Shown piece by piece: positions 1-63,233 of a stretch of DNA of 63,233 nt. The DNA lies in assembly GCA_002435145.1 (NCBI GenBank), contig DJLT01000092.1, positions 4,541 to 67,773 of the forward strand. Reading direction: 5' to 3'. The DNA is from Neptuniibacter sp. UBA6509. GTDB taxonomy: Bacteria > Pseudomonadota > Gammaproteobacteria > Pseudomonadales > Balneatricaceae. The notes under the pieces are model-generated. The model ran no database searches. It was not told the origin of the DNA and saw only the letters and a program-made list of their open reading frames with translations. The translations under genes were made by a program, and so were the position numbers. Each line of letters opens with the position of its first letter. Position 1 is the stretch's first letter.

Positions 1-677
1 CGCATAAATGCAAGAGGAGCCACTTCAATCACATTTCGCTCAATGAGCTTACTAACACGCTCAAACCCAAGCATTTCGTAGAGAGCATCATAGAGTGGGC
101 GTAAGTAAGGATCGACCTTTTGGCTTAGATCGCCGGGTAAAAAGCCTAGCTTCTCGCCTGCTTCAACGGCTGGGCGAACTAGCAAAATACGGTCAACCTC
201 TTCACGTTCAAGTGCATCAACAGCACAAGCAACAGCGAGGTAGGTTTTTCCGGTGCCCGCAGGGCCAATTCCGAAATTGATATCGTGCTGTAAAATAGAG
301 CGCACATAGCCTTGTTGATTCTCGCCGCGTGGGCGAATCAACGCTTTTTTGATGCGGATGCTGATATCCGAATCCATCACTTTTTGGTTGCTTGTGATCT
401 GCTCTACACCGCTTTGTTGCATAAGCAGGTGAATATGTTCAGGTGATATATGTTTATCTTGTGTCGCTTCAAGATACAGTGCTTCTAGTATTTCAGAGAC
501 TAAGCGAATGATATCCATATCGCCCAATAGCTGGAAATGATGACCGTGATGGCGTATTTCAACACCTAAGCGTTTCTCTAATAACTTGATATGTTCATTA
601 AATGGACCGCAAAGATTCGCCAGGAATTCTGTATTTTCAGGCTCTAGCGTTACTTTTATAGATTGTGCATTACTCAA
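1..677 (-). CDS. phoH: PhoH-like ATPase (YbeZ), C-terminus cut by window edge
   Basis: PhoH-family cytoplasmic P-loop ATPase/predicted RNA helicase linked to rRNA maturation with YbeY. About 225 N-terminal residues are visible and the frame runs off the left edge. The Walker A GPAGTGKT lies at about residues 138-145, followed by the typical region ending in a PAVEAGEKLGFLPGD stretch. No in-frame ATG fits; the reading frame opens at TTG (677-675), 4 bases after the miaB stop, and the protein then reads MSNAQSIKVTLEPEN, a normal family N-terminus. miaB-phoH(ybeZ)-ybeY is the standard gammaproteobacterial order, so ybeY is expected just beyond the edge. The family and context are clear; the TTG start is inferred. 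Confidence 0.9.
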   Translation of the reverse strand, partial: MSNAQSIKVTLEPENTEFLANLCGPFNEHIKLLEKRLGVEIRHHGHHFQLLGDMDIIRLVSEILEALYLEATQDKHISPEHIHLLMQQSGVEQITSNQKVMDSDISIRIKKALIRPRGENQQGYVRSILQHDINFGIGPAGTGKTYLAVACAVDALEREEVDRILLVRPAVEAGEKLGFLPGDLSQKVDPYLRPLYDALYEMLGFERVSKLIERNVIEVAPLAFM

Positions 678-681
678 CAGC

Positions 682-2046
682 TTAGCCCGCCTTCTGTGGG
701 AAAATTTCGTCTAATTCAGAACATAGCAACTCGCCTACTAGCGAGTTTTTATAGCTGTCAGCAATATTAACATCCGCAAAATGACCAATAAGGTCAGGGT
801 TATCGCAGCGGAAGTTCACAACGCGGTTGTTCTCTGTACGGCCTGATAATAAGCCCGGGTCTTTTTTGGAATAACCATTTACAAGAATGCGTTGTGTCGT
901 GCCAACCATTTTACGGCTGATACGTTGTGTGTTTTGTACTATACGTGTCTGCAAAATCTGCAGGCGCTGCTTTTTGGTTTCATCATCAATGTTATCGGGT
1001 AGATCTGATGCTGGAGTGCCTGGGCGGCGGCTATAGATAAAGCTATAGCTGTTATCAAAGCCAATATCATCAATTAACTTCATCGTTGCTTCGAAATCCG
1101 CATCTGATTCATTTGGAAAGCCGATTATGAAGTCAGAAGATATCTCGATATCTGGACGTGCCTTACGAATACGACGAATTTTAGATTTGTATTCTAGTGC
1201 AGTGTGGCCGCGTTTCATTGCCATCAATATTTTGTCAGAGCCGCTTTGAACAGGTAAGTGTAGGAAGCTAACCAGTTCAGGAACATCTTCGTAGGCTTCG
1301 ATTAAACTATCTGTAAACTCAACGGGATGGCTAGTCGTGAAACGAATACGATCAATGCCATCTACTGCAGCAACACTGCGGATGAGCTCCGCTAGATCGG
1401 CGGTATCACCGTCATGAGTAGCACCGCAGTATGCATTAACGTTTTGCCCAAGCAGGTTTACTTCGCGCACACCTTGTTCGGCAAGCTCTACGCACTCGGT
1501 GATGACATCGTCCATCGGACGGCTTACTTCTTCGCCTCGAGTGTAGGGCACAACACAGAACGTACAATACTTTGAGCAGCCTTCCATAACAGAGACAAAG
1601 GCTTCAGCGCCTTCCACTTTTGGTGCTGGAAGGTGATCGAATTTCTCGATTTCAGGGAACGAAACATCGACAATGCCTACACTGCCAGCATCCGACTTTT
1701 CCATCATCTCCGGAAGACGGTGTAGAGTCTGAGGGCCAAAAATCATATCGACATAAGGGGCGCGTTTAAGGATTTTATCGCCCTCTTGGCTGGCAACGCA
1801 GCCGCCAATCCCGATTTTTAGATCTGGGTTTTTGGCTTTCAGTTTCCTCCAGCGCCCTAGCTGGTGAAATACTTTTTCTTGAGCCCTTTCGCGAATAGAG
1901 CAGGTATTAAGTAACAGGACATCTGCTTCATTAACATCTTCCGTTAGCTCTAGTTCATGGCTTTCTCCCAGGAGGTCAGCCATACGCGCGGAGTCGTATT
2001 CATTCATCTGACAGCCATGAGTTTTTATAAAGAGCTTCTTCGACAT
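682..2046 (-). CDS. miaB: tRNA-2-methylthio-N6-dimethylallyladenosine synthase
   Basis: Radical-SAM methylthiotransferase that adds the 2-methylthio group to i6A37 of tRNAs reading UNN codons. 454 residues, normal length. The N-terminal UPF0004 domain carries cluster cysteines C12, C49 and C83. The radical-SAM CxxxCxxC is C157/C161/C164 (GCSKYCTFC). A C-terminal TRAM domain follows, about residues 380-445. It lies directly upstream of phoH in the same direction, so they are probably co-transcribed. The substrate depends on dimethylallyl diphosphate via MiaA, which matters because MEP-pathway genes are missing from their usual places elsewhere in this window. Confidence 0.97.
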
Positions 2047-2238
2047 TGTTCACCTGTATCTTGCGTGGGTCATAAGCCTAATTAAGCGTATTGCTTAAGC
2101 AGGGTCGTAAAGGACCGCGCATTATACTTAAGCGACCAGATAATGAACAGTTTAGTGATGCAGATATAGTGTTTATTGTTTGCGTTGTAGCAAAGCTCTT
2201 AAGACGTGTAATTTGTATGGATTTATATCTATACCGGC

Positions 2239-3393
2239 TTAAACGACTAAATCGACCTGCTGGAGGGTGCCGGTGTCTCCCTCTTCTGTTAGAAATAAAC
2301 CTGTCGCTCTAATTTTTCCCGCCATTTCATCACTGTGTTGGCCTGCGCTGAGCTCCCAATCCGTTTGAGTGTAACCAAGATATAGGGCGCCGACGCCTTT
2401 CTCCGCTAGGGTAAAGAGGCTACTACTGCCATCGTCATGTTGTACCCAGATCCGTAGTTGATCCCAGATGGCATCGCTTTCATCAATAAACCCATTGTTA
2501 TCATCGTCGTAGGCGGCCAGCTCTTTAAAACCGTTTCCTGATGTCGCACCAAAGAGTTCACTGCCATCATCGATTGTTTCACTGTTATTTCGGTCTAATG
2601 CAATGTAACCGCTTGAATCATCTAAGCGGTGGATAGTGTCTTGTTTTCCATCCATATCAAGATCAAATTCGAGAGTGTCAGCCGTGAGCTCTGCTGCTTG
2701 TCCGGTAAAGTTTATAACCAGCGGGTCTTTAAGGGCAGCGCCTAATCGAATCTGGAAGCTATGATTTTCGCTCAGTGTTCGGCTCATGTTGAGCTGAAGG
2801 TCTAGATTGATGACCTTGCCATCTTCAGTGCGAACTTGCCCTTTAGCCTGAAATTGCACTTGTTCATGAGAGACTGTTGATTCACTGTAGCTATATTCAA
2901 ATCCGTGTTCGAGTGCGCCGGTTCCTATGGCTAGATCGTTAGATGAGATGCTCAATTCTGATTCGTTGCTTGCTTCGGCGTTGCTATCATTGCCAACAGC
3001 TGGAGCGTTAAGCATGCCCACATTGAAACTTTTCCCCGTTAAACTCTCGAATAGTTTCTTTAATAACTCTATTTTAACTTTATCTTCAGGACTTAATTCG
3101 AAGAGGCTAGTGTTGCTGCCTGTTGCTTGAGTAATGAGTTGATCGAGGCTGTATTTACCGACATTTTCCCGGGCGAGCATCTGCCGCAGATCTGAATAAG
3201 TTGAAGCTTCAGTAGAGATCTCTCTGTTATTTTTTATCTCTACTTTTTCGGTGTGACTACCGGCGACGAGGTTTTCTTTATTAAAAGCATCGCCCGCACG
3301 CACATAACCTTCGGTTAAATGTTCACGAGTTTCAGTGTAACTGCTTTTATGACTTGCACTGTCGAGTGCTATATCTGAGGCCGCGATACGCAT
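2239..3393 (-). CDS. Acidic protein with EF-hand-like calcium-binding motifs, function unknown
   Basis: 384 residues, strongly acidic, with no signal peptide or transmembrane segment visible. The N-terminal third is Ser/Glu/Asn-rich and probably flexible. The C-terminal half (about 250-325) carries three Asp-rich loops of DxDxDG type: DLDMDGKQD, ALDRNNSETIDDG and AYDDDNNGFIDESD, the last two flanking a SELFG...GF.EL segment. This pattern occurs in EF-hand/dockerin-like and VCBS-type bacterial calcium proteins. I know of similar proteins in motile marine gammaproteobacteria but no proven function. It is flanked by miaB and epmB on the same strand with wide gaps, so it is probably its own transcription unit. 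Calcium binding is inferred from the motifs only. Confidence 0.7.
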   Translation of the reverse strand: MRIAASDIALDSASHKSSYTETREHLTEGYVRAGDAFNKENLVAGSHTEKVEIKNNREISTEASTYSDLRQMLARENVGKYSLDQLITQATGSNTSLFELSPEDKVKIELLKKLFESLTGKSFNVGMLNAPAVGNDSNAEASNESELSISSNDLAIGTGALEHGFEYSYSESTVSHEQVQFQAKGQVRTEDGKVINLDLQLNMSRTLSENHSFQIRLGAALKDPLVINFTGQAAELTADTLEFDLDMDGKQDTIHRLDDSSGYIALDRNNSETIDDGSELFGATSGNGFKELAAYDDDNNGFIDESDAIWDQLRIWVQHDDGSSSLFTLAEKGVGALYLGYTQTDWELSAGQHSDEMAGKIRATGLFLTEEGDTGTLQQVDLVV

Positions 3394-3643
3394 GGCATCA
3401 CCAATTTCTAATAGGAACAGTGGCGGGCTTTAGTGACAAAATTCGTCAAAGAGTGAAGGGTCCCAATACTTGTCTGTTGAGCACGTGAGCTAAATGGGGC
3501 CAAGTCCGTTTGTGTGTTCCGAAACCAATGGGTTTTGTTTATAGGTTTACTGGTTATCGGCCAATATTGAGAATGTAATAGTCTCAAATTGCCTGTATGA
3601 ATAACTTTCACTTCTAACGCCCTTCAGAAGGAGGACGCTTTAT

Positions 3644-4663
3644 CTAAGGGTGTAAGAGTGTTTTTGATGGACGCTCAGGAATTTCACGCGCGAGTTTAGG
3701 TAGTAGATAGCCTGGGAGTAGTGTTTGAAGTTCGCCAAACAACTGTATTGCTTGTTTATCATCAACATTGAAATGTGCAGCGCCTTGTACTGGGTCCAAG
3801 GTAAAAAGGTAGTAGGGAAGAATACCCGCGTGAAACAGCTTTTCACTGAGCGTTTTTAAGGTCTCTACGCAATCATTTACGCCCTTGAGGAGTACCGATT
3901 GGTTTAGAACGGTGACATTGGCACTCTTTAGCTGTGATGTGATGCGGCCTGTTTCGTTATCAATTTCATTAGGGTGATTAGCATGTAAAACCATGACTGT
4001 ATCGAAACGGCTGTTTTCTAGAATAGAGGTGAACTCAGGCGTTATGCGTTGTGGCAGAACGATAGGCAGGCGTGTATGAATGCGTAGTCTGGTTAGATGA
4101 GGGATCTTTTCTAGATCTGTAATCATCTGTGCTAAGCGATTATCCGATGTGGCCAGAGGGTCACCGCCAGAGAAGATGACTTCGCTAATACTTTCATCAT
4201 CATTTAAGTATTTAAGGACTTGTTGCCATTGTTTAGGACCTAGTTTGTTCTCTTGGTAGGGGAAGTGGCGTCGAAAGCAATATCTACAGTTGATCGCGCA
4301 AGCACCGGTTAGAATGATTAATACTCTTCCCTTATATTTATGGATAAGCCCTTCGTGGTGGTTGGCAGACATTTCAGCCAGTGGGTCCGTCACATAACCC
4401 GGGATCTGCTGAGCTTCTGCTTCAATGGGCAGTATTTGACGCAAAAGGGGATCATTGATATCCCCTTTTTTGATTTTATTTAGATAGGGTGTGGGAACTT
4501 TAAGTGAAAATTCCGCATCGCCGGTTTGAGCGCCTTGTAAATAATCATGAGGGAGCTCGAGTAGCTTAATGAGTTGCTCAGGATCATTAATGGTATGGCT
4601 CAATAGTTGCTGCCATGAGGTGTTATTGTCGATCTGCAGAGCTTTGGGAAAAGAATTCATCAT
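3644..4663 (-). CDS. epmB: EF-P (R)-beta-lysylation protein EpmB (lysine 2,3-aminomutase family)
   Basis: Radical-SAM, PLP-dependent aminomutase of the KamA family that turns L-alpha-lysine into (R)-beta-lysine, the substrate EpmA attaches to elongation factor P. The cluster motif CAINCRYCFRRHFPY is present, followed by FSGGDPL and a C-terminal PLP region. The open frame extends to a TTG at 4711, but no ribosome binding site precedes it. The ATG at 4663 (MMNSFPKALQID) gives 339 residues, matching the E. coli protein (about 342). It is divergent from efp across 123 bases, so both probably fire from one intergenic promoter region. No epmC hydroxylase is visible in the window. Confidence 0.93.
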   Translation of the reverse strand: MMNSFPKALQIDNNTSWQQLLSHTINDPEQLIKLLELPHDYLQGAQTGDAEFSLKVPTPYLNKIKKGDINDPLLRQILPIEAEAQQIPGYVTDPLAEMSANHHEGLIHKYKGRVLIILTGACAINCRYCFRRHFPYQENKLGPKQWQQVLKYLNDDESISEVIFSGGDPLATSDNRLAQMITDLEKIPHLTRLRIHTRLPIVLPQRITPEFTSILENSRFDTVMVLHANHPNEIDNETGRITSQLKSANVTVLNQSVLLKGVNDCVETLKTLSEKLFHAGILPYYLFTLDPVQGAAHFNVDDKQAIQLFGELQTLLPGYLLPKLAREIPERPSKTLLHP

Positions 4664-4786
4664 GTTTTTTGGCAGATTGGCAGCTGAAAGTTGCTCGCAT
4701 TTTCCTTTCAAGTAGAATGTGTGTCAATTTTACTGCCAATGACACTGTTGGTTGAATGACAAATAATAAGAGATGCGTAGAACATT

Positions 4787-5350
4787 ATGGGGAACTTTTC
4801 TGCTAACCAGTTTAAAAACGGTATGAAAGTAATGATCGACGGCGATCCATGTTCAATGGTCGACGTTGAGTTTGTAAAGCCAGGTAAAGGTCAGGCATTT
4901 ACGCGTGTGAAACTGCGTAACTTGATGTCTGGGCGTATTTGGGAGCGTACGTTTAAATCTGGTGAAAGCGTTGAAGCGGCTGATGTCATGGATACATCAA
5001 TGGAGTATTCATACTTCGATGGTGAGCTTTGGTACTTTATGGATCCAATTACGTTTGAGCAGGTGGGTGCTGATGAAAATGCTGTTGCCGAGGCGAAGCC
5101 TTGGTTGAAAGAGCAAGATTCAGTGACAGTAACGTTGTTCAACGGTAATCCAATCGCTGTAACGCCACCTAACTTTGTAGAGCTGGAAGTGGTTGAGACT
5201 GATCCTGGTTTGAAAGGTGATACGGCGCAGGGCGGTTCTAAGCCAGCGACGCTTGCAACTGGTGCTGTTGTACGTGTTCCGTTATTTATTAACCAAGGTG
5301 AAGTGCTAAAGATTGATACACGCACAGGCGAATATGTATCACGTGCATAG
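4787..5350 (+). CDS. efp: Elongation factor P
   Basis: Binds between the ribosomal P and E sites and rescues polyproline stalls. 187 residues with the three beta-barrel domains of the family. The modification loop PGKGQAF places the target lysine at K34, the position beta-lysylated by EpmA/EpmB. The C-terminus (GEYVSRA) is typical. epmB (divergent) and epmA (downstream) flank it, so substrate and both modifying enzymes are clustered. A strong hairpin with a T-run separates efp from epmA, which probably keeps efp expression well above that of epmA. Confidence 0.98.
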
Positions 5351-5367
5351 TATTATCTCTTGAAGGA

Positions 5368-5393
5368 AACGGCAGCTGAGGCTGCCGTTTTTG
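5368..5393 (+). terminator. Rho-independent terminator after efp
   Basis: Perfect 9-bp stem AACGGCAGC / GCTGCCGTT with a TGAG loop, followed by TTTTG. It lies 18 bases after the efp stop and 38 bases before epmA, so it can act as a full or partial terminator between the two genes. Confidence 0.85.
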
Positions 5394-5430
5394 TTTCTGC
5401 TGTTTAATATTTATCTATTTGGGTTATTTG

Positions 5431-6399
5431 ATGTCTGACTGGCGCCCCACCGCAACGATTGAAAATCTGCAAAAGCGAGCTGAACTACTGGCGTATATTA
5501 GGCAGTTTTTTCTTCAGAAAGGTGTCATGGAAGTTGATACGCCGGTGATGTCTCATTGCGCTGTCAGTGATCCTTTTATTGATAGTATTGAGGTGAGTTA
5601 TCACCCTGCTGTTGGTCTAGATAGCTCCACACTTTATCTACAAACGTCGCCAGAGTACGCAATGAAACGCATACTTGCTGCGGGCAGCGGAGCGATATAT
5701 CAGATGAGTAAAGTCTTTCGTAATGGCGAAAGTGGCAGTCGGCATAATCCAGAATTTACAATGTTAGAGTGGTATCAGCCTGGTTATGACGATCAGGATT
5801 TAATGTCTGAAGTTGAAGTATTAGTCGGTACTGTTTTAGGTTTGGGTGAAATAGAACGCATTACGTATTCAGATCTTTTTCAGCGCTATTTAGGTTTTCG
5901 GCCTGAAGAGGTCAGTGCAAGAGATCTGAAGTCAGAAGCTTTAAAGCATATCGATATTAATCTAGATGACGATAACCCTGATACATGGCTAAATTTACTA
6001 ATCTCTAATGTAATTGAACCTCAGTTGAAATCTGTCCCTGCAATCTTCGTTACAGAGTACCCTGAATCCCAAGCCGCATTGGCTAAAGTGAAGGGAGGGA
6101 GCGCAGGCATTAAAGTGGCTGCTAGGTTTGAGTTATTTATTAAGGGTATTGAGCTTGCAAACGGTTACCATGAATTAACGGACTTTCGCGAGCAAGATCG
6201 ACGTTTGACTGCTGATCAGCTACAGAGAGCTGAGTTAGGACTACCTCAGAGACCTTTAGATAAACGGCTTGTTGATGCGCTGGAATCCGGAATGCCTGAT
6301 TGTGCGGGTGTTGCATTAGGTGTGGATCGTTTATTGATGTTGCTGTTGGACTCGACGACTATTTCTGAAGTCATTCCATTTGATCATGCGCGTGCATAG
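5431..6399 (+). CDS. epmA: EF-P--(R)-beta-lysine ligase EpmA (PoxA/GenX/YjeA)
   Basis: Paralogue of the class II lysyl-tRNA synthetase catalytic domain without an anticodon-binding domain. It adenylates beta-lysine and transfers it to K34 of EF-P. 322 residues from ATG 5431 (MSDWRPTATIENLQKRAELL); an in-frame TTG at 5419 is less likely. Class II motif 2 (KVFRNGESGSRHNPEFTMLEWY) and motif 3 (GVALGVDRLLML) are present. It sits downstream of efp beyond a hairpin and is convergent with the PatB-like gene. Confidence 0.96.
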   Translation: MSDWRPTATIENLQKRAELLAYIRQFFLQKGVMEVDTPVMSHCAVSDPFIDSIEVSYHPAVGLDSSTLYLQTSPEYAMKRILAAGSGAIYQMSKVFRNGESGSRHNPEFTMLEWYQPGYDDQDLMSEVEVLVGTVLGLGEIERITYSDLFQRYLGFRPEEVSARDLKSEALKHIDINLDDDNPDTWLNLLISNVIEPQLKSVPAIFVTEYPESQAALAKVKGGSAGIKVAARFELFIKGIELANGYHELTDFREQDRRLTADQLQRAELGLPQRPLDKRLVDALESGMPDCAGVALGVDRLLMLLLDSTTISEVIPFDHARA

Positions 6400-6455
6400 T
6401 GCGTAAATGTGAGTAGGAATAGATAGTATCTGAATTGTGAATAGGTAGAAGCTGG

Positions 6456-6496
6456 CGTTCTCATTTAAACCTTTATAAGAAGTTTAAATGAGAACG
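6456..6496. terminator. Perfect 15-bp inverted repeat between convergent genes
   Basis: CGTTCTCATTTAAAC (6456-6470) is repeated exactly in reverse complement at 6482-6496 with an 11-base spacer that can add three more pairs (CTT/AAG). It lies in the 130-base gap between the convergent ends of epmA and the PatB-like gene, so a bidirectional transcription-blocking hairpin is the simplest reading. It lacks a proper T-run in either direction, which is unusual for an intrinsic terminator. Confidence 0.6.
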
Positions 6497-6529
6497 ACTG
6501 AGGGTAATATAAAGTATCTATCGTGAATG

Positions 6530-7681
6530 CTATGCAGGTAATTCATTTAATAGCGCAGTTTTAATGCGGTGTATCGCTTGTTCTAAGGTGCTTCTCGGGC
6601 AGCCAAAGTTTAATCGCATATAGTTTGCGTCACCAAAGTCTCTCCCAGGGGACATACCCACGCCTGCTTGTTCAAAAAAGTGTGTCGGGTTTGATAATTT
6701 TGCACCCGATACATCAATCCAAGCGAGGTATGTTGCTTCAACAGGAAGGAGTTTAAGGCCTGGGATCTGGTTTATTTCATATTGCAGGTAATCACGGTTT
6801 TCGCGTAAATAATTGAGTTGCTGTTTATTCCATTCATCCCCATCTTTATAGGCTGAAATCGCTGCGGTATAGCCTAAAAGGTTAACGTCAGGAACGATCC
6901 CTTTGCGTACATTGATAAATTGTTGTCGTAATTTTGGATCAGTAATAATAGCAAAAGAGCATCCAAGGCCTGCGATATTATAGGTTTTACTCGGTGCCAT
7001 TAATGTAATAGTACGTTTTGCAATCTCATCGTTGATTGAGGCCATAGGGATATGTTCTAACCCCTGTTCAAGTATAAGATCGCAATGGATCTCATCCGAA
7101 CAGATATAAAGATCATGCTTGATTATGATCGCTGCAAGCGTTTCAAGTTCTTCACGGGTGTAGACTGCACCGCCTGGGTTTTGAGGGTTACAGAAGAGGA
7201 GTAGTCGGGTGGTGTCGGATAAGCTGTTTTCCAGTGCTTCGAAATCAATAATAAAGTGCTGGTTTGTCTCTTTAAGCGGAACGCTACACACTTCTCTTTC
7301 AGATAAGCGTGGTGATGAAATAAACGGGGGATAGATAGGCTTAGGTGAAATGACAGTGTCGCCACTTTGTCCTACAGTGCGACAGGCTAAGTTTAAACCG
7401 CAGACTAAGCCCGGTAGCCATTCAATTGCATCGGCTTCAATCTCCCAGCTGTAGAGTCTTTTCATTCGTTCAATTACGAGCTCGTTTAGCTCTGAGGGTA
7501 CATTTGTGTAACCAAAAACACCGTGGTCTATACGTTCTTTAAGTGCTTCTATAACGCAAGGTGGAGACATAAAATCAGTATCTGCTACCCACATAGGTAG
7601 AATGTCGCTGTCACCATACTTTTCCCACTTTTGGCTAGCGGTTCCTTTTCGGTTTACGGGACGATCAAATTCTTTACTCAT
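6530..7681 (-). CDS. PatB/MalY-type PLP-dependent C-S lyase or aminotransferase
   Basis: Fold-type I PLP enzyme, 383 residues, of the MalY/PatB subgroup, which includes cystathionine beta-lyases and a few aminotransferases. Seen: the N-terminal LPMWVADTDF signature (28-37), FGYTN substrate loop, NPQNPGG (165-171), CSDEIHCDL (PLP Asp) and SKTYNIAGLG with the Schiff-base lysine at K232. Family members make homocysteine or release thiols from cysteine conjugates; the sequence does not decide the substrate. It is convergent with epmA and divergent from leuA across a 353-base gap holding a conspicuous inverted repeat (7749-7767). Confidence 0.88.
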   Translation of the reverse strand: MSKEFDRPVNRKGTASQKWEKYGDSDILPMWVADTDFMSPPCVIEALKERIDHGVFGYTNVPSELNELVIERMKRLYSWEIEADAIEWLPGLVCGLNLACRTVGQSGDTVISPKPIYPPFISSPRLSEREVCSVPLKETNQHFIIDFEALENSLSDTTRLLLFCNPQNPGGAVYTREELETLAAIIIKHDLYICSDEIHCDLILEQGLEHIPMASINDEIAKRTITLMAPSKTYNIAGLGCSFAIITDPKLRQQFINVRKGIVPDVNLLGYTAAISAYKDGDEWNKQQLNYLRENRDYLQYEINQIPGLKLLPVEATYLAWIDVSGAKLSNPTHFFEQAGVGMSPGRDFGDANYMRLNFGCPRSTLEQAIHRIKTALLNELPA

Positions 7682-8034
7682 GACGGCCTTCTTTTGTGGA
7701 GAGCAGGAGCAAACTTAGGTTGCAAAACACTGCTCTGGCGCTATAGTGGTGGTCATCTGAGGACCACGTAAAATCTAGGTTTATAGTGTATTTGTTCTGT
7801 GTAATATTTAGAGATAACTACTCGCTCATTAGGTAGCGTTAAAACGTAGATTGCTGTTTCTAGTTAATAGAGCATTTTTTGAAGAAAGATAATCTCTCTT
7901 TTTGAGTATAGTCTTTTGTTACCCCTTTTTAGCCCTCTTTCTTTTTAAGATTAAAATCCAGTTTTGTAAAGAATAAAGAGAACGGCGATAATGGTATATA
8001 TTGATCGTCGGTGAGTTGGTTTGGAGCAGTTCTG
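7682..8034. other. 353-base intergenic region between PatB-like gene and leuA
   Basis: No convincing gene lies in this stretch. It holds a 6-bp-arm inverted repeat (7749-7767), a promoter-like pair on the plus strand just before it (TTGCAA at about 7721, TATAGT at about 7743) and AT-rich sequence near leuA. I looked for a short Leu-codon-rich leader peptide with an attenuator before leuA and did not see one. The leuA ribosome binding region is TTTGGAGCAGTTCTG, just before 8035. Confidence 0.5.
7749..7767. promoter_or_regulatory. Candidate operator: GTGGTC-N7-GACCAC inverted repeat
   Basis: GTGGTC and GACCAC flank a 7-base centre (ATCTGAG). It sits immediately downstream of a possible plus-strand -10 element (TATAGT) and 68-86 bases upstream of the PatB-like gene. 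The TGGT...ACCA half-site arrangement is seen for FadR-subfamily GntR regulators; that attribution is inference. It could also form a small RNA hairpin. Confidence 0.4.
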
Positions 8035-9576
8035 ATGAATAATGATAATCGTGTAATTATTTTTGATACAACTTTGCGAGATGGCGAACAGAGCCCAGGC
8101 GCATCGATGACGCGTGATGAGAAATTGCGTATAGCTAAGCAGTTAGAAAAAATGCGTGTCGATGTTATCGAAGCGGGTTTTGCCATTGCTAGCCCAGGAG
8201 ACTTTGAGTCGGTTAAAGCAATTGCTGAAGCGGTTACTGAAAGTCGTGTATGTTCATTATCACGTGCTTTAGATGCGGATATAGATCGTGCAGGTGAAGC
8301 GTTGATAAATGCTGCGATGGGTCGTATTCATACTTTCATTGCAACTTCGCCTATTCATATGAAGTACAAACTTCAGATGGAACCTGATCAAGTGGTTGAG
8401 CAGGCGGTAAAAGCTGTCACGCGTGCACGCAACTTAATTGATGATGTTGAGTTTTCGTTAGAAGATGCGAGCCGTTCTGAATTGGACTTTATGTGCCGGA
8501 TTATCGAAAAAGTGATCGATGCAGGTGCTAGAACGATCAATATCCCTGATACCGTTGGCTATGCGGTTCCGGGTGAGTTTGCTCATACAATTAGTCAATT
8601 GATACAGCGTGTTCCTAATGCGGATAAAGCGATATTCTCGGTACATTGCCATAACGATTTAGGTTTGGCAGTTGCGAACTCTCTTGCTGCTGTAGGTGCC
8701 GGTGCACGCCAAGTCGAGTGTACAATTAACGGCTTGGGAGAACGTGCGGGTAATGCATCTCTAGAAGAGATTGTTATGGCTATTCGTACGCGTAAAGATT
8801 CTTTAGGCGTAGAAACAAATATTGATACGACTCAAATAGTTCCAGCTTCTCGTCTTGTGTCTAGTGTGACAGGCTTCCCTGTACAGCCTAACAAGGCGAT
8901 TGTGGGAGCTAATGCTTTTGCTCATGAATCAGGTATTCATCAAGATGGCGTTCTGAAACATCGTGAAACTTACGAAATTATGACAGCGCAAGATGTAGGC
9001 TGGAATACGAATCGTATGGTGCTCGGTAAGCTTTCAGGTCGTGCGGCTTTCCGTAGCCGTTTAGAAGAGCTTGGTACTACTTTTTCATCTGATCTTGAAT
9101 TGAACAATGCTTTTTCACGCTTTAAAGAACTTGCAGATAAAAAGCATGAGATCTTTGATGAAGATTTAGTTGCACTGGTAAGTGATACTCGTGCTTCTGC
9201 TAATAGTGAACAGTTCAAATTAAGCAGCTTATCTGTAACTTCTCAGACGGGTGAAACGCCGAAAGCAAATATTGTAATGCAAGTAGGGGATGAGGAAAAA
9301 AGTGCTGAAGCAACCGGTGGTGGACCCGTTGATGCAGCCTTTAAGGCGATTGAATCTATTGCTGAATCTGGCGCTAGCTTGCAGATATATTCAGTGAATG
9401 CGGTAACTGAAGGAACGGACTCTCAGGGCGAAGTTACAGTGCGTCTTGAGAAAGGCGGCCGTATTGTTAATGGGCTTGGTGCTGATACTGACATTATTAT
9501 CGCGTCAGCTAAAGCTTACATACACGCGCTAAATATGCTGGATGCTAACGTTCAAAAAGCACATCCGCAGGTTTAG
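8035..9576 (+). CDS. leuA: 2-isopropylmalate synthase
   Basis: Condenses acetyl-CoA with 2-ketoisovalerate, the first committed step of leucine synthesis. 513 residues from ATG 8035 ([19 protein letters not shown]); an upstream TTG in frame is not supported. The HMGL-like catalytic barrel starts with [14 protein letters not shown], carries the metal-binding [13 protein letters not shown] and a downstream [13 protein letters not shown]. The C-terminal leucine-responsive regulatory domain (about 390-505) is complete, so feedback inhibition by leucine is expected. It stands apart from leuCDB and is followed by holD after 57 bases. Confidence 0.97.
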
Positions 9577-9633
9577 CGTTTGAGAAAGTTATAAAGTTGT
9601 GAAAAGGCATAATGTTGTGAAAAGGCTGTGAGC

Positions 9634-10563
9634 ATGGAGCAGGAGACGCTTCGTCATCAATATCTAGAAGCGCTAGGCGTTTCTAGTTGGCTGCCTTGTG
9701 CCGTGTTACCCGGAGCAGCTCCTTCGGCCGATTGGGTAAATGATTTTCGTTATCCTGCTCCTGATATCCCTTTTGAATCCGATCGCGCCTCTTCAGCACG
9801 TGCTGCATTGGGCCAGCAAAATACGGTGCCTTCAGCGGGTGGTAATTCTCAAGGGGGTTCTTCCAGTAATGCGCTTAGTCGTACACTCAATAGTACAAAG
9901 GCCTCGCCGGAAAGTGCTCAACAAGGGATGTCTCAAGCGCGTGCTGCTTTAGGTTTATTTGAGAGCGAAGTTGATAATGCTTCAGAGATTCCTTCCGCTG
10001 CTAAGGCTCGCCCTGTTCAATCGACTAGTCCTACTCAATCGACTAGCCCGGTAGAAACACCTGATTCGGTAGAGGTTGAAGCGAACACTGAGACGCCTAA
10101 CTTCAAACTCGCTTTTCAGCATATTGGTGATTATCTAGTAGTTGATAGTTTGCCTCCGCAGGGAGGTGGTTTTTCTGAAAACTATCAATCCTTGGCGCAG
10201 GCTATTGTGGTAGCACTAGGTGGACAAAGGAAAACGGGGCAAGTATTTATGTTGCCTTGGCCTATGTTTGCAAGCAAAACCTTGGATCAAGGGCATCATC
10301 AAGCATCGATAGCGGTTCAGCATAAATTAACTAAAGAACTCCAAGCTCACAATATTAAAACGGTGTTGTTGTTTGGTGAAGCTGCAGCTCAGATGGTTAT
10401 GGCGAGGCATGAGGGGCTAGATGAGTTGAAAGGCATTAGCTTTGAGGTTCGCTCGGGTGTTAAAGCGATAGCCAGTCATAGTCTAACTGAAGCGATGCAG
10501 TTATCGGGTATAAAGAAACAGATCTGGATGGACTTTCAGCCCCTAGTTACAAAACGACTGTAA
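9634..10563 (+). CDS. holD: DNA polymerase III psi subunit, pseudomonad type (HolD-like)
   Basis: 309 residues. The N-terminal segment (LRHQYLEALGVSSWLP, residues about 5-20) matches the short chi-binding motif of psi. A low-complexity Ser/Ala/Gln/Pro linker (about 50-150, including two repeats of ARAALG) separates it from a C-terminal domain (about 155-309) resembling the uracil-DNA-glycosylase-like fold of the cryptic Pseudomonas psi. Its stop overlaps the rimI start, matching the holD-rimI order of enterics and pseudomonads. ATG 9634 is chosen because AAGG lies 8 bases upstream. It would link the clamp loader to single-stranded-DNA-binding protein through chi. Assigned by motif and synteny, not strong similarity. 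Confidence 0.68.
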   Translation: MEQETLRHQYLEALGVSSWLPCAVLPGAAPSADWVNDFRYPAPDIPFESDRASSARAALGQQNTVPSAGGNSQGGSSSNALSRTLNSTKASPESAQQGMSQARAALGLFESEVDNASEIPSAAKARPVQSTSPTQSTSPVETPDSVEVEANTETPNFKLAFQHIGDYLVVDSLPPQGGGFSENYQSLAQAIVVALGGQRKTGQVFMLPWPMFASKTLDQGHHQASIAVQHKLTKELQAHNIKTVLLFGEAAAQMVMARHEGLDELKGISFEVRSGVKAIASHSLTEAMQLSGIKKQIWMDFQPLVTKRL

Positions 10564-11012
10564 TGCTTACAGTTAGGTGTTTAAATCAGCAAGATCTCCC
10601 TTCTCTGTTATTCCTAGAAAGAAAGTCTTTTGTCTCTAGTTGGGTAGAACAGCAGCTTGCTAATCAGTTAGATCATTCGCGTGGCCTTTCGTTAGGTTGC
10701 TTTGATGAGGACCTAAAAGGCTTTGTTTTGATCTCTACTGTGTTAGATGAGGCTGAGGTTCTGCAAATAGCGGTTGACCCTGAGCGCCAAGGTGAAGGCC
10801 TAGCTCGAACTTTATTGGATACCGCGATTGTTTACCTTAAAGCTAAGGGCGTTAATCGGCTCATGCTAGAGGTGCGAGAATCAAATATGGCTGCTGTTTC
10901 ATTGTATCGCAGCTATGGCTTTGTTGAGGATGGGCTGCGTAAAGGGTACTACCCCTCATCACAAAATGATGGGGCTAGGGAAGATGCTTTGTTATTCAGT
11001 TATAGGTTCTAA
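10563..11012 (+). CDS. rimI: Ribosomal protein S18 alanine N-acetyltransferase
   Basis: GNAT-family acetyltransferase of 149 residues that acetylates the N-terminal alanine of ribosomal protein S18. The acetyl-CoA loop is visible as VDPERQGEGLARTLL, followed by LEVRESNMAAVSLYRSYGF, the typical RimI motif B. Its ATG shares one base with the preceding stop (TAATG), so translation is probably coupled to holD. Its 3' end overlaps by 4 bases with the convergent diguanylate cyclase gene. Confidence 0.93.
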   Translation: MLTVRCLNQQDLPSLLFLERKSFVSSWVEQQLANQLDHSRGLSLGCFDEDLKGFVLISTVLDEAEVLQIAVDPERQGEGLARTLLDTAIVYLKAKGVNRLMLEVRESNMAAVSLYRSYGFVEDGLRKGYYPSSQNDGAREDALLFSYRF

Positions 11013-11923
11013 TTTTTAAAGATCTCACTTCGATTACGACCATTCTCTTTTGCAAGGTATAGCGCGTCATCCGCTTGTTTGAGTAACCCCGTGGGGGTTT
11101 CAGAATTAGCGCTAGTTGAGCTAATCCCCATGCTAACGGTTATGTGGCTTGCCGCTGTAGAGTGTTCGTGTGGTAGGTTTAACTGCTTTAAGCTATCAAT
11201 AACTCTATTGGCTACATGTGTGGCCCCGTCTAGAGATGTCTCAGGCAAGACTATAGCGAACTCTTCGCCACCGTAACGGGCAAGTAAATCGTGTGAGCGG
11301 TGTAAGCATTTCTTTAGAGCTTTAGCGACGCTTTTTAAGCATTCATCACCCTGTTGATGTCCATAGGTGTCGTTGTATGGTTTGAAGAAGTCAATATCAA
11401 GCATGATGACAGCAAGTTCAGTTTCTTTGCGTTTATGCAGTTTCCACTCTTTAAGTAAGCTTTGTTCTAGGTCTCTACGGTTAGAGACTTTTGTTAGCGG
11501 GTCTTGAGTGCTGAGTTTTTCAAGGCGGGAATTGGCTGAATCTAATGCCTTCTTCATATTAGCTATACGTTCCATGGCTAAAATTTTAGCTTTTAGAACG
11601 ATAGGGCTAACAGGCTTAGTTAGGTAGTCATCGCCACCGGCATCTATGCCCTCTTCATAGTGCTTTTCATCACTCTGGCCGCTTAAAAATATGATAGGGA
11701 ACCAATCATTAGGGTAGCGTTGGCGTATTTCGCGGGTGAGTTCAAAACCGTTTAGGCCAGGCATTTCAACATCGGTCAAAACTAAATCGATATCGCTATT
11801 TTCAAGCAGTGGGAGTGCTTCATTGTCTCTGCTTGCTGTGATCGGGGTGTGGCCCGCGTCAGTAATTACTGCGCTAATTATTTCGCGTATAAAACGGTCA
11901 TCGTCGACAACAAGAATGTTCAT
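11009..11923 (-). CDS. Response regulator with GGDEF diguanylate cyclase domain
   Basis: Makes the second messenger c-di-GMP under control of a receiver domain. 304 residues from ATG 11923, chosen because GGAGT precedes it by a proper gap. The receiver domain (1-118) has the acidic pocket DDD (7-9), phospho-acceptor D51 (LTDVEMPG) and the conserved Lys in LTKPVSP. A short coiled coil leads to the GGDEF domain with an intact active site GGEEF and an inhibitory I-site RxxD exactly five residues before it (RSHD), so catalysis and product feedback are both expected. This is the PleD/WspR-like layout with one receiver. No cognate kinase is adjacent. Confidence 0.93.
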   Translation of the reverse strand: MNILVVDDDRFIREIISAVITDAGHTPITASRDNEALPLLENSDIDLVLTDVEMPGLNGFELTREIRQRYPNDWFPIIFLSGQSDEKHYEEGIDAGGDDYLTKPVSPIVLKAKILAMERIANMKKALDSANSRLEKLSTQDPLTKVSNRRDLEQSLLKEWKLHKRKETELAVIMLDIDFFKPYNDTYGHQQGDECLKSVAKALKKCLHRSHDLLARYGGEEFAIVLPETSLDGATHVANRVIDSLKQLNLPHEHSTAASHITVSMGISSTSANSETPTGLLKQADDALYLAKENGRNRSEIFKN

Positions 11924-12054
11924 TGGCACTCCAGTGCGCGGTTATCATAGTATGCATGATATGGATCAAAAACTTAATCTATATAACTATCATATGCGCA
12001 CATACAGAATCTTCAATGTAAAATAACTCTTATTGCTAATTTTGGGGTTTGATT

Positions 12055-12723
12055 ATGAGCTTTTCAAATGAGTTAGTATCGGGGTATTGGATAGTGATTA
12101 CGGCTATTGTGTATTCTGTGATCTTTTTGTGTGCAGTTAGAAGCGCGCCTTGGCGGGTGTTGTTGGCTAATCGTGTTCTGCAGCATATGTTGTTTGGTGC
12201 CACGGTATTGTTAACAGTCATGTGGTCTATTAGGGCAGGGATCTCTCCAGGATTAGGAATACACTTTTTAGGTTTGACTGTTCTGACACTCGTATTTGGT
12301 TGGGACTTAGCGATTTTGTCTGCAACGGTTGTTTTGTTAGGAATGGCCTTGATTGGCAAAGAGAGTTGGGATGGGCTCTTCATTAATGGGGTTTGTTCTA
12401 TATTGCTGCCTGTTGCTACAACACATCTGATTAGTAAGTTTGTAGATAAACGATTAGAAAAGAATTTTTTTGTTTTTTTGTTTGTGTGTGGTTTTTTTGC
12501 AGCGGGAATATCAACCGCAGTTGCTGGATTGGCAACGAGTATGGTTCTGGTTTTAGATGGTGTTTATAGTTTAGAGAAAGTTTTTCTAGAATATATTCGC
12601 TACCTTCCATTAATCATGTTCCCAGAGGGACTGATGAACGGGATTTTCTTGACGGGAATGCTGGTTTTTCATCCTGATTGGGTTAGAAGTTTTGAGGCAA
12701 AAAGCTATATAGATGAGCAATAA
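12055..12723 (+). CDS. Polytopic inner-membrane protein, possibly CbiM/ECF-permease-like
   Basis: 222 residues from ATG 12055, preceded by GGGG; an in-frame TTG at 12049 is less likely. About six hydrophobic segments are visible, separated by short charged loops. The segments HFLGLTVLTLVFGWDLA and FPEGLMNGIFLTGM recall the core of CbiM-type energy-coupling-factor permeases, but I see no ATPase or substrate-binding partner nearby and the metal-binding N-terminal His of true CbiM is not evident. It lies between the diguanylate cyclase and the redox two-component genes on the opposite strand, convergent with the latter. Function is open. Confidence 0.65.
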   Translation: MSFSNELVSGYWIVITAIVYSVIFLCAVRSAPWRVLLANRVLQHMLFGATVLLTVMWSIRAGISPGLGIHFLGLTVLTLVFGWDLAILSATVVLLGMALIGKESWDGLFINGVCSILLPVATTHLISKFVDKRLEKNFFVFLFVCGFFAAGISTAVAGLATSMVLVLDGVYSLEKVFLEYIRYLPLIMFPEGLMNGIFLTGMLVFHPDWVRSFEAKSYIDEQ

Positions 12724-12758
12724 ATCGTACTGACAGGCGCTTAATATCTTCTCTGTAC

Positions 12759-13286
12759 CTAACGTTTCACTGGGCGTTTAGCTAGTTTTCTTTGCAGTGT
12801 TCTGCGGTGCATGCCTAAAGCGCGTGCGGTAGCAGATATGTTGCCATCATGCTCATTAAGTACTTTTTGAATGTGTTCCCATTCTAGTCTGTTTACTGAC
12901 ATGGGTTGCTCAGTCACTTCAATATCGGCATTGGCATCTACTTGGTTGAGCGCTGCGAGTATTTGATCCGCATCTGCTGGTTTTGGTAAGTACTGAGTCG
13001 CACCAAGCTTTATGGCTTCGACAGCCGTCACGATGCTCGCGTAGCCTGTAAGCATGAGAATACGCATTGCCGGGTTAGCTGACCTTAGATGAGGTATTAA
13101 GCTAAGTCCGGAGCTGTCTTCCATTTTTAAATCGACGGTTGCAAAGTCAGGTAGCCAATCTTCAATAGTTTGCTCAGCCTCTTGTACGCTACGGGCAACT
13201 TGTACTTCAAATTCTCTACGTGTCATTGCTCTAGAAAGGACGCGAGTGAAGGCGGGATCATCGTCAACAATTAGAAATCGTTTCAT
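12759..13286 (-). CDS. regA: RegA/PrrA/RoxR-type redox response regulator
   Basis: 175 residues: receiver domain (1-118) with the DDD pocket (8-10), phospho-acceptor D52 (ATVDLKMEDSSG) and Lys in LPKPAD, then a proline-poor linker and a Fis-type helix-turn-helix at the C-terminus (ISATARALGMHRRTLQRKL). GMHRRTLQRKL is the almost invariant DNA-contact helix of RegA/PrrA/ActR/RoxR proteins, which control respiratory oxidases and redox genes. It is the second gene of the pair; its ATG overlaps the kinase stop by one base (TAATG), so synthesis is coupled. Family assignment is firm; the target genes are inferred from the family (RoxSR in Pseudomonas). Confidence 0.93.
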   Translation of the reverse strand: MKRFLIVDDDPAFTRVLSRAMTRREFEVQVARSVQEAEQTIEDWLPDFATVDLKMEDSSGLSLIPHLRSANPAMRILMLTGYASIVTAVEAIKLGATQYLPKPADADQILAALNQVDANADIEVTEQPMSVNRLEWEHIQKVLNEHDGNISATARALGMHRRTLQRKLAKRPVKR

Positions 13287-14536
13287 TATGTTTTTTGCCT
13301 TATAGGAAGAGTGACTTCAGTTAACGTACCGCCATCAGGGTGGTTGTATAATCGTACATCACCGTCATAGCGGGCCAGTGTTGTTGCTGTAAGAAATAAA
13401 CCAATACCTAAGCCTTTTCCTTTGGTAGTAATAAAAGGTTTACCTATATTGTCGCTTTGCTCAAGGCTTATGCCCGCCCCTTGATCATGAATTCGGAAGT
13501 AAACTTGTTGCGGGTCCCAATCTAATTCTATTTTTATATTTTTAGGTTCCGCATCTGCCGAGTTATTTAGAAGGTTAAGTAGCGATTGACGTAATGATGT
13601 AGTGCAGTTTACAGGAGGAGGGGTATCTGAAGGGAGCACGGAAAAAGTATAAGTAACCTCAGGCCTTTGCAGTAAAAACTGTTCAATGGTGTCTTGGATA
13701 AGCGCTGTTGCATCTAGCCATTGGGTTGTCATCTGCTCTTCTTTAACGCTTTGAGCCATCTGCTTTAGACGTTGAGAGCAGACTTCTGTTTGCTGATGAA
13801 GCAGCTGGAGGTCTTCCAGTAAGTCCAGATTGTCAGCGTGTTCATATTCAAGTTCTTTTAGCAGCACTTGCATCGTGCTTAAGGGGGTGCCTAATTCATG
13901 GGCGGTTCCAGCTGCCATTGTCGCCAGAGAAAGTAGCTGTTGGTCTTGAATATGCTTCTCTCGCTCTTGTTCAAGTCGATCTTGTTGGCGCTGCATTGAT
14001 TGGCGCATTCTGACAATAAAATAGGTGACGACTAAAACGGTCAAAAGGAAATTTATCCACATACCTAAGATATGGATATCAAATAGCTCCATGATGCGAT
14101 GCTGGTGGCTATCGCTGAGTCTAATTAAAGGCTCATAATAAAAGAGAAGTGAGCTATATATTGCGACGACCATGGCTGAAACTAGCCATATATAGCGCTT
14201 GGATAAAGTGGCGGATGCAATGATAAGGGGGACTAAGAGTAAGAATATAAAAGGGTTTGTTGCGCCTCCCATATGAAAGAGTAAGGCGCCGTATAAAGAC
14301 ATGTCAGCAATGAGTTGAGTAAAGAATTCAGGTTCAGTGACAGGCCAAGGAGAGAAAAGGCGCGCGTAAGTAATAAAGTTTAGGATAGCTAAAACGCAGA
14401 GAGTCGGGCCCACTTTCCAAATATCTAAGTCGGCTTCTAAACCATAGATAGCAAAGATAACAGCCAAGCACTGTCCGAACAGTGTGACAGTACGTATATA
14501 AGAAAGCTGTAGTAAATTATCGCGATGATTGGCCAT
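13286..14536 (-). CDS. regB: RegB/PrrB/RoxS-type redox sensor histidine kinase
   Basis: 416 residues from ATG 14536 (MANHRDNLLQL). An N-terminal extension of the frame to 14578 is not supported. About six transmembrane segments (residues 15-175) include the ubiquinone-sensing motif GGATNPF (90-96, consensus GGxxNPF). The H-box HELGTPLST carries the phospho-His H213, and a cysteine at 253 matches the redox-active cysteine of RegB. N (LLNNSADA), G1 (DQGAGI) and G2 (GKGLGIGL) boxes complete the ATPase domain. It senses quinone/redox state and phosphorylates the downstream regulator. A TATAAT sits only 7-12 bases before the ATG, so a leaderless transcript is possible. Divergent from prfC. Confidence 0.93.
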   Translation of the reverse strand: MANHRDNLLQLSYIRTVTLFGQCLAVIFAIYGLEADLDIWKVGPTLCVLAILNFITYARLFSPWPVTEPEFFTQLIADMSLYGALLFHMGGATNPFIFLLLVPLIIASATLSKRYIWLVSAMVVAIYSSLLFYYEPLIRLSDSHQHRIMELFDIHILGMWINFLLTVLVVTYFIVRMRQSMQRQQDRLEQEREKHIQDQQLLSLATMAAGTAHELGTPLSTMQVLLKELEYEHADNLDLLEDLQLLHQQTEVCSQRLKQMAQSVKEEQMTTQWLDATALIQDTIEQFLLQRPEVTYTFSVLPSDTPPPVNCTTSLRQSLLNLLNNSADAEPKNIKIELDWDPQQVYFRIHDQGAGISLEQSDNIGKPFITTKGKGLGIGLFLTATTLARYDGDVRLYNHPDGGTLTEVTLPIRQKT

Positions 14537-14588
14537 GCAGGGATTATACCTCACGACGGTGGATATCTGGCGAGGCAAAATGTCGCAG

Positions 14589-14619
14589 TTGAGGTAATTT
14601 TTTACAGTAAGAGTATAAT
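14589..14619 (+). promoter_or_regulatory. Candidate sigma-70 promoter of prfC
   Basis: TTGAGG (14589-14594) and a consensus TATAAT (14614-14619) are separated by 19 bases, longer than the 17 optimum. The start would fall near 14626, giving a leader of about 27 bases for prfC. The -10 is perfect; the -35 is approximate. Confidence 0.5.
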
Positions 14620-14652
14620 GCCCGCTTCTTTCTCTCTACACGATTTATACCG

Positions 14653-16233
14653 ATGAGTATCCTGCAAGAAGAAGTTAACCAGCGCCGTACCTTTGCGATT
14701 ATTTCCCACCCGGATGCGGGTAAAACCACGATCACTGAAAAACTGTTGTTGTTTGGGCAGTTAATCCAGCAAGCGGGCACAGTAAAAGGCAAGAAAAGTG
14801 ACCGACATGCAACATCCGACTGGATGTCGATGGAGCAGGAGCGTGGTATTTCGATTACCTCCTCCGTTATGCAGTTTCCATATAATGATCGTATGGTTAA
14901 CTTGCTTGATACACCAGGACATGAGGATTTCTCAGAGGATACTTACCGTACTCTAACGGCTGTAGATTCCGCGTTGATGGTTGTTGATGGCGCGAAGGGT
15001 GTTGAGGCAAGAACCATTAAATTAATGGAAGTTTGTCGTCTGCGTGATACGCCTATTTTCTCCTTTGTGAACAAGGTCGATCGTGAGATTCGTGATCCTA
15101 TTGAACTGCTGGACGAGATCGAAGAAGTTTTAAAGATCGAAGCTGCGCCTATCACTTGGCCGATTGAAATGGGGCCGCGTTTTAAAGGGATTTACAACCT
15201 TTATACCGATACGATCCATGTTTTCCAGCCGGGGCAAGGTCATACCATTCCTGCAGATGTTCGAGTTCAGGGGTTGGAAAGTGAAGAGGCTAAAGAGCTA
15301 TTGGGTGAAGTGTATGACGATTTCATCGAAGAGGTTGAGTTAGTTCGTGGCGCAACGCACGAGTATGATCAAGAAGCTTTTCTTGCAGGTAAGCTTACGC
15401 CGGTATTTTTTGGAACGGCTTTAGCAAATTTCGGTGTAAGAGAGATGCTTAATGATTTTGTTAAGTGGGCTCCGGCACCTATTTCTCGTCAAGCGGTTAC
15501 GCGCACAGTAGAGCCTGCTGAAGAAAAATTTAGTGGTTTCATTTTTAAGATCCAAGCAAATATGGATCCTAAGCATCGAGACCGTATTGCTTTTATGCGT
15601 ATTTGTTCAGGTAAATACAGTAAAGGCATGAAGATGCGTCATAGTCGTATCAATAAGGATGTAAAGATTGCCGATGCGGTCACGTTTATTGCCGGTGATC
15701 GTGAAAATGTAGAAGAGGCATGGTCTGGCGATATTATTGGTTTGCATAACCACGGTACTATCCAGATTGGTGATACTTTTACGGCAGGTGAAGACCTTAA
15801 ATTTACGGGCATCCCACACTTTGCACCGGAAATGTTTAGGCGAGTTAGACCGCTTGATCCCCTTAAAATGAAACAGCTACAGAAAGGTTTGAAGCAGCTT
15901 TCTGAAGAGGGGGCAGTTCAGCTCTTCCAGCCGTTCAAAAATAACGATCTAATTCTTGGTGCGGTGGGTCAATTACAGTTTGATGTTGTGGTTTTTCGCT
16001 TGAAGGATGAGTACAAGGTTGAATGTAAGTATGAACCTATTAGCGTTCAGACGGCACGCTGGGCTGAGTGCGATGATGACAAAATGCTTGCGGATTTCGA
16101 GAAGAAGAATCACGATAATCTCGCAATAGATGGCAGCGGTTTGTTGACTTATCTGGCGCCTACTCGCGTTAACCTTAGTTTAGCGGAAGAACGCTGGCCT
16201 GACGTGGCATTTAGAGCGACGCGAGAACACTAA
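14653..16233 (+). CDS. prfC: Peptide chain release factor 3
   Basis: Class II release factor GTPase that removes RF1/RF2 from the ribosome after termination. 526 residues, the normal length. G1 HPDAGKTT (residues 20-27), G3 DTPGHEDF and G4 NKVDRE are all present, followed by domain II and the RF3-specific C-terminal domain. Stand-alone gene, divergent from the RegB-like kinase, with a wobble-paired hairpin after the stop. Confidence 0.97.
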
Positions 16234-16246
16234 GTAGCCTTGCTTC

Positions 16247-16284
16247 GAGGGTTTGGCTGCTTGCAGTCAGACCCTCTACGTTTT
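16247..16284 (+). terminator. Hairpin terminator after prfC
   Basis: GAGGGTTTGGCTGC (16247-16260) pairs with GCAGTCAGACCCTC (16263-16276) through 14 positions including two G-U wobbles, followed by TACGTTTT. It lies between prfC and the TatD-family gene and probably insulates the two. Confidence 0.65.
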
Positions 16285-16295
16285 ACCCTTCCTGT

Positions 16296-17060
16296 ATGCA
16301 ATTTATTGATAGCCATTGTCATTTAAACTTTTCTCAGTTCGATTTATGTCGTGACGAGCTTGCTCGTGAAGCTGCGCTGCAAGGTGTTACTGATATCGTA
16401 GTACCGGGCGTTGTGGCTAGTGATTGGCATGTTATTCAGCAGTTATCTTCTTCATACCTCTCTATTCATACCGCTTTAGGGCTGCATCCCTGTTTTTTAA
16501 ATAAGCATTTAGAATCAGATCTAGATCGGCTTGAGGAGTCCTTGTCCTCTGGTGGGGGTTGTGCTGTGGGAGAGATAGGTTTAGACCTGTTCATTGCAGA
16601 TGCGGATATTGAAAAACAGCTATTTTTCTTTCAATCCCAGCTAGATCTTGCGGCTCAGTTCTCTTTACCGGTTTTACTTCATGTACGCAAAGCTCATGAT
16701 CAGGTGCTTAAGCAGTTGCGGCAATACAAGCTTTCCTCCGGAGGGATTGTTCATGCCTTTTCTGGCAGTGAACAGCAGGCGAAACAGTATTTGGCGTTAG
16801 GCTTTAAATTGGGGCTGGGTGGCACCGTTACTTACGAACGTGCTAAAAAGCTTAGGCATATAGTCACAGAACTTCCGCTAGATTCTTTTGTTTTGGAGAC
16901 GGATGCGCCAGATATGCCTTTAAGCGGGTATCAAGGTGAGCCTAATAGGCCTGTTCGTGTCAAAGAGGTGGCTCAAGTGATTGCCGAACTGAAGGGGTGT
17001 TCATTACAAGAGGTTGCTTCTGCAACCTCTTTGCAAGCGTCTAAGCTTCTAGATTTATAA
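16296..17060 (+). CDS. TatD-family metal-dependent hydrolase (YjjV-like)
   Basis: 254-residue TIM-barrel hydrolase of the TatD DNase/amidohydrolase superfamily. Metal ligands are visible: DSHCHLNF (H7, H9), GEIGLD, LLHVRKAHD, VHAFSGS and the final LETDAPDMPL. Relatives are 3'-5' exonucleases or quality-control hydrolases; the sequence resembles the YjjV branch, whose physiological substrate is not settled. No clear ribosome binding site precedes the ATG. Convergent with the small lipoprotein gene 12 bases downstream. Confidence 0.88.
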   Translation: MQFIDSHCHLNFSQFDLCRDELAREAALQGVTDIVVPGVVASDWHVIQQLSSSYLSIHTALGLHPCFLNKHLESDLDRLEESLSSGGGCAVGEIGLDLFIADADIEKQLFFFQSQLDLAAQFSLPVLLHVRKAHDQVLKQLRQYKLSSGGIVHAFSGSEQQAKQYLALGFKLGLGGTVTYERAKKLRHIVTELPLDSFVLETDAPDMPLSGYQGEPNRPVRVKEVAQVIAELKGCSLQEVASATSLQASKLLDL

Positions 17061-17072
17061 CCCGCTTTGCTA

Positions 17073-17483
17073 TTAGCTGCCAGAAGAAAATAGGTTGTCC
17101 TGTATGCCGATAAGCGTTTCCCAAGCGACATCTGTTTTATCATTACTTGGGATTTTAAAATAGCGGCCATCTTTGCCAACAGGGTTTGAGCTGTAGCTTT
17201 TGTCTGCCGGATTCATCAGCATTCTCATGAGTGATACAGGATAATTTGGGCCTTTGACTGTTGTATTGTATGTTGCTTCTATCGGTCTTAGTTGTGCACG
17301 AGAAGAAACTATTTTTGTCATATCTGCACAACGCTTAGTGTTTCCTTGGCAGAAAAGACGAAATTGAGTATCAATTAGGTAGTAGCTAGTGTCTCTAGGT
17401 GCCTTTGGACTTGGCGTTATACTGTCCATGCTTAGGCAGCCACTTAAGCCGAAAATTAATGAGAGAACGAGAAGCGAGCGCAT
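17073..17483 (-). CDS. Small predicted lipoprotein, function unknown
   Basis: 136 residues starting at ATG 17483: AAGGA lies 7 bases upstream of it, whereas the earlier ATG (17489) is only one base from that site. The N-terminus MRSLLVLSLIFGLSGC is a short lipoprotein signal with lipobox LSGC, so Cys16 should be lipidated. The residue after the Cys is Leu, not Asp, which favours outer-membrane sorting. The mature part has two further cysteines (CQGNTKRC) that could form a disulfide. I do not recognise the family. It follows fabY on the same strand with 22 bases between. Confidence 0.72.
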   Translation of the reverse strand: MRSLLVLSLIFGLSGCLSMDSITPSPKAPRDTSYYLIDTQFRLFCQGNTKRCADMTKIVSSRAQLRPIEATYNTTVKGPNYPVSLMRMLMNPADKSYSSNPVGKDGRYFKIPSNDKTDVAWETLIGIQDNLFSSGS

Positions 17484-17505
17484 AGCCATTTCCTTGTAAG
17501 TATAG

Positions 17506-19416
17506 TTAGCAGATATCATCAAACGGATTTTCAACATCTAGATTTATTGGGTTGTCATAACCTGGCAGCGTTATCTCTTTATCGCTTATATGTAAATCTT
17601 CCCCTTGAAGCACATTATGGTCGTAAAGGTAGAGAGGTTTAGCTTCTCCGCGAATAGCGCTCTGGTCATAGGCATTGGCAACTTGCCTAGTTGTTTCTAG
17701 CTTTGTTTCATAGGTTTGCCATTCAGACTTGCTATAACGCTTTTGTAGCATGCTTTTGACAATATGGGGGGCGATTACCGCTGCGGATGCATTGTTGCCT
17801 CCGAAGCCTTTCGAGTTTAGAAAGACCGAATCCATACCTGTGCTGCCAACTTCTATGTGTTGATTGCTGAAAAATAGGTTGCTTTGGTGTACGTCGCTAG
17901 CAAATTCTGGAGTGGTTAAAATTCCAGGTATATAGCCGTACTTCCATGTCCCAAGAGAGCTGCTTAGTTGATCGCCACCGGCTGTTCCTTGGGAGTGGCC
18001 GATATAAGATTTAATCGCCGCAACAGGCCAGTTTTGAATAGAAAAAGCTTTAGCTGTCTCATTGATAACATGGGATTCAGTGACTCTATTCTGTGGAGTA
18101 CTGGTTCCGTGCGCTTGAACAAAACTGCGCTGTTGTAGGGATTCTTTACCTAGCATATTGCGTACAAGTGAGGCCGATTTAGCTAGCGTGATGTAGTTGC
18201 CGATCCCCGGTGCTGAAATGGATTTTTTGTGCCCATCTGCATTAACAAATACTTCAGGAACAGCGCCGTAGATGTCTGCACCTAACTCTATTGCTAAATC
18301 ATCACTCATCAATAGTGTGAATTGGCTGCTCTCACCTATCGTAAAACCACAGTTGTTGCCAAATGGGCGGCAAGCTTTGCGATAGTCGTCATCTGTTAAT
18401 TCGGATAGTTTATCCAGTGCGAGCAGGTCTTTATCTTCAGCTAGCGCGCCCATAGCGCGGAAGCCTTCAATGATCTCAGGTGTGACAGGGGAATCGCTAC
18501 CGCCCACCAATACAACTTTGCGTCTGCCTGAACGTATGTCGTTTACACCGCTTCTTAAGTTATAGAGGAATGTGGCGCAGGCACCTAGTGAGCCTCCCGT
18601 TGTGCCGACATTGCCTAAAATGTAGGCGTTGACGAAATCTGCGGGCATTTGGGCGTAGCCTAGAGGCATCTGTTTCGATGTTGTGCGTTTACCTAGAGAA
18701 GGGAATTTTGTGAGTCCGCCAAAACCATAGTCGTCTAACTGGCCGATAGAGTTGCTTGCGTAAACTGCTATCTTATCAGGAGCTACGCTATTTGCGATCG
18801 TTTCAAAAGGTATACCGCAGGAAGATATCGCATCAGAAGCTGCAAAAACAGTCATCTGTAGATTTCGTGGGTGGTTGCGAGACTGATACAGTTTTCCGGG
18901 TTCAAAGCCGCTAGGAAGTTGACCTGCCGCTTGTACGGGGGCCTTCTTAGTGTCAGGGATGATGACATCCATATGATTTGATACTTGTATATCAAATTGA
19001 CCCGGCGCTGTTTCTTTAACTTCCCAGCTTTCAGGAATATTTTGTGGCATCTGCCTTTTTCTTAGGCGGAAATTTAATTTATTTTCGCCAAAGTTGAGGC
19101 AGGCGGCTTTGTTGAATACCACTTTATCTACATCAAAACAGCTTTTTTCAATACGTCGAATGAGTGTGTTGCTAAGAAGCTGAGTTTGTAATTCTTGTAT
19201 TAGGTCTGTCGCGCTGCACTCTTGACCATCCTGATTTAGGTAGTTCCCATTCGAACCCGTTGCTAGCCCTGTTAAAATGGCAAGATCAGTTAACGTCTCT
19301 TGGCGTGTATGAGTATCAAGCTTATCAATGATCAGTCGACGATAAGCATGATGGAAAGACGCTCGTCCTGCGGGGTTAATACCACCAAAACCAACAATGA
19401 CAGGAAGTTGAGACAA
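17506..19416 (-). CDS. fabY: Beta-ketoacyl-ACP synthase FabY-like
   Basis: 636-residue condensing enzyme matching Pseudomonas FabY in length and architecture: an N-terminal domain of about 180 residues unique to this group, then a KAS fold with catalytic C280 (GGSLGACATF) and two histidines in QAHGTSTPQNR and YIGHSQGTAGG. FabY starts fatty-acid synthesis by condensing acetyl-CoA with malonyl-ACP, replacing or backing up FabH. Start is TTG (19416-19414): AGAGGAG lies six bases upstream and no ATG fits. The preceding 220 bases are a divergent promoter region shared with the OmpA lipoprotein gene. Confidence 0.88.
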   Translation of the reverse strand: MSQLPVIVGFGGINPAGRASFHHAYRRLIIDKLDTHTRQETLTDLAILTGLATGSNGNYLNQDGQECSATDLIQELQTQLLSNTLIRRIEKSCFDVDKVVFNKAACLNFGENKLNFRLRKRQMPQNIPESWEVKETAPGQFDIQVSNHMDVIIPDTKKAPVQAAGQLPSGFEPGKLYQSRNHPRNLQMTVFAASDAISSCGIPFETIANSVAPDKIAVYASNSIGQLDDYGFGGLTKFPSLGKRTTSKQMPLGYAQMPADFVNAYILGNVGTTGGSLGACATFLYNLRSGVNDIRSGRRKVVLVGGSDSPVTPEIIEGFRAMGALAEDKDLLALDKLSELTDDDYRKACRPFGNNCGFTIGESSQFTLLMSDDLAIELGADIYGAVPEVFVNADGHKKSISAPGIGNYITLAKSASLVRNMLGKESLQQRSFVQAHGTSTPQNRVTESHVINETAKAFSIQNWPVAAIKSYIGHSQGTAGGDQLSSSLGTWKYGYIPGILTTPEFASDVHQSNLFFSNQHIEVGSTGMDSVFLNSKGFGGNNASAAVIAPHIVKSMLQKRYSKSEWQTYETKLETTRQVANAYDQSAIRGEAKPLYLYDHNVLQGEDLHISDKEITLPGYDNPINLDVENPFDDIC

Positions 19417-19533
19417 TTGAAGCTCCTCTATGACGGGTAAAACTACAGTTAGCTAACGGTAAATAGATCTATTGAGCATATGGAAAACTGTGCAGCTCGA
19501 AATATTGCCATTATTTTATCGGTGTTTCGCATG

Positions 19534-19581
19534 ACTGACTAGCAAGAAGTTGTTTATTTGTTTAATTGTTTTTTAGTCAGT
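19534..19581. promoter_or_regulatory. ACTGACTA / TAGTCAGT inverted repeat in divergent promoter region
   Basis: Two perfect 8-base arms (19534-19541, 19574-19581) flank 32 AT-rich bases in the fabY / OmpA-lipoprotein divergent intergenic region. It may be a pair of operator half-sites or chance; nothing in the window identifies a cognate regulator. Confidence 0.25.
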
Positions 19582-19640
19582 GTTTATTAAGCCTCGGTAG
19601 GGTTATTATTTAGGCTATAGTCATTTCTTTGGAGTTAGTT

Positions 19641-20297
19641 ATGAAAAAGCTGTTCGCAGTTTGTGTTGCTGGTGTTCTTTTGTCTGGGTGTCAAACTCTT
19701 GATCCATACACGGGAGAACAAAAAGTCGGTAATACAACAAAAGGAGCAGGCATTGGCGCGATTGCTGGTGCTGTATTGGGTGCTGCGGTTTCTAGTGATG
19801 GTGATCGAGATAAAGGTATTTTAACCGGCGCTATTGTTGGTGGTGCAGTAGGTGGGGGTATTGGCTACTACATGGATCAGCAAGAAGCTTTGTTGCGTCA
19901 AGAACTTCAAGGTACAGGTGTTCAGGTTGAGCGTATAGGTGATTCTATTCGTTTAATCATGCCAGGCAATATTACATTTGCGACAGATTCTGATCGAGTG
20001 GCAAGTAACTTTTATCCAGTGCTGGATTCTGTAGCTAAGGTTTTGATTAAGTTTGATAAAACCGAACTTAATGTTGATGGCTTTACTGATAGTTCCGGTT
20101 CTTTCGAATATAACCAGCAGTTGTCGGAGCGACGTGCTGCTCGTGTGGGTGATTATTTGGTAGGCTCAGGTATCGCACAGCTTCGTATTAATACACGGGG
20201 TTATGGTGAACGTTATCCAGTAGCAGATAACAAATCATCTGCAGGGCGATCACAGAACCGTCGAGTAGAAATTAATATTAGTGGCACCCGTCGTTAA
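19641..20297 (+). CDS. OmpA-family lipoprotein with glycine-zipper (YiaD-like)
   Basis: 218 residues from ATG 19641, preceded by TTTGGAG. The lipoprotein signal MKKLFAVCVAGVLLSGC ends in lipobox LSGC. Residues about 35-85 form a glycine-zipper of GAGIGAIAGAVLGAA and GAIVGGAVGGGIGYYMD type that can insert in membrane. The C-terminal half (about 105-215) is an OmpA/MotB peptidoglycan-binding domain with NQQLSERRAARV and GRSQNRRVEI. It should tether the outer membrane to the cell wall, as E. coli YiaD/YfiB do. Stand-alone gene with its own terminator, divergent from fabY. Confidence 0.9.
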   Translation: MKKLFAVCVAGVLLSGCQTLDPYTGEQKVGNTTKGAGIGAIAGAVLGAAVSSDGDRDKGILTGAIVGGAVGGGIGYYMDQQEALLRQELQGTGVQVERIGDSIRLIMPGNITFATDSDRVASNFYPVLDSVAKVLIKFDKTELNVDGFTDSSGSFEYNQQLSERRAARVGDYLVGSGIAQLRINTRGYGERYPVADNKSSAGRSQNRRVEINISGTRR

Positions 20298-20325
20298 TAT
20301 TAATTTGTCGAAAGAATTTATTTGT

Positions 20326-20348
20326 AAGGGGCTTTATGCCCCTTTTTT
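20326..20348 (+). terminator. Terminator after OmpA lipoprotein gene
   Basis: AAGGGGC / GCCCCTT stem with a TTTAT loop and a run of six T. It ends 10 bases before the 3' end of convergent flgT and may terminate that gene's opposing transcription too. Confidence 0.85.
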
Positions 20349-20358
20349 CATGGCTGTA

Positions 20359-21573
20359 TCAGCGAGCAATCGCTAAATCCCCTGTGCGAATGTTATTAGA
20401 TGCCGCTGCACTGCTAAGATTTCCAGAAGCGATACCTGCTTGAACGTTATCAATAATCAGTGTTTGCTGAGTATTGGTGAGTTCGGTCTTTGCATGCATT
20501 TGAGGTGTGAAGAATGTTGAGCGGCGGTAGATTGTGAGTTTGTCACCGCGCTTAAGTCCTTGTTGCTTGCCAGCATTAATCCAGACAGTGCGGTCGTTTA
20601 TGCGTGTGATTCTGGCAGTAAAAGGCTCGCATTTTAGATCTGTTGTGAGTTCTTTTGATATTTTGCTAAGCAGTGTTTTGACCTTTTGGCCATAGTCTTG
20701 TTTTGCGAACTGTCCCGTAGCAAAGCCTGTCGAGATGGTGCGGTCTAAATTCCATAGCCCCATGGTTTGGTAATGTTTTTGACTAACTAGCTGGCCTGAA
20801 AAACCATCATGTATAAAAAGATCAATTTCAAAATTTCTCAAGTGCCGCTTACTTTTGTAATCGAGCTTATTATATAGATCTAGGAAGTAATCAGTTTCTG
20901 CGTGAGTCCGGGGATCTATCATTGAAATATCACGGATGACACCTGAAATAACATAGTTTACGTCCAGTTGGCCGATAGTGCTTAGCATGCTTGTCAGAGT
21001 GCCATCATCGAGTTGTGATGTACTTGCTTGGATGGGATTAGGGTGTAGATTGATTCGGCCAGCGTCAAGAGCAATTGCGTTGCCCGATGAGTTGAATGAC
21101 TGTCCAAGCATAGTGGGTAGTTCGCTGCTAATGTTATGCAATCCACCTAAACTAGCTTGTGACGGTTTAATCAATGGAAACCCGGCTAACGCTATGGTTT
21201 TTTTGTACTGATTGTTATTGCCGTTGCTGCAGCCTTCATCAATAAGTACATTGGCTTTGATGCGTACGTGTAGTGTGGAACCAATGATTTTCTCACTTAC
21301 TACTTCTATATCAGAGACTTGGCCTAATGTGCTGATCTGCATGTTGTCTATTGCTAAGATGCCGTCTCTCACCACTTGGCTGCTTGAAATATAAACCGCT
21401 GCCTGCATTGATGCTTGTTGGGACGCATCTCGTATCGCAGCTTCCCGTGCTGAAACGATATCTTTGTTCATAATAATGGCCACTCCTTCAGCTTCAACGA
21501 CAACAGCAAAGGCCGCGGTGGAGGTGAGCCAGCAGAGAGTAGCGATAAAAAATGTGAGCGCTTTATTAAACAT
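20359..21573 (-). CDS. flgT: Flagellar H-ring protein FlgT
   Basis: 404 residues from ATG 21573; the frame opens at a TTG nine bases earlier. A Sec signal peptide ends near TSTAAFA. The FlgT N domain (VEAEGVAIIMNKDIVSAREAAIRDASQQA), middle domain and C-terminal beta domain (INAGKQQGLKRGDKLTIYR) occur in order. In Vibrio FlgT builds the H-ring round the flagellar basal body and helps recruit the MotX/T-ring parts of the sodium-driven motor. Divergent from flgO-flgP, the other H-ring genes, so the three form one module. No other flagellar gene is nearby. Confidence 0.9.
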   Translation of the reverse strand: MFNKALTFFIATLCWLTSTAAFAVVVEAEGVAIIMNKDIVSAREAAIRDASQQASMQAAVYISSSQVVRDGILAIDNMQISTLGQVSDIEVVSEKIIGSTLHVRIKANVLIDEGCSNGNNNQYKKTIALAGFPLIKPSQASLGGLHNISSELPTMLGQSFNSSGNAIALDAGRINLHPNPIQASTSQLDDGTLTSMLSTIGQLDVNYVISGVIRDISMIDPRTHAETDYFLDLYNKLDYKSKRHLRNFEIDLFIHDGFSGQLVSQKHYQTMGLWNLDRTISTGFATGQFAKQDYGQKVKTLLSKISKELTTDLKCEPFTARITRINDRTVWINAGKQQGLKRGDKLTIYRRSTFFTPQMHAKTELTNTQQTLIIDNVQAGIASGNLSSAAASNNIRTGDLAIAR

Positions 21574-21734
21574 ATTTGCCAAATGACCGATTATTAAAAG
21601 AAGGTGATGAATATGTCACTGATTTCAGAACAGTATTTTATTGTGTGGCTATTGTAAACGGTTTGAGCATACTCCCTATGCTTTGATGATTATGTTAGAT
21701 TGTCGGGCTTAACCTTTGAGTTTTGGATATCAGG

Positions 21735-22466
21735 ATGAAAAATACTTTACTCTTGTTGTTGATTTGCTGTTTAGGCGGATGCATGCAACAGCGTAATACC
21801 CAGGATGAGATGCCTGAGAAAGTTCATATTGAAAGTATGAGTCCTGAGGTGATTGCACAGCTTAATAAGCTAGAAGAAGCTCATATAGCAGAAAAGAAAG
21901 CGTTGCTTGAAAAAGAGCAAGCGATGGTTCAGCGTCAGGTCGTTCAAGTTGAGGGGCTACCCAATGGTTTAGATCCATTAAGTGAAGCCGTGGCGCAGAT
22001 GGCGGTTCAGATGACCGCAGGATTGCAGCAGAATCGAGTTAAGCGCTTCCCTGTTGCAGTAATACCTTTCTCGAACTTGCATAACGAAAGAAAGGTGGGG
22101 CGCTTCGGTGAAAGAATTGAACAGGGGTTTATCTATCAGTTGCAGCAGCATGGTTATAACCTTGTTGATTATCGGGCTGCGGGTTTAACTACATCAACCA
22201 AGCAGCCTATCTCGAAGCAGAACTTATCGGGTTTGCGTACGCGTTATAAAATATATTTTTTGGTAACGGGTACCTATGCTCAACACTCCGATGGTTTGGT
22301 TATAAATGCACGGGTTATTGATACGACGACAAGGCAAGTGTTGGCTTCTGGTCAGTCACATATATCAAATGAGCGTTTAGAAGGTGGGATTCCTGGTTAT
22401 AATCCACTTGAAGCACTAAATCAGGGGCTTATTATTGAAAATCGCGGCGGGCCTGTAGGTAGATAA
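21735..22466 (+). CDS. flgO: Flagellar H-ring lipoprotein FlgO
   Basis: 243 residues from ATG 21735. The lipoprotein signal MKNTLLLLLICCLGGC has lipobox LGGC. An alpha-helical stretch rich in Lys/Glu/Gln (about 30-75) precedes the FlgO domain (about 100-230), with VAVIPFSNLHNERKVGRFGE and INARVIDTTTRQVLASGQ. FlgO is an outer-membrane lipoprotein of the H-ring in Vibrio. flgP follows after one base, so the two are co-translated, and flgT is divergent. Confidence 0.88.
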   Translation: MKNTLLLLLICCLGGCMQQRNTQDEMPEKVHIESMSPEVIAQLNKLEEAHIAEKKALLEKEQAMVQRQVVQVEGLPNGLDPLSEAVAQMAVQMTAGLQQNRVKRFPVAVIPFSNLHNERKVGRFGERIEQGFIYQLQQHGYNLVDYRAAGLTTSTKQPISKQNLSGLRTRYKIYFLVTGTYAQHSDGLVINARVIDTTTRQVLASGQSHISNERLEGGIPGYNPLEALNQGLIIENRGGPVGR

Positions 22467-22467
22467 A

Positions 22468-22956
22468 ATGATTAAAAATATTATTCGCAAGCCTCTTCAG
22501 TGTGTTGCTTTTTGTTTGTTAATGCCTTCATTGTTGGTGTTACAGGGATGCGAAACTGTTGTTGAATCGACAGTTGAGATTGTTGAGGCTTTGCCTGATA
22601 TTAATTTACCACCGAGTGTGGAGGAGCCTAAAGAGCCTAATTGGGTTCGCGCGACGGGTTATGCGCCTATCAGCTTGCAGCCTGGTCAGACTCGCCAGCA
22701 TAAAGTGTTAATGGCGATGAGGGCGTCTAAACTTCGTGCCTATCAAGAGCTTGCGGGTGTTGTGCATGGGCAGTACATGTTTGGTACAACAACGGTGCAA
22801 GATATGATTTTGCAGAGTGATCAATTTAAAACAGCGGTATCAGGAATTGTTCGTGGGGCAAGAGTAGTAAAAACGTTCCCTGTTCAGGAAGATACTTATG
22901 CAACAACGATGGAAGTTGATCTGAACCAGGTGCAGCGCGCCTGGATCAGTCAGTAA
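22468..22956 (+). CDS. flgP: Flagellar H-ring lipoprotein FlgP (LPP20 family)
   Basis: 162 residues. The signal peptide ends in LLVLQGC, so Cys28 is the likely lipidation site. The conserved FlgP/LPP20 core begins at WVRATGYAPISLQPGQTRQHK and continues with AMRASKLRAYQELAGVVHG and GIVRGARVVKTFP. In Vibrio FlgP is the main H-ring subunit, and in Campylobacter it forms the basal disk that supports high torque. It overlaps nothing but starts one base after flgO stops. Confidence 0.9.
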   Translation: MIKNIIRKPLQCVAFCLLMPSLLVLQGCETVVESTVEIVEALPDINLPPSVEEPKEPNWVRATGYAPISLQPGQTRQHKVLMAMRASKLRAYQELAGVVHGQYMFGTTTVQDMILQSDQFKTAVSGIVRGARVVKTFPVQEDTYATTMEVDLNQVQRAWISQ

Positions 22957-22963
22957 AGCTAAA

Positions 22964-23257
22964 TTACTTCTTTTGGATCGCATCAAAGGCTGCTAGCTGC
23001 TCTGGTGTAGCCTTTTGTTGGTATTTTTCTTTCCAGCTATCGTAAGATTCACCATAAACAAGTTCTCGAGCTGCATCATAGTCGACATCTTCACCTCTTT
23101 GTTCTGCTTCAGCCTTGTACCATTTGCTAAGGCAGTTACGGCAGAATCCTGCAAGAATCATAAGATCAATATTTTGTACGTCTTTGCGATTGTCTAGATG
23201 ATCTAAAAGACGGCGAAATACGGCTGCTTCTATCTCGTTTTGCTTATTTTTATCCAT
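22964..23257 (-). CDS. DUF1244 family small protein
   Basis: 97 residues from ATG 23257, chosen because CGAGGA precedes it closely; an upstream ATG lacks such a site. Compact helical protein of the DUF1244 family, with the conserved FCRNCLSKWY and DYDAARELVYG.SYDSWK segments. Two cysteines (CRNC) could bind metal, but the function of the family is not known to me. It follows glnD on the same strand with 19 bases between stop and start, so it is probably in the glnD transcript. Confidence 0.85.
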   Translation of the reverse strand: MDKNKQNEIEAAVFRRLLDHLDNRKDVQNIDLMILAGFCRNCLSKWYKAEAEQRGEDVDYDAARELVYGESYDSWKEKYQQKATPEQLAAFDAIQKK

Positions 23258-23276
23258 AGTGTCCTCGTAGTATCCG

Positions 23277-25979
23277 TTAAGTTTTTTCAAGCTCTATATT
23301 TTCATCTAGCTGAAGACATATTTTGTCTTGTAAGGTTTGGCATAGTGCTGGGTCAGCAATGGGTGAGCCTGTTTGATCTGTAATAAAAAAGAAATCTTCT
23401 ACTTTTTCGCCAACGCTGGCGATTTTGGCTTTTCGCACGGATAGATTGTGTTCAGAGAATATACCGCCTACGCGGGCGAGTAAGCCGGGTCTGTCAGGTG
23501 TGATGACCTCCAATACTGTCTGATGCAGTGTAGGGTCATTACTTAAATAAACCTGAGTTGGCGTTGTGAATAGCTTCATCTGGCGTGGAATACGGCGTTG
23601 GATTATATCGGGGTAATCGTCTGGGTCATCAAGTTCATCAATCAGTATTTGTTTTATCTGCGACAGCTGTTCAGGGTTTTCTGATAGAGGGGTGTTATCG
23701 TCAGATAGAACGGTATATGTATTTAACGCCTCTCCGCTTTCTGTAACGATAATACGAGCATCCTGAATGTTGAGGTGGAGCTGGTCCATTGCGGCAACAG
23801 TCGCCGCGAAGAGATTGTCGATATCTTTACTGTAGATGAAAATCTCAGTCGCGCCTTCAAATACACGGTGAGATGTTTGTCTTATCAGAATTAAAGGTTC
23901 ATCTATTTTTCCGTGTTCGATGATGGCCTTTGTATGCTCTGCAATACTCTGAGCTGTTTCGTGTAGAAAATATTCCTCTCCAATTGATGACCATAAAGGA
24001 TTGAAGTCTTCGAGCTCTAATCCTTGGCGTTTAAGAATAGCCATAGCTTCATGTTGTATCTGCTCAATGCGGTCTTCTTTGTTTATTGGGTTTTCTAACC
24101 CGCGGCGCAGTGCGCGTTTTGTTTCTGTGTAGAGCTTACGCATTAGCGTGGCACGCCAGCTATTCCATAGCGTGTGGTTGGTTGCGTTAATATCGGCAAT
24201 TGTTAGTACGTAGAGATAATCTAAATGCAGAACATCACGAACCTGTTTGGCGAATGTGTGAATGACGTCAGGGTCTGAGATGTCTTTGCGTTGAGCCGTC
24301 ATTGACATCAGAAGGTGACTTTGTACAAGCCATGCAACAAGATGGCTATCCCATTTGCCTAGATGGTGTTGTTCGCAAAACTCTAGAGCGTCAGTCGCGC
24401 CGAGTTCAGAGTGGTCTCCGCCGCGTCCTTTGGCAATATCATGGAATAGTGCTGCAATATAGAGGAGCTCAATTTTTGGTAGTTGGTTTACTATCCTGTG
24501 TGCGATAGGGAACTCTTCTCGATATTCATTGTGTCTAAATTGACGACACATTTGTATGACTTTCATTGTATGTGCATCGACCGTGTATATGTGGAATAGG
24601 TCGTGCTGCATCTGGCCTATAATATTGCCAAATGCGGGCAAATACCTGCCTAAGATGCCGTAGCGGGTCATTAGTGAAAGCTGGGTTGATACGCTTTCTG
24701 GGCAGCGTAATAGCTCCATGAATAAGCTGGTATTACGGATGTCTTTTCGGAAATCGTCGTCGATCCTGTGTCGATTGTCTCGAATAAGGCGGATTGTTGA
24801 GGCGCGAACACCTTTTATTTGAGGGTTTTGCGCTAATAGAACGAATAGCTCCATAAGAGCAAAGGGTTTCTTCTCGAAAATGTCTTCGCGTGTGAGCTCT
24901 ATAAAATCGTTATGTATTTGGAAACGATTGTTTAAAGGTTGAATGTTTGGTTTTTCGGTTGCTCGAAGAATTGCTTCATCGAAATGCTGCAGAAGTATGC
25001 CGTTGAACTCAGACATTGCCATTGCAATTCGATAGTATTTACTCATGAATTGCTCAACCGCAAGCTTGCCATCTTCATCTGTATAGCCAAAGAATTCTGC
25101 AAGTGAGCGTTGGTGGTCAAACAGTAACCTATCTTCCCTACGGTTACAGATCATGTGAAGCGCATAACGAACTGACCAGAGGTACAGTTCACCTTTGTTT
25201 AATATCTCCAGTTCGGGTTCGGTCAGAAAACCGTCTGCAACAAGATCGCGGATGTAGGTGGAACCGAAATGTCGCTTTGCAACCCAACCGATTGTTTGGA
25301 GATCACGTAAGCCGCCAGGGGAGTTCTTAAGATTAGGTTCTAGGTTGTACTCAGTGTTATTGGTTTTCTTGTGTCGTTCTTTTTGTTCATTTAATTTAGC
25401 AATAAAGAACTCTTTGTCAGACCAGGCATCTTCAGAGGTTACTTTGTTGTACATCTCTGTGTGGAGTTGGTCATTCCCTGTGAGTGTTCTTGATTCTATT
25501 AAATTAGTGGCAATGGTTATGTCATTTTGGGCTTCTTTGTAGCATTCGCTTATGGTGCGTACGCTGGAACCTATATCTAGATTCATATCCCATAATTGAG
25601 TAAGAAAGCCGCTAATTGAATCGTGGTGGTTTTCTGCGTCTAAATCGTCGCTCAGTAGTATCAATAGATCTATATCTGAGTGTGGGTGGAGTTCGCCTCG
25701 TCCATAGCCGCCTACAGCGATAAGTGCAATTTTGCCCTCGGGCCAATTAAATTGAGCCCAGGCTGTCTGTAAAATACGATCAATTTCCCATGCGCGACCG
25801 TAAACAAGTTTGCGGATGTCGTCGCCGTCCTTAAAGCGTTCATCTAAACTTTCTTTGATCTTGCCTAAGGCCTCTTTATAAACTGGTAGTGTGGAGGCCG
25901 CGTTGGCAAGCTGTAATTCAAAGTCAGAGAGGTTGATGATCTCTTCTTCAGCAAGTTGTTGATGCAGTGTGGTCGGCAT
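23277..25979 (-). CDS. glnD: Bifunctional uridylyltransferase/uridylyl-removing enzyme
   Basis: Nitrogen sensor that uridylylates or deuridylylates PII according to glutamine. 900 residues, full length. Nucleotidyltransferase motif GGYGRGELHPHSDIDLLIL at about 90-108 with DxD at 102-104, PII-UTase domain, HD domain (ALFHDIAKGRGGDHSE, about 513-528) and two C-terminal ACT domains (about 705-780 and 820-895) for glutamine sensing. Downstream of map on the same strand with 40 bases between, the usual map-glnD order of gammaproteobacteria. Confidence 0.97.
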   Translation of the reverse strand: MPTTLHQQLAEEEIINLSDFELQLANAASTLPVYKEALGKIKESLDERFKDGDDIRKLVYGRAWEIDRILQTAWAQFNWPEGKIALIAVGGYGRGELHPHSDIDLLILLSDDLDAENHHDSISGFLTQLWDMNLDIGSSVRTISECYKEAQNDITIATNLIESRTLTGNDQLHTEMYNKVTSEDAWSDKEFFIAKLNEQKERHKKTNNTEYNLEPNLKNSPGGLRDLQTIGWVAKRHFGSTYIRDLVADGFLTEPELEILNKGELYLWSVRYALHMICNRREDRLLFDHQRSLAEFFGYTDEDGKLAVEQFMSKYYRIAMAMSEFNGILLQHFDEAILRATEKPNIQPLNNRFQIHNDFIELTREDIFEKKPFALMELFVLLAQNPQIKGVRASTIRLIRDNRHRIDDDFRKDIRNTSLFMELLRCPESVSTQLSLMTRYGILGRYLPAFGNIIGQMQHDLFHIYTVDAHTMKVIQMCRQFRHNEYREEFPIAHRIVNQLPKIELLYIAALFHDIAKGRGGDHSELGATDALEFCEQHHLGKWDSHLVAWLVQSHLLMSMTAQRKDISDPDVIHTFAKQVRDVLHLDYLYVLTIADINATNHTLWNSWRATLMRKLYTETKRALRRGLENPINKEDRIEQIQHEAMAILKRQGLELEDFNPLWSSIGEEYFLHETAQSIAEHTKAIIEHGKIDEPLILIRQTSHRVFEGATEIFIYSKDIDNLFAATVAAMDQLHLNIQDARIIVTESGEALNTYTVLSDDNTPLSENPEQLSQIKQILIDELDDPDDYPDIIQRRIPRQMKLFTTPTQVYLSNDPTLHQTVLEVITPDRPGLLARVGGIFSEHNLSVRKAKIASVGEKVEDFFFITDQTGSPIADPALCQTLQDKICLQLDENIELEKT

Positions 25980-26019
25980 TAGTACGTTATCCGCAATGTG
26001 TTAGTACAGTAATTGATAA

Positions 26020-26790
26020 TTAAATAGTGTCATCAGGGCGAAGGGTTAATATTTCATAACCGTCTGATGTGACTAAGATGGTGTGTTCCCACTGAGCAGA
26101 GAGGCGGCGGTCAGCCGTTTCGACAGTCCAGCCGTCCTTCTTTGATAGCTTTACCTGGCGTTTTCCTGCATTAATCATAGGCTCGATAGTGAAGATCATA
26201 CCTTCTTCTAAAATTTCGCCAGTGCCTGCTTTTCCATAATGTAATACTTGTGGTTCCTCATGAAATTCTGCGCCTATTCCGTGACCACAATATTCACGAA
26301 CGACAGTGTAGTGATTTTGTTCTGCATAGGTTTGTATTGCTTGGCCTATATCACCAAGGCGGGCGCCAGGTTTTACAAGACGGATGCCGCGGTACATACA
26401 TTCTAGTGTGACTTCAGCCAGTCTAGTGGCGTGGGGTAGTTCTTTGCCTACAAAAAACATCTTACTGGTATCACCGTGATAGCCATCTTTAATGACGGTA
26501 ATGTCAACATTGATCATGTCGCCGCTTTTCAGGGCTTTGTCGTTTGGGATGCCGTGGCAAACGACTTGGTTGACTGATGTGCAGATAGATTTAGGGAAAC
26601 CGTGGTAGTTAAGCGGAGCTGGGATGGCTTGTTGTTCGTTAACTATATAGTCATGACAGATCTGGTTTAGTTCGTTGGTTGTAACCCCTGTCTTGATGAA
26701 GGGTTCAATCATAACTAAAACATCGGCGGCAAGGCGGCCAGCAACGCGCATTTTTTCAATTTCTTCAGGAGTTTTGATTTTGATGCTCAT
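26020..26790 (-). CDS. map: Methionine aminopeptidase, type I
   Basis: Removes the N-terminal methionine from nascent proteins. 256 residues. Metal ligands are seen in NVDITVIKDGYHGDTSKMF (two Asp), GHGIGAEFHEEP (His), FTIEPMI (Glu) and QWEHTILVT (Glu). Divergent from rpsB, as in E. coli, with a 242-base intergenic region holding the rpsB promoter and leader. Confidence 0.97.
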   Translation of the reverse strand: MSIKIKTPEEIEKMRVAGRLAADVLVMIEPFIKTGVTTNELNQICHDYIVNEQQAIPAPLNYHGFPKSICTSVNQVVCHGIPNDKALKSGDMINVDITVIKDGYHGDTSKMFFVGKELPHATRLAEVTLECMYRGIRLVKPGARLGDIGQAIQTYAEQNHYTVVREYCGHGIGAEFHEEPQVLHYGKAGTGEILEEGMIFTIEPMINAGKRQVKLSKKDGWTVETADRRLSAQWEHTILVTSDGYEILTLRPDDTI

Positions 26791-26884
26791 AGCTACGGAT
26801 TATGTCCTTTAAATTCTTTTTATACAGCGTGTAAAAAATATTGGAGGGGATTGTATCAATCATGTGCGGTTAAGAGAAATAAGC

Positions 26885-26913
26885 TTTATCTATAACTGCG
26901 GTTATGGTATAAA
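26885..26913 (+). promoter_or_regulatory. rpsB promoter with GC-rich discriminator
   Basis: TTTATC (26885-26890), exactly 17 bases, then TATAAA (26908-26913), with TG one base before the -10 (TGGTATAAA, extended type). The next bases are TCCGCGC, a GC-rich discriminator typical of stringently controlled translation genes. Transcription would start near 26920, leaving a leader of about 113 bases. Confidence 0.6.
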
Positions 26914-26969
26914 TCCGCGCTCAATTTGCATAAGCAAATATATCACACACGTGCCGACACAATATTCAG

Positions 26970-27032
26970 GGTGCCTTAGGGTTGAATGTTGGGGTTCGTG
27001 GAGGTCTAACCCAAACTATATTAGGAAATATA
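26970..27032 (+). promoter_or_regulatory. Candidate rpsB mRNA leader (S2 autoregulation element)
   Basis: The leader contains GGGTT (26979-26983) able to pair with AACCC (27008-27012) around a G-rich loop TTGGGGTTCGTGGAGG, just upstream of the AGGAAA ribosome binding site. A conserved rpsB leader bound by ribosomal protein S2 is known in gammaproteobacteria; the match here is by position and pattern, not by a covariance model. Confidence 0.5.
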
Positions 27033-27773
27033 ATGGCTCAAACTACTATGCGTGACCTGCTTAAAGCAGGCGTTCACTTCGGTCACCAGACTCGTTACTG
27101 GAACCCGAAAATGTCTAAATTCATTTTCGGTGCTCGTAACAAGATCCATATCATCAACCTAGAGCACACACTACCTGCTCTTAATGGTGCATTGGAAAGC
27201 ATTGAAAACATGGCATCAAACAAGAACAAAGTTCTGTTTGTTGGTACTAAACGTGCAGCTAGCAAAATCATCAAAGAAGAAGCTACTCGCGCTAAAATGC
27301 CATATGTAAACCACCGCTGGTTGGGTGGTATGCTGACTAACTATAAGACTATTCGTCAGTCTATCCGTCGTCTTCGTGATCTTGAATCACAGAGTTCAGA
27401 CGGTACGTTTGAAAAGCTTACTAAAAAAGAAGCGTTGATGCGTCAGCGTGAAATGGAAAAGCTTGAGCGTTCAATCGGTGGTATCAAAGAGATGGGCGGT
27501 TTGCCTGATGCTTTGTTCGTAATCGATGTTGATCACGAGCGTATCGCTGTAAACGAAGCTAATAAGCTAGGTATCCCAGTTATTGGTGTTGTTGATACTA
27601 ACAGCAACCCAGACGGTATTGATGTTGTTATCCCTGGTAACGATGATGCACTTCGTGCTATTCAGATTTATGTTAAGTCTGCTGCAGATGCATGTGTTGA
27701 AGGTTCAGATACAGGCGCTGGCGACAAGAATGAATTTGTAGAAGTTGAAGAGACTCCAGCTGCGGCTGAGTAA
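27033..27773 (+). CDS. rpsB: 30S ribosomal protein S2
   Basis: 246 residues from ATG 27033 ([21 protein letters not shown]); the frame extends upstream but AGGAA precedes this ATG. Characteristic S2 signatures: the N-terminal [27 protein letters not shown] and [19 protein letters not shown]. The C-terminal tail is acidic ([13 protein letters not shown]). First gene of the rpsB-tsf-pyrH-frr block, with an attenuating terminator before tsf. Confidence 0.98.
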
Positions 27774-27812
27774 TTTAACTGTAAAAACAGTTATTTATTC
27801 TCTTTGATTTAT

Positions 27813-27837
27813 AAGAGGGGGCTTGGCCCCCTTTTTT
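27813..27837 (+). terminator. rpsB-tsf intergenic terminator/attenuator
   Basis: AAGAGGGGGC ... GCCCCCTTTTTT stem with a very short loop and T-run, between rpsB and tsf. An attenuator at this place is known in E. coli; it lowers tsf output relative to rpsB. Confidence 0.85.
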
Positions 27838-27880
27838 GGATTTTTGAATAACCCACGACAATTTATTAGGGGTATCGATA

Positions 27881-28741
27881 ATGGCGAAGATTTCCGCTGT
27901 AATGGTTAAGGAACTGCGCGACCGTACTGGTTTGGGCATGATGGAATGTAAAAAAGCACTTCAGGGTACTGAAGGCGATGTAGAAAAAGCAATTGAAGAG
28001 CTACGTAAAGCTTCAGGCATGAAGGCAGCTAAGAAAGCTGGCCGTACTGCTGCTGAAGGTGTTGTAGTAATCAAGGTTGCTGAAGACAATAGCTATGCTG
28101 TTGGTGTTGAGGTTAACTCTGAGACAGACTTCGCGGCACGTGATGAGGGTTTCCTTGCGTTTGCTGATGTTGTTCTTGAGAAAGCATTTGCTGCTAAATC
28201 TACAGATGTTGCAGCGCTAATGGCGGGTGAACTGACTGATGCGCGTGATGCATTAGTTCAGAAGATCGGCGAGAACATTGGTGTTCGTCGTTTGTTTGTT
28301 GTTGAGGGTGGTGTTGTTGGCGCTTACGTTCATAGCAATAAGAAGATCGCTGCAATTGTTCAGCTAGAAGGCGGTAACGAAGAGACTGCTAAAGATATCG
28401 CTATGCATGTTACTGCGGTTAATCCGCAGGTTGTTAGCAAAGAAGATATGCCTGCTGAAACAGTTCAGAAAGAGAAAGAAATTATTCTTGCTCAGCCTGA
28501 TATGGCTAGCAAGCCAGCTGAAATCGCTGAAAAAATGGTTATTGGTCGTATCAATAAATTCTTGGCTGAAAATAGCTTGGTAGAGCAGGCGTTCGTTAAG
28601 AATCCTGAGCTAAAAGTTGGTCAAGTTGCTAAAGATGCGGGCGCAACTGTTACAGCTTTCACTCGTATTGAAGTGGGTGAAGGTATTGAGATTGAAGAAG
28701 TTGATTTTGCTGCAGAAGTTGCTGCGCAGCTAAACGGTTAA
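27881..28741 (+). CDS. tsf: Elongation factor Ts
   Basis: Guanine-nucleotide exchange factor for EF-Tu. 286 residues. The N-terminal UBA-like domain ([19 protein letters not shown]), the TDFVAR-equivalent [11 protein letters not shown] contact with EF-Tu and the C-terminal domain are all present. A good ribosome binding site (TTAGGGG) precedes it. It follows rpsB and is closed by a strong terminator before pyrH. Confidence 0.98.
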
Positions 28742-28757
28742 TTTTTGTAAATCCTTC

Positions 28758-28794
28758 CGATTGCGCATGTTCTGCATGCGCAATCGTCTCTTTT
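28758..28794 (+). terminator. Terminator after tsf
   Basis: Perfect 12-bp stem CGATTGCGCATG / CATGCGCAATCG with a five-base loop, then TCTCTTTT. It separates tsf from the pyrH-frr unit, whose promoter must lie in the following 40 bases or come from readthrough. Confidence 0.85.
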
Positions 28795-28837
28795 CCTGAT
28801 ACACTATCCTGATCTCAATTTTTGCGGAGATAGACGG

Positions 28838-29596
28838 ATGCCATCCACTGAAAAACAGTCCAAATATAAACGTATTTTGCTCAAATTGAGCGGCGAAGCC
28901 CTAATGGGCGAAGAAAGCTTCGGTATCGATTCGAATGTGCTTAACCGTATGGCCTTGGAAATAGGACAGCTGGTTGGAATCGGTGTCCAAGTTGGCATGG
29001 TGATAGGCGGCGGTAACTTATTCCGTGGCGCAGCATTGAATGCGGCGGGTCTTGATCGTGTCACTGGCGACCATATGGGAATGCTAGCAACCGTTATGAA
29101 TGCGCTTGCTATGCGTGACGCTCTAGAACGCAGTAATATCAATACGCGCGTGATGTCTGCAATACCTATGAGCGGTGTTGTTGATCATTATGATCGACGT
29201 AATGCTATCCGTTATCTAAACCAAGGTGATGTTGTTATTTTTGCAGCAGGCACGGGTAATCCATTTTTCACAACGGATTCAGCAGCTTGCTTGCGTGGTA
29301 TTGAGGTCGATGCTGATGTTGTGCTTAAGGCAACAAAGGTTGATGGCGTTTATACGGCTGACCCAGTAAAAGACCCTAAAGCACGTCGTTACTTGCATCT
29401 TAGTTTTGATGAGGTATTGGATCAGCAGTTGGGTGTAATGGATCTTACAGCGATCTGTTTGACGCGTGACCATGATATGCCGATCCGTGTGTTTAATATG
29501 AATAAGCCAGGTGCTTTAGCCAATATGGTTGTTGGCGGTGGTGAAGGCACTTTGATTGATAGTAGCGAAACGGTTGGAGAAAAATATGCTGAATGA
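28838..29596 (+). CDS. pyrH: Uridylate kinase
   Basis: Phosphorylates UMP to UDP; amino-acid-kinase fold, 252 residues, slightly longer than usual at the C-terminus. Seen: [36 protein letters not shown] and the UMP-binding [13 protein letters not shown]. Its last 11 bases overlap frr, so the two are translationally coupled. Confidence 0.97.
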
Positions 29597-30143
29597 AATG
29601 ACTCAGGATGCTGCTGAACGTATGCAAAAGAGCTTGGATGCTCTTGTCACTAATTTTAAAAAGATTCGTACAGGTCGAGCCCACCCAAGTATTTTGGAAG
29701 GGGTTCAGGTTCCTTATTACGGATCTAATGTTCCGCTGAGTCAGGTTGCTAATATCTCAGTTGAAGATGGTCGTACTTTATCAATTATTCCATGGGAAAA
29801 GCCTATGGTTCCAGTGATTGAAAAAGCAATCATGACCTCTAATTTAGGCCTTAATCCAGCAACGGCGGGTGAGAATATTCGTGTTCCGATGCCTCCTTTG
29901 ACTGAAGAAACGCGTAAAGGCTATATAAAACAGGCACGCCAGGAAGCTGAGAGTGCTCGTGTCTCAATTCGTAATATTCGTCGTGATGAGAATGGCGATT
30001 TGAAAGATCTTCTAAAAGAGAAGGAGATCACTGAAGACGATCTACGCCGCGGCGAAGATCAGATTCAGAAAATTACGGATAAGTTTGTTGCAGAAGTTGA
30101 TGTGCTTTTGGAACAAAAAGAGAAAGATCTAATGGAAATTTGA
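29586..30143 (+). CDS. frr: Ribosome recycling factor
   Basis: Splits post-termination ribosomes with EF-G. 185 residues from ATG 29586 ([20 protein letters not shown]), which matches the family N-terminus; an upstream in-frame TTG would add an unnatural extension. The conserved [15 protein letters not shown] and [16 protein letters not shown] segments are present. It starts inside the end of pyrH and is followed by uppS. Confidence 0.97.
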
Positions 30144-30182
30144 TCGAAGCAGCGGTGCTGCAAAGTGCCGCTGAATTTATGC

Positions 30183-30941
30183 ATGAAATCTACTAATAAC
30201 CTCTCCAATTCAGTGAAAAACGCTCCCCGCCATATTGCAATTATTATGGACGGTAATAACCGCTGGGCAAAAGAGCGCCATCTGCCTGGGCTCGCGGGTC
30301 ACAAGGCTGGCGTCGATTGTGTTCGTTCCACGATTGAGGGCTGTATCGAATCGGGTGTCGAGGTTCTGACTCTTTTTGCCTTTAGTTCTGAAAACTGGAA
30401 ACGTCCCCCGTTGGAAGTTCGTGGGTTGATGGAGTTGTTTAAGCTGGCTTTAGATCGTGAGTCTAAGAAGCTTCTGAAAAACAATATTCGCTTACGCGTT
30501 ATTGGTGATAAAACCGCATTTAGTAGTTCATTGCAGAAAAAGATTGAAAAAGTTGAAACTATGACGGCCGAATGTACAGGCCTGCAGCTTAATGTGGCCG
30601 CCAATTATGGTGGGCGATGGGACATAGTTTCAGCGGCGAAGAGTATAGCTGAGCGCTGTGTAAATAATGAATTATCAGTTAATGATATTACTGAAGAGCT
30701 GTTTTCATCGGATGTGTCATTAGCCGAACTACCTGAAGCTGATTTGTGTATACGTACAGGCGGTGAAAAGCGTATTAGTAATTTCTTGATATGGCAGTTC
30801 GCTTACACCGAATTGTACTTCTCTGATGCTTATTGGCCAGATTTTGATAAAACGCATTTGCTGACAGCTATCCATGATTTTAGCAGTCGCCAGCGTCGAT
30901 TCGGGCGAACAAGTGAGCAAGTTGAGGCTGGAAATGCTTAA
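30183..30941 (+). CDS. uppS: Undecaprenyl diphosphate synthase
   Basis: cis-prenyltransferase that adds eight isopentenyl units to farnesyl diphosphate, making the lipid carrier for peptidoglycan and O-antigen. 252 residues from ATG 30183. Catalytic D23 in IIMDGNNRWAK, the FAFSSENW motif and the C-terminal DLCIRTGGEKRISNFL are intact. Its stop lies inside cdsA. It consumes isopentenyl diphosphate, so the missing MEP genes nearby must be compensated for elsewhere in the genome. Confidence 0.97.
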   Translation: MKSTNNLSNSVKNAPRHIAIIMDGNNRWAKERHLPGLAGHKAGVDCVRSTIEGCIESGVEVLTLFAFSSENWKRPPLEVRGLMELFKLALDRESKKLLKNNIRLRVIGDKTAFSSSLQKKIEKVETMTAECTGLQLNVAANYGGRWDIVSAAKSIAERCVNNELSVNDITEELFSSDVSLAELPEADLCIRTGGEKRISNFLIWQFAYTELYFSDAYWPDFDKTHLLTAIHDFSSRQRRFGRTSEQVEAGNA

Positions 30942-31746
30942 GCAGCGATTGATTACAGCAGCTATTTTGGCTCCTTTGGCGCTGTTGGGAGTTTTTGGGC
31001 TTCCCTTCTCTGGTTTCGTGTATTTGATGGATGCTGTCATTCTTGTGGCTGCCTGGGAGTGGGCAAATCTATCTGGTTATCAATCCACCAAAGAACGCTG
31101 GGCTTATGTTGTGGTTGCTGCGGTGCTGGTAGCGTTAGCGCATTACTATCTACCGAGTATTTCAAGTAATATAGTTCTACAGTTTGCCGTTTTATTTTGG
31201 TGCTTTGCTCTTTATGCAGTCATTAGGTATCCAGCGATATCTGGATGGGGAAGTCGTTTTGCTCGGGCGTTAATTGGATTTGTAGTTTTGCTTCCATGCT
31301 GGTTTGCATTTGTCAGTATGAAGGCAGTCGATGGCGGTGATTTGTTGATACTGCTGTTATTTCTTTTGGTTTGGGGTGCTGATGTCGGGGCTTACTTTAC
31401 GGGTAAGCGTTTTGGGCGTACAAAATTGGCTCCAGATGTTAGTCCAGGGAAAACTCGAGAAGGTTTGTATGGCGGGCTATTTGCGTGCCTGCTTATTGCT
31501 GTGTCATATGCGCTCATTCTAGGCTATGAATTATCCCAGTTGATTCTATTGGCGGTTCTGGCATTTATAACCGGCTTAATATCGGTGTTAGGTGACTTGT
31601 TTGAGAGTATGTTGAAGCGCCATCGAGGCATTAAGGATAGTAGTCAGCTGTTACCGGGGCATGGCGGAGTCCTCGATCGTATCGATAGCTTAACGGCAGC
31701 TGCACCTTTATTTGTATTGGGTATGCAGTTCATGGTGCTTGCTTAG
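30934..31746 (+). CDS. cdsA: Phosphatidate cytidylyltransferase
   Basis: Makes CDP-diacylglycerol for phospholipid synthesis. Polytopic membrane protein of 270 residues from ATG 30934 with GAGG upstream; it overlaps uppS by 8 bases. The C-terminal CDS signature runs through SVLGDLFESMLKRHRGIKDSSQLLPGHGGVLDRIDS. In most gammaproteobacteria the next gene is dxr; here the stop is followed after one base by rseP. Confidence 0.97.
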   Translation: MLKQRLITAAILAPLALLGVFGLPFSGFVYLMDAVILVAAWEWANLSGYQSTKERWAYVVVAAVLVALAHYYLPSISSNIVLQFAVLFWCFALYAVIRYPAISGWGSRFARALIGFVVLLPCWFAFVSMKAVDGGDLLILLLFLLVWGADVGAYFTGKRFGRTKLAPDVSPGKTREGLYGGLFACLLIAVSYALILGYELSQLILLAVLAFITGLISVLGDLFESMLKRHRGIKDSSQLLPGHGGVLDRIDSLTAAAPLFVLGMQFMVLA

Positions 31747-31747
31747 T

Positions 31748-33109
31748 ATGGCTTTGGATCTATTACATACCATAGCTGTCACTATATTGACCTTAGGTAT
31801 TTTGGTAACAATCCATGAGTGGGGTCATTTCTATATTGCTCGGCTTTGCGGGGTAAAGGTTCTACGTTTTTCAGTGGGATTCGGTAAGGCCTTGTGCTCG
31901 TGGAAAGATCGTAAGGGTACTGAATATGCTATAGCTGCAATTCCATTGGGCGGCTATGTGAAAATGTTGGATGAGCGTGAAGCGGATGTTCCAGTTCAGC
32001 AGTTAGATCAGGCGTTTAATCGTAAGCCGGTGCTGCAGCGTATGGCTATTGTTGTAGCAGGCCCTGCCGTTAATCTTATATTCGCAGTTTTTGCTTATTG
32101 GTTTATGTATGTCTCAGGGGTTTCGACTGTTGCTCCGATTGTAGGCTCTGTTGCTTCGGGCTCTGTTGCTGCTGAAGCTCGACTTCCCCAAGGGTTCGAG
32201 GTCCTTGCGGTTGATGGTGAGCAGACGCTGACATGGGATGAAGTTAATCTAAGACTAGCCGGTCGTGTTGGTGAGAGTGGTCAGTTAACTTTGCGGGTGA
32301 AGGAAATGGATGCTTCCTTAGCAAAAGATTACGTAGTTTTCTTGCAGAACTGGAATGTAGATGTTGATAAGGAATCTCCAGTATCTGCATTGGGCCTAGT
32401 ACCTTGGCGTCCTGCTGTCCCCGCAGTTATAGGGCGTTTAGTGGAGGGGGGGAGTGCTGAACTGTCGGGTATGATGCTTCAGGATGAAGTAATTACGGCT
32501 AACCAGCAGCCATTAGGCAATTGGTATGCATTTGTTGAATTGGTAAGAGCTAATCCTGGTACTCTCTTACAGCTTGAAGTTCTTCGTAATGGCGGCGTTG
32601 TAAGTATTGATATTACCCCCGAGGTAAAAGTTGATAAAACGGGTGTCAGTTATGGTTACATTGGCGCCGCTGCAAGTTCGGTAGCATGGCCTGAAGAGTA
32701 TAAGCGGACGCTTGAATACGGTTTGCTTTCAGGTATTGAAAGGGCGTTTAGTAAAACTTTTCAAATGATATCGCTAACCCTTGATTCCATCTGGAAGATG
32801 ATTGAAGGGGTTATCTCAGTAAAAAACTTGAGTGGTCCTATAACCATTGCTAAAGTGGCGAGTGACTCTGCCGCTTCCGGTTTAGAATCCTATATTAGCT
32901 TTTTGGCTTATCTTAGTATCAGCTTGGGAATTTTGAATTTACTGCCTATACCTGTTTTAGATGGCGGGCATCTACTTTATTATACGATAGAGTTGATAAC
33001 ACGTAAGCCGGTAAGTGAACGTGTGCAAGTGTTAGGCTTGAAATTAGGTATGGCAATGCTGCTGACATTGATGTTCGTAGCCATTTTTAACGACTTTATG
33101 CGGTTATGA
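31748..33109 (+). CDS. rseP: Site-2 protease RseP
   Basis: Inner-membrane zinc metalloprotease that cleaves the anti-sigma factor RseA and remnant signal peptides. 453 residues from ATG 31748. HEWGH (H23, E24, H27) lies in the first transmembrane helix, the third ligand in NLLPIPVLDGGHL near the C-terminus, and two PDZ domains fill the periplasmic part (about 115-310). It starts one base after cdsA, precisely where dxr would normally intervene, and is followed by bamA. Confidence 0.96.
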   Translation: MALDLLHTIAVTILTLGILVTIHEWGHFYIARLCGVKVLRFSVGFGKALCSWKDRKGTEYAIAAIPLGGYVKMLDEREADVPVQQLDQAFNRKPVLQRMAIVVAGPAVNLIFAVFAYWFMYVSGVSTVAPIVGSVASGSVAAEARLPQGFEVLAVDGEQTLTWDEVNLRLAGRVGESGQLTLRVKEMDASLAKDYVVFLQNWNVDVDKESPVSALGLVPWRPAVPAVIGRLVEGGSAELSGMMLQDEVITANQQPLGNWYAFVELVRANPGTLLQLEVLRNGGVVSIDITPEVKVDKTGVSYGYIGAAASSVAWPEEYKRTLEYGLLSGIERAFSKTFQMISLTLDSIWKMIEGVISVKNLSGPITIAKVASDSAASGLESYISFLAYLSISLGILNLLPIPVLDGGHLLYYTIELITRKPVSERVQVLGLKLGMAMLLTLMFVAIFNDFMRL

Positions 33110-33157
33110 TTAACAGTCATAACTGATTCAAACTTTATTATGGGTAAGAAGTACTTC

Positions 33158-35479
33158 ATGAAACGCGCCTTTGGACTTCTAGTAACACTTTTTTTCTGGG
33201 CTTCTCTTGTTCAGGCAAATACAGCAGCTTCATTCGTAGTCGAGGATATCCGTCTAGAGGGTTTGCAAAGGGTATCACCAGGTATTGTTTTCAGAAACTT
33301 CCCTGTCTCAGCAGGTGACTCTGTAGACACTTCTGAGCTGGCTAAAGCGTCGCGTAAGCTTTTTGAATCAGGTTATTTTGATGATATTCAATTATTACGT
33401 GAAGACTCAGTTTTAGTGCTTAAAATCCAGGAACGCCCGTCTGTAAGTTTGATTAAGTTGGAAGGGAATAAGGTTTTAGAATCTGAAGCGTTACTTGAAG
33501 GTTTGAAGCAAACAGGCCTTCAAGAAGGTGATGTGTTTAAGCGCTCAACGTTGGAGCAAATCAAACAAGATGTGGTTGCGGTTTATTCTTCACAGGGTCG
33601 ATATGGCGCTAGTGTAACTACAGATGTGGATTCATTGCCGGGAAATCGTGTTGCCCTAACAGTGAATATAAAAGAGGGGCGTGTTGCAACTATTCAGCAT
33701 ATAAATATTGTTGGTAATAGCGTTTACAGTGATGAAGAACTTAAAGAACTGTTTTCTTTGAAGTTGTCGAATTTCTGGTCTTTCTTTAGAAAGGATGATC
33801 GTTATGCACGTCAGAAACTGTCTGGGGATTTGGAACGCTTACGCTCTTATTACTTAGATAGCGGTTATGTAAATTTTTCCATTGATTCCACACAGGTCTC
33901 TATCACTCCAGATAAAAAGCATGTCTATATTACGGTCAATGTAACTGAGGGTGAGTTATATACTGTAAGAGGTTTTGATATTGCCGGTGAAATGGCAATA
34001 CCAGAAGCTGAACTCGAGTCCGCTGTGCGGGTAGAGACGGGACAAGTGTTTTCTAGGCGATTAGTCACGGAGTCTCAAGAGGCCTTAAGCAGTAAGTTGG
34101 GAGATGCTGGTTATATGTTTGCCAATGTTTCTCCTGCGCCTGAACTACATGATGATAATACTGTCACAGTTAAATTCTTTTTAGATCCAGGTAAGCGCAC
34201 TTATGTCAGACGTGTAAATATCAGAGGAAATACGCGTACGGCAGATGATGTGATACGTCAGCATCTTAAACAGATGGAGGCTGCGGTTGTTTCTAGTGAA
34301 TTAATTGAGCAGTCTAAAGTTAAATTGGAGAAAACGGGCTACTTTAAAACAGTTGATGTGGCTACATCCCCTGTCCCAGGTAGCACTGATCTGGTTGATA
34401 TCGAATATTCCGTTGTAGAGCAGCAATCAGGATCTTTCTCAGCAAGCCTCGGTTTTTCACAAACCTCAGGTATTATTTTAGGCTTTCAATTGAAGCAAGA
34501 TAACTTCTTGGGTACGGGTAAAAAAGTAGGTATTGGTATATCTAACAGTGATACTTTAACTGAGTATTCCTATAGTTTTGTTGATCCTTATTATACCGTT
34601 GATGGTGTGAGTCGTGGTTTTGATGTGTATTACCGTGAACGTGATTTTGATGAGGATAATACCAGTGCCTTTTCTACAGACGAATTCGGTGGTGGCGTAA
34701 ATTTTGGTTATCCAATTGATGACTATCAACGTTTGAATTTTGGTTTGAATGTTGAGCAGGTAACAATTAATACTAACTCCACTGAAACACCTGATGAAAT
34801 CCTTCAGTATTTATTAGATGAGGGTAATGACTATTTTAATATCAACCTTCGTGGCTCTTGGAGTTCAAACCATTTGAATAGGGGGTATTTCCCAACGAAA
34901 GGTTACTCCCAAAGTGCTTCGATTGAACTAGGCCTGCCGGGAAGTGATCTGAGTTATTATAAAGCTTTATATAATGTTAAGTGGTACAGCCCTATTGATG
35001 ATCAACGCACTTGGGTTATTTCTGCTAAAGGCCGTTTGGGTTATGGCGGTGAGCTAGGTGAGAATGAGTACCCATTTTATAAGCACTTCTTCGCTGGCGG
35101 CTTAAAAACTGTACGTGGTTATGAGCAGAACTCGCTAGGTCCACGCGACACAAAAGATGATCCGTTTGGTGGTGATGTTCTAGTTTCAGGTGGTTTGGAA
35201 TTTATTTTCCCAACACCATTTGTTAAAGATAAATCTTCATGGCGCACACTGTTATTCCTTGATGGAGGTAATGTCTTTGATACGAGTTGCTCATCAGTGT
35301 CTTTGGCATCTAACTGTAAGAGTGGTATAGAATTAGATGAATTGCGTTATTCTGCAGGCTTTGGTTTAAGTTGGTTAACACCTATTGGGCCGCTTTCTAT
35401 TGCGCTTGCAGCGCCGTTAAATGATAAAACAGGCGATGAAACTGAAGTCTTCCAGTTTGCATTGGGTCAAACTTTCTAA
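33158..35479 (+). CDS. bamA: Outer membrane protein assembly factor BamA
   Basis: Core of the BAM complex that folds beta-barrel proteins into the outer membrane. 773 residues from ATG 33158, chosen because AAGAAG precedes it; an ATG at 33140 has no such site. Signal peptide to about residue 21 (SLVQA), five POTRA domains (about 25-420) and a 16-stranded barrel with the conserved loop 6 motif VRGY (GGLKTVRGYEQ) and terminal Phe (FALGQTF). rseP-bamA-skp-lpxD is the standard order. Confidence 0.97.
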   Translation: MKRAFGLLVTLFFWASLVQANTAASFVVEDIRLEGLQRVSPGIVFRNFPVSAGDSVDTSELAKASRKLFESGYFDDIQLLREDSVLVLKIQERPSVSLIKLEGNKVLESEALLEGLKQTGLQEGDVFKRSTLEQIKQDVVAVYSSQGRYGASVTTDVDSLPGNRVALTVNIKEGRVATIQHINIVGNSVYSDEELKELFSLKLSNFWSFFRKDDRYARQKLSGDLERLRSYYLDSGYVNFSIDSTQVSITPDKKHVYITVNVTEGELYTVRGFDIAGEMAIPEAELESAVRVETGQVFSRRLVTESQEALSSKLGDAGYMFANVSPAPELHDDNTVTVKFFLDPGKRTYVRRVNIRGNTRTADDVIRQHLKQMEAAVVSSELIEQSKVKLEKTGYFKTVDVATSPVPGSTDLVDIEYSVVEQQSGSFSASLGFSQTSGIILGFQLKQDNFLGTGKKVGIGISNSDTLTEYSYSFVDPYYTVDGVSRGFDVYYRERDFDEDNTSAFSTDEFGGGVNFGYPIDDYQRLNFGLNVEQVTINTNSTETPDEILQYLLDEGNDYFNINLRGSWSSNHLNRGYFPTKGYSQSASIELGLPGSDLSYYKALYNVKWYSPIDDQRTWVISAKGRLGYGGELGENEYPFYKHFFAGGLKTVRGYEQNSLGPRDTKDDPFGGDVLVSGGLEFIFPTPFVKDKSSWRTLLFLDGGNVFDTSCSSVSLASNCKSGIELDELRYSAGFGLSWLTPIGPLSIALAAPLNDKTGDETEVFQFALGQTF

Positions 35480-35489
35480 GGGATAAGAT

Positions 35490-35987
35490 ATGAAATCTAA
35501 GATATTGTTAGGTGTTGCTTTAGCAATGAGTATCAGCATGTCTGCGCATGCTGAAAAAATAGCAGTTTTAGGTGTACAGCAGGCGCTGATGGCTTCAGCT
35601 GCTGCAGTAGAGTTCCGTAATAGTGTTAAAAGTGAATTTGCTAAAGAAGAGAAAAATCTTTTAGATTTGGAAAAGCAGGTCAAGGCTGCGAGAGATAAAG
35701 CTTCCAAAAATAAAGATTTAGCATCACCTGATGAATTGAAGAAAATGAAAATTCAATTCCAAAAGGTATTTTCTGAATACCAGCGAGCTGCTCAAGCTTT
35801 ACAGCAAAAACGTATGCAGAAAGAACAAGAGTTTATTCAGGAGATGAAGCCTCGTTTAGATAAAGTTATACGTGGCCTGATCGAGAAAGAAGGATATGAT
35901 GTTGTATTAGCTAAACAGGCAACGTTGTTCGCAAAAAAAGAACTAGATATCACGCCTCGCGTGGTTGAACTGTTGAATAAACAATAG
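35490..35987 (+). CDS. skp: Periplasmic chaperone Skp/OmpH
   Basis: Trimeric chaperone that carries unfolded outer-membrane proteins to BAM. 165 residues with signal peptide (…SISMSAHA). The mature protein starts [13 protein letters not shown] and continues into long charged alpha-helical arms (about 50-130) rich in Lys/Glu. AGGGATAAGAT precedes the ATG, 10 bases after bamA. Confidence 0.94.
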
Positions 35988-36001
35988 GCTTCTATAGGTT
36001 C

Positions 36002-37039
36002 ATGGGAAGTAAAAAATTCACATTAATCGAAATAGCGAACTTCTTGTCATCTGATTTTGTGGGTGATGGTGAGCAAACGCTAAGTTCGTTGGCTACTTTG
36101 CAGGCAGCGTCGGCAGGTGAGCTTTCATTTATAGCAAATAAAAGTTATCAGAAGTTTCTTGCGTCAACTGAGGCTTCGGCTGTTATTTTGTCTGCGGACG
36201 ATTTGGAACATTATTCAGGTAATGCGATAGTTTCAGATAATCCTTATTTGGCTTATGCCAAAGTAAGTCAGTTGTTTGCATATAATCCAGAACAAACATT
36301 AGGCATTTCACCATTAGCCAGTGTAGACCCAAGTACAAATGTTAGTTCAAACGCATCAATTGCTCCGGGTGTGTCTATTGCCGCAAATTGTGAAATTGGT
36401 GAACGTGTAATTATTGGTGAAAATACGGTGATAGGTGCAAACTGTGTTATTGCAGCGGGTACCGTTATTAAACCTAATGTGACGATTTATCACGGTGTTA
36501 CTATTGGTGAAAATTGCCTGATTCATAGTGCTGTTGTGCTTGGGTCGGATGGATTTGGTTTTGCTCCTGATGGTAAAGAGTGGGTGAAAATCGCTCAGTT
36601 AGGTGGTGTGTTGATTAAGGATAATGTTGAAATTGGGGCCGGTACGACAATTGATCGCGGGGCTCTTGATGATACCGTTATCGGCAAAGGTGCCATCTTA
36701 GATAATCTAATTCAAATTGCTCACAATGTTCATATTGGTGAAAATACTGCCATAGCGGGTTGTACTGCTATCGCTGGTAGTACTAAAGTTGGCGCGCATT
36801 GCACGATTGCCGGTGCTTGTGGAGTTGCAGGTCACGTAACTATTGCTGACGGCACACATATCACTGGTATGTCTATGATTACAAAATCGATTTCTGAGCC
36901 TGGAGTGTATTCGTCAGGCACAGGGATGCTTCCGCATAAAGCGTGGCAGAAAAATGTTATTCGTTTTCGACAGCTAGATGATATGGCTCGTCGTGTTAAG
37001 TCTATAGAAGATAAGATTACTGAGATTAAGGGTTCTTAA
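36002..37039 (+). CDS. lpxD: UDP-3-O-(3-hydroxyacyl)glucosamine N-acyltransferase
   Basis: Third step of lipid A synthesis: N-acylation of UDP-3-O-acylglucosamine from hydroxyacyl-ACP. 345 residues: an N-terminal uridine-binding domain, then a left-handed beta-helix of hexapeptide repeats (about 105-320). The catalytic histidine lies in [20 protein letters not shown] (about 243). Between skp and fabZ. Confidence 0.96.
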
Positions 37040-37042
37040 TAA

Positions 37043-37480
37043 ATGATGGATGTGAATGAAATTCGTGAATATCTTCCGCACCGCTATCCTTTCCTTTTGG
37101 TGGATAGAGTGCTGGAGTTAGAAAAAGGAGCTTCCATTGTTGCGATTAAGAACGTTACAGTAAATGAGCCTTTCTTTAATGGACACTTTCCAGATCACCC
37201 TGTGATGCCGGGTGTTTTAATTGTTGAAGCAATGGCTCAGGCTGCAGGAATCCTTGGTTTTAAAACCATGGATAAAAAACCTCAAGATGGGTCAATCTAC
37301 TATTTTGTTGGTGCTGATAAATTACGTTTTAAACGACCAGTAGTGCCTGGTGATCAGCTGAAGCTTGAAGCATCAATACTGTCAGAAAAGCGTGGGATCT
37401 GGAAATTTGAGGTGCGTGCATCTGTTGATGGTGATACCGTAAGTAGTGCAACCATTTTGTGTGCTGATAGAAAGGTTTAA
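37043..37480 (+). CDS. fabZ: 3-hydroxyacyl-ACP dehydratase FabZ
   Basis: Dehydrates 3-hydroxyacyl-ACP in fatty-acid elongation. 145 residues, hot-dog fold with [13 protein letters not shown], the catalytic His in [14 protein letters not shown] and the Glu in VEAMAQAAG. Placed inside the lpx cluster, it competes with LpxA for 3-hydroxyacyl-ACP. Confidence 0.97.
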
Positions 37481-37483
37481 ATC

Positions 37484-38254
37484 TTGATCGATTCTCGTGC
37501 TGTCATTGACCCGTCCGCTAAACTCGCAAGTGATGTAGTCGTTGGCCCGTGGACTCTTATTGGGCCTGATGTAGAGATTGGTGCGGGTACTGTCATTGGC
37601 CCGCATGTCGTTATCAAAGGCCCTACAGTAATCGGTGAGAATAATCGAATTTTTCAATTCGCTTCAGTAGGTGAGGATTGCCAGGACAAAAAGTATGCAG
37701 GTGAGCCGACCAAGCTGATTGTGGGTGATAATAACGTCATTCGTGAAGGTGTAACTATCCACAGGGGAACCGTCCAAGATGCGGGTGTGACCATTGTTGG
37801 TAGTGATAATCTTTTCATGGCTTATGCACATGTGGCGCATGATTGTGTTGTGGGTGATAACGTTATTATGGCGAATAACACCGCAATCGCAGGACATGTA
37901 CATATAGGTGATTGGACTATTTTAGGCGGTTTCACCGCTGTGCATCAGTTTTGCCGTATAGGTGCTCATGTTATGTGCGGTACAAGTACGGTCGTCCTCA
38001 AAGATATACCTGATTATATTATGGCGAATGGAAATACAGCGTCCCCGCATGGTATTAATGTAGAGGGGCTGAAGCGTCGCGGTTTTTCAGCTGATGCAAT
38101 CGCCAATATTCGTCGTGCATATAAAATTATCTACCGCCAGAAATTAACAGTGGCACAGGCAATAACTGCGCTCCAGGCTTTAGCTGCTACTTGTCCTGAA
38201 ATTGATTCCCTTATTCATTCTATAGAGTCATCTAACCGCGGCATTATACGCTAG
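37484..38254 (+). CDS. lpxA: UDP-N-acetylglucosamine O-acyltransferase
   Basis: First step of lipid A synthesis. 256 residues of left-handed beta-helix hexapeptide repeats with the catalytic histidine region MAYAHVAHDCVVGD (about 119-126) and a helical C-terminal domain. The start is TTG (37484), three bases after the fabZ stop; no ATG or GTG fits the family N-terminus MIDSRAVIDPSAK. Translation probably depends on coupling to fabZ. Confidence 0.96.
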   Translation: MIDSRAVIDPSAKLASDVVVGPWTLIGPDVEIGAGTVIGPHVVIKGPTVIGENNRIFQFASVGEDCQDKKYAGEPTKLIVGDNNVIREGVTIHRGTVQDAGVTIVGSDNLFMAYAHVAHDCVVGDNVIMANNTAIAGHVHIGDWTILGGFTAVHQFCRIGAHVMCGTSTVVLKDIPDYIMANGNTASPHGINVEGLKRRGFSADAIANIRRAYKIIYRQKLTVAQAITALQALAATCPEIDSLIHSIESSNRGIIR

Positions 38255-38262
38255 GAGACGCT

Positions 38263-39420
38263 ATGCCTAATCCACTACGCATAGGTATTGTTGCGGGTGA
38301 AGCGTCGGGTGATATCCTTGCTGCGGGTTTAATTCATTCTCTTAAGGCTAGATTCCCTGACCTCGTTTTTGAAGGGATTGGAGGGGAATTGATGATGGCT
38401 GAAGGTTTTCGGTCCCATTATCCTATGGAGCGCCTTTCCGTTATGGGACTCGTTGAAGTGCTTAGCCGTTTGCCTGAACTGCTAGGTATTAGAAAAAAAC
38501 TTACACAATCGTTTATCGATAATCCTCCTGATCTATTCATCGGCGTTGATGCACCTGATTTTACGCTTGCAATGGAGGGACGCTTAAAAAAAGCAGGTAT
38601 TCCCACTGTTCATTATGTAAGCCCTTCCGTGTGGGCTTGGAAACCTAAGCGTATCTTCAAGATTAAAGAAACGACCGATCTTGTTCTTGCTTTACTCCCT
38701 TTTGAGCCTGCATGCTATGAAGAAACTCAGCAGCGAATAGAGTTTGTAGGTCATCCACTAGCGGATCAAATAGCTGAAGATGAAAGCTTGTTTAGTGCTC
38801 GATCATTGTTTGGAATTGATGAGGGTGATCGTGTGCTGGCTATTCTCCCAGGAAGTCGGGGGAGTGAAGTTAAATACCTGGCAGAGCCTTTTTTAATGAC
38901 TGCCAGGTGGTTGCAGGAGCAGGAGCCTAAGCTTGTCTTTGTTTTGCCGGCCGCAAACCAAAAATTATATGACCTGTTGGAATCCTTAATTCAGGATAAG
39001 TTCTCAGATTTAAATATCTGTCTTGTTTTAAAGCAATCTAGACAGGTGCTTGCCGCATCAGATGCGGTGCTAATAGCCTCTGGAACGGCAACGTTGGAAG
39101 CGACATTGTTAAAAAAACCGATGGTGGTCGCTTATAAGATGGCTTCTATTACCGCTGCTATTTATTCTCGGATGCTTCGCTCTAAATATATTTCATTACC
39201 AAATCTGCTCGCTGATGAGATGCTTGTACCGGAAATTTTACAGGATGCAGTTAAACCTGAGGTTATGGGTGAGGCGATATTAAGAGCTTTAAATGATAAA
39301 AAGTATCGACAGTATCTTGAGCAGCGTTATGATGAGATTTATGCTCAAGTGCATCATAATGCTGATGAGCGCGCTGCTGATGCAATTGTTCACTTACTTC
39401 AAGATAAAGGTGTTATCTGA
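38263..39420 (+). CDS. lpxB: Lipid-A-disaccharide synthase
   Basis: Family 19 glycosyltransferase joining UDP-2,3-diacylglucosamine and lipid X. 385 residues with [15 protein letters not shown] at the N-terminus, [11 protein letters not shown] and the nucleotide-binding LPGSRGSEV and [11 protein letters not shown]. Ribosome binding site AGGAGACGCT. The stop overlaps the rnhB start by one base. Confidence 0.97.
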
Positions 39421-40013
39421 TGCAATTTGCTGCGCTTGATTCAAAACAAATCATAGCGGGTGTTGATGAGGTTGGTCGAGGCCCGTTGGTGGGAAATGTT
39501 GTTGCAGCAGCAGTTGTGCTTGATCCCAATAATCCTATTGAAGGTTTAGCTGATTCAAAAAAGCTCACAGAAAAGCGCCGTAATGCCTTAAATGTTGAGA
39601 TCCTTGAAAAGTCGTTATCTTGGTGTATCGCTTCTGCTACACCTGCTGAAATTGATCAGCTAAATATTCTCCATGCATCTATGTTGGCGATGCAAAGAGC
39701 TATTGAAGGGCTAAAGATAACGCCTGATTTTGCTTATATCGATGGCAATCGGTGCCCTGATTTGAAGTGTGCCAGCGAAGCGGTAGTGAAAGGCGATAGT
39801 AAGATAGCTGAGATTAGTGCCGCTTCAATCATAGCCAAAGTGGCCAGAGACCGTGAAATGAAAGATCTCGATCTGCTGCACCCCGAATATGGTTTTGCAA
39901 AACATAAAGGCTATCCTACAGCTTTGCATTTTGAAGCGTTAGCTAAGTATGGCCCTTTGCCTCAGCATCGACGTAGCTTTAAACCTGTAAAAAAGCTGCT
40001 TGAGCAGTCCTAA
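39420..40013 (+). CDS. rnhB: Ribonuclease HII
   Basis: Cleaves RNA in RNA-DNA hybrids and removes misincorporated ribonucleotides. 197 residues. The catalytic acidic residues are D16-E17 in [12 protein letters not shown], plus the Asp of YIDGNRCP and that of VARDREM. Standard position between lpxB and dnaE; its start shares one base with the lpxB stop (TGATG). Confidence 0.96.
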
Positions 40014-40039
40014 TTTAATCAATATTTTGATCGAGTCCT

Positions 40040-43000
40040 ATGTCTGATCCACAGTTTGTCCATCTTCGTGTACACACAGAATTTTCGTTAGTTGATGGGT
40101 TAGTTCGCGTTAAAGAACTTGTTGCCGCAGCAAAGGCTAATAATATGCCTGCTGTTGCAATGACCGATCAAACTAACTTTTTTGCTCTGATAAAGTTCTA
40201 TAAAGCGGCTACAGCGAACGGTATTAAGCCGATCTGCGGAGCTGATCTTTGGCTGGAAAACCCAGAGGAGCCAGGCGGCGATCCTTATCGGTTAACCTTA
40301 ATAGTTCGTAATGCCGAAGGTTATTTGAACTTAATGGAGCTCATTTCGCAGGCTTACTTTGAAGGTCAGAATATCATTCATGATATGGCTTTGGTTAAGC
40401 GAGAGTGGGTAGCCGAAAAGTCTGCTGGACTGATTGCGCTTTCGGGGGCGAAAAAAGGCGAAATTGGGCATGCAATCTTATCTGAAAATGAGCAGGCTGG
40501 TAGTCTTTTAGAGTATTGGATGGGGGTTTTCCCTAATGCATTTTATTTGGAAGTGCAGCGTACAGGGCGTGCTGGTGATGAGCAGGTTGTGCATGGTTCT
40601 GTTGCGTTAGCTAAACAATACAACTGTCCCGTTGTGGCAACAAACGACGTTATGTTTGTAAGTGCTGATGATTTTGAAGCGCACGAAGTCAGGGTCTGTA
40701 TTAACCAAGGTCGTGCTTTTGAGGATCCTACACGCCCTAAAGATTACAGCGAAGAACAATACTTCCGATCTCAAGAAGAGATGGTCGAGCTCTTCAGTGA
40801 TATACCCTCGGCAGTCAGTAATAGTGTGGAGATTGCTAAACGCTGCAATATTGATATTGAAATAGGAACCTATTACTTACCGAAATACCCTATCCCTGAA
40901 GGGATGTTGATGGATGACTATTTCCGCAAAGTGTCATATGACGGATTAGAAGAAAGATTGGCGATTCTTCTTGATAAAGATGATGCGGAATATGAAGCAA
41001 AGCGTCAGGAGTATATAGACCGTTTAGAGTTTGAGTTAGATATCATTATTCAAATGGGTTTCCCCGGTTATTTCCTTATCGTAATGGACTTCATTATGTG
41101 GGGTAAAGAAAACGGCGTACCGGTTGGGCCGGGGCGTGGTTCAGGTGCCGGCTCTTTGGTCGCTTATGTACAGAAAATTACCGATCTGGACCCATTGGAA
41201 TACGATCTTCTATTTGAGCGATTCTTAAACCCTGAACGTGTATCTATGCCGGATTTCGATATCGATTTCTGTATGGATAACCGTGATAAGGTTATTGATT
41301 ATGTAGCGCGCACTTACGGTCGAGATGCAGTATCCCAGATTGTTACATTCGGTACGATGGCGGCTAAAGCAGTTGTACGTGATGTTGCGCGAGTGCAGGG
41401 GAAACCGTTCGGGCTTGCTGATCGTCTATCAAAACTTATCCCCTTCGAAGTTGGTATTACGCTTAAAAAGGCAATGGAACAGGAGCCTTTATTGAGTGAT
41501 TTTGTGAACTCTAGCGCTGAGGCGCAAGAGATCATGGATATGGCGTATAAGCTTGAAGGTATTACCCGAAATGTAGGTAAGCATGCGGGTGGTGTAGTTA
41601 TCGCACCAACCAAGCTAACAGACTTTTCTGCTACCTACTGTGACGAGGAAGGTAAAGGGGTTGTTACTCAGTTTGATAAAGGTGATGTAGAAGAAGCGGG
41701 CTTGGTTAAGTTCGACTTCTTGGGTTTGCGTACCTTAACAATTATCGATTGGGCGCTTAAGACTGTTAATCGAGTGAGAGCAAAAAATAATGAAGAGCCG
41801 CTTGATATAGCATTAATTGATCTAGAGGATCGTAAAACATTTGATCTTCTACAGTCCGCGGAAACTACAGCTGTTTTCCAGCTGGAATCCAGCGGTATGA
41901 AAGACCTTGTTCGTCGATTGCTGCCCTCTCGTTTTGAGGATATTGTCGCGCTTGTAGCATTGTTCCGTCCGGGGCCTCTGCAATCCGGAATGGTAGATGA
42001 CTTTATTAACCGTAAGCACGGCCGTGCTGAAATGGCATGGCCGCATTCAGATTATCAGTTAGATAGTTTGCAGCCTGTATTGGAGCCAACCTACGGTATC
42101 ATCTTGTATCAAGAGCAGGTTATGCAGATTGCTCAGGTTATGGCGGGCTATACCTTAGGTGGTGCAGATATGCTCCGCCGAGCAATGGGTAAGAAAAAAC
42201 CTGAAGAGATGGCCAAGCAGCGGGCATCCTTTTTGGAAGGGTCTGAAGGTAATGGGATCGATCGGGATTTGGCAGGAAATATCTTCGATCTGGTTGAAAA
42301 ATTTGCAGGTTATGGTTTTAACAAATCTCACTCTGCAGCTTACGCGTTAGTTTCTTATCAGACCGCTTGGCTAAAAACACATTATCCTGCTCCCTTTATG
42401 GCTGCGGTGCTTTCTTCGGATATGCAAAACACGGATAAAGTCGTGATTTTCGTTGAAGAGTGCCGGCAGATGAAAATCCCACCGACGCTACCCGATGTTA
42501 ATAGCGGCGATTTTCTTTTTACCGTCAATGATGAAGGCGAGATCGTATATGGCTTGGGTGCGATTAAAGGGGTGGGTGAAGGTCCGATTGAAGCGATTGT
42601 TGAAGCGCGCTCATCCGGAGAAGAGTTTAAAGATATCTTCGATTTCTGTGAGCGGGTAGGCGCTAAAAAGTTAAACAAAAGAGTGCTTGAAGCGCTTGTG
42701 CGTTCAGGGGCTTTGGATAAACTTGGCGCTGAACGTGCCGTGCTTTGGAAGGCGATCCCTGATGCACTTCAAGCGGCAGATCAATCGGCTAAAAACCAAG
42801 ATGCAGGCATGTTTGATATGTTTGGTGAGGTTGAGGCTGAGTCAGGTCGCTGCCCTTACGAGGATTATAAAGGGATACGCCCTTGGACTGACAAAGAGCG
42901 TCTTACAGGTGAAAGAGATACATTAGGTTTATATCTGACAGGTCACCCTATCGATGAATATGAATCTGAATTAAAGCATTTCATTAGTAAACGTATCGTT

Positions 43001-43531
43001 GAATTACAGCCTGCTCGTGGTCAGATGCAGAAAATGGCTGGGTTGGTTGTGGAAATTCGTTTAAAGAAAACGAAGAAAGGGGATAATCTCTGTTTTGTGA
43101 CCCTAGATGATCGTAGTGCTCGTATTGATGTGACATTGTTTGGCGATACCTATGATGATGTTAGAGAGATGATTCAGAAAGATACGGTGCTGATTGTTGA
43201 AGGTGAAGTCGCAGAAGATCATTTCTCGGGCGGTATGAAGGTGAGGGTTAGTAAAGTGCTTACTATTCCTCTAGCTCGGGCACAGTATGCAAGGGGTGTT
43301 CAAGTTGTTGCGGATGAAAGTCATTTTAAAGGGCGGAAACTAAAAGAGTTTGAAGGGCTTCTCAATAATTATAAGTTGGGAGGGGCTCTGCCGATAAAAG
43401 TTAAATACCAAAGAGAAGATGCTGAGGCCATTTTGACCTTAGGGGATGACTGGCTTGTGCAGGCTAATGATGAGTTATTGATCGATTTAATGGACCGTTT
43501 TGGTCATGATGCGGTCTCTTTGACGTACTAG
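40040..43531 (+). CDS. dnaE: DNA polymerase III alpha subunit
   Basis: Replicative polymerase of 1163 residues, normal length. N-terminal PHP domain (HLRVHTEFSLVDG), palm with catalytic aspartates in PDFDIDFCMDNRD, GPGRGSGAGSLVAY, the fingers, a tandem HhH domain, the beta-clamp-binding region and a C-terminal OB fold (VEIRLKKTKKGDNLCFVTLDD). The psi subunit of the same holoenzyme is proposed at 9634-10563. Confidence 0.98.
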   Translation: MSDPQFVHLRVHTEFSLVDGLVRVKELVAAAKANNMPAVAMTDQTNFFALIKFYKAATANGIKPICGADLWLENPEEPGGDPYRLTLIVRNAEGYLNLMELISQAYFEGQNIIHDMALVKREWVAEKSAGLIALSGAKKGEIGHAILSENEQAGSLLEYWMGVFPNAFYLEVQRTGRAGDEQVVHGSVALAKQYNCPVVATNDVMFVSADDFEAHEVRVCINQGRAFEDPTRPKDYSEEQYFRSQEEMVELFSDIPSAVSNSVEIAKRCNIDIEIGTYYLPKYPIPEGMLMDDYFRKVSYDGLEERLAILLDKDDAEYEAKRQEYIDRLEFELDIIIQMGFPGYFLIVMDFIMWGKENGVPVGPGRGSGAGSLVAYVQKITDLDPLEYDLLFERFLNPERVSMPDFDIDFCMDNRDKVIDYVARTYGRDAVSQIVTFGTMAAKAVVRDVARVQGKPFGLADRLSKLIPFEVGITLKKAMEQEPLLSDFVNSSAEAQEIMDMAYKLEGITRNVGKHAGGVVIAPTKLTDFSATYCDEEGKGVVTQFDKGDVEEAGLVKFDFLGLRTLTIIDWALKTVNRVRAKNNEEPLDIALIDLEDRKTFDLLQSAETTAVFQLESSGMKDLVRRLLPSRFEDIVALVALFRPGPLQSGMVDDFINRKHGRAEMAWPHSDYQLDSLQPVLEPTYGIILYQEQVMQIAQVMAGYTLGGADMLRRAMGKKKPEEMAKQRASFLEGSEGNGIDRDLAGNIFDLVEKFAGYGFNKSHSAAYALVSYQTAWLKTHYPAPFMAAVLSSDMQNTDKVVIFVEECRQMKIPPTLPDVNSGDFLFTVNDEGEIVYGLGAIKGVGEGPIEAIVEARSSGEEFKDIFDFCERVGAKKLNKRVLEALVRSGALDKLGAERAVLWKAIPDALQAADQSAKNQDAGMFDMFGEVEAESGRCPYEDYKGIRPWTDKERLTGERDTLGLYLTGHPIDEYESELKHFISKRIVELQPARGQMQKMAGLVVEIRLKKTKKGDNLCFVTLDDRSARIDVTLFGDTYDDVREMIQKDTVLIVEGEVAEDHFSGGMKVRVSKVLTIPLARAQYARGVQVVADESHFKGRKLKEFEGLLNNYKLGGALPIKVKYQREDAEAILTLGDDWLVQANDELLIDLMDRFGHDAVSLTY

Positions 43532-43598
43532 GACTGGTCCTTGGTGGCTCAAAAAGGTACACTTTGGGCAATTTTTCACTTAAGAATAGATGAGTCAT

Positions 43599-44561
43599 AT
43601 GAATCCGAACTATCTGGATTTTGAACAGCCGATCGCTGAGCTGCAGGCAAAAATTGAAGAGCTACGTCTAGTTGGAGATGATACAGCTGAATTAAATATC
43701 TCCGAAGAGATCTCGCGTCTGGAAGGTAAAAGCCGTTCCTTAACTGAATCTATATTTTCTGATCTATCTGCATGGCAGGTATCTCAGTTAGCGCGCCATC
43801 CTCAGCGTCCTTATACGCTGGATTACATTGAGTATATCTTTGATGAATTTGATGAAATCCACGGTGATCGTCATTTTGCTGATGATCAAGCAATCGTAGG
43901 TGGTGTCGCTCGTTTAGATGAGATGCCAGTTATGGTTATTGGTCATCAAAAAGGACGTGGTGTGCGTGAGCGTCAGCAGCGTAACTTCGGTATGCCTCGC
44001 CCTGAAGGATATCGCAAAGCGCTACGCATGATGGAAATGGCTGAACGTTTTAAGATGCCAATCATGACGTTTATCGATACGCCAGGTGCTTACCCTGGTA
44101 TTGATGCTGAAGAGCGTGGCCAATCAGAAGCGATCGCTTTCAATCTGGCAAAAATGTCGCAGTTGAAAACGCCAATTATCTCCACTGTTATCGGTGAAGG
44201 TGGTTCCGGTGGTGCCTTAGCTATTGGTGTATGTGATGAATTAATGATGATGAGTTATTCAACTTATTCCGTTATTTCACCTGAAGGTTGTGCTTCCATT
44301 CTATGGAAAAGTGCTGATCGTGCTGCTGATGCTGCAAAAGCGATGGGTATTACTTCTGATCGTTTACATCAATTAGGCTTGGTGGATCAGATCATCAGTG
44401 AGCCTCTTGGTGGTGCTCATCGTGATCCAGCACTTACCGCGGCTAATCTAAAGAGACATTTGCTTGAGGTTGTGGGCAAGCTAAATGACTTACCGATTGA
44501 TGAATTGCTTGAAAGGCGCTATCAGCGTTTGATGGCTTATGGTTTCGGCGGTGAAGAGTAA
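43599..44561 (+). CDS. accA: Acetyl-CoA carboxylase carboxyltransferase subunit alpha
   Basis: Carboxyltransferase alpha subunit that helps form malonyl-CoA. 320 residues from ATG 43599 ([16 protein letters not shown]), which matches the pseudomonad N-terminus; an ATG three codons earlier (43590) is also possible. The crotonase-like fold shows [27 protein letters not shown] and [12 protein letters not shown]. Its 3' end overlaps tilS by 23 bases. Confidence 0.96.
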
Positions 44562-45882
44562 CCCGGAAGGGGTTGCAGCTTTACAAAAATGTGAGCGCCA
44601 GTTTTGTTGTGCGCTCTCATCTTTTCTTTCAGAAAATCCGCATGTTAAACGTTGGGTTATTGCTCATAGCGGTGGTCTCGACTCTCAGCTGTTATTGCAT
44701 TTAGCGGCTAAAAGAATTCCCTCTACCTCCCTGTTAGTTCTACATATCAATCATCACTTGCAGGCCTCCTCTGGGCGGTGGGCTGAATTTTCCTTAACGC
44801 AATCACGTCAGTTATCTTTGCATCATCAATCAATAGATGTATATCCAGCAAGCCAGTCAGAAAACTCTGCGAGAGAAGCAAGGTATGCAGCGTTTGAAGA
44901 AGTGATTGAGTCTGGGGATTGTCTGTTAATGGGGCATCATGCGGATGATCAGGCTGAAACTGTGCTTTTTAGAATGCTGCGTGGTTCCGGGTTGGCAGGC
45001 ATGTCTGGAATTACCCCGAGTCGTACCCTCGGGCAAGGATATTTGTTGCGCCCTTTGTTGCAATTAAGCCGTCTTGATTTAGAGAGGGCGGTCAGTGAGT
45101 CAGGTATTGAATTTATTGATGATCCGAGCAATGTAGATGAGAATTATGATCGAAATTATCTGCGTCATCAAATAATACCCGTTCTGAAAAAACGTTGGCC
45201 TAATATGCTGGAACGCTGGGAAAAGAATGCCCAGCTTTTTTCTCAATCTAATCAGCTCTTAGAGAGTTATTTGGATGCAGATTTATCTGGTCTGGTTGAT
45301 GAGCAACGACTCTGTTTGGATATTGAAAGGCTCCTTCAGTTCGACGAGTTAAGAGGTTTTGCTCTTTTACGGCATTGGTTGTATAAAAAAACCAAAATGC
45401 GTGCCAATCAAAAGCAGCTCGAAACTATTTTTTCTGATGTTCTGAAGGCTCAATTAGATGCGAATCCTATTTATCGTATTGGCCAGTACGACCTTCGCCG
45501 CTTTCTCGGGCAGCTCTATATCGTTAAGCCCCGAGAGTTGGTTGGGGATGATTGTAAAAGTGAAGCACAGATATCTGGTGTAGGCGAGTATCGTTTACCA
45601 GGTGGATTGCTGACAGTTCGGAGCGCTTCTTTAGGAATAAAAGAGAGCGCGGGTCTAATGGTGAGATATAGGCAGGGGGGCGAGCGTTGTCGGCCTGCGG
45701 GTAAAAAGCACTCCATGTTGGTTAAAAAATTGTTGCAAGAGGCCGCGGTACCTACTTGGTTAAGAGAGCATTGGCCCTTGCTATATATGGGTGAAGAGTT
45801 GGTTGCTGTGCCTGGAATTTGCATTTGTGAAGGGTGGTATACAGAAAAGTCGGGATTTTCTCTTTTATGGCACCCATTTTAA
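44539..45882 (+). CDS. tilS: tRNA(Ile)-lysidine synthase
   Basis: Converts C34 of the minor tRNA-Ile to lysidine, changing it to AUA decoding. 447 residues. The ATP-pyrophosphatase PP-loop [26 protein letters not shown] and [16 protein letters not shown] are conserved, followed by the TilS C-terminal domains. The start is uncertain: ATG 44539 or GTG 44551, both inside accA. accA-tilS is a common pair. Confidence 0.95.
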
Positions 45883-45892
45883 TTGTCTGATT

Positions 45893-47595
<1,703 letters not shown>

Positions 47596-47621
47596 GACAA
47601 TATTTATGGAATGGGGGTTAA

Positions 47622-48953
<1,332 letters not shown>

Positions 48954-48982
48954 GCGTAGTCTGTTGATCAATAGTCTGATAT

Positions 48983-49010
48983 AAAAAGGGGGCATCTGCC
49001 CTCTTTTTTT
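48983..49010 (+). terminator. Terminator after eno
   Basis: AAAAGGGGGCA / TGCCCTCTTTTTTT imperfect GC stem with a two-base apex and T-run, 30 bases after eno. It lies 16 bases before ftsB, so ftsB depends on readthrough or a promoter inside this region. Confidence 0.8.
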
Positions 49011-49025
49011 GCGTATAGAATCTCT

Positions 49026-49313
49026 ATGTATCGTTGGTTAATTGCATTGCTGATCGTACTTTTCTTTGGACTGCAATATAGATTGTGGTTTGGGGAAAAT
49101 AGTGTGCGTGATATTTGGGATTTGGATGCGAAAATTGAGTTACAGAAAACAATTAACAAAGAACTCAGTCAACGAAATAGTGAGTTAGAAGCAGAGGTGC
49201 AGGATCTTAAAAAAGGTTATGCAGCTTTGGAAGAAAGAGCCCGAAGTGAGTTGGGTATGATTCGTAAAGGTGAGACCTTTTTTCAATTGGTTGAACCAGT
49301 AGATGAGAATTAA
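49026..49313 (+). CDS. ftsB: Cell division protein FtsB
   Basis: Small bitopic divisome protein that joins FtsL and FtsQ. 95 residues: short cytoplasmic N-terminus, one transmembrane helix (about 4-20, WLIALLIVLFFGLQY), then a periplasmic coiled coil with heptads (about 35-70) and the GAARSELG-like EERARSELGMI. In relatives it is followed by ispD-ispF; here truD starts 5 bases after its stop. Confidence 0.95.
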   Translation: MYRWLIALLIVLFFGLQYRLWFGENSVRDIWDLDAKIELQKTINKELSQRNSELEAEVQDLKKGYAALEERARSELGMIRKGETFFQLVEPVDEN

Positions 49314-49318
49314 GTAGC

Positions 49319-50353
49319 GTGACCAATCTTCCTATCGATTTTACATACCTGCATGACACCCCTAAATGTGAAGCGCTTATACGTTCATGCCCAGAAGACT
49401 TTCAAGTTATTGAACAATTAGGTTTTGAGCCAGAAGGGCAAGGTGAGCATGTTTTTCTATATATCCGTAAACGGGGTGAAAATACTGATTGGGTTGCTAG
49501 ACAGCTAGCTAATTTTGCCCAGATTAGTCCTCGTGATGTCAGTTATGCGGGTAAGAAGGATCGTCATGCTGTGACTGAACAGTGGTTTTGCGTTAAATTT
49601 CCGATTAAGAGAAATCTAAATTGGAAGCTCTTTGGTGGCGATAGTGTTGAGGTCTTGAAGGCGGTGCGTCATCCTCGAAAATTACGCTTAGGTACCTTAA
49701 AAGGGAATACGTTTAAGCTTCGATTACGTCAGGTTTCTGACATGGATGAATTGAAGGCACGTGTAGAGCTCGTATCAAAAACTGGAGTACCGAATTACTT
49801 TGGTGAACAACGCTTTGGACATGACTACGGGAATCTATATAAAGGGATCTCTCTTTTAAAAGGAGAGTTGCAAGAGAGGCAGAGAAACAAAAAGGGTATC
49901 TATATCTCTGCTGTACGCTCATGGTTGTTTAACCAATTGTTATCATCACGGATTAAGCTAGAGCTATGGAATGGGCTATTAGACGGTGATGCTTTGATGA
50001 TCTCAGGAAGCCAGAGCTGTTTTGTTGAAGAGCAGGCTGATAACGAGCTGCGGGAAAGATTTAGTTGTGGTGCTCTTACCTTGACGGGGCCTTTATGGGG
50101 GCGTGGGGATATGATGCCCACTGGGGTCGCTGAAAAGTGGGAGCGAGATCAGTTATCTGTTTGGTCTGATATTTCTGATCTATTAGAGAATGTAAGCTTA
50201 AAGCAGGAGCGCAGAGCGTTAAAGCTTCAACCTGAGGATTTAAGCGTGGAATCTATCAGTGATACGGAGTGCTGGCTTGAATTTGGCTTAACTTCAGGCT
50301 CGTTTGCTACAAGTGTACTTAGAGAGTTATGTATAACGTCTGTCCCAGAGTAA
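49319..50353 (+). CDS. truD: tRNA pseudouridine(13) synthase
   Basis: Makes pseudouridine 13 in tRNA-Glu. 344 residues with a GTG start. The catalytic Asp is in SYAGKKDRHAVTEQWF, with the N-terminal RSCPEDFQVIEQLGF, NYFGEQRFGHDYGN and a TRUD insertion domain. Located between ftsB and surE, the place usually occupied by ispD-ispF-truD. Confidence 0.95.
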   Translation: MTNLPIDFTYLHDTPKCEALIRSCPEDFQVIEQLGFEPEGQGEHVFLYIRKRGENTDWVARQLANFAQISPRDVSYAGKKDRHAVTEQWFCVKFPIKRNLNWKLFGGDSVEVLKAVRHPRKLRLGTLKGNTFKLRLRQVSDMDELKARVELVSKTGVPNYFGEQRFGHDYGNLYKGISLLKGELQERQRNKKGIYISAVRSWLFNQLLSSRIKLELWNGLLDGDALMISGSQSCFVEEQADNELRERFSCGALTLTGPLWGRGDMMPTGVAEKWERDQLSVWSDISDLLENVSLKQERRALKLQPEDLSVESISDTECWLEFGLTSGSFATSVLRELCITSVPE

Positions 50354-50357
50354 CCAG

Positions 50358-51107
50358 ATGAAAATATTAATTTCAAATGATGATGGTGTATTTGCACCGG
50401 GCCTAGCTGCTTTAGCAAAATCTCTTGCCGAGCTTGGTGAGGTGCTGGTGGTGGCACCTGATAGAAATCGCAGCGCAGCGAGCAATTCTTTAACCTTGGA
50501 TCGACCTCTAGAAATCTTTCAGCATGAAAATGGTTTCTATAGTGTTAATGGTACTCCGACGGATTGTGTTCATATTGGTGGATCCGGAGTCTTAGGTAGG
50601 GTGCCGGACATTGTTGTATCCGGTATTAATGCTGGGCCTAATTTGGGCGATGATGTTATTTACTCGGGAACGGTTGCGGCGGCGATGGAGGGACGCCACT
50701 TTCGATATCCTGCGATTGCCCTTTCTTCCGGTAGTTTTAATCCTCAGTCTTATGAGAGTGCGGCGCTGATTGCTAAAGATATAGTTAAAAATATTACAAA
50801 GCTAAATGTGGCCCCCCGGACTATTTTGAATATAAATGTGCCTGATTGCGAGATGAGTGAATTTCAGGGTATTCATGTCACTCGTTTAGGTCATCGTTCC
50901 TCTGCAGATAAGCCCCTACCAACGAAAGATCCGCGTGGTAAAGTACGCTACTGGGTTGCGGGTGCTGGTATTGCAGCGGACAGGGAACCTGGTACTGACT
51001 TTTATGCGCTAGATGAGCGTTGTGTTTCTATTACCCCATTGCATGTTGATATGACTGAGTACTCAGGTATGGATAATGTGGGTGATTGGTTGGAGAGTAG
51101 TTTTTGA
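50358..51107 (+). CDS. surE: 5'/3'-nucleotidase SurE
   Basis: Survival protein; metal-dependent phosphatase on nucleoside monophosphates and short polyphosphate. 249 residues, with the metal-binding [10 protein letters not shown] at the N-terminus, [24 protein letters not shown] and [25 protein letters not shown]. Starts four bases after truD and overlaps the extended pcm frame. Confidence 0.97.
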
Positions 51108-51133
51108 AAGATCAGCATTTACGCGGAATTGGA

Positions 51134-51772
51134 ATGACTTCGCAGCGTACTCGAGACCGGCTTATTAATCGGTTGCGGGATCAAGGTATTAGTGATGAAC
51201 GTTTGCTTGATGTTCTGCGTCAGACTCCTAGGCATATTTTTATAGATGAGGCGCTTTCTCATCGAGCCTATGAGGATACCGCTTTACCTATAGGGTTTAA
51301 CCAAACGATCTCTCAGCCTTTTATTGTTGCTAGGATGACAGAAGCATTGCTATCTGAGGGGCCATTATCTCGAGTGCTTGAGGTGGGAACCGGTTCAGGT
51401 TACCAAACGTCAATACTCGCTCCGTTAGTAGATGAGCTGTTCAGTGTCGAACGTATACGTCCTTTGCAGGAGAAAGCGCGCGAACGTTTAAAGTTACTCG
51501 GTTTAAAGAATGTGCACTTGAAACATACAGATGGTGGTATGGGGTGGTCATCTAAGGCGCCATTTGATGGTATTCTTGCTGCCTGCGCACCTGAAGAAGT
51601 GCCAGAAGAACTAAAGCAGCAGTTGGCTATTGGTGGACGTTTAATCATTCCTGTAGGTGGCAGCGAAAATCAAGAACTGAAGTTGGTTATAAGAGAATCC
51701 GAGAGTGATTTTTCGACTGAAGTGCTTGAATGTGTCAAATTTGTTCCATTGTTAAGCGGTACAGTACGTTAG
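51134..51772 (+). CDS. pcm: Protein-L-isoaspartate O-methyltransferase
   Basis: Repairs isoaspartyl damage in proteins with S-adenosylmethionine. 212 residues from ATG 51134 ([18 protein letters not shown]), matching the pseudomonad N-terminus; the open frame begins at a TTG 30 bases earlier that overlaps surE. SAM-binding [16 protein letters not shown] and [23 protein letters not shown] are conserved. surE-pcm-nlpD-rpoS is the classic cluster. Confidence 0.95.
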
Positions 51773-51781
51773 GGAGTTTTA

Positions 51782-52723
51782 ATGCAAAAAGGGCGTTCAA
51801 TGCGCGATTATGTCGCGCTTTCAGGTAAAGGGATGATGATGGGGGCGGCTGATGTTGTTCCTGGGGTATCTGGTGGTACGATTGCCTTTATGACAGGGAT
51901 ATACGAAGAGCTTATTTATTCGTTAAAACAGTGTGGACCTGCTGCACTGGTTAAGTTGTTTAAAGAAGGTCCCGCTGCGTTTTGGGCGCATGTTAATGGT
52001 ACATTTTTACTTACTTTGATTGCGGGTATATTTTTTAGCCTGCTGACCATATCACGTGTCGTGCTTTACTGGTTGACTGAATACCCTGAGTTATTATGGT
52101 CATTCTTTTTTGGGTTGATTTTTGCTTCTGTTTGGTCGGTTTGTCGGCATATCGAGCATTGGGATCGTAATACTTATACTTCATTCATGGTCGGGACTAT
52201 AGCGGCTTATCTAGTTACTTCGTTGGGTCCGACTTCGTTAGAACCAACGCCCCTCTTTATATTTTTGTCAGGTATGGTTGCTATTTGTGCCATGATTCTG
52301 CCGGGTATTTCAGGTAGTTTTATTTTGTTGTTACTGGGGATGTATGCCCCAGTTTTAATGGCAATTAAAAACCTAGAGTTTTTTACATTAGGTTTATTTG
52401 CTGCGGGCTGTATTATAGGTTTGTTAAGCTTTTCTCATGTATTAAGTTGGATGTTTAGTTCTTTTAAAACCGTTACGCTCTCTTTGTTGGGTGGTTTTAT
52501 GTTGGGTTCGCTTAATAAAGTATGGCCTTGGAAATATACAACGGCTTATACCATTAATCGGCATGGAGAAGAGGTCCCTCTCGTGCAGGAGAATATATCG
52601 CCGCTTTCTTTCGAGTCATTAACAGGCCAGCCGTCGTTTTTGCTTTATGCGATTGGCTTTATGTTATTGGGAGCTGCGATGGTATTTTTTATTGAAAAAA
52701 TAGGACGGAGGTCCGAGGTATAA
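51782..52723 (+). CDS. popT: DUF368 membrane protein, polyprenyl-phosphate transporter PopT
   Basis: 313 residues, about eight or more transmembrane segments. DUF368 signature: GAADVVPGVSGGTIAFMTGIYE near the N-terminus and its internal echo AMILPGISGSFILLLLGMY, both with a PG(V/I)SG core, indicating an inverted repeat. DUF368 proteins are reported to return undecaprenyl phosphate across the inner membrane for reuse. Sits between pcm and nlpD, an insertion relative to the common order. The family is certain; the substrate is inferred from studied relatives. Confidence 0.88.
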   Translation: MQKGRSMRDYVALSGKGMMMGAADVVPGVSGGTIAFMTGIYEELIYSLKQCGPAALVKLFKEGPAAFWAHVNGTFLLTLIAGIFFSLLTISRVVLYWLTEYPELLWSFFFGLIFASVWSVCRHIEHWDRNTYTSFMVGTIAAYLVTSLGPTSLEPTPLFIFLSGMVAICAMILPGISGSFILLLLGMYAPVLMAIKNLEFFTLGLFAAGCIIGLLSFSHVLSWMFSSFKTVTLSLLGGFMLGSLNKVWPWKYTTAYTINRHGEEVPLVQENISPLSFESLTGQPSFLLYAIGFMLLGAAMVFFIEKIGRRSEV

Positions 52724-52727
52724 TTCT

Positions 52728-53618
52728 GTGTGGGTGAAGTGTTGTACGGTGTTGTTGTTTGGTTGGCTGCTGACAGCATGCGGTGGAAATACCTATGCGC
52801 CGGTTAGTGACCGCTCGATGTCTGTACAATCTGACGCTGCACCTAGTGAATATATTGTAAGAAAAGGAGATACGCTTTATGCAATTGCCTTTCGATATGG
52901 TTTAGATTATCGAGAGCTGGCTGCGGCTAATAATATAAATGGTCAATATAGTATCTACCCTGGACAGCGTCTGGGGTTAATAGTTAAGAAGCCTTCTTCG
53001 GGTGGTACGTCTATCGTACGTGATGTTTCTACTCACTCTCCTAAGCCAATTATTGCTTCAACGCAGCATAAAGCACCCTCTAAATCTTCTGCACCTAAAG
53101 CCTCAGCTACAAATAAAGCTAGAACAGTGGCTCCTGTTACGGTTAAAGAAAAGCCAACAAGTGCACCTAAGCAATCTGCCTCAAGTAAAGCTACTACGCC
53201 TCCAGTTTCTGCTGCTAAGACCAAGGTTCAAACAAAACGCTCCTCTGTTATTGTCTGGAAGTGGCCTGTTTATGGTAATGTGATAGGTGGATTTAAAACA
53301 AAAGGTACTGTCAATAAAGGTATCAATATTGCTGGTAAAAAAGGTTTGGCTATTAAAGCTGCAGCTTCAGGCAAGGTTGTATATGCAGGAAATGGCCTTT
53401 TAGGCTACGGAAACTTGGTAATAGTTGATCATAATCAGCAATTTTTAAGTGCATATGCACATAATAGTCGTGTTTTAGTAAAAGAAAATGATATGGTTGA
53501 AACAGGACAGAAGATTGCTGAGATGGGAAATAGCGGTGCTGATCGTGTAATGCTTCACTTTGAAATACGGCGTGATGGTAAACCGGTTGACCCTCTGCGA
53601 TATCTTCCTAAGAGATAA
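52728..53618 (+). CDS. nlpD: Lipoprotein NlpD, LysM plus degenerate M23 domain
   Basis: Outer-membrane lipoprotein that activates septal amidase AmiC. 296 residues with a GTG start, preceded by a strong GGAGGTCCGAGG site at the end of popT. Lipobox LLTAC, LysM domain (YIVRKGDTLYAIAFRYGLDY, about 44-90), a low-complexity Ser/Thr/Ala/Lys/Pro linker (about 95-170) and a C-terminal M23 domain (about 178-292). The first zinc-ligand motif reads NKGINIAG where an active enzyme has HxGxD, so the domain should be catalytically dead, as in E. coli NlpD. Upstream of rpoS, whose promoter usually lies inside nlpD. Confidence 0.95.
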   Translation: MWVKCCTVLLFGWLLTACGGNTYAPVSDRSMSVQSDAAPSEYIVRKGDTLYAIAFRYGLDYRELAAANNINGQYSIYPGQRLGLIVKKPSSGGTSIVRDVSTHSPKPIIASTQHKAPSKSSAPKASATNKARTVAPVTVKEKPTSAPKQSASSKATTPPVSAAKTKVQTKRSSVIVWKWPVYGNVIGGFKTKGTVNKGINIAGKKGLAIKAAASGKVVYAGNGLLGYGNLVIVDHNQQFLSAYAHNSRVLVKENDMVETGQKIAEMGNSGADRVMLHFEIRRDGKPVDPLRYLPKR

Positions 53619-53675
53619 TAAAAAAACATAATAATAAAAATCGCTTAATAAAGTAGCACGGTTAAGGGATCACTT

Positions 53676-54725
53676 ATGGAAAATATGGATAACGACTGCA
53701 AAATGGATGTGCAGACTGTAGCTGTAGAAAATGAGGAGTGTAAAAAAGTTATTCAGAAAGATGAAGCTGAAGAGGGCAATTCTAAAAAGAAAGCGCCTGG
53801 CAAAAAGGCTTCAGGAAAAAAAGACTCTGAATTTCTGAACAGTGGTCGAGGTCGTGGCAGTATGGCCCATAAAGACCTATTGAATGCTAAAAACTTAGAT
53901 GCTACTCAGCTTTATTTGAATGAGATTGGCTTTTCGCCGTTGTTAAGTGCTGAAGAGGAAGTTTATTTCTCTCGCTTAGCCTTAAAAGGGGATGAGGCAG
54001 CGCGTAAGCGTATGATCGAAAGTAATTTAAGGCTGGTAGTTAAAATTGCTCGACGTTATATCAATCGCGGTTTAACCCTGCTCGATCTGATTGAAGAGGG
54101 CAATTTGGGTTTGATTCGTGCAGTAGAAAAGTTTGACCCCGAAAGAGGGTTTAGGTTTTCTACTTATGCCACATGGTGGATAAGGCAAACGATTGAGCGT
54201 GCGATAATGAATCAGACGCGTACCATTCGTCTGCCTATTCATGTTGTTAAAGAGTTAAATGTCTATCTGCGTGCCGCTCGCGAGCTTGCGCAGAAGCTTG
54301 ATCATGAGCCATCGTCTGAAGAGATCGCTGAACTGGTTGATAAGCCAGTTGAGAATGTTGAACGAATGTTAGGGCTTAATGAGCGAGTGGCTTCTGTCGA
54401 TACCCCTATGGGGAAAGATTCAGATAAGTCTTTGCTTGATACTATTCCTGATACCGTCTCTTCTGACCCTGCTTCTTTGCTGCAAAATTCAAATATCAGT
54501 GGTAATTTGGATAAGTGGCTTGATGCATTGCCTGAAAAGCATGCGGAAGTTTTATCTCGCCGTTTTGGGCTGAGGGGATATGAGATGAGTACGCTTGAAG
54601 AGGTTGGGCGCGAAATAGGGCTAACCCGAGAGCGTGTACGTCAGATCCAGGTGGAAGCCTTAAGAAAACTCCGTGATATCGTCGAGAAAAATGGCCTGAG
54701 TGGAGAAGATCTATTTCAGTCGTAG
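53676..54725 (+). CDS. rpoS: RNA polymerase sigma factor RpoS
   Basis: Stationary-phase/general stress sigma factor, 349 residues. Region 1.2 ([17 protein letters not shown]), region 2 ([54 protein letters not shown]), region 3 and region 4 HTH ([21 protein letters not shown]). The first 65 residues are longer than usual and carry a lysine-rich patch ([14 protein letters not shown]). A symmetrical terminator closes the gene. Confidence 0.97.
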
Positions 54726-54740
54726 CCGTCTTTTGAAATA

Positions 54741-54767
54741 AAAAAACCGCCTTCAGGCGGTTTTTTT
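54741..54767. terminator. Bidirectional terminator between rpoS and mutS
   Basis: AAAAAACCGCC TTCA GGCGGTTTTTTT: the A-run and T-run flank a perfect GC stem, so it works in both directions. It lies 15 bases after rpoS and 5 bases beyond the mutS stop. Confidence 0.92.
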
Positions 54768-54772
54768 ATTTG

Positions 54773-57355
54773 TCATACGAGTGTTTTTAATTGGTAAATA
54801 ATATCAAGGGCTTGTCGAGGAGATAGCTCGTCAGGAGATATTTTTTTTAGTTCTTTAACCGCTTTATGAGTTGGTTGGGAAAACATATCATTTTGCACCG
54901 GAGGAGGCGGACTGGTGAGTTGAGCCGCAACGGTGACGTCTTGTTCTAACTGTAATAGTTTTGCTTTGGCTTGCTGGATAACTTGAATAGGAACCCCTGC
55001 AAGTTGTGCGACCTGTAATCCATAGCTTTGACTGGCAGGGCCTTCTTTTACCTCATGTAAGAATACGATGTGGTCATTATGTTCTACAGCGGTTAAATGC
55101 ACATTAAAGACGCTAGCTATTTGTTCTGGAAGGCTAGTGAGTTCAAAGTAATGGGTAGCAAATAGGGTGAAAGCGCAGGTTTCTCTTGCTAGGCTTTCAG
55201 CGCAAGCCCAAGCGAGCGAAAGACCATCAAAAGTACTGGTGCCACGACCTACTTCATCCATCAATACAAGGCTTCGAGCAGTTGCATTGTGCATAATGTT
55301 GGCTGTTTCAGTCATCTCAACCATGAATGTCGAGCGGCCGCCGGCTAAATCGTCAGAGGAGCCCATGCGGGTAAATATTCGGTCTACTATTCCAATCGTT
55401 GCCGCGCTTGCAGGAACGTAGCTCCCAATATGAGCTAAAAGAGTGATAAGTGCCGCCTGACGCATATAGGTGGATTTACCACCCATGTTGGGTCCGGTGA
55501 TAATCAGCATTTTTCGTTCAGAATCTAAATCTAGATCATTCGAAACAAATGGGTCGTCTAATACATTTTCTACTACGGGATGGCGGCCGCGTTGTATCTT
55601 AATTTGCGGCTCTTCCGTTAGGGTTGGAGGTACGTAATCCAGAGTAGATGCACGTTCTGATAAATTATTTAATACATCTAGTTCTGCGGTAGCCGCAGCA
55701 GAATCTTGCAGCTCTGAAAGCTCTGCCGCTAGTGTTTCCAGCAGCTCATCATAAAGTGCCTTTTCGCGACTTAATGCACGGCTTTTTGCTGAAAGCGCTT
55801 TATCTTCAAATTCTTTCAGTTCAGGCGTTATATAGCGTTCAGCATTTTTTAGAGTCTGTCTTCGGACATATTCCGCAGGTAGCTCTGCTTTTTGCGCTTT
55901 GCCGATTTCTATAAAGTATCCATGGACTCTATTGTAGCCAACCTTAAGTGTGGAAATGCCGGTACGCTCACGCTCACGCTGTTCAAGCTCAATTAAATAG
56001 GCGCCCGCGTTCTCGCTTAACCCGCGAAGTTCGTCGAGTTCGCTATCAAAACCTGTCGCGATGACGCCACCGTCTCGAATAATCACAGGTGGATTGTCGA
56101 TGATAGCTCTATTCAACAAGTCGGATAGAATTGGGAATTCGGTAATACTTGTTGCAAGCTCGGCGAGTAGTGGGCTTGTGGTACTTTTTAACTTTTTTTG
56201 TAAGTTAGGCAGTATTGATAGCGCATTTTTTAGTCTTTCTAAATCACGTGGGCGTGCTGATCTTAGAGCTATGCGGGCTAAGATTCGCTCGCTGTCACCA
56301 ATGTTTTTTAAATCAGTTTCAAAGTCTTCGTATCGGTAATCTTCCTGTAGCCACTGAATTGAAACCTGCCGGGCTAGAAGAGTGCTTCGGTTCTGTAGGG
56401 GGCGATGTAACCAGCGCCTAAGTAGACGACTGCCCATGGATGTTCTGCAGCGATCTATGACTTTGGCAAGGGTGTTATCAAATCCGCCTGAGAGGTTTTG
56501 GTCTATCTCGAGGTTTTTTCGAGTTGATGCGTCGAGTGCTACAAAGTCGTCATGTTGCTCAACCTGAATACGACGAATATGCGGTAAAGCAGTTCTTTGC
56601 GTGTCTTTTGCGTATTGAAGTAAGCAGCCTGCAGATGTGAGGGCTAAGTGATATTGCTCACAGCCAAACCCGCTAAGATCTTTAACTTTGAATTGTTGGC
56701 ACAAAAGGTTATTTGCTGTATCTGTCTCAAAGTGCCAAGGGGCTTGAGGTCGGAGGCTTTTATGGCTTCCTAGAAGTTCACCGATATTTAAGTCTTCATT
56801 ATATAAAATTTCTGATGGCTTTAGGCGCTCAATTTCACTAAGCAGAGTATCTTCAGTATCGACTTCAAGTAAGCTAAAGCGACCGGAGGCGATATCCAGA
56901 ATCGCTATGCCGAATGCTTGATCGGCAGCGTTAATAGCGATTAAAAAATTATCACGGTTTTCATCTAATAAGGCTTCATCACTTATAGTGCCGGGGGTAA
57001 TAATGCGAGCAACAGCGCGTTCTACTGGGCCTTTGCTTGTTGCGGGATCCCCAATTTGCTCACAAATAACAACTGATTCGCCAGCTCGGACTATTTTTCC
57101 TACATATGCCTCAGCTGCATGGTAAGGGATGCCTGCCATTGGAATAGGCTCGCCTGCCGATTTTCCTCTAGCGGTTAGCGAAATATCAAGCAGCTCAGAG
57201 GCCTTTTTAGCATCGTCAAAAAAGAGTTCATAAAAGTCACCCATGCGATAGAAAACAAGCTGATTGGGATGCTTGGCTTTAATGCGAAGGTACTGCTGCA
57301 TCATAGGTGTGTGAGGCGATTTGTTAGCTTTTGTTTTATCTGGTTTTTTTGCCAT
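54773..57355 (-). CDS. mutS: DNA mismatch repair protein MutS
   Basis: Recognises mismatches and starts methyl-directed repair. 860 residues. Mismatch-contact motif GDFYELF near the N-terminus, Walker [14 protein letters not shown], Walker B region [16 protein letters not shown] and signature ATHYFELT, plus the C-terminal tetramer/beta-clamp region. It faces rpoS (convergent) with a shared terminator. In pseudomonads a fdxA gene usually lies between rpoS and mutS; none is here. Upstream, where cinA-recA commonly lies, the integrative element begins. Confidence 0.97.
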
Positions 57356-57455
57356 TTTCTATAATAACCTGCTGAACTATAACTATTTATTTGTTTTTTG
57401 TTGTCTGGCTTAGTTCAATAAGAACCAATAAAACACATTAGATGCTAAATAAAAA

Positions 57456-57486
57456 GTGTAGCTTTTGGTGTAGCTTTTTTGGTGTT
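57456..57486. repeat. Tandem GTGTAGCTTTT repeats in front of the integrase
   Basis: GTGTAGCTTTT occurs at 57456-57466 and again at 57468-57478, 12 bases apart, with a partial third copy (GGTGTTATAG) at 57481. They lie between mutS and the integrase start, at the inner edge of the island. Such 10-12 base direct repeats are typical of integrase arm-type or excisionase sites; that reading is inference. Confidence 0.45.
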
Positions 57487-57599
57487 ATAGTTTTGTTGAA
57501 ACTTTAGTTTCTCAAAAGCTATATTTTTTCGTGTCTGATAAGCCTGTATGGGCCAAGGAGATTGCTATCCGACGCATCTCCAACTAAAGCGATTAAACA

Positions 57600-58955
57600 A
57601 TGCAGAATACCAAAACTATGTCTAAACCACTATCAGCAAGAGCTGTTGAAACAATGAAGCCGGGAGATCCGGTTAAGATAGATGCCGGTGAAAACTCTGG
57701 TTTGAGAGTTACGTGCGGTAAGACCGGTACAAAGACTTTTATATACCGCTATAAAAGTCCTGAAACGGGAAAATTAAGACAGGTATCTATTGGGCGCTAT
57801 CCCCAGGTGAGCCTCTCTGAAGCGCGTATGGAGCTTCAGAGATTGAAAGGCCTTAGAAGGGGAGGTATTTGCCCGAAAGCTGAGGCAATTAGAAATAAAG
57901 AAATTGCACGACGGGAGGCTGAGGATAAAGCTAAAGAGCAAAGGGAGGCAGATTTCACCGTTACTGATCTGGTTGAAGCCTATTTGACTGAAGTTATAGA
58001 AGACCGTTTTATTAAAGATCCTCACAACCCAGAAGTGAAGAAGAAGGTGCCTGGAGCTAGAAAGCTTAAAGGTCAGTCTGAAACTCGGCGGACGCTCTAC
58101 GGTGATGCAGTCAGATGCTTGGGAGGGATTTCTGCGAGTAAAGTTACCAGAAAACTGGTCACAGACATGGTTATGTCGATTGTGGATCGTGGGGCTAATG
58201 TACAGGCAGGTAATGTGCTCAGAGAGTTAACAGCTGCCTATGACTACTCAATAGGTCTTGGCCGTTTGGGTGATGAGTTTGCAAACCCAGCTCTCTTGGC
58301 GAAATCTAGCTTGAAGCAAGCTCGTGTGCGTTTGACCTCAAAAAGGGGGAGGAGGGTTCTGTCGGATAAGGAGCTAGCTTTGGTTTTAAAATGGATTCCG
58401 GGGTCTGGTTTCTCTACTACCCAGAAAAATGTTCTTCACTTCACTTTATGGACTGGATGCCGGACGGGAGAAGTCTGTAACGCAGAGTGGAAAGACATTG
58501 ATCTGGTAAAGGGGGTTTGGCATTTGCGTGATTCAAAGAATGGGGCTGAGCGACATGTACAGCTTTCCCAGCAGGCGATTAACTTTCTTAAAGGTTTAGA
58601 GCTGGTGTCGGACACCTATCTCTTTCCGTCTACCCGAACAAAATTGCCGATACAGCAAAAATCTCTTACTGAAACGAAATGGCATCTTAAGAACCCAGAT
58701 AAAGTTAAAAATGGTCAGCGTTATAAGTCACACCAATTATGGCTTCAGGGAATGGAAGACTGGTCTCCTCATGATCTGCGTCGAACGGTTAGAACAGGCC
58801 TGTCTAGATTGGGGTGCCCTAGTGAAGTGGCTGAGGCGATATTGGGTCACTCAAAAAAAGGAATTGAGGGTACCTATGATCTCCACAAATATGAAAGAGA
58901 GTGTGGTGTTTGGTTGCAAAATTGGGCTGATCACTTGGAAGGGGTGGTCGCCTGA
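57600..58955 (+). CDS. int: Tyrosine-type site-specific integrase (DUF4102 N-terminal)
   Basis: 451-residue P4-type integrase. N-terminal arm-binding DUF4102 domain (LSARAVETMKPGDPVKIDAG to SLSEARMELQRL, about 8-95), SAM-like core-binding domain (about 118-240) and catalytic domain (260-440). Catalytic residues: R288 in TGCRTGE, H391xxR394 in HDLRR, H in LGHS and Y426 in GTYDLHKY, so it should be active. ATG 57618 (MSKPLSARA) is an alternative start; neither has a clear ribosome binding site. Reads into a 16-bp hairpin that separates it from the convergent cargo genes. Confidence 0.93.
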   Translation: MQNTKTMSKPLSARAVETMKPGDPVKIDAGENSGLRVTCGKTGTKTFIYRYKSPETGKLRQVSIGRYPQVSLSEARMELQRLKGLRRGGICPKAEAIRNKEIARREAEDKAKEQREADFTVTDLVEAYLTEVIEDRFIKDPHNPEVKKKVPGARKLKGQSETRRTLYGDAVRCLGGISASKVTRKLVTDMVMSIVDRGANVQAGNVLRELTAAYDYSIGLGRLGDEFANPALLAKSSLKQARVRLTSKRGRRVLSDKELALVLKWIPGSGFSTTQKNVLHFTLWTGCRTGEVCNAEWKDIDLVKGVWHLRDSKNGAERHVQLSQQAINFLKGLELVSDTYLFPSTRTKLPIQQKSLTETKWHLKNPDKVKNGQRYKSHQLWLQGMEDWSPHDLRRTVRTGLSRLGCPSEVAEAILGHSKKGIEGTYDLHKYERECGVWLQNWADHLEGVVA

Positions 58956-59146
58956 CTTACCATTTGGAAAATTGATAAAATTCGGAGTGGTGGGGTACAG
59001 TCACTGTGACGTCAACTAATCAACATCTGGCTTCTTTAGATGGTGAAAGCGCGGGATCTTTTTTGGGAATTTAACGCTTTCAGGCTAGCTCATATTCTTC
59101 AAGCTTGAAAGTTTGATTGTTTATTTTCTGGTTGCTCGCTGGATAC

Positions 59147-59184
59147 AGCGGCTATTTTAACTATAAGTAGTTAAAATAGCCGCT
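59147..59184. terminator. Perfect 16-bp inverted repeat between integrase and DUF3987 gene
   Basis: AGCGGCTATTTTAACT (59147-59162) and its exact reverse complement (59169-59184) flank a six-base loop ATAAGT. It lies 192 bases after int and 20 bases after the stop of the opposing DUF3987 gene. It is best read as a bidirectional hairpin terminator, though it lacks a T-run. The rest of the 248-base gap shows nothing else convincing. Confidence 0.6.
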
Positions 59185-59203
59185 ACTTCGCTGAATTAAC
59201 CAG

Positions 59204-60958
59204 TTAGAATAGAGGTAATGGGCGAAGTGGAGTCCCATCACTAGTACAGCTTGGACGGCGAAAGTTAGGTAAAAGGTCAATGTAAATTTTCCCCTTTCCT
59301 TGCTGCCGAATTTCTTCTACCAAGGCGATGGTACCTTGTTGGTATAGGATTCGAAGTGCCTGATTCAAACGCTCTGAATTCTTCAGAGGGCCGCATTGTC
59401 TTATCCTATTCCGGCGTACATGTCGTTCCTCAAAATAAATTTCATGGGCCTGCCGGTTCTGAACAGGGATATACATATTTTCATACAAGTATTTATATAA
59501 GCGCTGTGCATCCTGCTTATCTTGGGGTAGTGGAACAAAGCAATTCATAAAATCTTGAGAGCATAGAAGGCATAAGTGAATTGCTAGATTAAGTGTTTTT
59601 GCTGAAATATTATCTGTGCCAAACTCAATCGCATGAAATACTGCAGCTAGCCGTAATACGTTTTCGGGTAGTTTTGAAGCGTGATCCGTTGCTGATTGGT
59701 AGTAACCTCCTGGGCTCATCTTTTGCTCCACATCATTGGCAAACTGCAACCAAATATGAGCTGCTTCTTGGTCAAGCTTGAGAACATGCCTTTCGAAATT
59801 AGGATCTGAAAGCGCCTTGAATAATTCAAGGAGCATACTTATCAAACGCCAAGTTAATCTATCCAGCTTCTTAGTTTTGTGGTTAACGGCAAAAACAGGT
59901 CTGTTGCCGATGGAGCTATTAGGATACGTAAAAATTGCTCTTGCGAAATAGCCAGAGTTTCGTAATTCTACGAATCGTTTATCTATGATTTTCTTTAGTA
60001 CATCAGGTTGTATCATCAAGGAGGTTGACAAGCGAGCATCCTGTAACAAGTAGCTCGGTCTTGACATGCGAGTTACATGGATATCTGCACCATCCCATAG
60101 TTTATTAAGAAATGGCATGGACTTCATGTTAGTATCATCGAGAACTTTAGCCCCTTCGCTGGTTATAATGCTTGCTACTGGGAAGTTTTCATTTAGGCTC
60201 TGCAGTAAAGCATCGATTGTAAAGTCATCGTGTATAATTGTCAGATAGGGTGTTATTTTAGGTTTGCAAGCTAAATGAGCTTGATAAGCTGTTTTTTCTT
60301 CAAAAGCGTCTCCTTTTTTTTGAGCCTTCGATAATTTGCGCCGGAGATTTGTTTTCTCTGTATTCCAAAGCTCAATCTCGGTGGAGTAATTCTGATTCAT
60401 CTTCCTAATTATTTTATTAACCACTTTCACAAATACCGAGACAAAACGAGTGAAAAGCTTCTCGACGGTCGTTTTTCGTTCACCAGACGAAGCAGCAATT
60501 AGTGAATTTATAATCAATGGGTGTGTTGACCCTAATGGAGACTCAACAACGAATAAACCTTGTGCAACTGTCGCACAAACGGGCTTTATAACACTTGCAA
60601 TCAGTCGGCCAGGTGCTTGAGTAATAATGGCGGCTTCTTTTATTGCTTCCCAGATCATCTCTAAGTGCTCGAACTGTCGACCGTCAATGTCCATCAGATT
60701 TTGAAGTTGAGTAAGCATGGGAGGGGACCCATAATTTGTGCGCTTTCTTTGGCAGTCATAACCCTTCTGAGTCTGTAATTGATCAAAATGATGCTTATCA
60801 TCTGTATTGTTTTTATTACTCGCTTGATCTTGGCTCTCAGCGTTGTAATGCTCATGACCCACTTCATGCAGAAAGTCGGGCCCCAGTTCGGTCTTAATTG
60901 CTGCGAAGATCTCTTCAATATCAAATACAGAAGGATCAAATTCTTTATTAAACTTCAT
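59204..60958 (-). CDS. DUF3987 (YfjI-like) ATPase-like protein of the element
   Basis: 584 residues from ATG 60958: GGAGG lies 7 bases upstream, while the earlier ATG at 60964 is too close. The N-terminal 90 residues are variable and polar (NKNNTDDKHHFDQ). The DUF3987 domain then carries the P-loop-like SSGERKTT (158-164), with Arg where normal Walker A has Gly, a coiled coil (about 190-225) and ITPYLTIIHDDFTIDALLQ, a Walker B-like strand. Family members occur in satellites and integrative elements beside AlpA and are thought to act in replication (primase/helicase loading), unproven. Its ATG overlaps the AlpA-like stop (TAATG). Confidence 0.75.
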   Translation of the reverse strand: MKFNKEFDPSVFDIEEIFAAIKTELGPDFLHEVGHEHYNAESQDQASNKNNTDDKHHFDQLQTQKGYDCQRKRTNYGSPPMLTQLQNLMDIDGRQFEHLEMIWEAIKEAAIITQAPGRLIASVIKPVCATVAQGLFVVESPLGSTHPLIINSLIAASSGERKTTVEKLFTRFVSVFVKVVNKIIRKMNQNYSTEIELWNTEKTNLRRKLSKAQKKGDAFEEKTAYQAHLACKPKITPYLTIIHDDFTIDALLQSLNENFPVASIITSEGAKVLDDTNMKSMPFLNKLWDGADIHVTRMSRPSYLLQDARLSTSLMIQPDVLKKIIDKRFVELRNSGYFARAIFTYPNSSIGNRPVFAVNHKTKKLDRLTWRLISMLLELFKALSDPNFERHVLKLDQEAAHIWLQFANDVEQKMSPGGYYQSATDHASKLPENVLRLAAVFHAIEFGTDNISAKTLNLAIHLCLLCSQDFMNCFVPLPQDKQDAQRLYKYLYENMYIPVQNRQAHEIYFEERHVRRNRIRQCGPLKNSERLNQALRILYQQGTIALVEEIRQQGKGKIYIDLLPNFRRPSCTSDGTPLRPLPLF

Positions 60959-61221
60959 TAGCATACCTCCGAACGATGGTTTACTGCCCATTCTGAAACT
61001 TCTTTTCGGCTGAAGCGGATGCATCGAGGGGAAAGGTAAATAGCTAAATTAGCAAACTCCTGCTTATATCGAGGTGATCTTTTATTACGCCAATCGTGTC
61101 CAGTGCTGAGAGCAATCCCCAGAGATTCACAAACCTCTTTGAAGCTTGCTAGGTCAGACAGCGATCGAGAACGAGTCGTTACATTTGAATTTTTATTTAA
61201 GTTATCAAAAGATTGATTCAT
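60958..61221 (-). CDS. AlpA-like helix-turn-helix protein
   Basis: 87 residues from ATG 61221, with GGAG and AGGA upstream. The MerR/excisionase-type winged HTH has SLGIALSTGHDWRNKRSPRY followed by the wing LSPRCIRFSRKEVSEWAVNH, which matches the AlpA layout (recognition helix, then a beta hairpin ending in EVxxW). AlpA proteins activate integrase/excision genes of CP4-57-type elements. Coupled to the DUF3987 gene through TAATG. A GC hairpin precedes it, separating it from the 377-residue gene upstream. Confidence 0.65.
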   Translation of the reverse strand: MNQSFDNLNKNSNVTTRSRSLSDLASFKEVCESLGIALSTGHDWRNKRSPRYKQEFANLAIYLSPRCIRFSRKEVSEWAVNHRSEVC

Positions 61222-61296
61222 TCCTATGAACTCCATTGTTGTTGGATTGGTATGAATCAGGCTATAGAAAAAGATGGAATTAGCAGGGTGTAAAGT

Positions 61297-61313
61297 GGGG
61301 GGCAATTTCCCCC
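61297..61313 (-). terminator. G6/C5 hairpin upstream of the AlpA-like gene
   Basis: Six G and five C around CAATTT form a short GC-only stem in the 109-base gap between the 377-residue gene and the AlpA-like gene. On the minus strand it is followed by ACTTTA, a weak tail. It may end the upstream transcript or structure the AlpA leader. Confidence 0.4.
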
Positions 61314-61330
61314 ATATGCTAACTCTATGA

Positions 61331-62464
61331 TTAATATAAATTATTTAGAGATGCTTGGTTAAGGTTTTTACGCAGGTATTTCCATGAACCATCTTTGTCT
61401 GTCCCTACAATGATGGGAGAGACCTTTCTGGCAACTTCATCTGCATAGTTGAAATTTGAGGTGAGGTATTCGGTAATATCGGATGCACGCATGTTAGCGT
61501 TTGAGATATAAAATTTCTTAAATGCGTGGAAAAGGCCTATCGCTTTCAGTTTTCCAAGCGTAGTAACAACATCTTCCATAGCTAGTCTACGGTAATGCTG
61601 CCTATCTCCTTTATTCTTAACTAGCTCATTGATAATTAAGGTAGCAAAGTCATGCGCGAGCCGATCATGTATGCCGAACAAGATCAACTCGTTTAATACT
61701 TTCTTCCTGTTTATTTTGCTGCTCAGTTTTGTCTCGTTAATGTTTCTGTACATCACAACAAAGACATAAAATAGCTTTTCTGGGAAGTTGATAAAGCAAA
61801 TATCATCAAGGTCAAGGAGGCTAAGCATTATGGCTCGAATGTCCATAAACTCTTGTTCCATTTCCGATACGTATGACGAAGCCAGGTAACTAGGAATAAA
61901 AGCTATCATGTTGTCAATAGAGAGCCTGACGACTCTATCTTCTGTCAGTCGATATTCTTTATTGCCTTTCTTAACTGTAACAAAAACCTTTGGCTGAATT
62001 TGATCCCGCATGCCATCATACTGATCGTAATGTTTCATGGGGGAGCTGCTGTTTTCTTCAATCTCGCGATATTGAATGCCCTTTGGGAATATGCAAAAGC
62101 TATCTTTTGCATTCCAGCGTAAATCTTGAAATGAAATTAATAACAAGTCCATTGGGAGTAATGTACCTGCATTAACCATGTAATGAGTCTTTTCATTATA
62201 AAATGAGCTATAGTCCTGGTCGGAAAATTGTGGGGCAATAGTAAGGTAGTCCAGGTCAGCTCGGATATCGCTATTTAATATGCCTGTGACAGGAAAAATT
62301 CTGATTTCTACGTCTTCCGGTACTTGAAACCAGATTTCGAACTTCCTATGTTTTGCCTCTTCAACTAAAAAGGCTCGGGTACGGCCGGTTATCGAGGATA
62401 ATTCCTCTATTGAAATGAATTTATCAACGAGTCTTCCTGTGAAGTATGTCGTAAAAAAATTCAT
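61331..62464 (-). CDS. Unknown 377-residue protein of the element
   Basis: I do not recognise this protein. 377 residues from ATG 62464 (MNFFTTYFTGRLVDKFISIEEL), with GAGGGA upstream; the frame opens at a TTG eight codons earlier. The first 60 residues look like an HTH (FISIEELSSITGRTRAFLVEEAKHRK) followed by a short beta hairpin. A middle part with charged, beta-rich character (about 60-180) gives way to a mostly helical C-terminal half, ending in a Lys/Asn-rich tail. No signal peptide, membrane segment or catalytic motif is visible. Same strand as the other cargo genes. A DNA-binding or replication role is only a guess from the HTH-like start and the setting. Confidence 0.6.
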   Translation of the reverse strand: MNFFTTYFTGRLVDKFISIEELSSITGRTRAFLVEEAKHRKFEIWFQVPEDVEIRIFPVTGILNSDIRADLDYLTIAPQFSDQDYSSFYNEKTHYMVNAGTLLPMDLLLISFQDLRWNAKDSFCIFPKGIQYREIEENSSSPMKHYDQYDGMRDQIQPKVFVTVKKGNKEYRLTEDRVVRLSIDNMIAFIPSYLASSYVSEMEQEFMDIRAIMLSLLDLDDICFINFPEKLFYVFVVMYRNINETKLSSKINRKKVLNELILFGIHDRLAHDFATLIINELVKNKGDRQHYRRLAMEDVVTTLGKLKAIGLFHAFKKFYISNANMRASDITEYLTSNFNYADEVARKVSPIIVGTDKDGSWKYLRKNLNQASLNNLY

Positions 62465-62641
62465 TTTTGGTGAGTCCCTCTGTGGCAAGAATCGATGGGC
62501 ATGGTTTTTATGGCATGACTTAATCTTTTCTGATTTCTCTAAGGGCTAGAGATAGAAAAGATGGTGGAGCTATATTAAATCTAGAGAGCAAATAGAGTCT
62601 AACGTAAAATTCTTTTAGATGGAGCAAGGTATCCCATTCGT

Positions 62642-63037
62642 CTATGAAATCAAATCCGGATGCTTTGCTATACAACGCAGAAGCGTTCTTGCTGCTCCAC
62701 AAGGGTGTCTTCTTCCTTGCTCCCAATCTCGTAGTGTTCTCACACTTATACCCAGCCTTCGTGAGAATTTAACCTGGGTTAATTGGAGCGTTTTTCTGAC
62801 TTCAATAGCTGATTCAACAAGAGGATCCAACTGCTGGGAGTTGCTTTCAAAATCGTTCCACGGACACGCATTTTCCGGGTTATCCGACTGCATAGCCGTA
62901 CTTTGGTGGTTTGATATAGGAAATTGTTCTACTGCTCGGTGAGAGCTTTGCCGTGCATATTTCGCCTTGATGTGGGGATTGTCTGCTTCGTACTGTCGCA
63001 TCCAGCGGTCTGTGATTGAAAGGTATTGATCTGACAT
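62642..63037 (-). CDS. XRE/NadS-like transcriptional regulator with long N-terminal extension
   Basis: 131 residues from ATG 63037, preceded by GAGGAT at 8 bases. The C-terminal 55 residues are an XRE helix-turn-helix (ALTQVKFSRRLGISVRTLRDWEQGRRHP-like, read here as LTQVKFSRRLG then ISVRTLRDWEQGRRHP) ending LLRCIAKHPDLIS, typical of NadS/HigA-type antitoxins. The first 75 residues are polar and not part of the usual antitoxin. No RelE-like toxin is adjacent in the window. A perfect 7-base palindrome with a 3-base spacer (63113-63129) lies upstream, a likely self-operator. Confidence 0.75.
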   Translation of the reverse strand: MSDQYLSITDRWMRQYEADNPHIKAKYARQSSHRAVEQFPISNHQSTAMQSDNPENACPWNDFESNSQQLDPLVESAIEVRKTLQLTQVKFSRRLGISVRTLRDWEQGRRHPCGAARTLLRCIAKHPDLIS

Positions 63038-63112
63038 CACTAGATCCTCTAGGTAATGAGATTAACCGGTATGGTCATGCATAACATGCGTCAGTGTCGG
63101 TTCTCAAAAATA

Positions 63113-63129
63113 ATGAAATGAGATTTCAT
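63113..63129. promoter_or_regulatory. Candidate operator ATGAAAT-GAG-ATTTCAT
   Basis: Perfect 7-base arms round a three-base centre, 76 bases upstream of the XRE gene in AT-rich, promoter-like DNA (TATAAATTATG on the minus strand). The spacing and length suit a dimeric XRE regulator. Confidence 0.5.
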
Positions 63130-63196
63130 AATTTATAAAATAAACGGTAATCCTCCCATTTTTAACGGGTGTTAAAAGTAGAAGTTAAGCGACCAT

Positions 63197-63218
63197 CAAT
63201 GGTGGTTTTCCGCCATTG
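63197..63218. other. Hairpin CAATGGTGG-TTTT-CCGCCATTG
   Basis: Nine-base stem with one G-U wobble and a TTTT loop near the right edge. It may be the terminator of a gene outside the window or a regulatory hairpin; the T-run after it is weak. Confidence 0.4.
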
Positions 63219-63233
63219 GCTTTGTGTGGCCGT

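What the first reader, a model, noticed from the sequence alone, without database searches (positions are those of the whole stretch)
30183..50353. Predicted replacement of the MEP pathway, perhaps by mevalonate enzymes
Three genes of one pathway (dxr, ispD, ispF) are lost from two separate operons, while isoprenoid users remain (uppS, and miaB acting on prenylated tRNA). Co-loss of one pathway is more likely than chance rearrangement. Coxiella and Legionella are known gammaproteobacteria using mevalonate; a free-living marine relative doing so would be notable. It would also predict resistance to fosmidomycin, which targets Dxr.
Basis: inference. Interest (0 to 1): 0.85.

Follow-up and report, generated by a model that had tools for sequence, protein, structure and literature searches.

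The report
Marine bacteria switched isoprenoid pathway
A family of mostly marine bacteria appears to have replaced the usual bacterial route to isoprenoids with the mevalonate route known from animals and fungi, and it keeps the first enzyme of the old route, trimmed of a conserved loop, probably only to make vitamins.

Summary
In the window dxr is missing between cdsA and rseP, and ispD-ispF between ftsB and truD, with junctions of 1 and 5 bases and no detectable remnant. In the same genome (3.88 Mb, 91.5% complete) models for Dxr, IspE, IspF, IspG and IspH find nothing. One contig carries a mevalonate operon: mvaA, fni, mvaS, two GHMP kinases, mvaD. HMG-CoA reductase is in 60 of 60 genomes of the family (Neptuniibacter, Marinobacterium, Motiliproteus and others), real Dxr and IspF in 0 of 60. 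Among 36 other families of the order, Dxr is in 35 and IspF in 36. The cluster was already in print for three Marinobacterium species.

The amendment: dxs is not lost. pdxJ is also kept, so DXP most likely now feeds vitamin B6 (and perhaps thiamine) only. This Dxs has lost most of a stretch that is 61-62 residues in 30 of 30 other families, but 23-41 in 21 of 21 family members sampled. Published loop-deleted DXPS constructs stay active in vitro. So the loop may serve isoprenoid duty (regulation, partner binding) rather than catalysis: testable. Neither kinase reaches a phosphomevalonate kinase cut-off.

The parts
30183..30941 (+). uppS, undecaprenyl diphosphate synthase (isoprenoid user, left of the dxr-loss site)
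   Evidence: TIGR00055 295 bits over cut-off 109.6; synteny with L042/L043
30934..31746 (+). cdsA, phosphatidate cytidylyltransferase; in the relatives compared dxr follows it
   Evidence: NF008635 1.2e-62, below that model's cut-off; synteny
31744..31750 (+). junction where dxr is missing (cdsA stop, 1 base, rseP ATG)
   Evidence: no Dxr remnant by tblastn; no PF02670 in genome
31748..33109 (+). rseP, site-2 protease (right of the dxr-loss site)
   Evidence: TIGR00054 400.6 bits over cut-off 147.6
49026..49313 (+). ftsB, left of the ispD-ispF-loss site
   Evidence: NF002058 121.7 bits over cut-off 101
49314..49318 (+). 5-base junction where ispD-ispF are missing
   Evidence: no PF02542 in genome
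49319..50353 (+). truD (right of the ispD-ispF-loss site)
   Evidence: TIGR00094 206.5 bits over cut-off 172.2
682..2046 (-). miaB, acts on isopentenylated tRNA (isoprenoid user)
   Evidence: TIGR01574 615 bits over cut-off 355

Best explanation
The organism (GTDB genus of Neptuniibacter) and its family make IPP and DMAPP by a classical bacterial mevalonate pathway encoded in one operon, mvaA-fni-mvaS-kinA-kinB-mvaD, and have lost the MEP pathway beyond Dxs. Shown: the genes, their arrangement, absence of dxr and ispF across the family, and absence of ispE, ispG and ispH in this genome (ispD only at its usual place). Inferred: that the enzymes work. One of the two tandem GHMP kinases is the mevalonate kinase and the other the phosphomevalonate kinase; my guess is kinA = mevalonate kinase, kinB = phosphomevalonate kinase. 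dxs is retained because PdxJ needs DXP for vitamin B6 (and, recalled, ThiG for thiamine), not for isoprenoids. Once freed from isoprenoid supply, Dxs lost most of a loop that MEP-using relatives keep, and probably became less constrained.
For: HMGR E 7.1e-87. The operon passes NCBIfam cut-offs for fni, mvaS, mvaD and, for kinB, mevalonate kinase; mvaA matches the NADPH HMGR model at 4.6e-84, below that model's cut-off, and passes Pfam's. No Dxr, IspG or IspH, no IspE, no IspF. HMGR 60/60 in the family. Dxr model hits 4/60, all homoserine dehydrogenase on inspection, versus 35/36 in other families. IspF 0/60 versus 36/36. Dxs strong in 57/60 and PdxJ in 60/60. Dxs segment 23-41 aa in 21/21 versus 61-62 aa in 30/30. 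Median excess of Dxs over IspA identity 5.2 points in the family, 15.9 in the others.
Against: No expression or enzyme data. No kinase reaches a phosphomevalonate kinase cut-off. IspD was not searched genome-wide; an acetoacetyl-CoA thiolase and ThiG were not searched for; IspE, IspG and IspH were searched in this genome only. 3 of 60 family genomes show no strong Dxs (G052, G056, G058, all drafts). The IspA comparison spans different evolutionary depths in the two groups.
Confidence: 0.93

Rival explanations
1. The MEP genes only look missing because the genome is a 91.5% complete draft, and the mevalonate operon is an extra pathway.
For: Genome completeness 91.47%. Four other families of the order have an HMGR (of a different, longer type) and keep dxr.
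Against: Both loss sites lie inside continuous sequence with the flanking genes abutting. Relatives at 99-100% completeness, including single-contig genomes, also lack real Dxr and IspF.
Confidence: 0.02
2. Dxs is not kept for vitamins but starts a partial MEP branch with a signalling product, as proposed for Listeria, where the pathway ends at MEcDP.
For: Partial MEP pathways in mevalonate users are reported (PMC13001223, passages).
Against: MEcDP needs Dxr and IspDEF; Dxr and IspF are absent from the family. PdxJ, which uses DXP, is in 60 of 60.
Confidence: 0.03
3. The short Dxs is unrelated to pathway loss: the loop is dispensable anywhere and was lost by chance in the family ancestor.
For: Loop-deleted P. 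aeruginosa and E. coli DXPS are active: comparable Km, and in E. coli a 1.5-fold lower kcat (PMC10504544, PMC13082120, passages). PMC10504544 calls the loop poorly conserved. The family is one side of a single branch in the Dxs tree, so the link to pathway loss rests on one event.
Against: In 30 of 30 families of the order sampled here the segment keeps its length, and seven loop columns are identical in all 30, so it is not free to vary there.
Confidence: 0.4
4. The roles of the two kinases are the other way round (kinB = mevalonate kinase, kinA = phosphomevalonate kinase).
For: kinB passes the mevalonate kinase cut-off (165.7 versus 163.05 bits) and is closer to archaeal mevalonate kinases; kinA is below that cut-off (138 bits).
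Against: The kinB profile aligns over nearly its whole length to Lin0012 (6.5e-37; recalled as Listeria phosphomevalonate kinase) and to a solved phosphomevalonate kinase (1k47, 1e-13; recalled as S. pneumoniae); kinA only in part (3.8e-21 and 4.5e-6). The kinA consensus has HGR-SGID (own kinA reads SAID), which I recall from mevalonate kinases.
Confidence: 0.35

Closest known systems
Mevalonate gene cluster of Marinobacterium jannaschii, M. litorale and M. stanieri, as reported beside that of 'Ca. Liberibacter' (PMC5291501, passages)
   Same: Marinobacterium belongs to the window's family; [quoted passage not shown]
   Different: In the passages seen the paper does not treat MEP loss in Marinobacterium, the family-wide pattern, or Dxs
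Mevalonate operons of Legionellales and a Coxiella-like endosymbiont
   Same: Same short HMGR type (own HMGR 54-68% identical to 20 loci sampled from other orders of the class, some of them Legionellales) and the same gene order where complete; many lack fni or mvaS at the locus
   Different: 18 of those 20 have genomes of 2.6 Mb or less. The family and the Legionellales do not form one clade in the HMGR tree (many weak branches).
Mevalonate operons of Balneatrichaceae, Endozoicomonadaceae, Salinibius, Thiomicrospira and Thiomicrorhabdus
   Same: Same operon type, HMGR 64-79% identical
   Different: No polB match after mvaD (some of the seven loci end soon after mvaD); their MEP status and Dxs were not examined
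Loop-truncated DXPS crystallisation constructs (PDB 8a29, 8a8y)
   Same: The missing stretch is the same loop, after the NDMSIS motif
   Different: Those were engineered with a glycine linker; here the shortening is natural and in all 21 family members sampled
Listeria, Enterococcus and Streptococcus with a partial MEP pathway beside mevalonate (PMC13001223, passages)
   Same: Mevalonate for isoprenoids plus left-over MEP genes
   Different: The Listeria remnant runs to MEcDP; here Dxs is the only remnant found (IspD not searched genome-wide)

Membership tests
Classical (bacterial/eukaryotic) mevalonate pathway | HMG-CoA synthase | tested here: met
   TIGR01835 528 bits, cut-off 360
Classical (bacterial/eukaryotic) mevalonate pathway | HMG-CoA reductase | tested here: met
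   PF00368 over cut-off; NCBIfam NADPH HMGR 4.6e-84 but below its own cut-off
Classical (bacterial/eukaryotic) mevalonate pathway | Mevalonate kinase | tested here: met
   TIGR00549: kinB 165.7 bits over 163.05; kinA 138 bits
Classical (bacterial/eukaryotic) mevalonate pathway | Phosphomevalonate kinase | tested here: inconclusive
   Two GHMP kinases for two steps, but no PMK model reaches its cut-off
Classical (bacterial/eukaryotic) mevalonate pathway | Diphosphomevalonate decarboxylase rather than phosphomevalonate decarboxylase | tested here: met
   TIGR01240 292 bits over 171; NF040704 117 under 475
Classical (bacterial/eukaryotic) mevalonate pathway | IPP isomerase | tested here: met
   TIGR02151 type 2, 375.5 bits over 281.3
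Classical (bacterial/eukaryotic) mevalonate pathway | Acetoacetyl-CoA thiolase | not tested
   No search made; thiolases are common paralogues
MEP pathway | Dxr, IspE, IspF, IspG and IspH present | tested here: not met
   (this genome); Dxr and IspF also in 59 further family genomes
MEP pathway | IspD present | tested here: inconclusive
   Absent at its usual place in the window; rest of genome not searched
MEP pathway | Dxs present | tested here: met
   PF13292 4.1e-90; closest solved structure is DXPS 8a29 at 3.8e-234, which I take to be the P. aeruginosa enzyme of PMC10504544

The most novel reading that the evidence does not exclude
The conserved flexible loop of Dxs in this order is a device that exists only for isoprenoid duty, for instance feedback by IPP/DMAPP or docking of downstream MEP enzymes, and it is lost when DXP is needed only for vitamins. 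The family is thus a natural experiment that separates the catalytic from the pathway-specific parts of Dxs. Its tandem kinases hold a phosphomevalonate kinase type that current models miss, which might also explain the reported absence of that enzyme in Legionella.
Probability: 0.4. Interest if true: 0.8.

Novelty: new variant of a known kind. Interest (0 to 1): 0.58.

Why it matters
It shows an essential pathway swapped as a whole, at the level of a family, in ordinary marine gammaproteobacteria, with loss sites still readable. It predicts fosmidomycin resistance and HMGR-inhibitor sensitivity in these species. It suggests a function for a Dxs loop that structural biologists cut away as dispensable, in an enzyme studied as a drug target. 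It also warns that calling pathways from standard models can miss a phosphomevalonate kinase.

Tried and rejected
Assembly-gap reading: rejected because the flanking genes abut and closed relatives agree. The four weak Dxr hits in the family (21-23 bits): rejected as homoserine dehydrogenase (NF004976, 569-594 bits). The two weaker Dxs-like places in the genome: C10 is a pyruvate dehydrogenase E1 alpha (over cut-off), C35 resembles one (below cut-off). Archaeal-type mevalonate route: not supported, as MvaD matches the diphosphomevalonate model. Mevalonate genes as a predator signature (PMC8560859 and PMC5291501, passages): not pursued; PMC8560859 reports them absent from its predator, a Thalassolituus relative. 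Structure predictions of the kinases could not be run.

Literature. Several listings were capped (25 of 112; 25 of 87; 10 of 104). Mevalonate with Marinobacterium gave 6 papers, one of which, PMC5291501, does report the cluster in Marinobacterium. Mevalonate with Neptuniibacter gave 0. For a natural loop-less Dxs I noticed nothing in the listings (3 papers, of each of which I saw passages; 3 papers, listing only). Amphritea, Nitrincola and Neptunomonas were searched only in the capped listings. The library is open-access only, and supplementary Table S1 of PMC13001223, a species-level table, could not be opened, so it may already list these genera. After finding PMC5291501 I lowered interest from 0.62 to 0.58.
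Full report
Observation. The window holds uppS-cdsA-rseP and ftsB-truD with nothing between cdsA and rseP or between ftsB and truD. In the relatives compared, dxr sits between cdsA and rseP (L042, L043), ispF next to truD (L146, L147) and ispD next to ispF (L147), each confirmed by model. These ORFs give only noise against the window (E 0.8 or more), whereas the flanking genes match in order.

Genome. The window is part of a 3.88 Mb, 134-contig genome, 91.47% complete. Dxr, IspG, IspH and IspF models have no match. The GHMP kinase model, which would find IspE, hits only three genes side by side on contig C125, plus one 13-bit match under the cut-off. HMG-CoA reductase lies just upstream on the same contig. 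Read out, the contig carries argG, a type I secretion permease, a LuxR-type regulator and tolC, then mvaA, fni, mvaS, two GHMP kinases and mvaD, overlapping or at most 15 bases apart as the ORFs were called, then a polB DNA polymerase II gene (L006 9110-15261 for the operon). The G+C of the operon (0.433) equals that of the window (0.434).

Who it is. Genome G006, of the same genus, has its HMGR on a contig of 3,952,146 bases. A named record, Neptuniibacter sp. PT1 (AP025763.1), has the same length and position. By the same matching the family also holds Neptuniibacter sp. CAU 1671, Motiliproteus sp. SC1-56, Marinobacterium profundum and a Marinobacterium MAG. NCBI places Neptuniibacter in Oceanospirillaceae. 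The GTDB name Nitrincolaceae for the family is recalled. That these are mostly free-living marine species is recalled too; the named loci include a symbiont MAG (Osedax symbiont Rs2, L154), whose place in the family was not checked.

Family-wide switch. Of 96 genomes (60 of the family, own included, and one from each of 36 other families of the order), HMGR is in 60 of 60 and 4 of 36. One family HMGR is split in two pieces (G019) and one carries an in-frame stop (G036). The Dxr model hits 4 of 60 and 35 of 36, and the four family hits are homoserine dehydrogenase. IspF is in 0 of 60 and 36 of 36. The four HMGRs outside the family are of a longer type, 33-35% identical to own, and those genomes keep dxr. 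IspE, IspG and IspH were tested only in the window's genome. In an even sample of the class HMGR is in 73 of 369 genomes, 72 over the cut-off, so mevalonate genes are not rare in Gammaproteobacteria. The 36 other families show no short-type HMGR, so they seem not to include Balneatrichaceae or Endozoicomonadaceae, which carry this operon type.

In print. The mevalonate cluster of three Marinobacterium species was noted in 2017 as the closest match to that of 'Ca. Liberibacter' (PMC5291501, passages). The presence of the pathway in this family is thus partly known.

Origin of the operon. Own HMGR is 54-68% identical to those of 20 loci from other orders of the class. kinA was found in 18 and kinB in 17 of those 20 loci, some cut by contig ends. 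In the HMGR tree of 81 rows most loci named Neptuniibacter, Marinobacterium, Amphritea, Nitrincola and Neptunomonas group together, but Motiliproteus falls with Endozoicomonadaceae, and Kiritimatiellota, Lentisphaerota and Actinomycetota are interspersed (quick method, 22 of 78 inner branches under 80). Transfer between phyla is likely, but no donor can be named.

Dxs is kept. The order xseB, ispA, dxs, with a phosphatidylglycerophosphatase A-like ORF on the other strand downstream (ispA is my reading), is the usual gammaproteobacterial place, as recalled. ispA was found beside dxs in 48 of 50 fetched loci, 20 of the family and 30 others. Strong Dxs matches (265 bits or more) are in 57 of 60 family genomes; G052, G056 and G058 have none. 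PdxJ, which consumes DXP, is in 60 of 60. So DXP most likely feeds vitamin B6. ThiG was not searched.

The loop. In the family the best Dxs_N match breaks off at model position 187-197 and, where a second piece is listed, resumes at 215-233. In 34 of 36 other families it runs from 1 to 274; the other two are in fragments. I compared 21 family sequences (own and 20 of the other 56 with strong matches) with 30 of the 36 others. The stretch from the NDMSIS motif to the next conserved block is 23-41 residues (own 36) against 61-62 in all 30. In those 30, seven columns of the lost or rewritten part never vary (Y, P, E, E, K, G, P) and others nearly so, so it is under constraint there. Over the whole protein 169 of 211 columns that are near-invariant in the others are kept in the family. 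The family is one side of a branch with 99% SH-aLRT support in the Dxs tree, so this is one event, not repeated evidence. Dxs is more conserved than IspA by a median of 15.9 points in the others and 5.2 in the family (28 and 21 sequences); the groups span different depths, so this is only indicative.

What the loop is known to do. P. aeruginosa and K. pneumoniae DXPS were crystallised with this loop replaced by glycines; the truncated P. aeruginosa enzyme has kinetics comparable with the native one (PMC10504544, passages). In E. coli the deletion leaves Km similar and lowers kcat 1.5-fold (PMC13082120, a preprint, passages). PMC10504544 calls the loop of very low conservation, which is against a general function. 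Within this order it is well conserved. Both can hold if its role is lineage-specific. That the role is regulation or partner binding for isoprenoid synthesis is my inference.

The missing kinase. The pathway needs two kinases. Both operon kinases match the mevalonate kinase model best, one just above and one below its cut-off, and neither reaches a phosphomevalonate kinase cut-off. Mevalonate kinase models also have the best E-values across 48 and 49 homologues. PMC13001223 reports that the Legionella species it analysed lack phosphomevalonate kinase (passages). The tandem kinases in this operon type suggest that the enzyme may be there but unrecognised; Legionella itself was not tested here.

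Verdict. What is new here, as far as I could search, is the family-wide scope with MEP loss, the retained and shortened Dxs, and the unrecognised second kinase. The pathway itself, replacement of one pathway by the other, and the cluster in Marinobacterium are known.

Noticed in passing
G047:C34 (L017), G021:C138 (L018), G034:C17 (L019): Three family genomes carry a second HMG-CoA reductase of a longer type besides the operon copy; four MEP-using families of the order (G060, G062, G071, G087) have long-type HMGRs only and keep dxr. Their role is unknown.
   Followed up: no
L165 and L170 (Marinobacterium lutimaris, M. mangrovicola), between kinB and mvaD: About 5 kb separates kinB from mvaD, which lie close together at the other Marinobacterium loci that show both.
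   Followed up: no
L219 (Coxiella-like endosymbiont CRt), about 7370 and 9998: Two HMGR matches in tandem upstream of the kinases.
   Followed up: no
G121:C3; G407:C38; G036:C5: HMGR matches in pieces (G121:C3, one with a TAG) or with one in-frame stop (G407, G036): possibly decaying copies or sequencing errors.
   Followed up: no
L006:15306-17657: polB (DNA polymerase II) follows mvaD. A polB match lies downstream at 24 of 29 named loci that NCBI places in Oceanospirillaceae (the other five end before or soon after the place of mvaD), and at 1 of the 51 other named loci, many of them short.
   Followed up: partly
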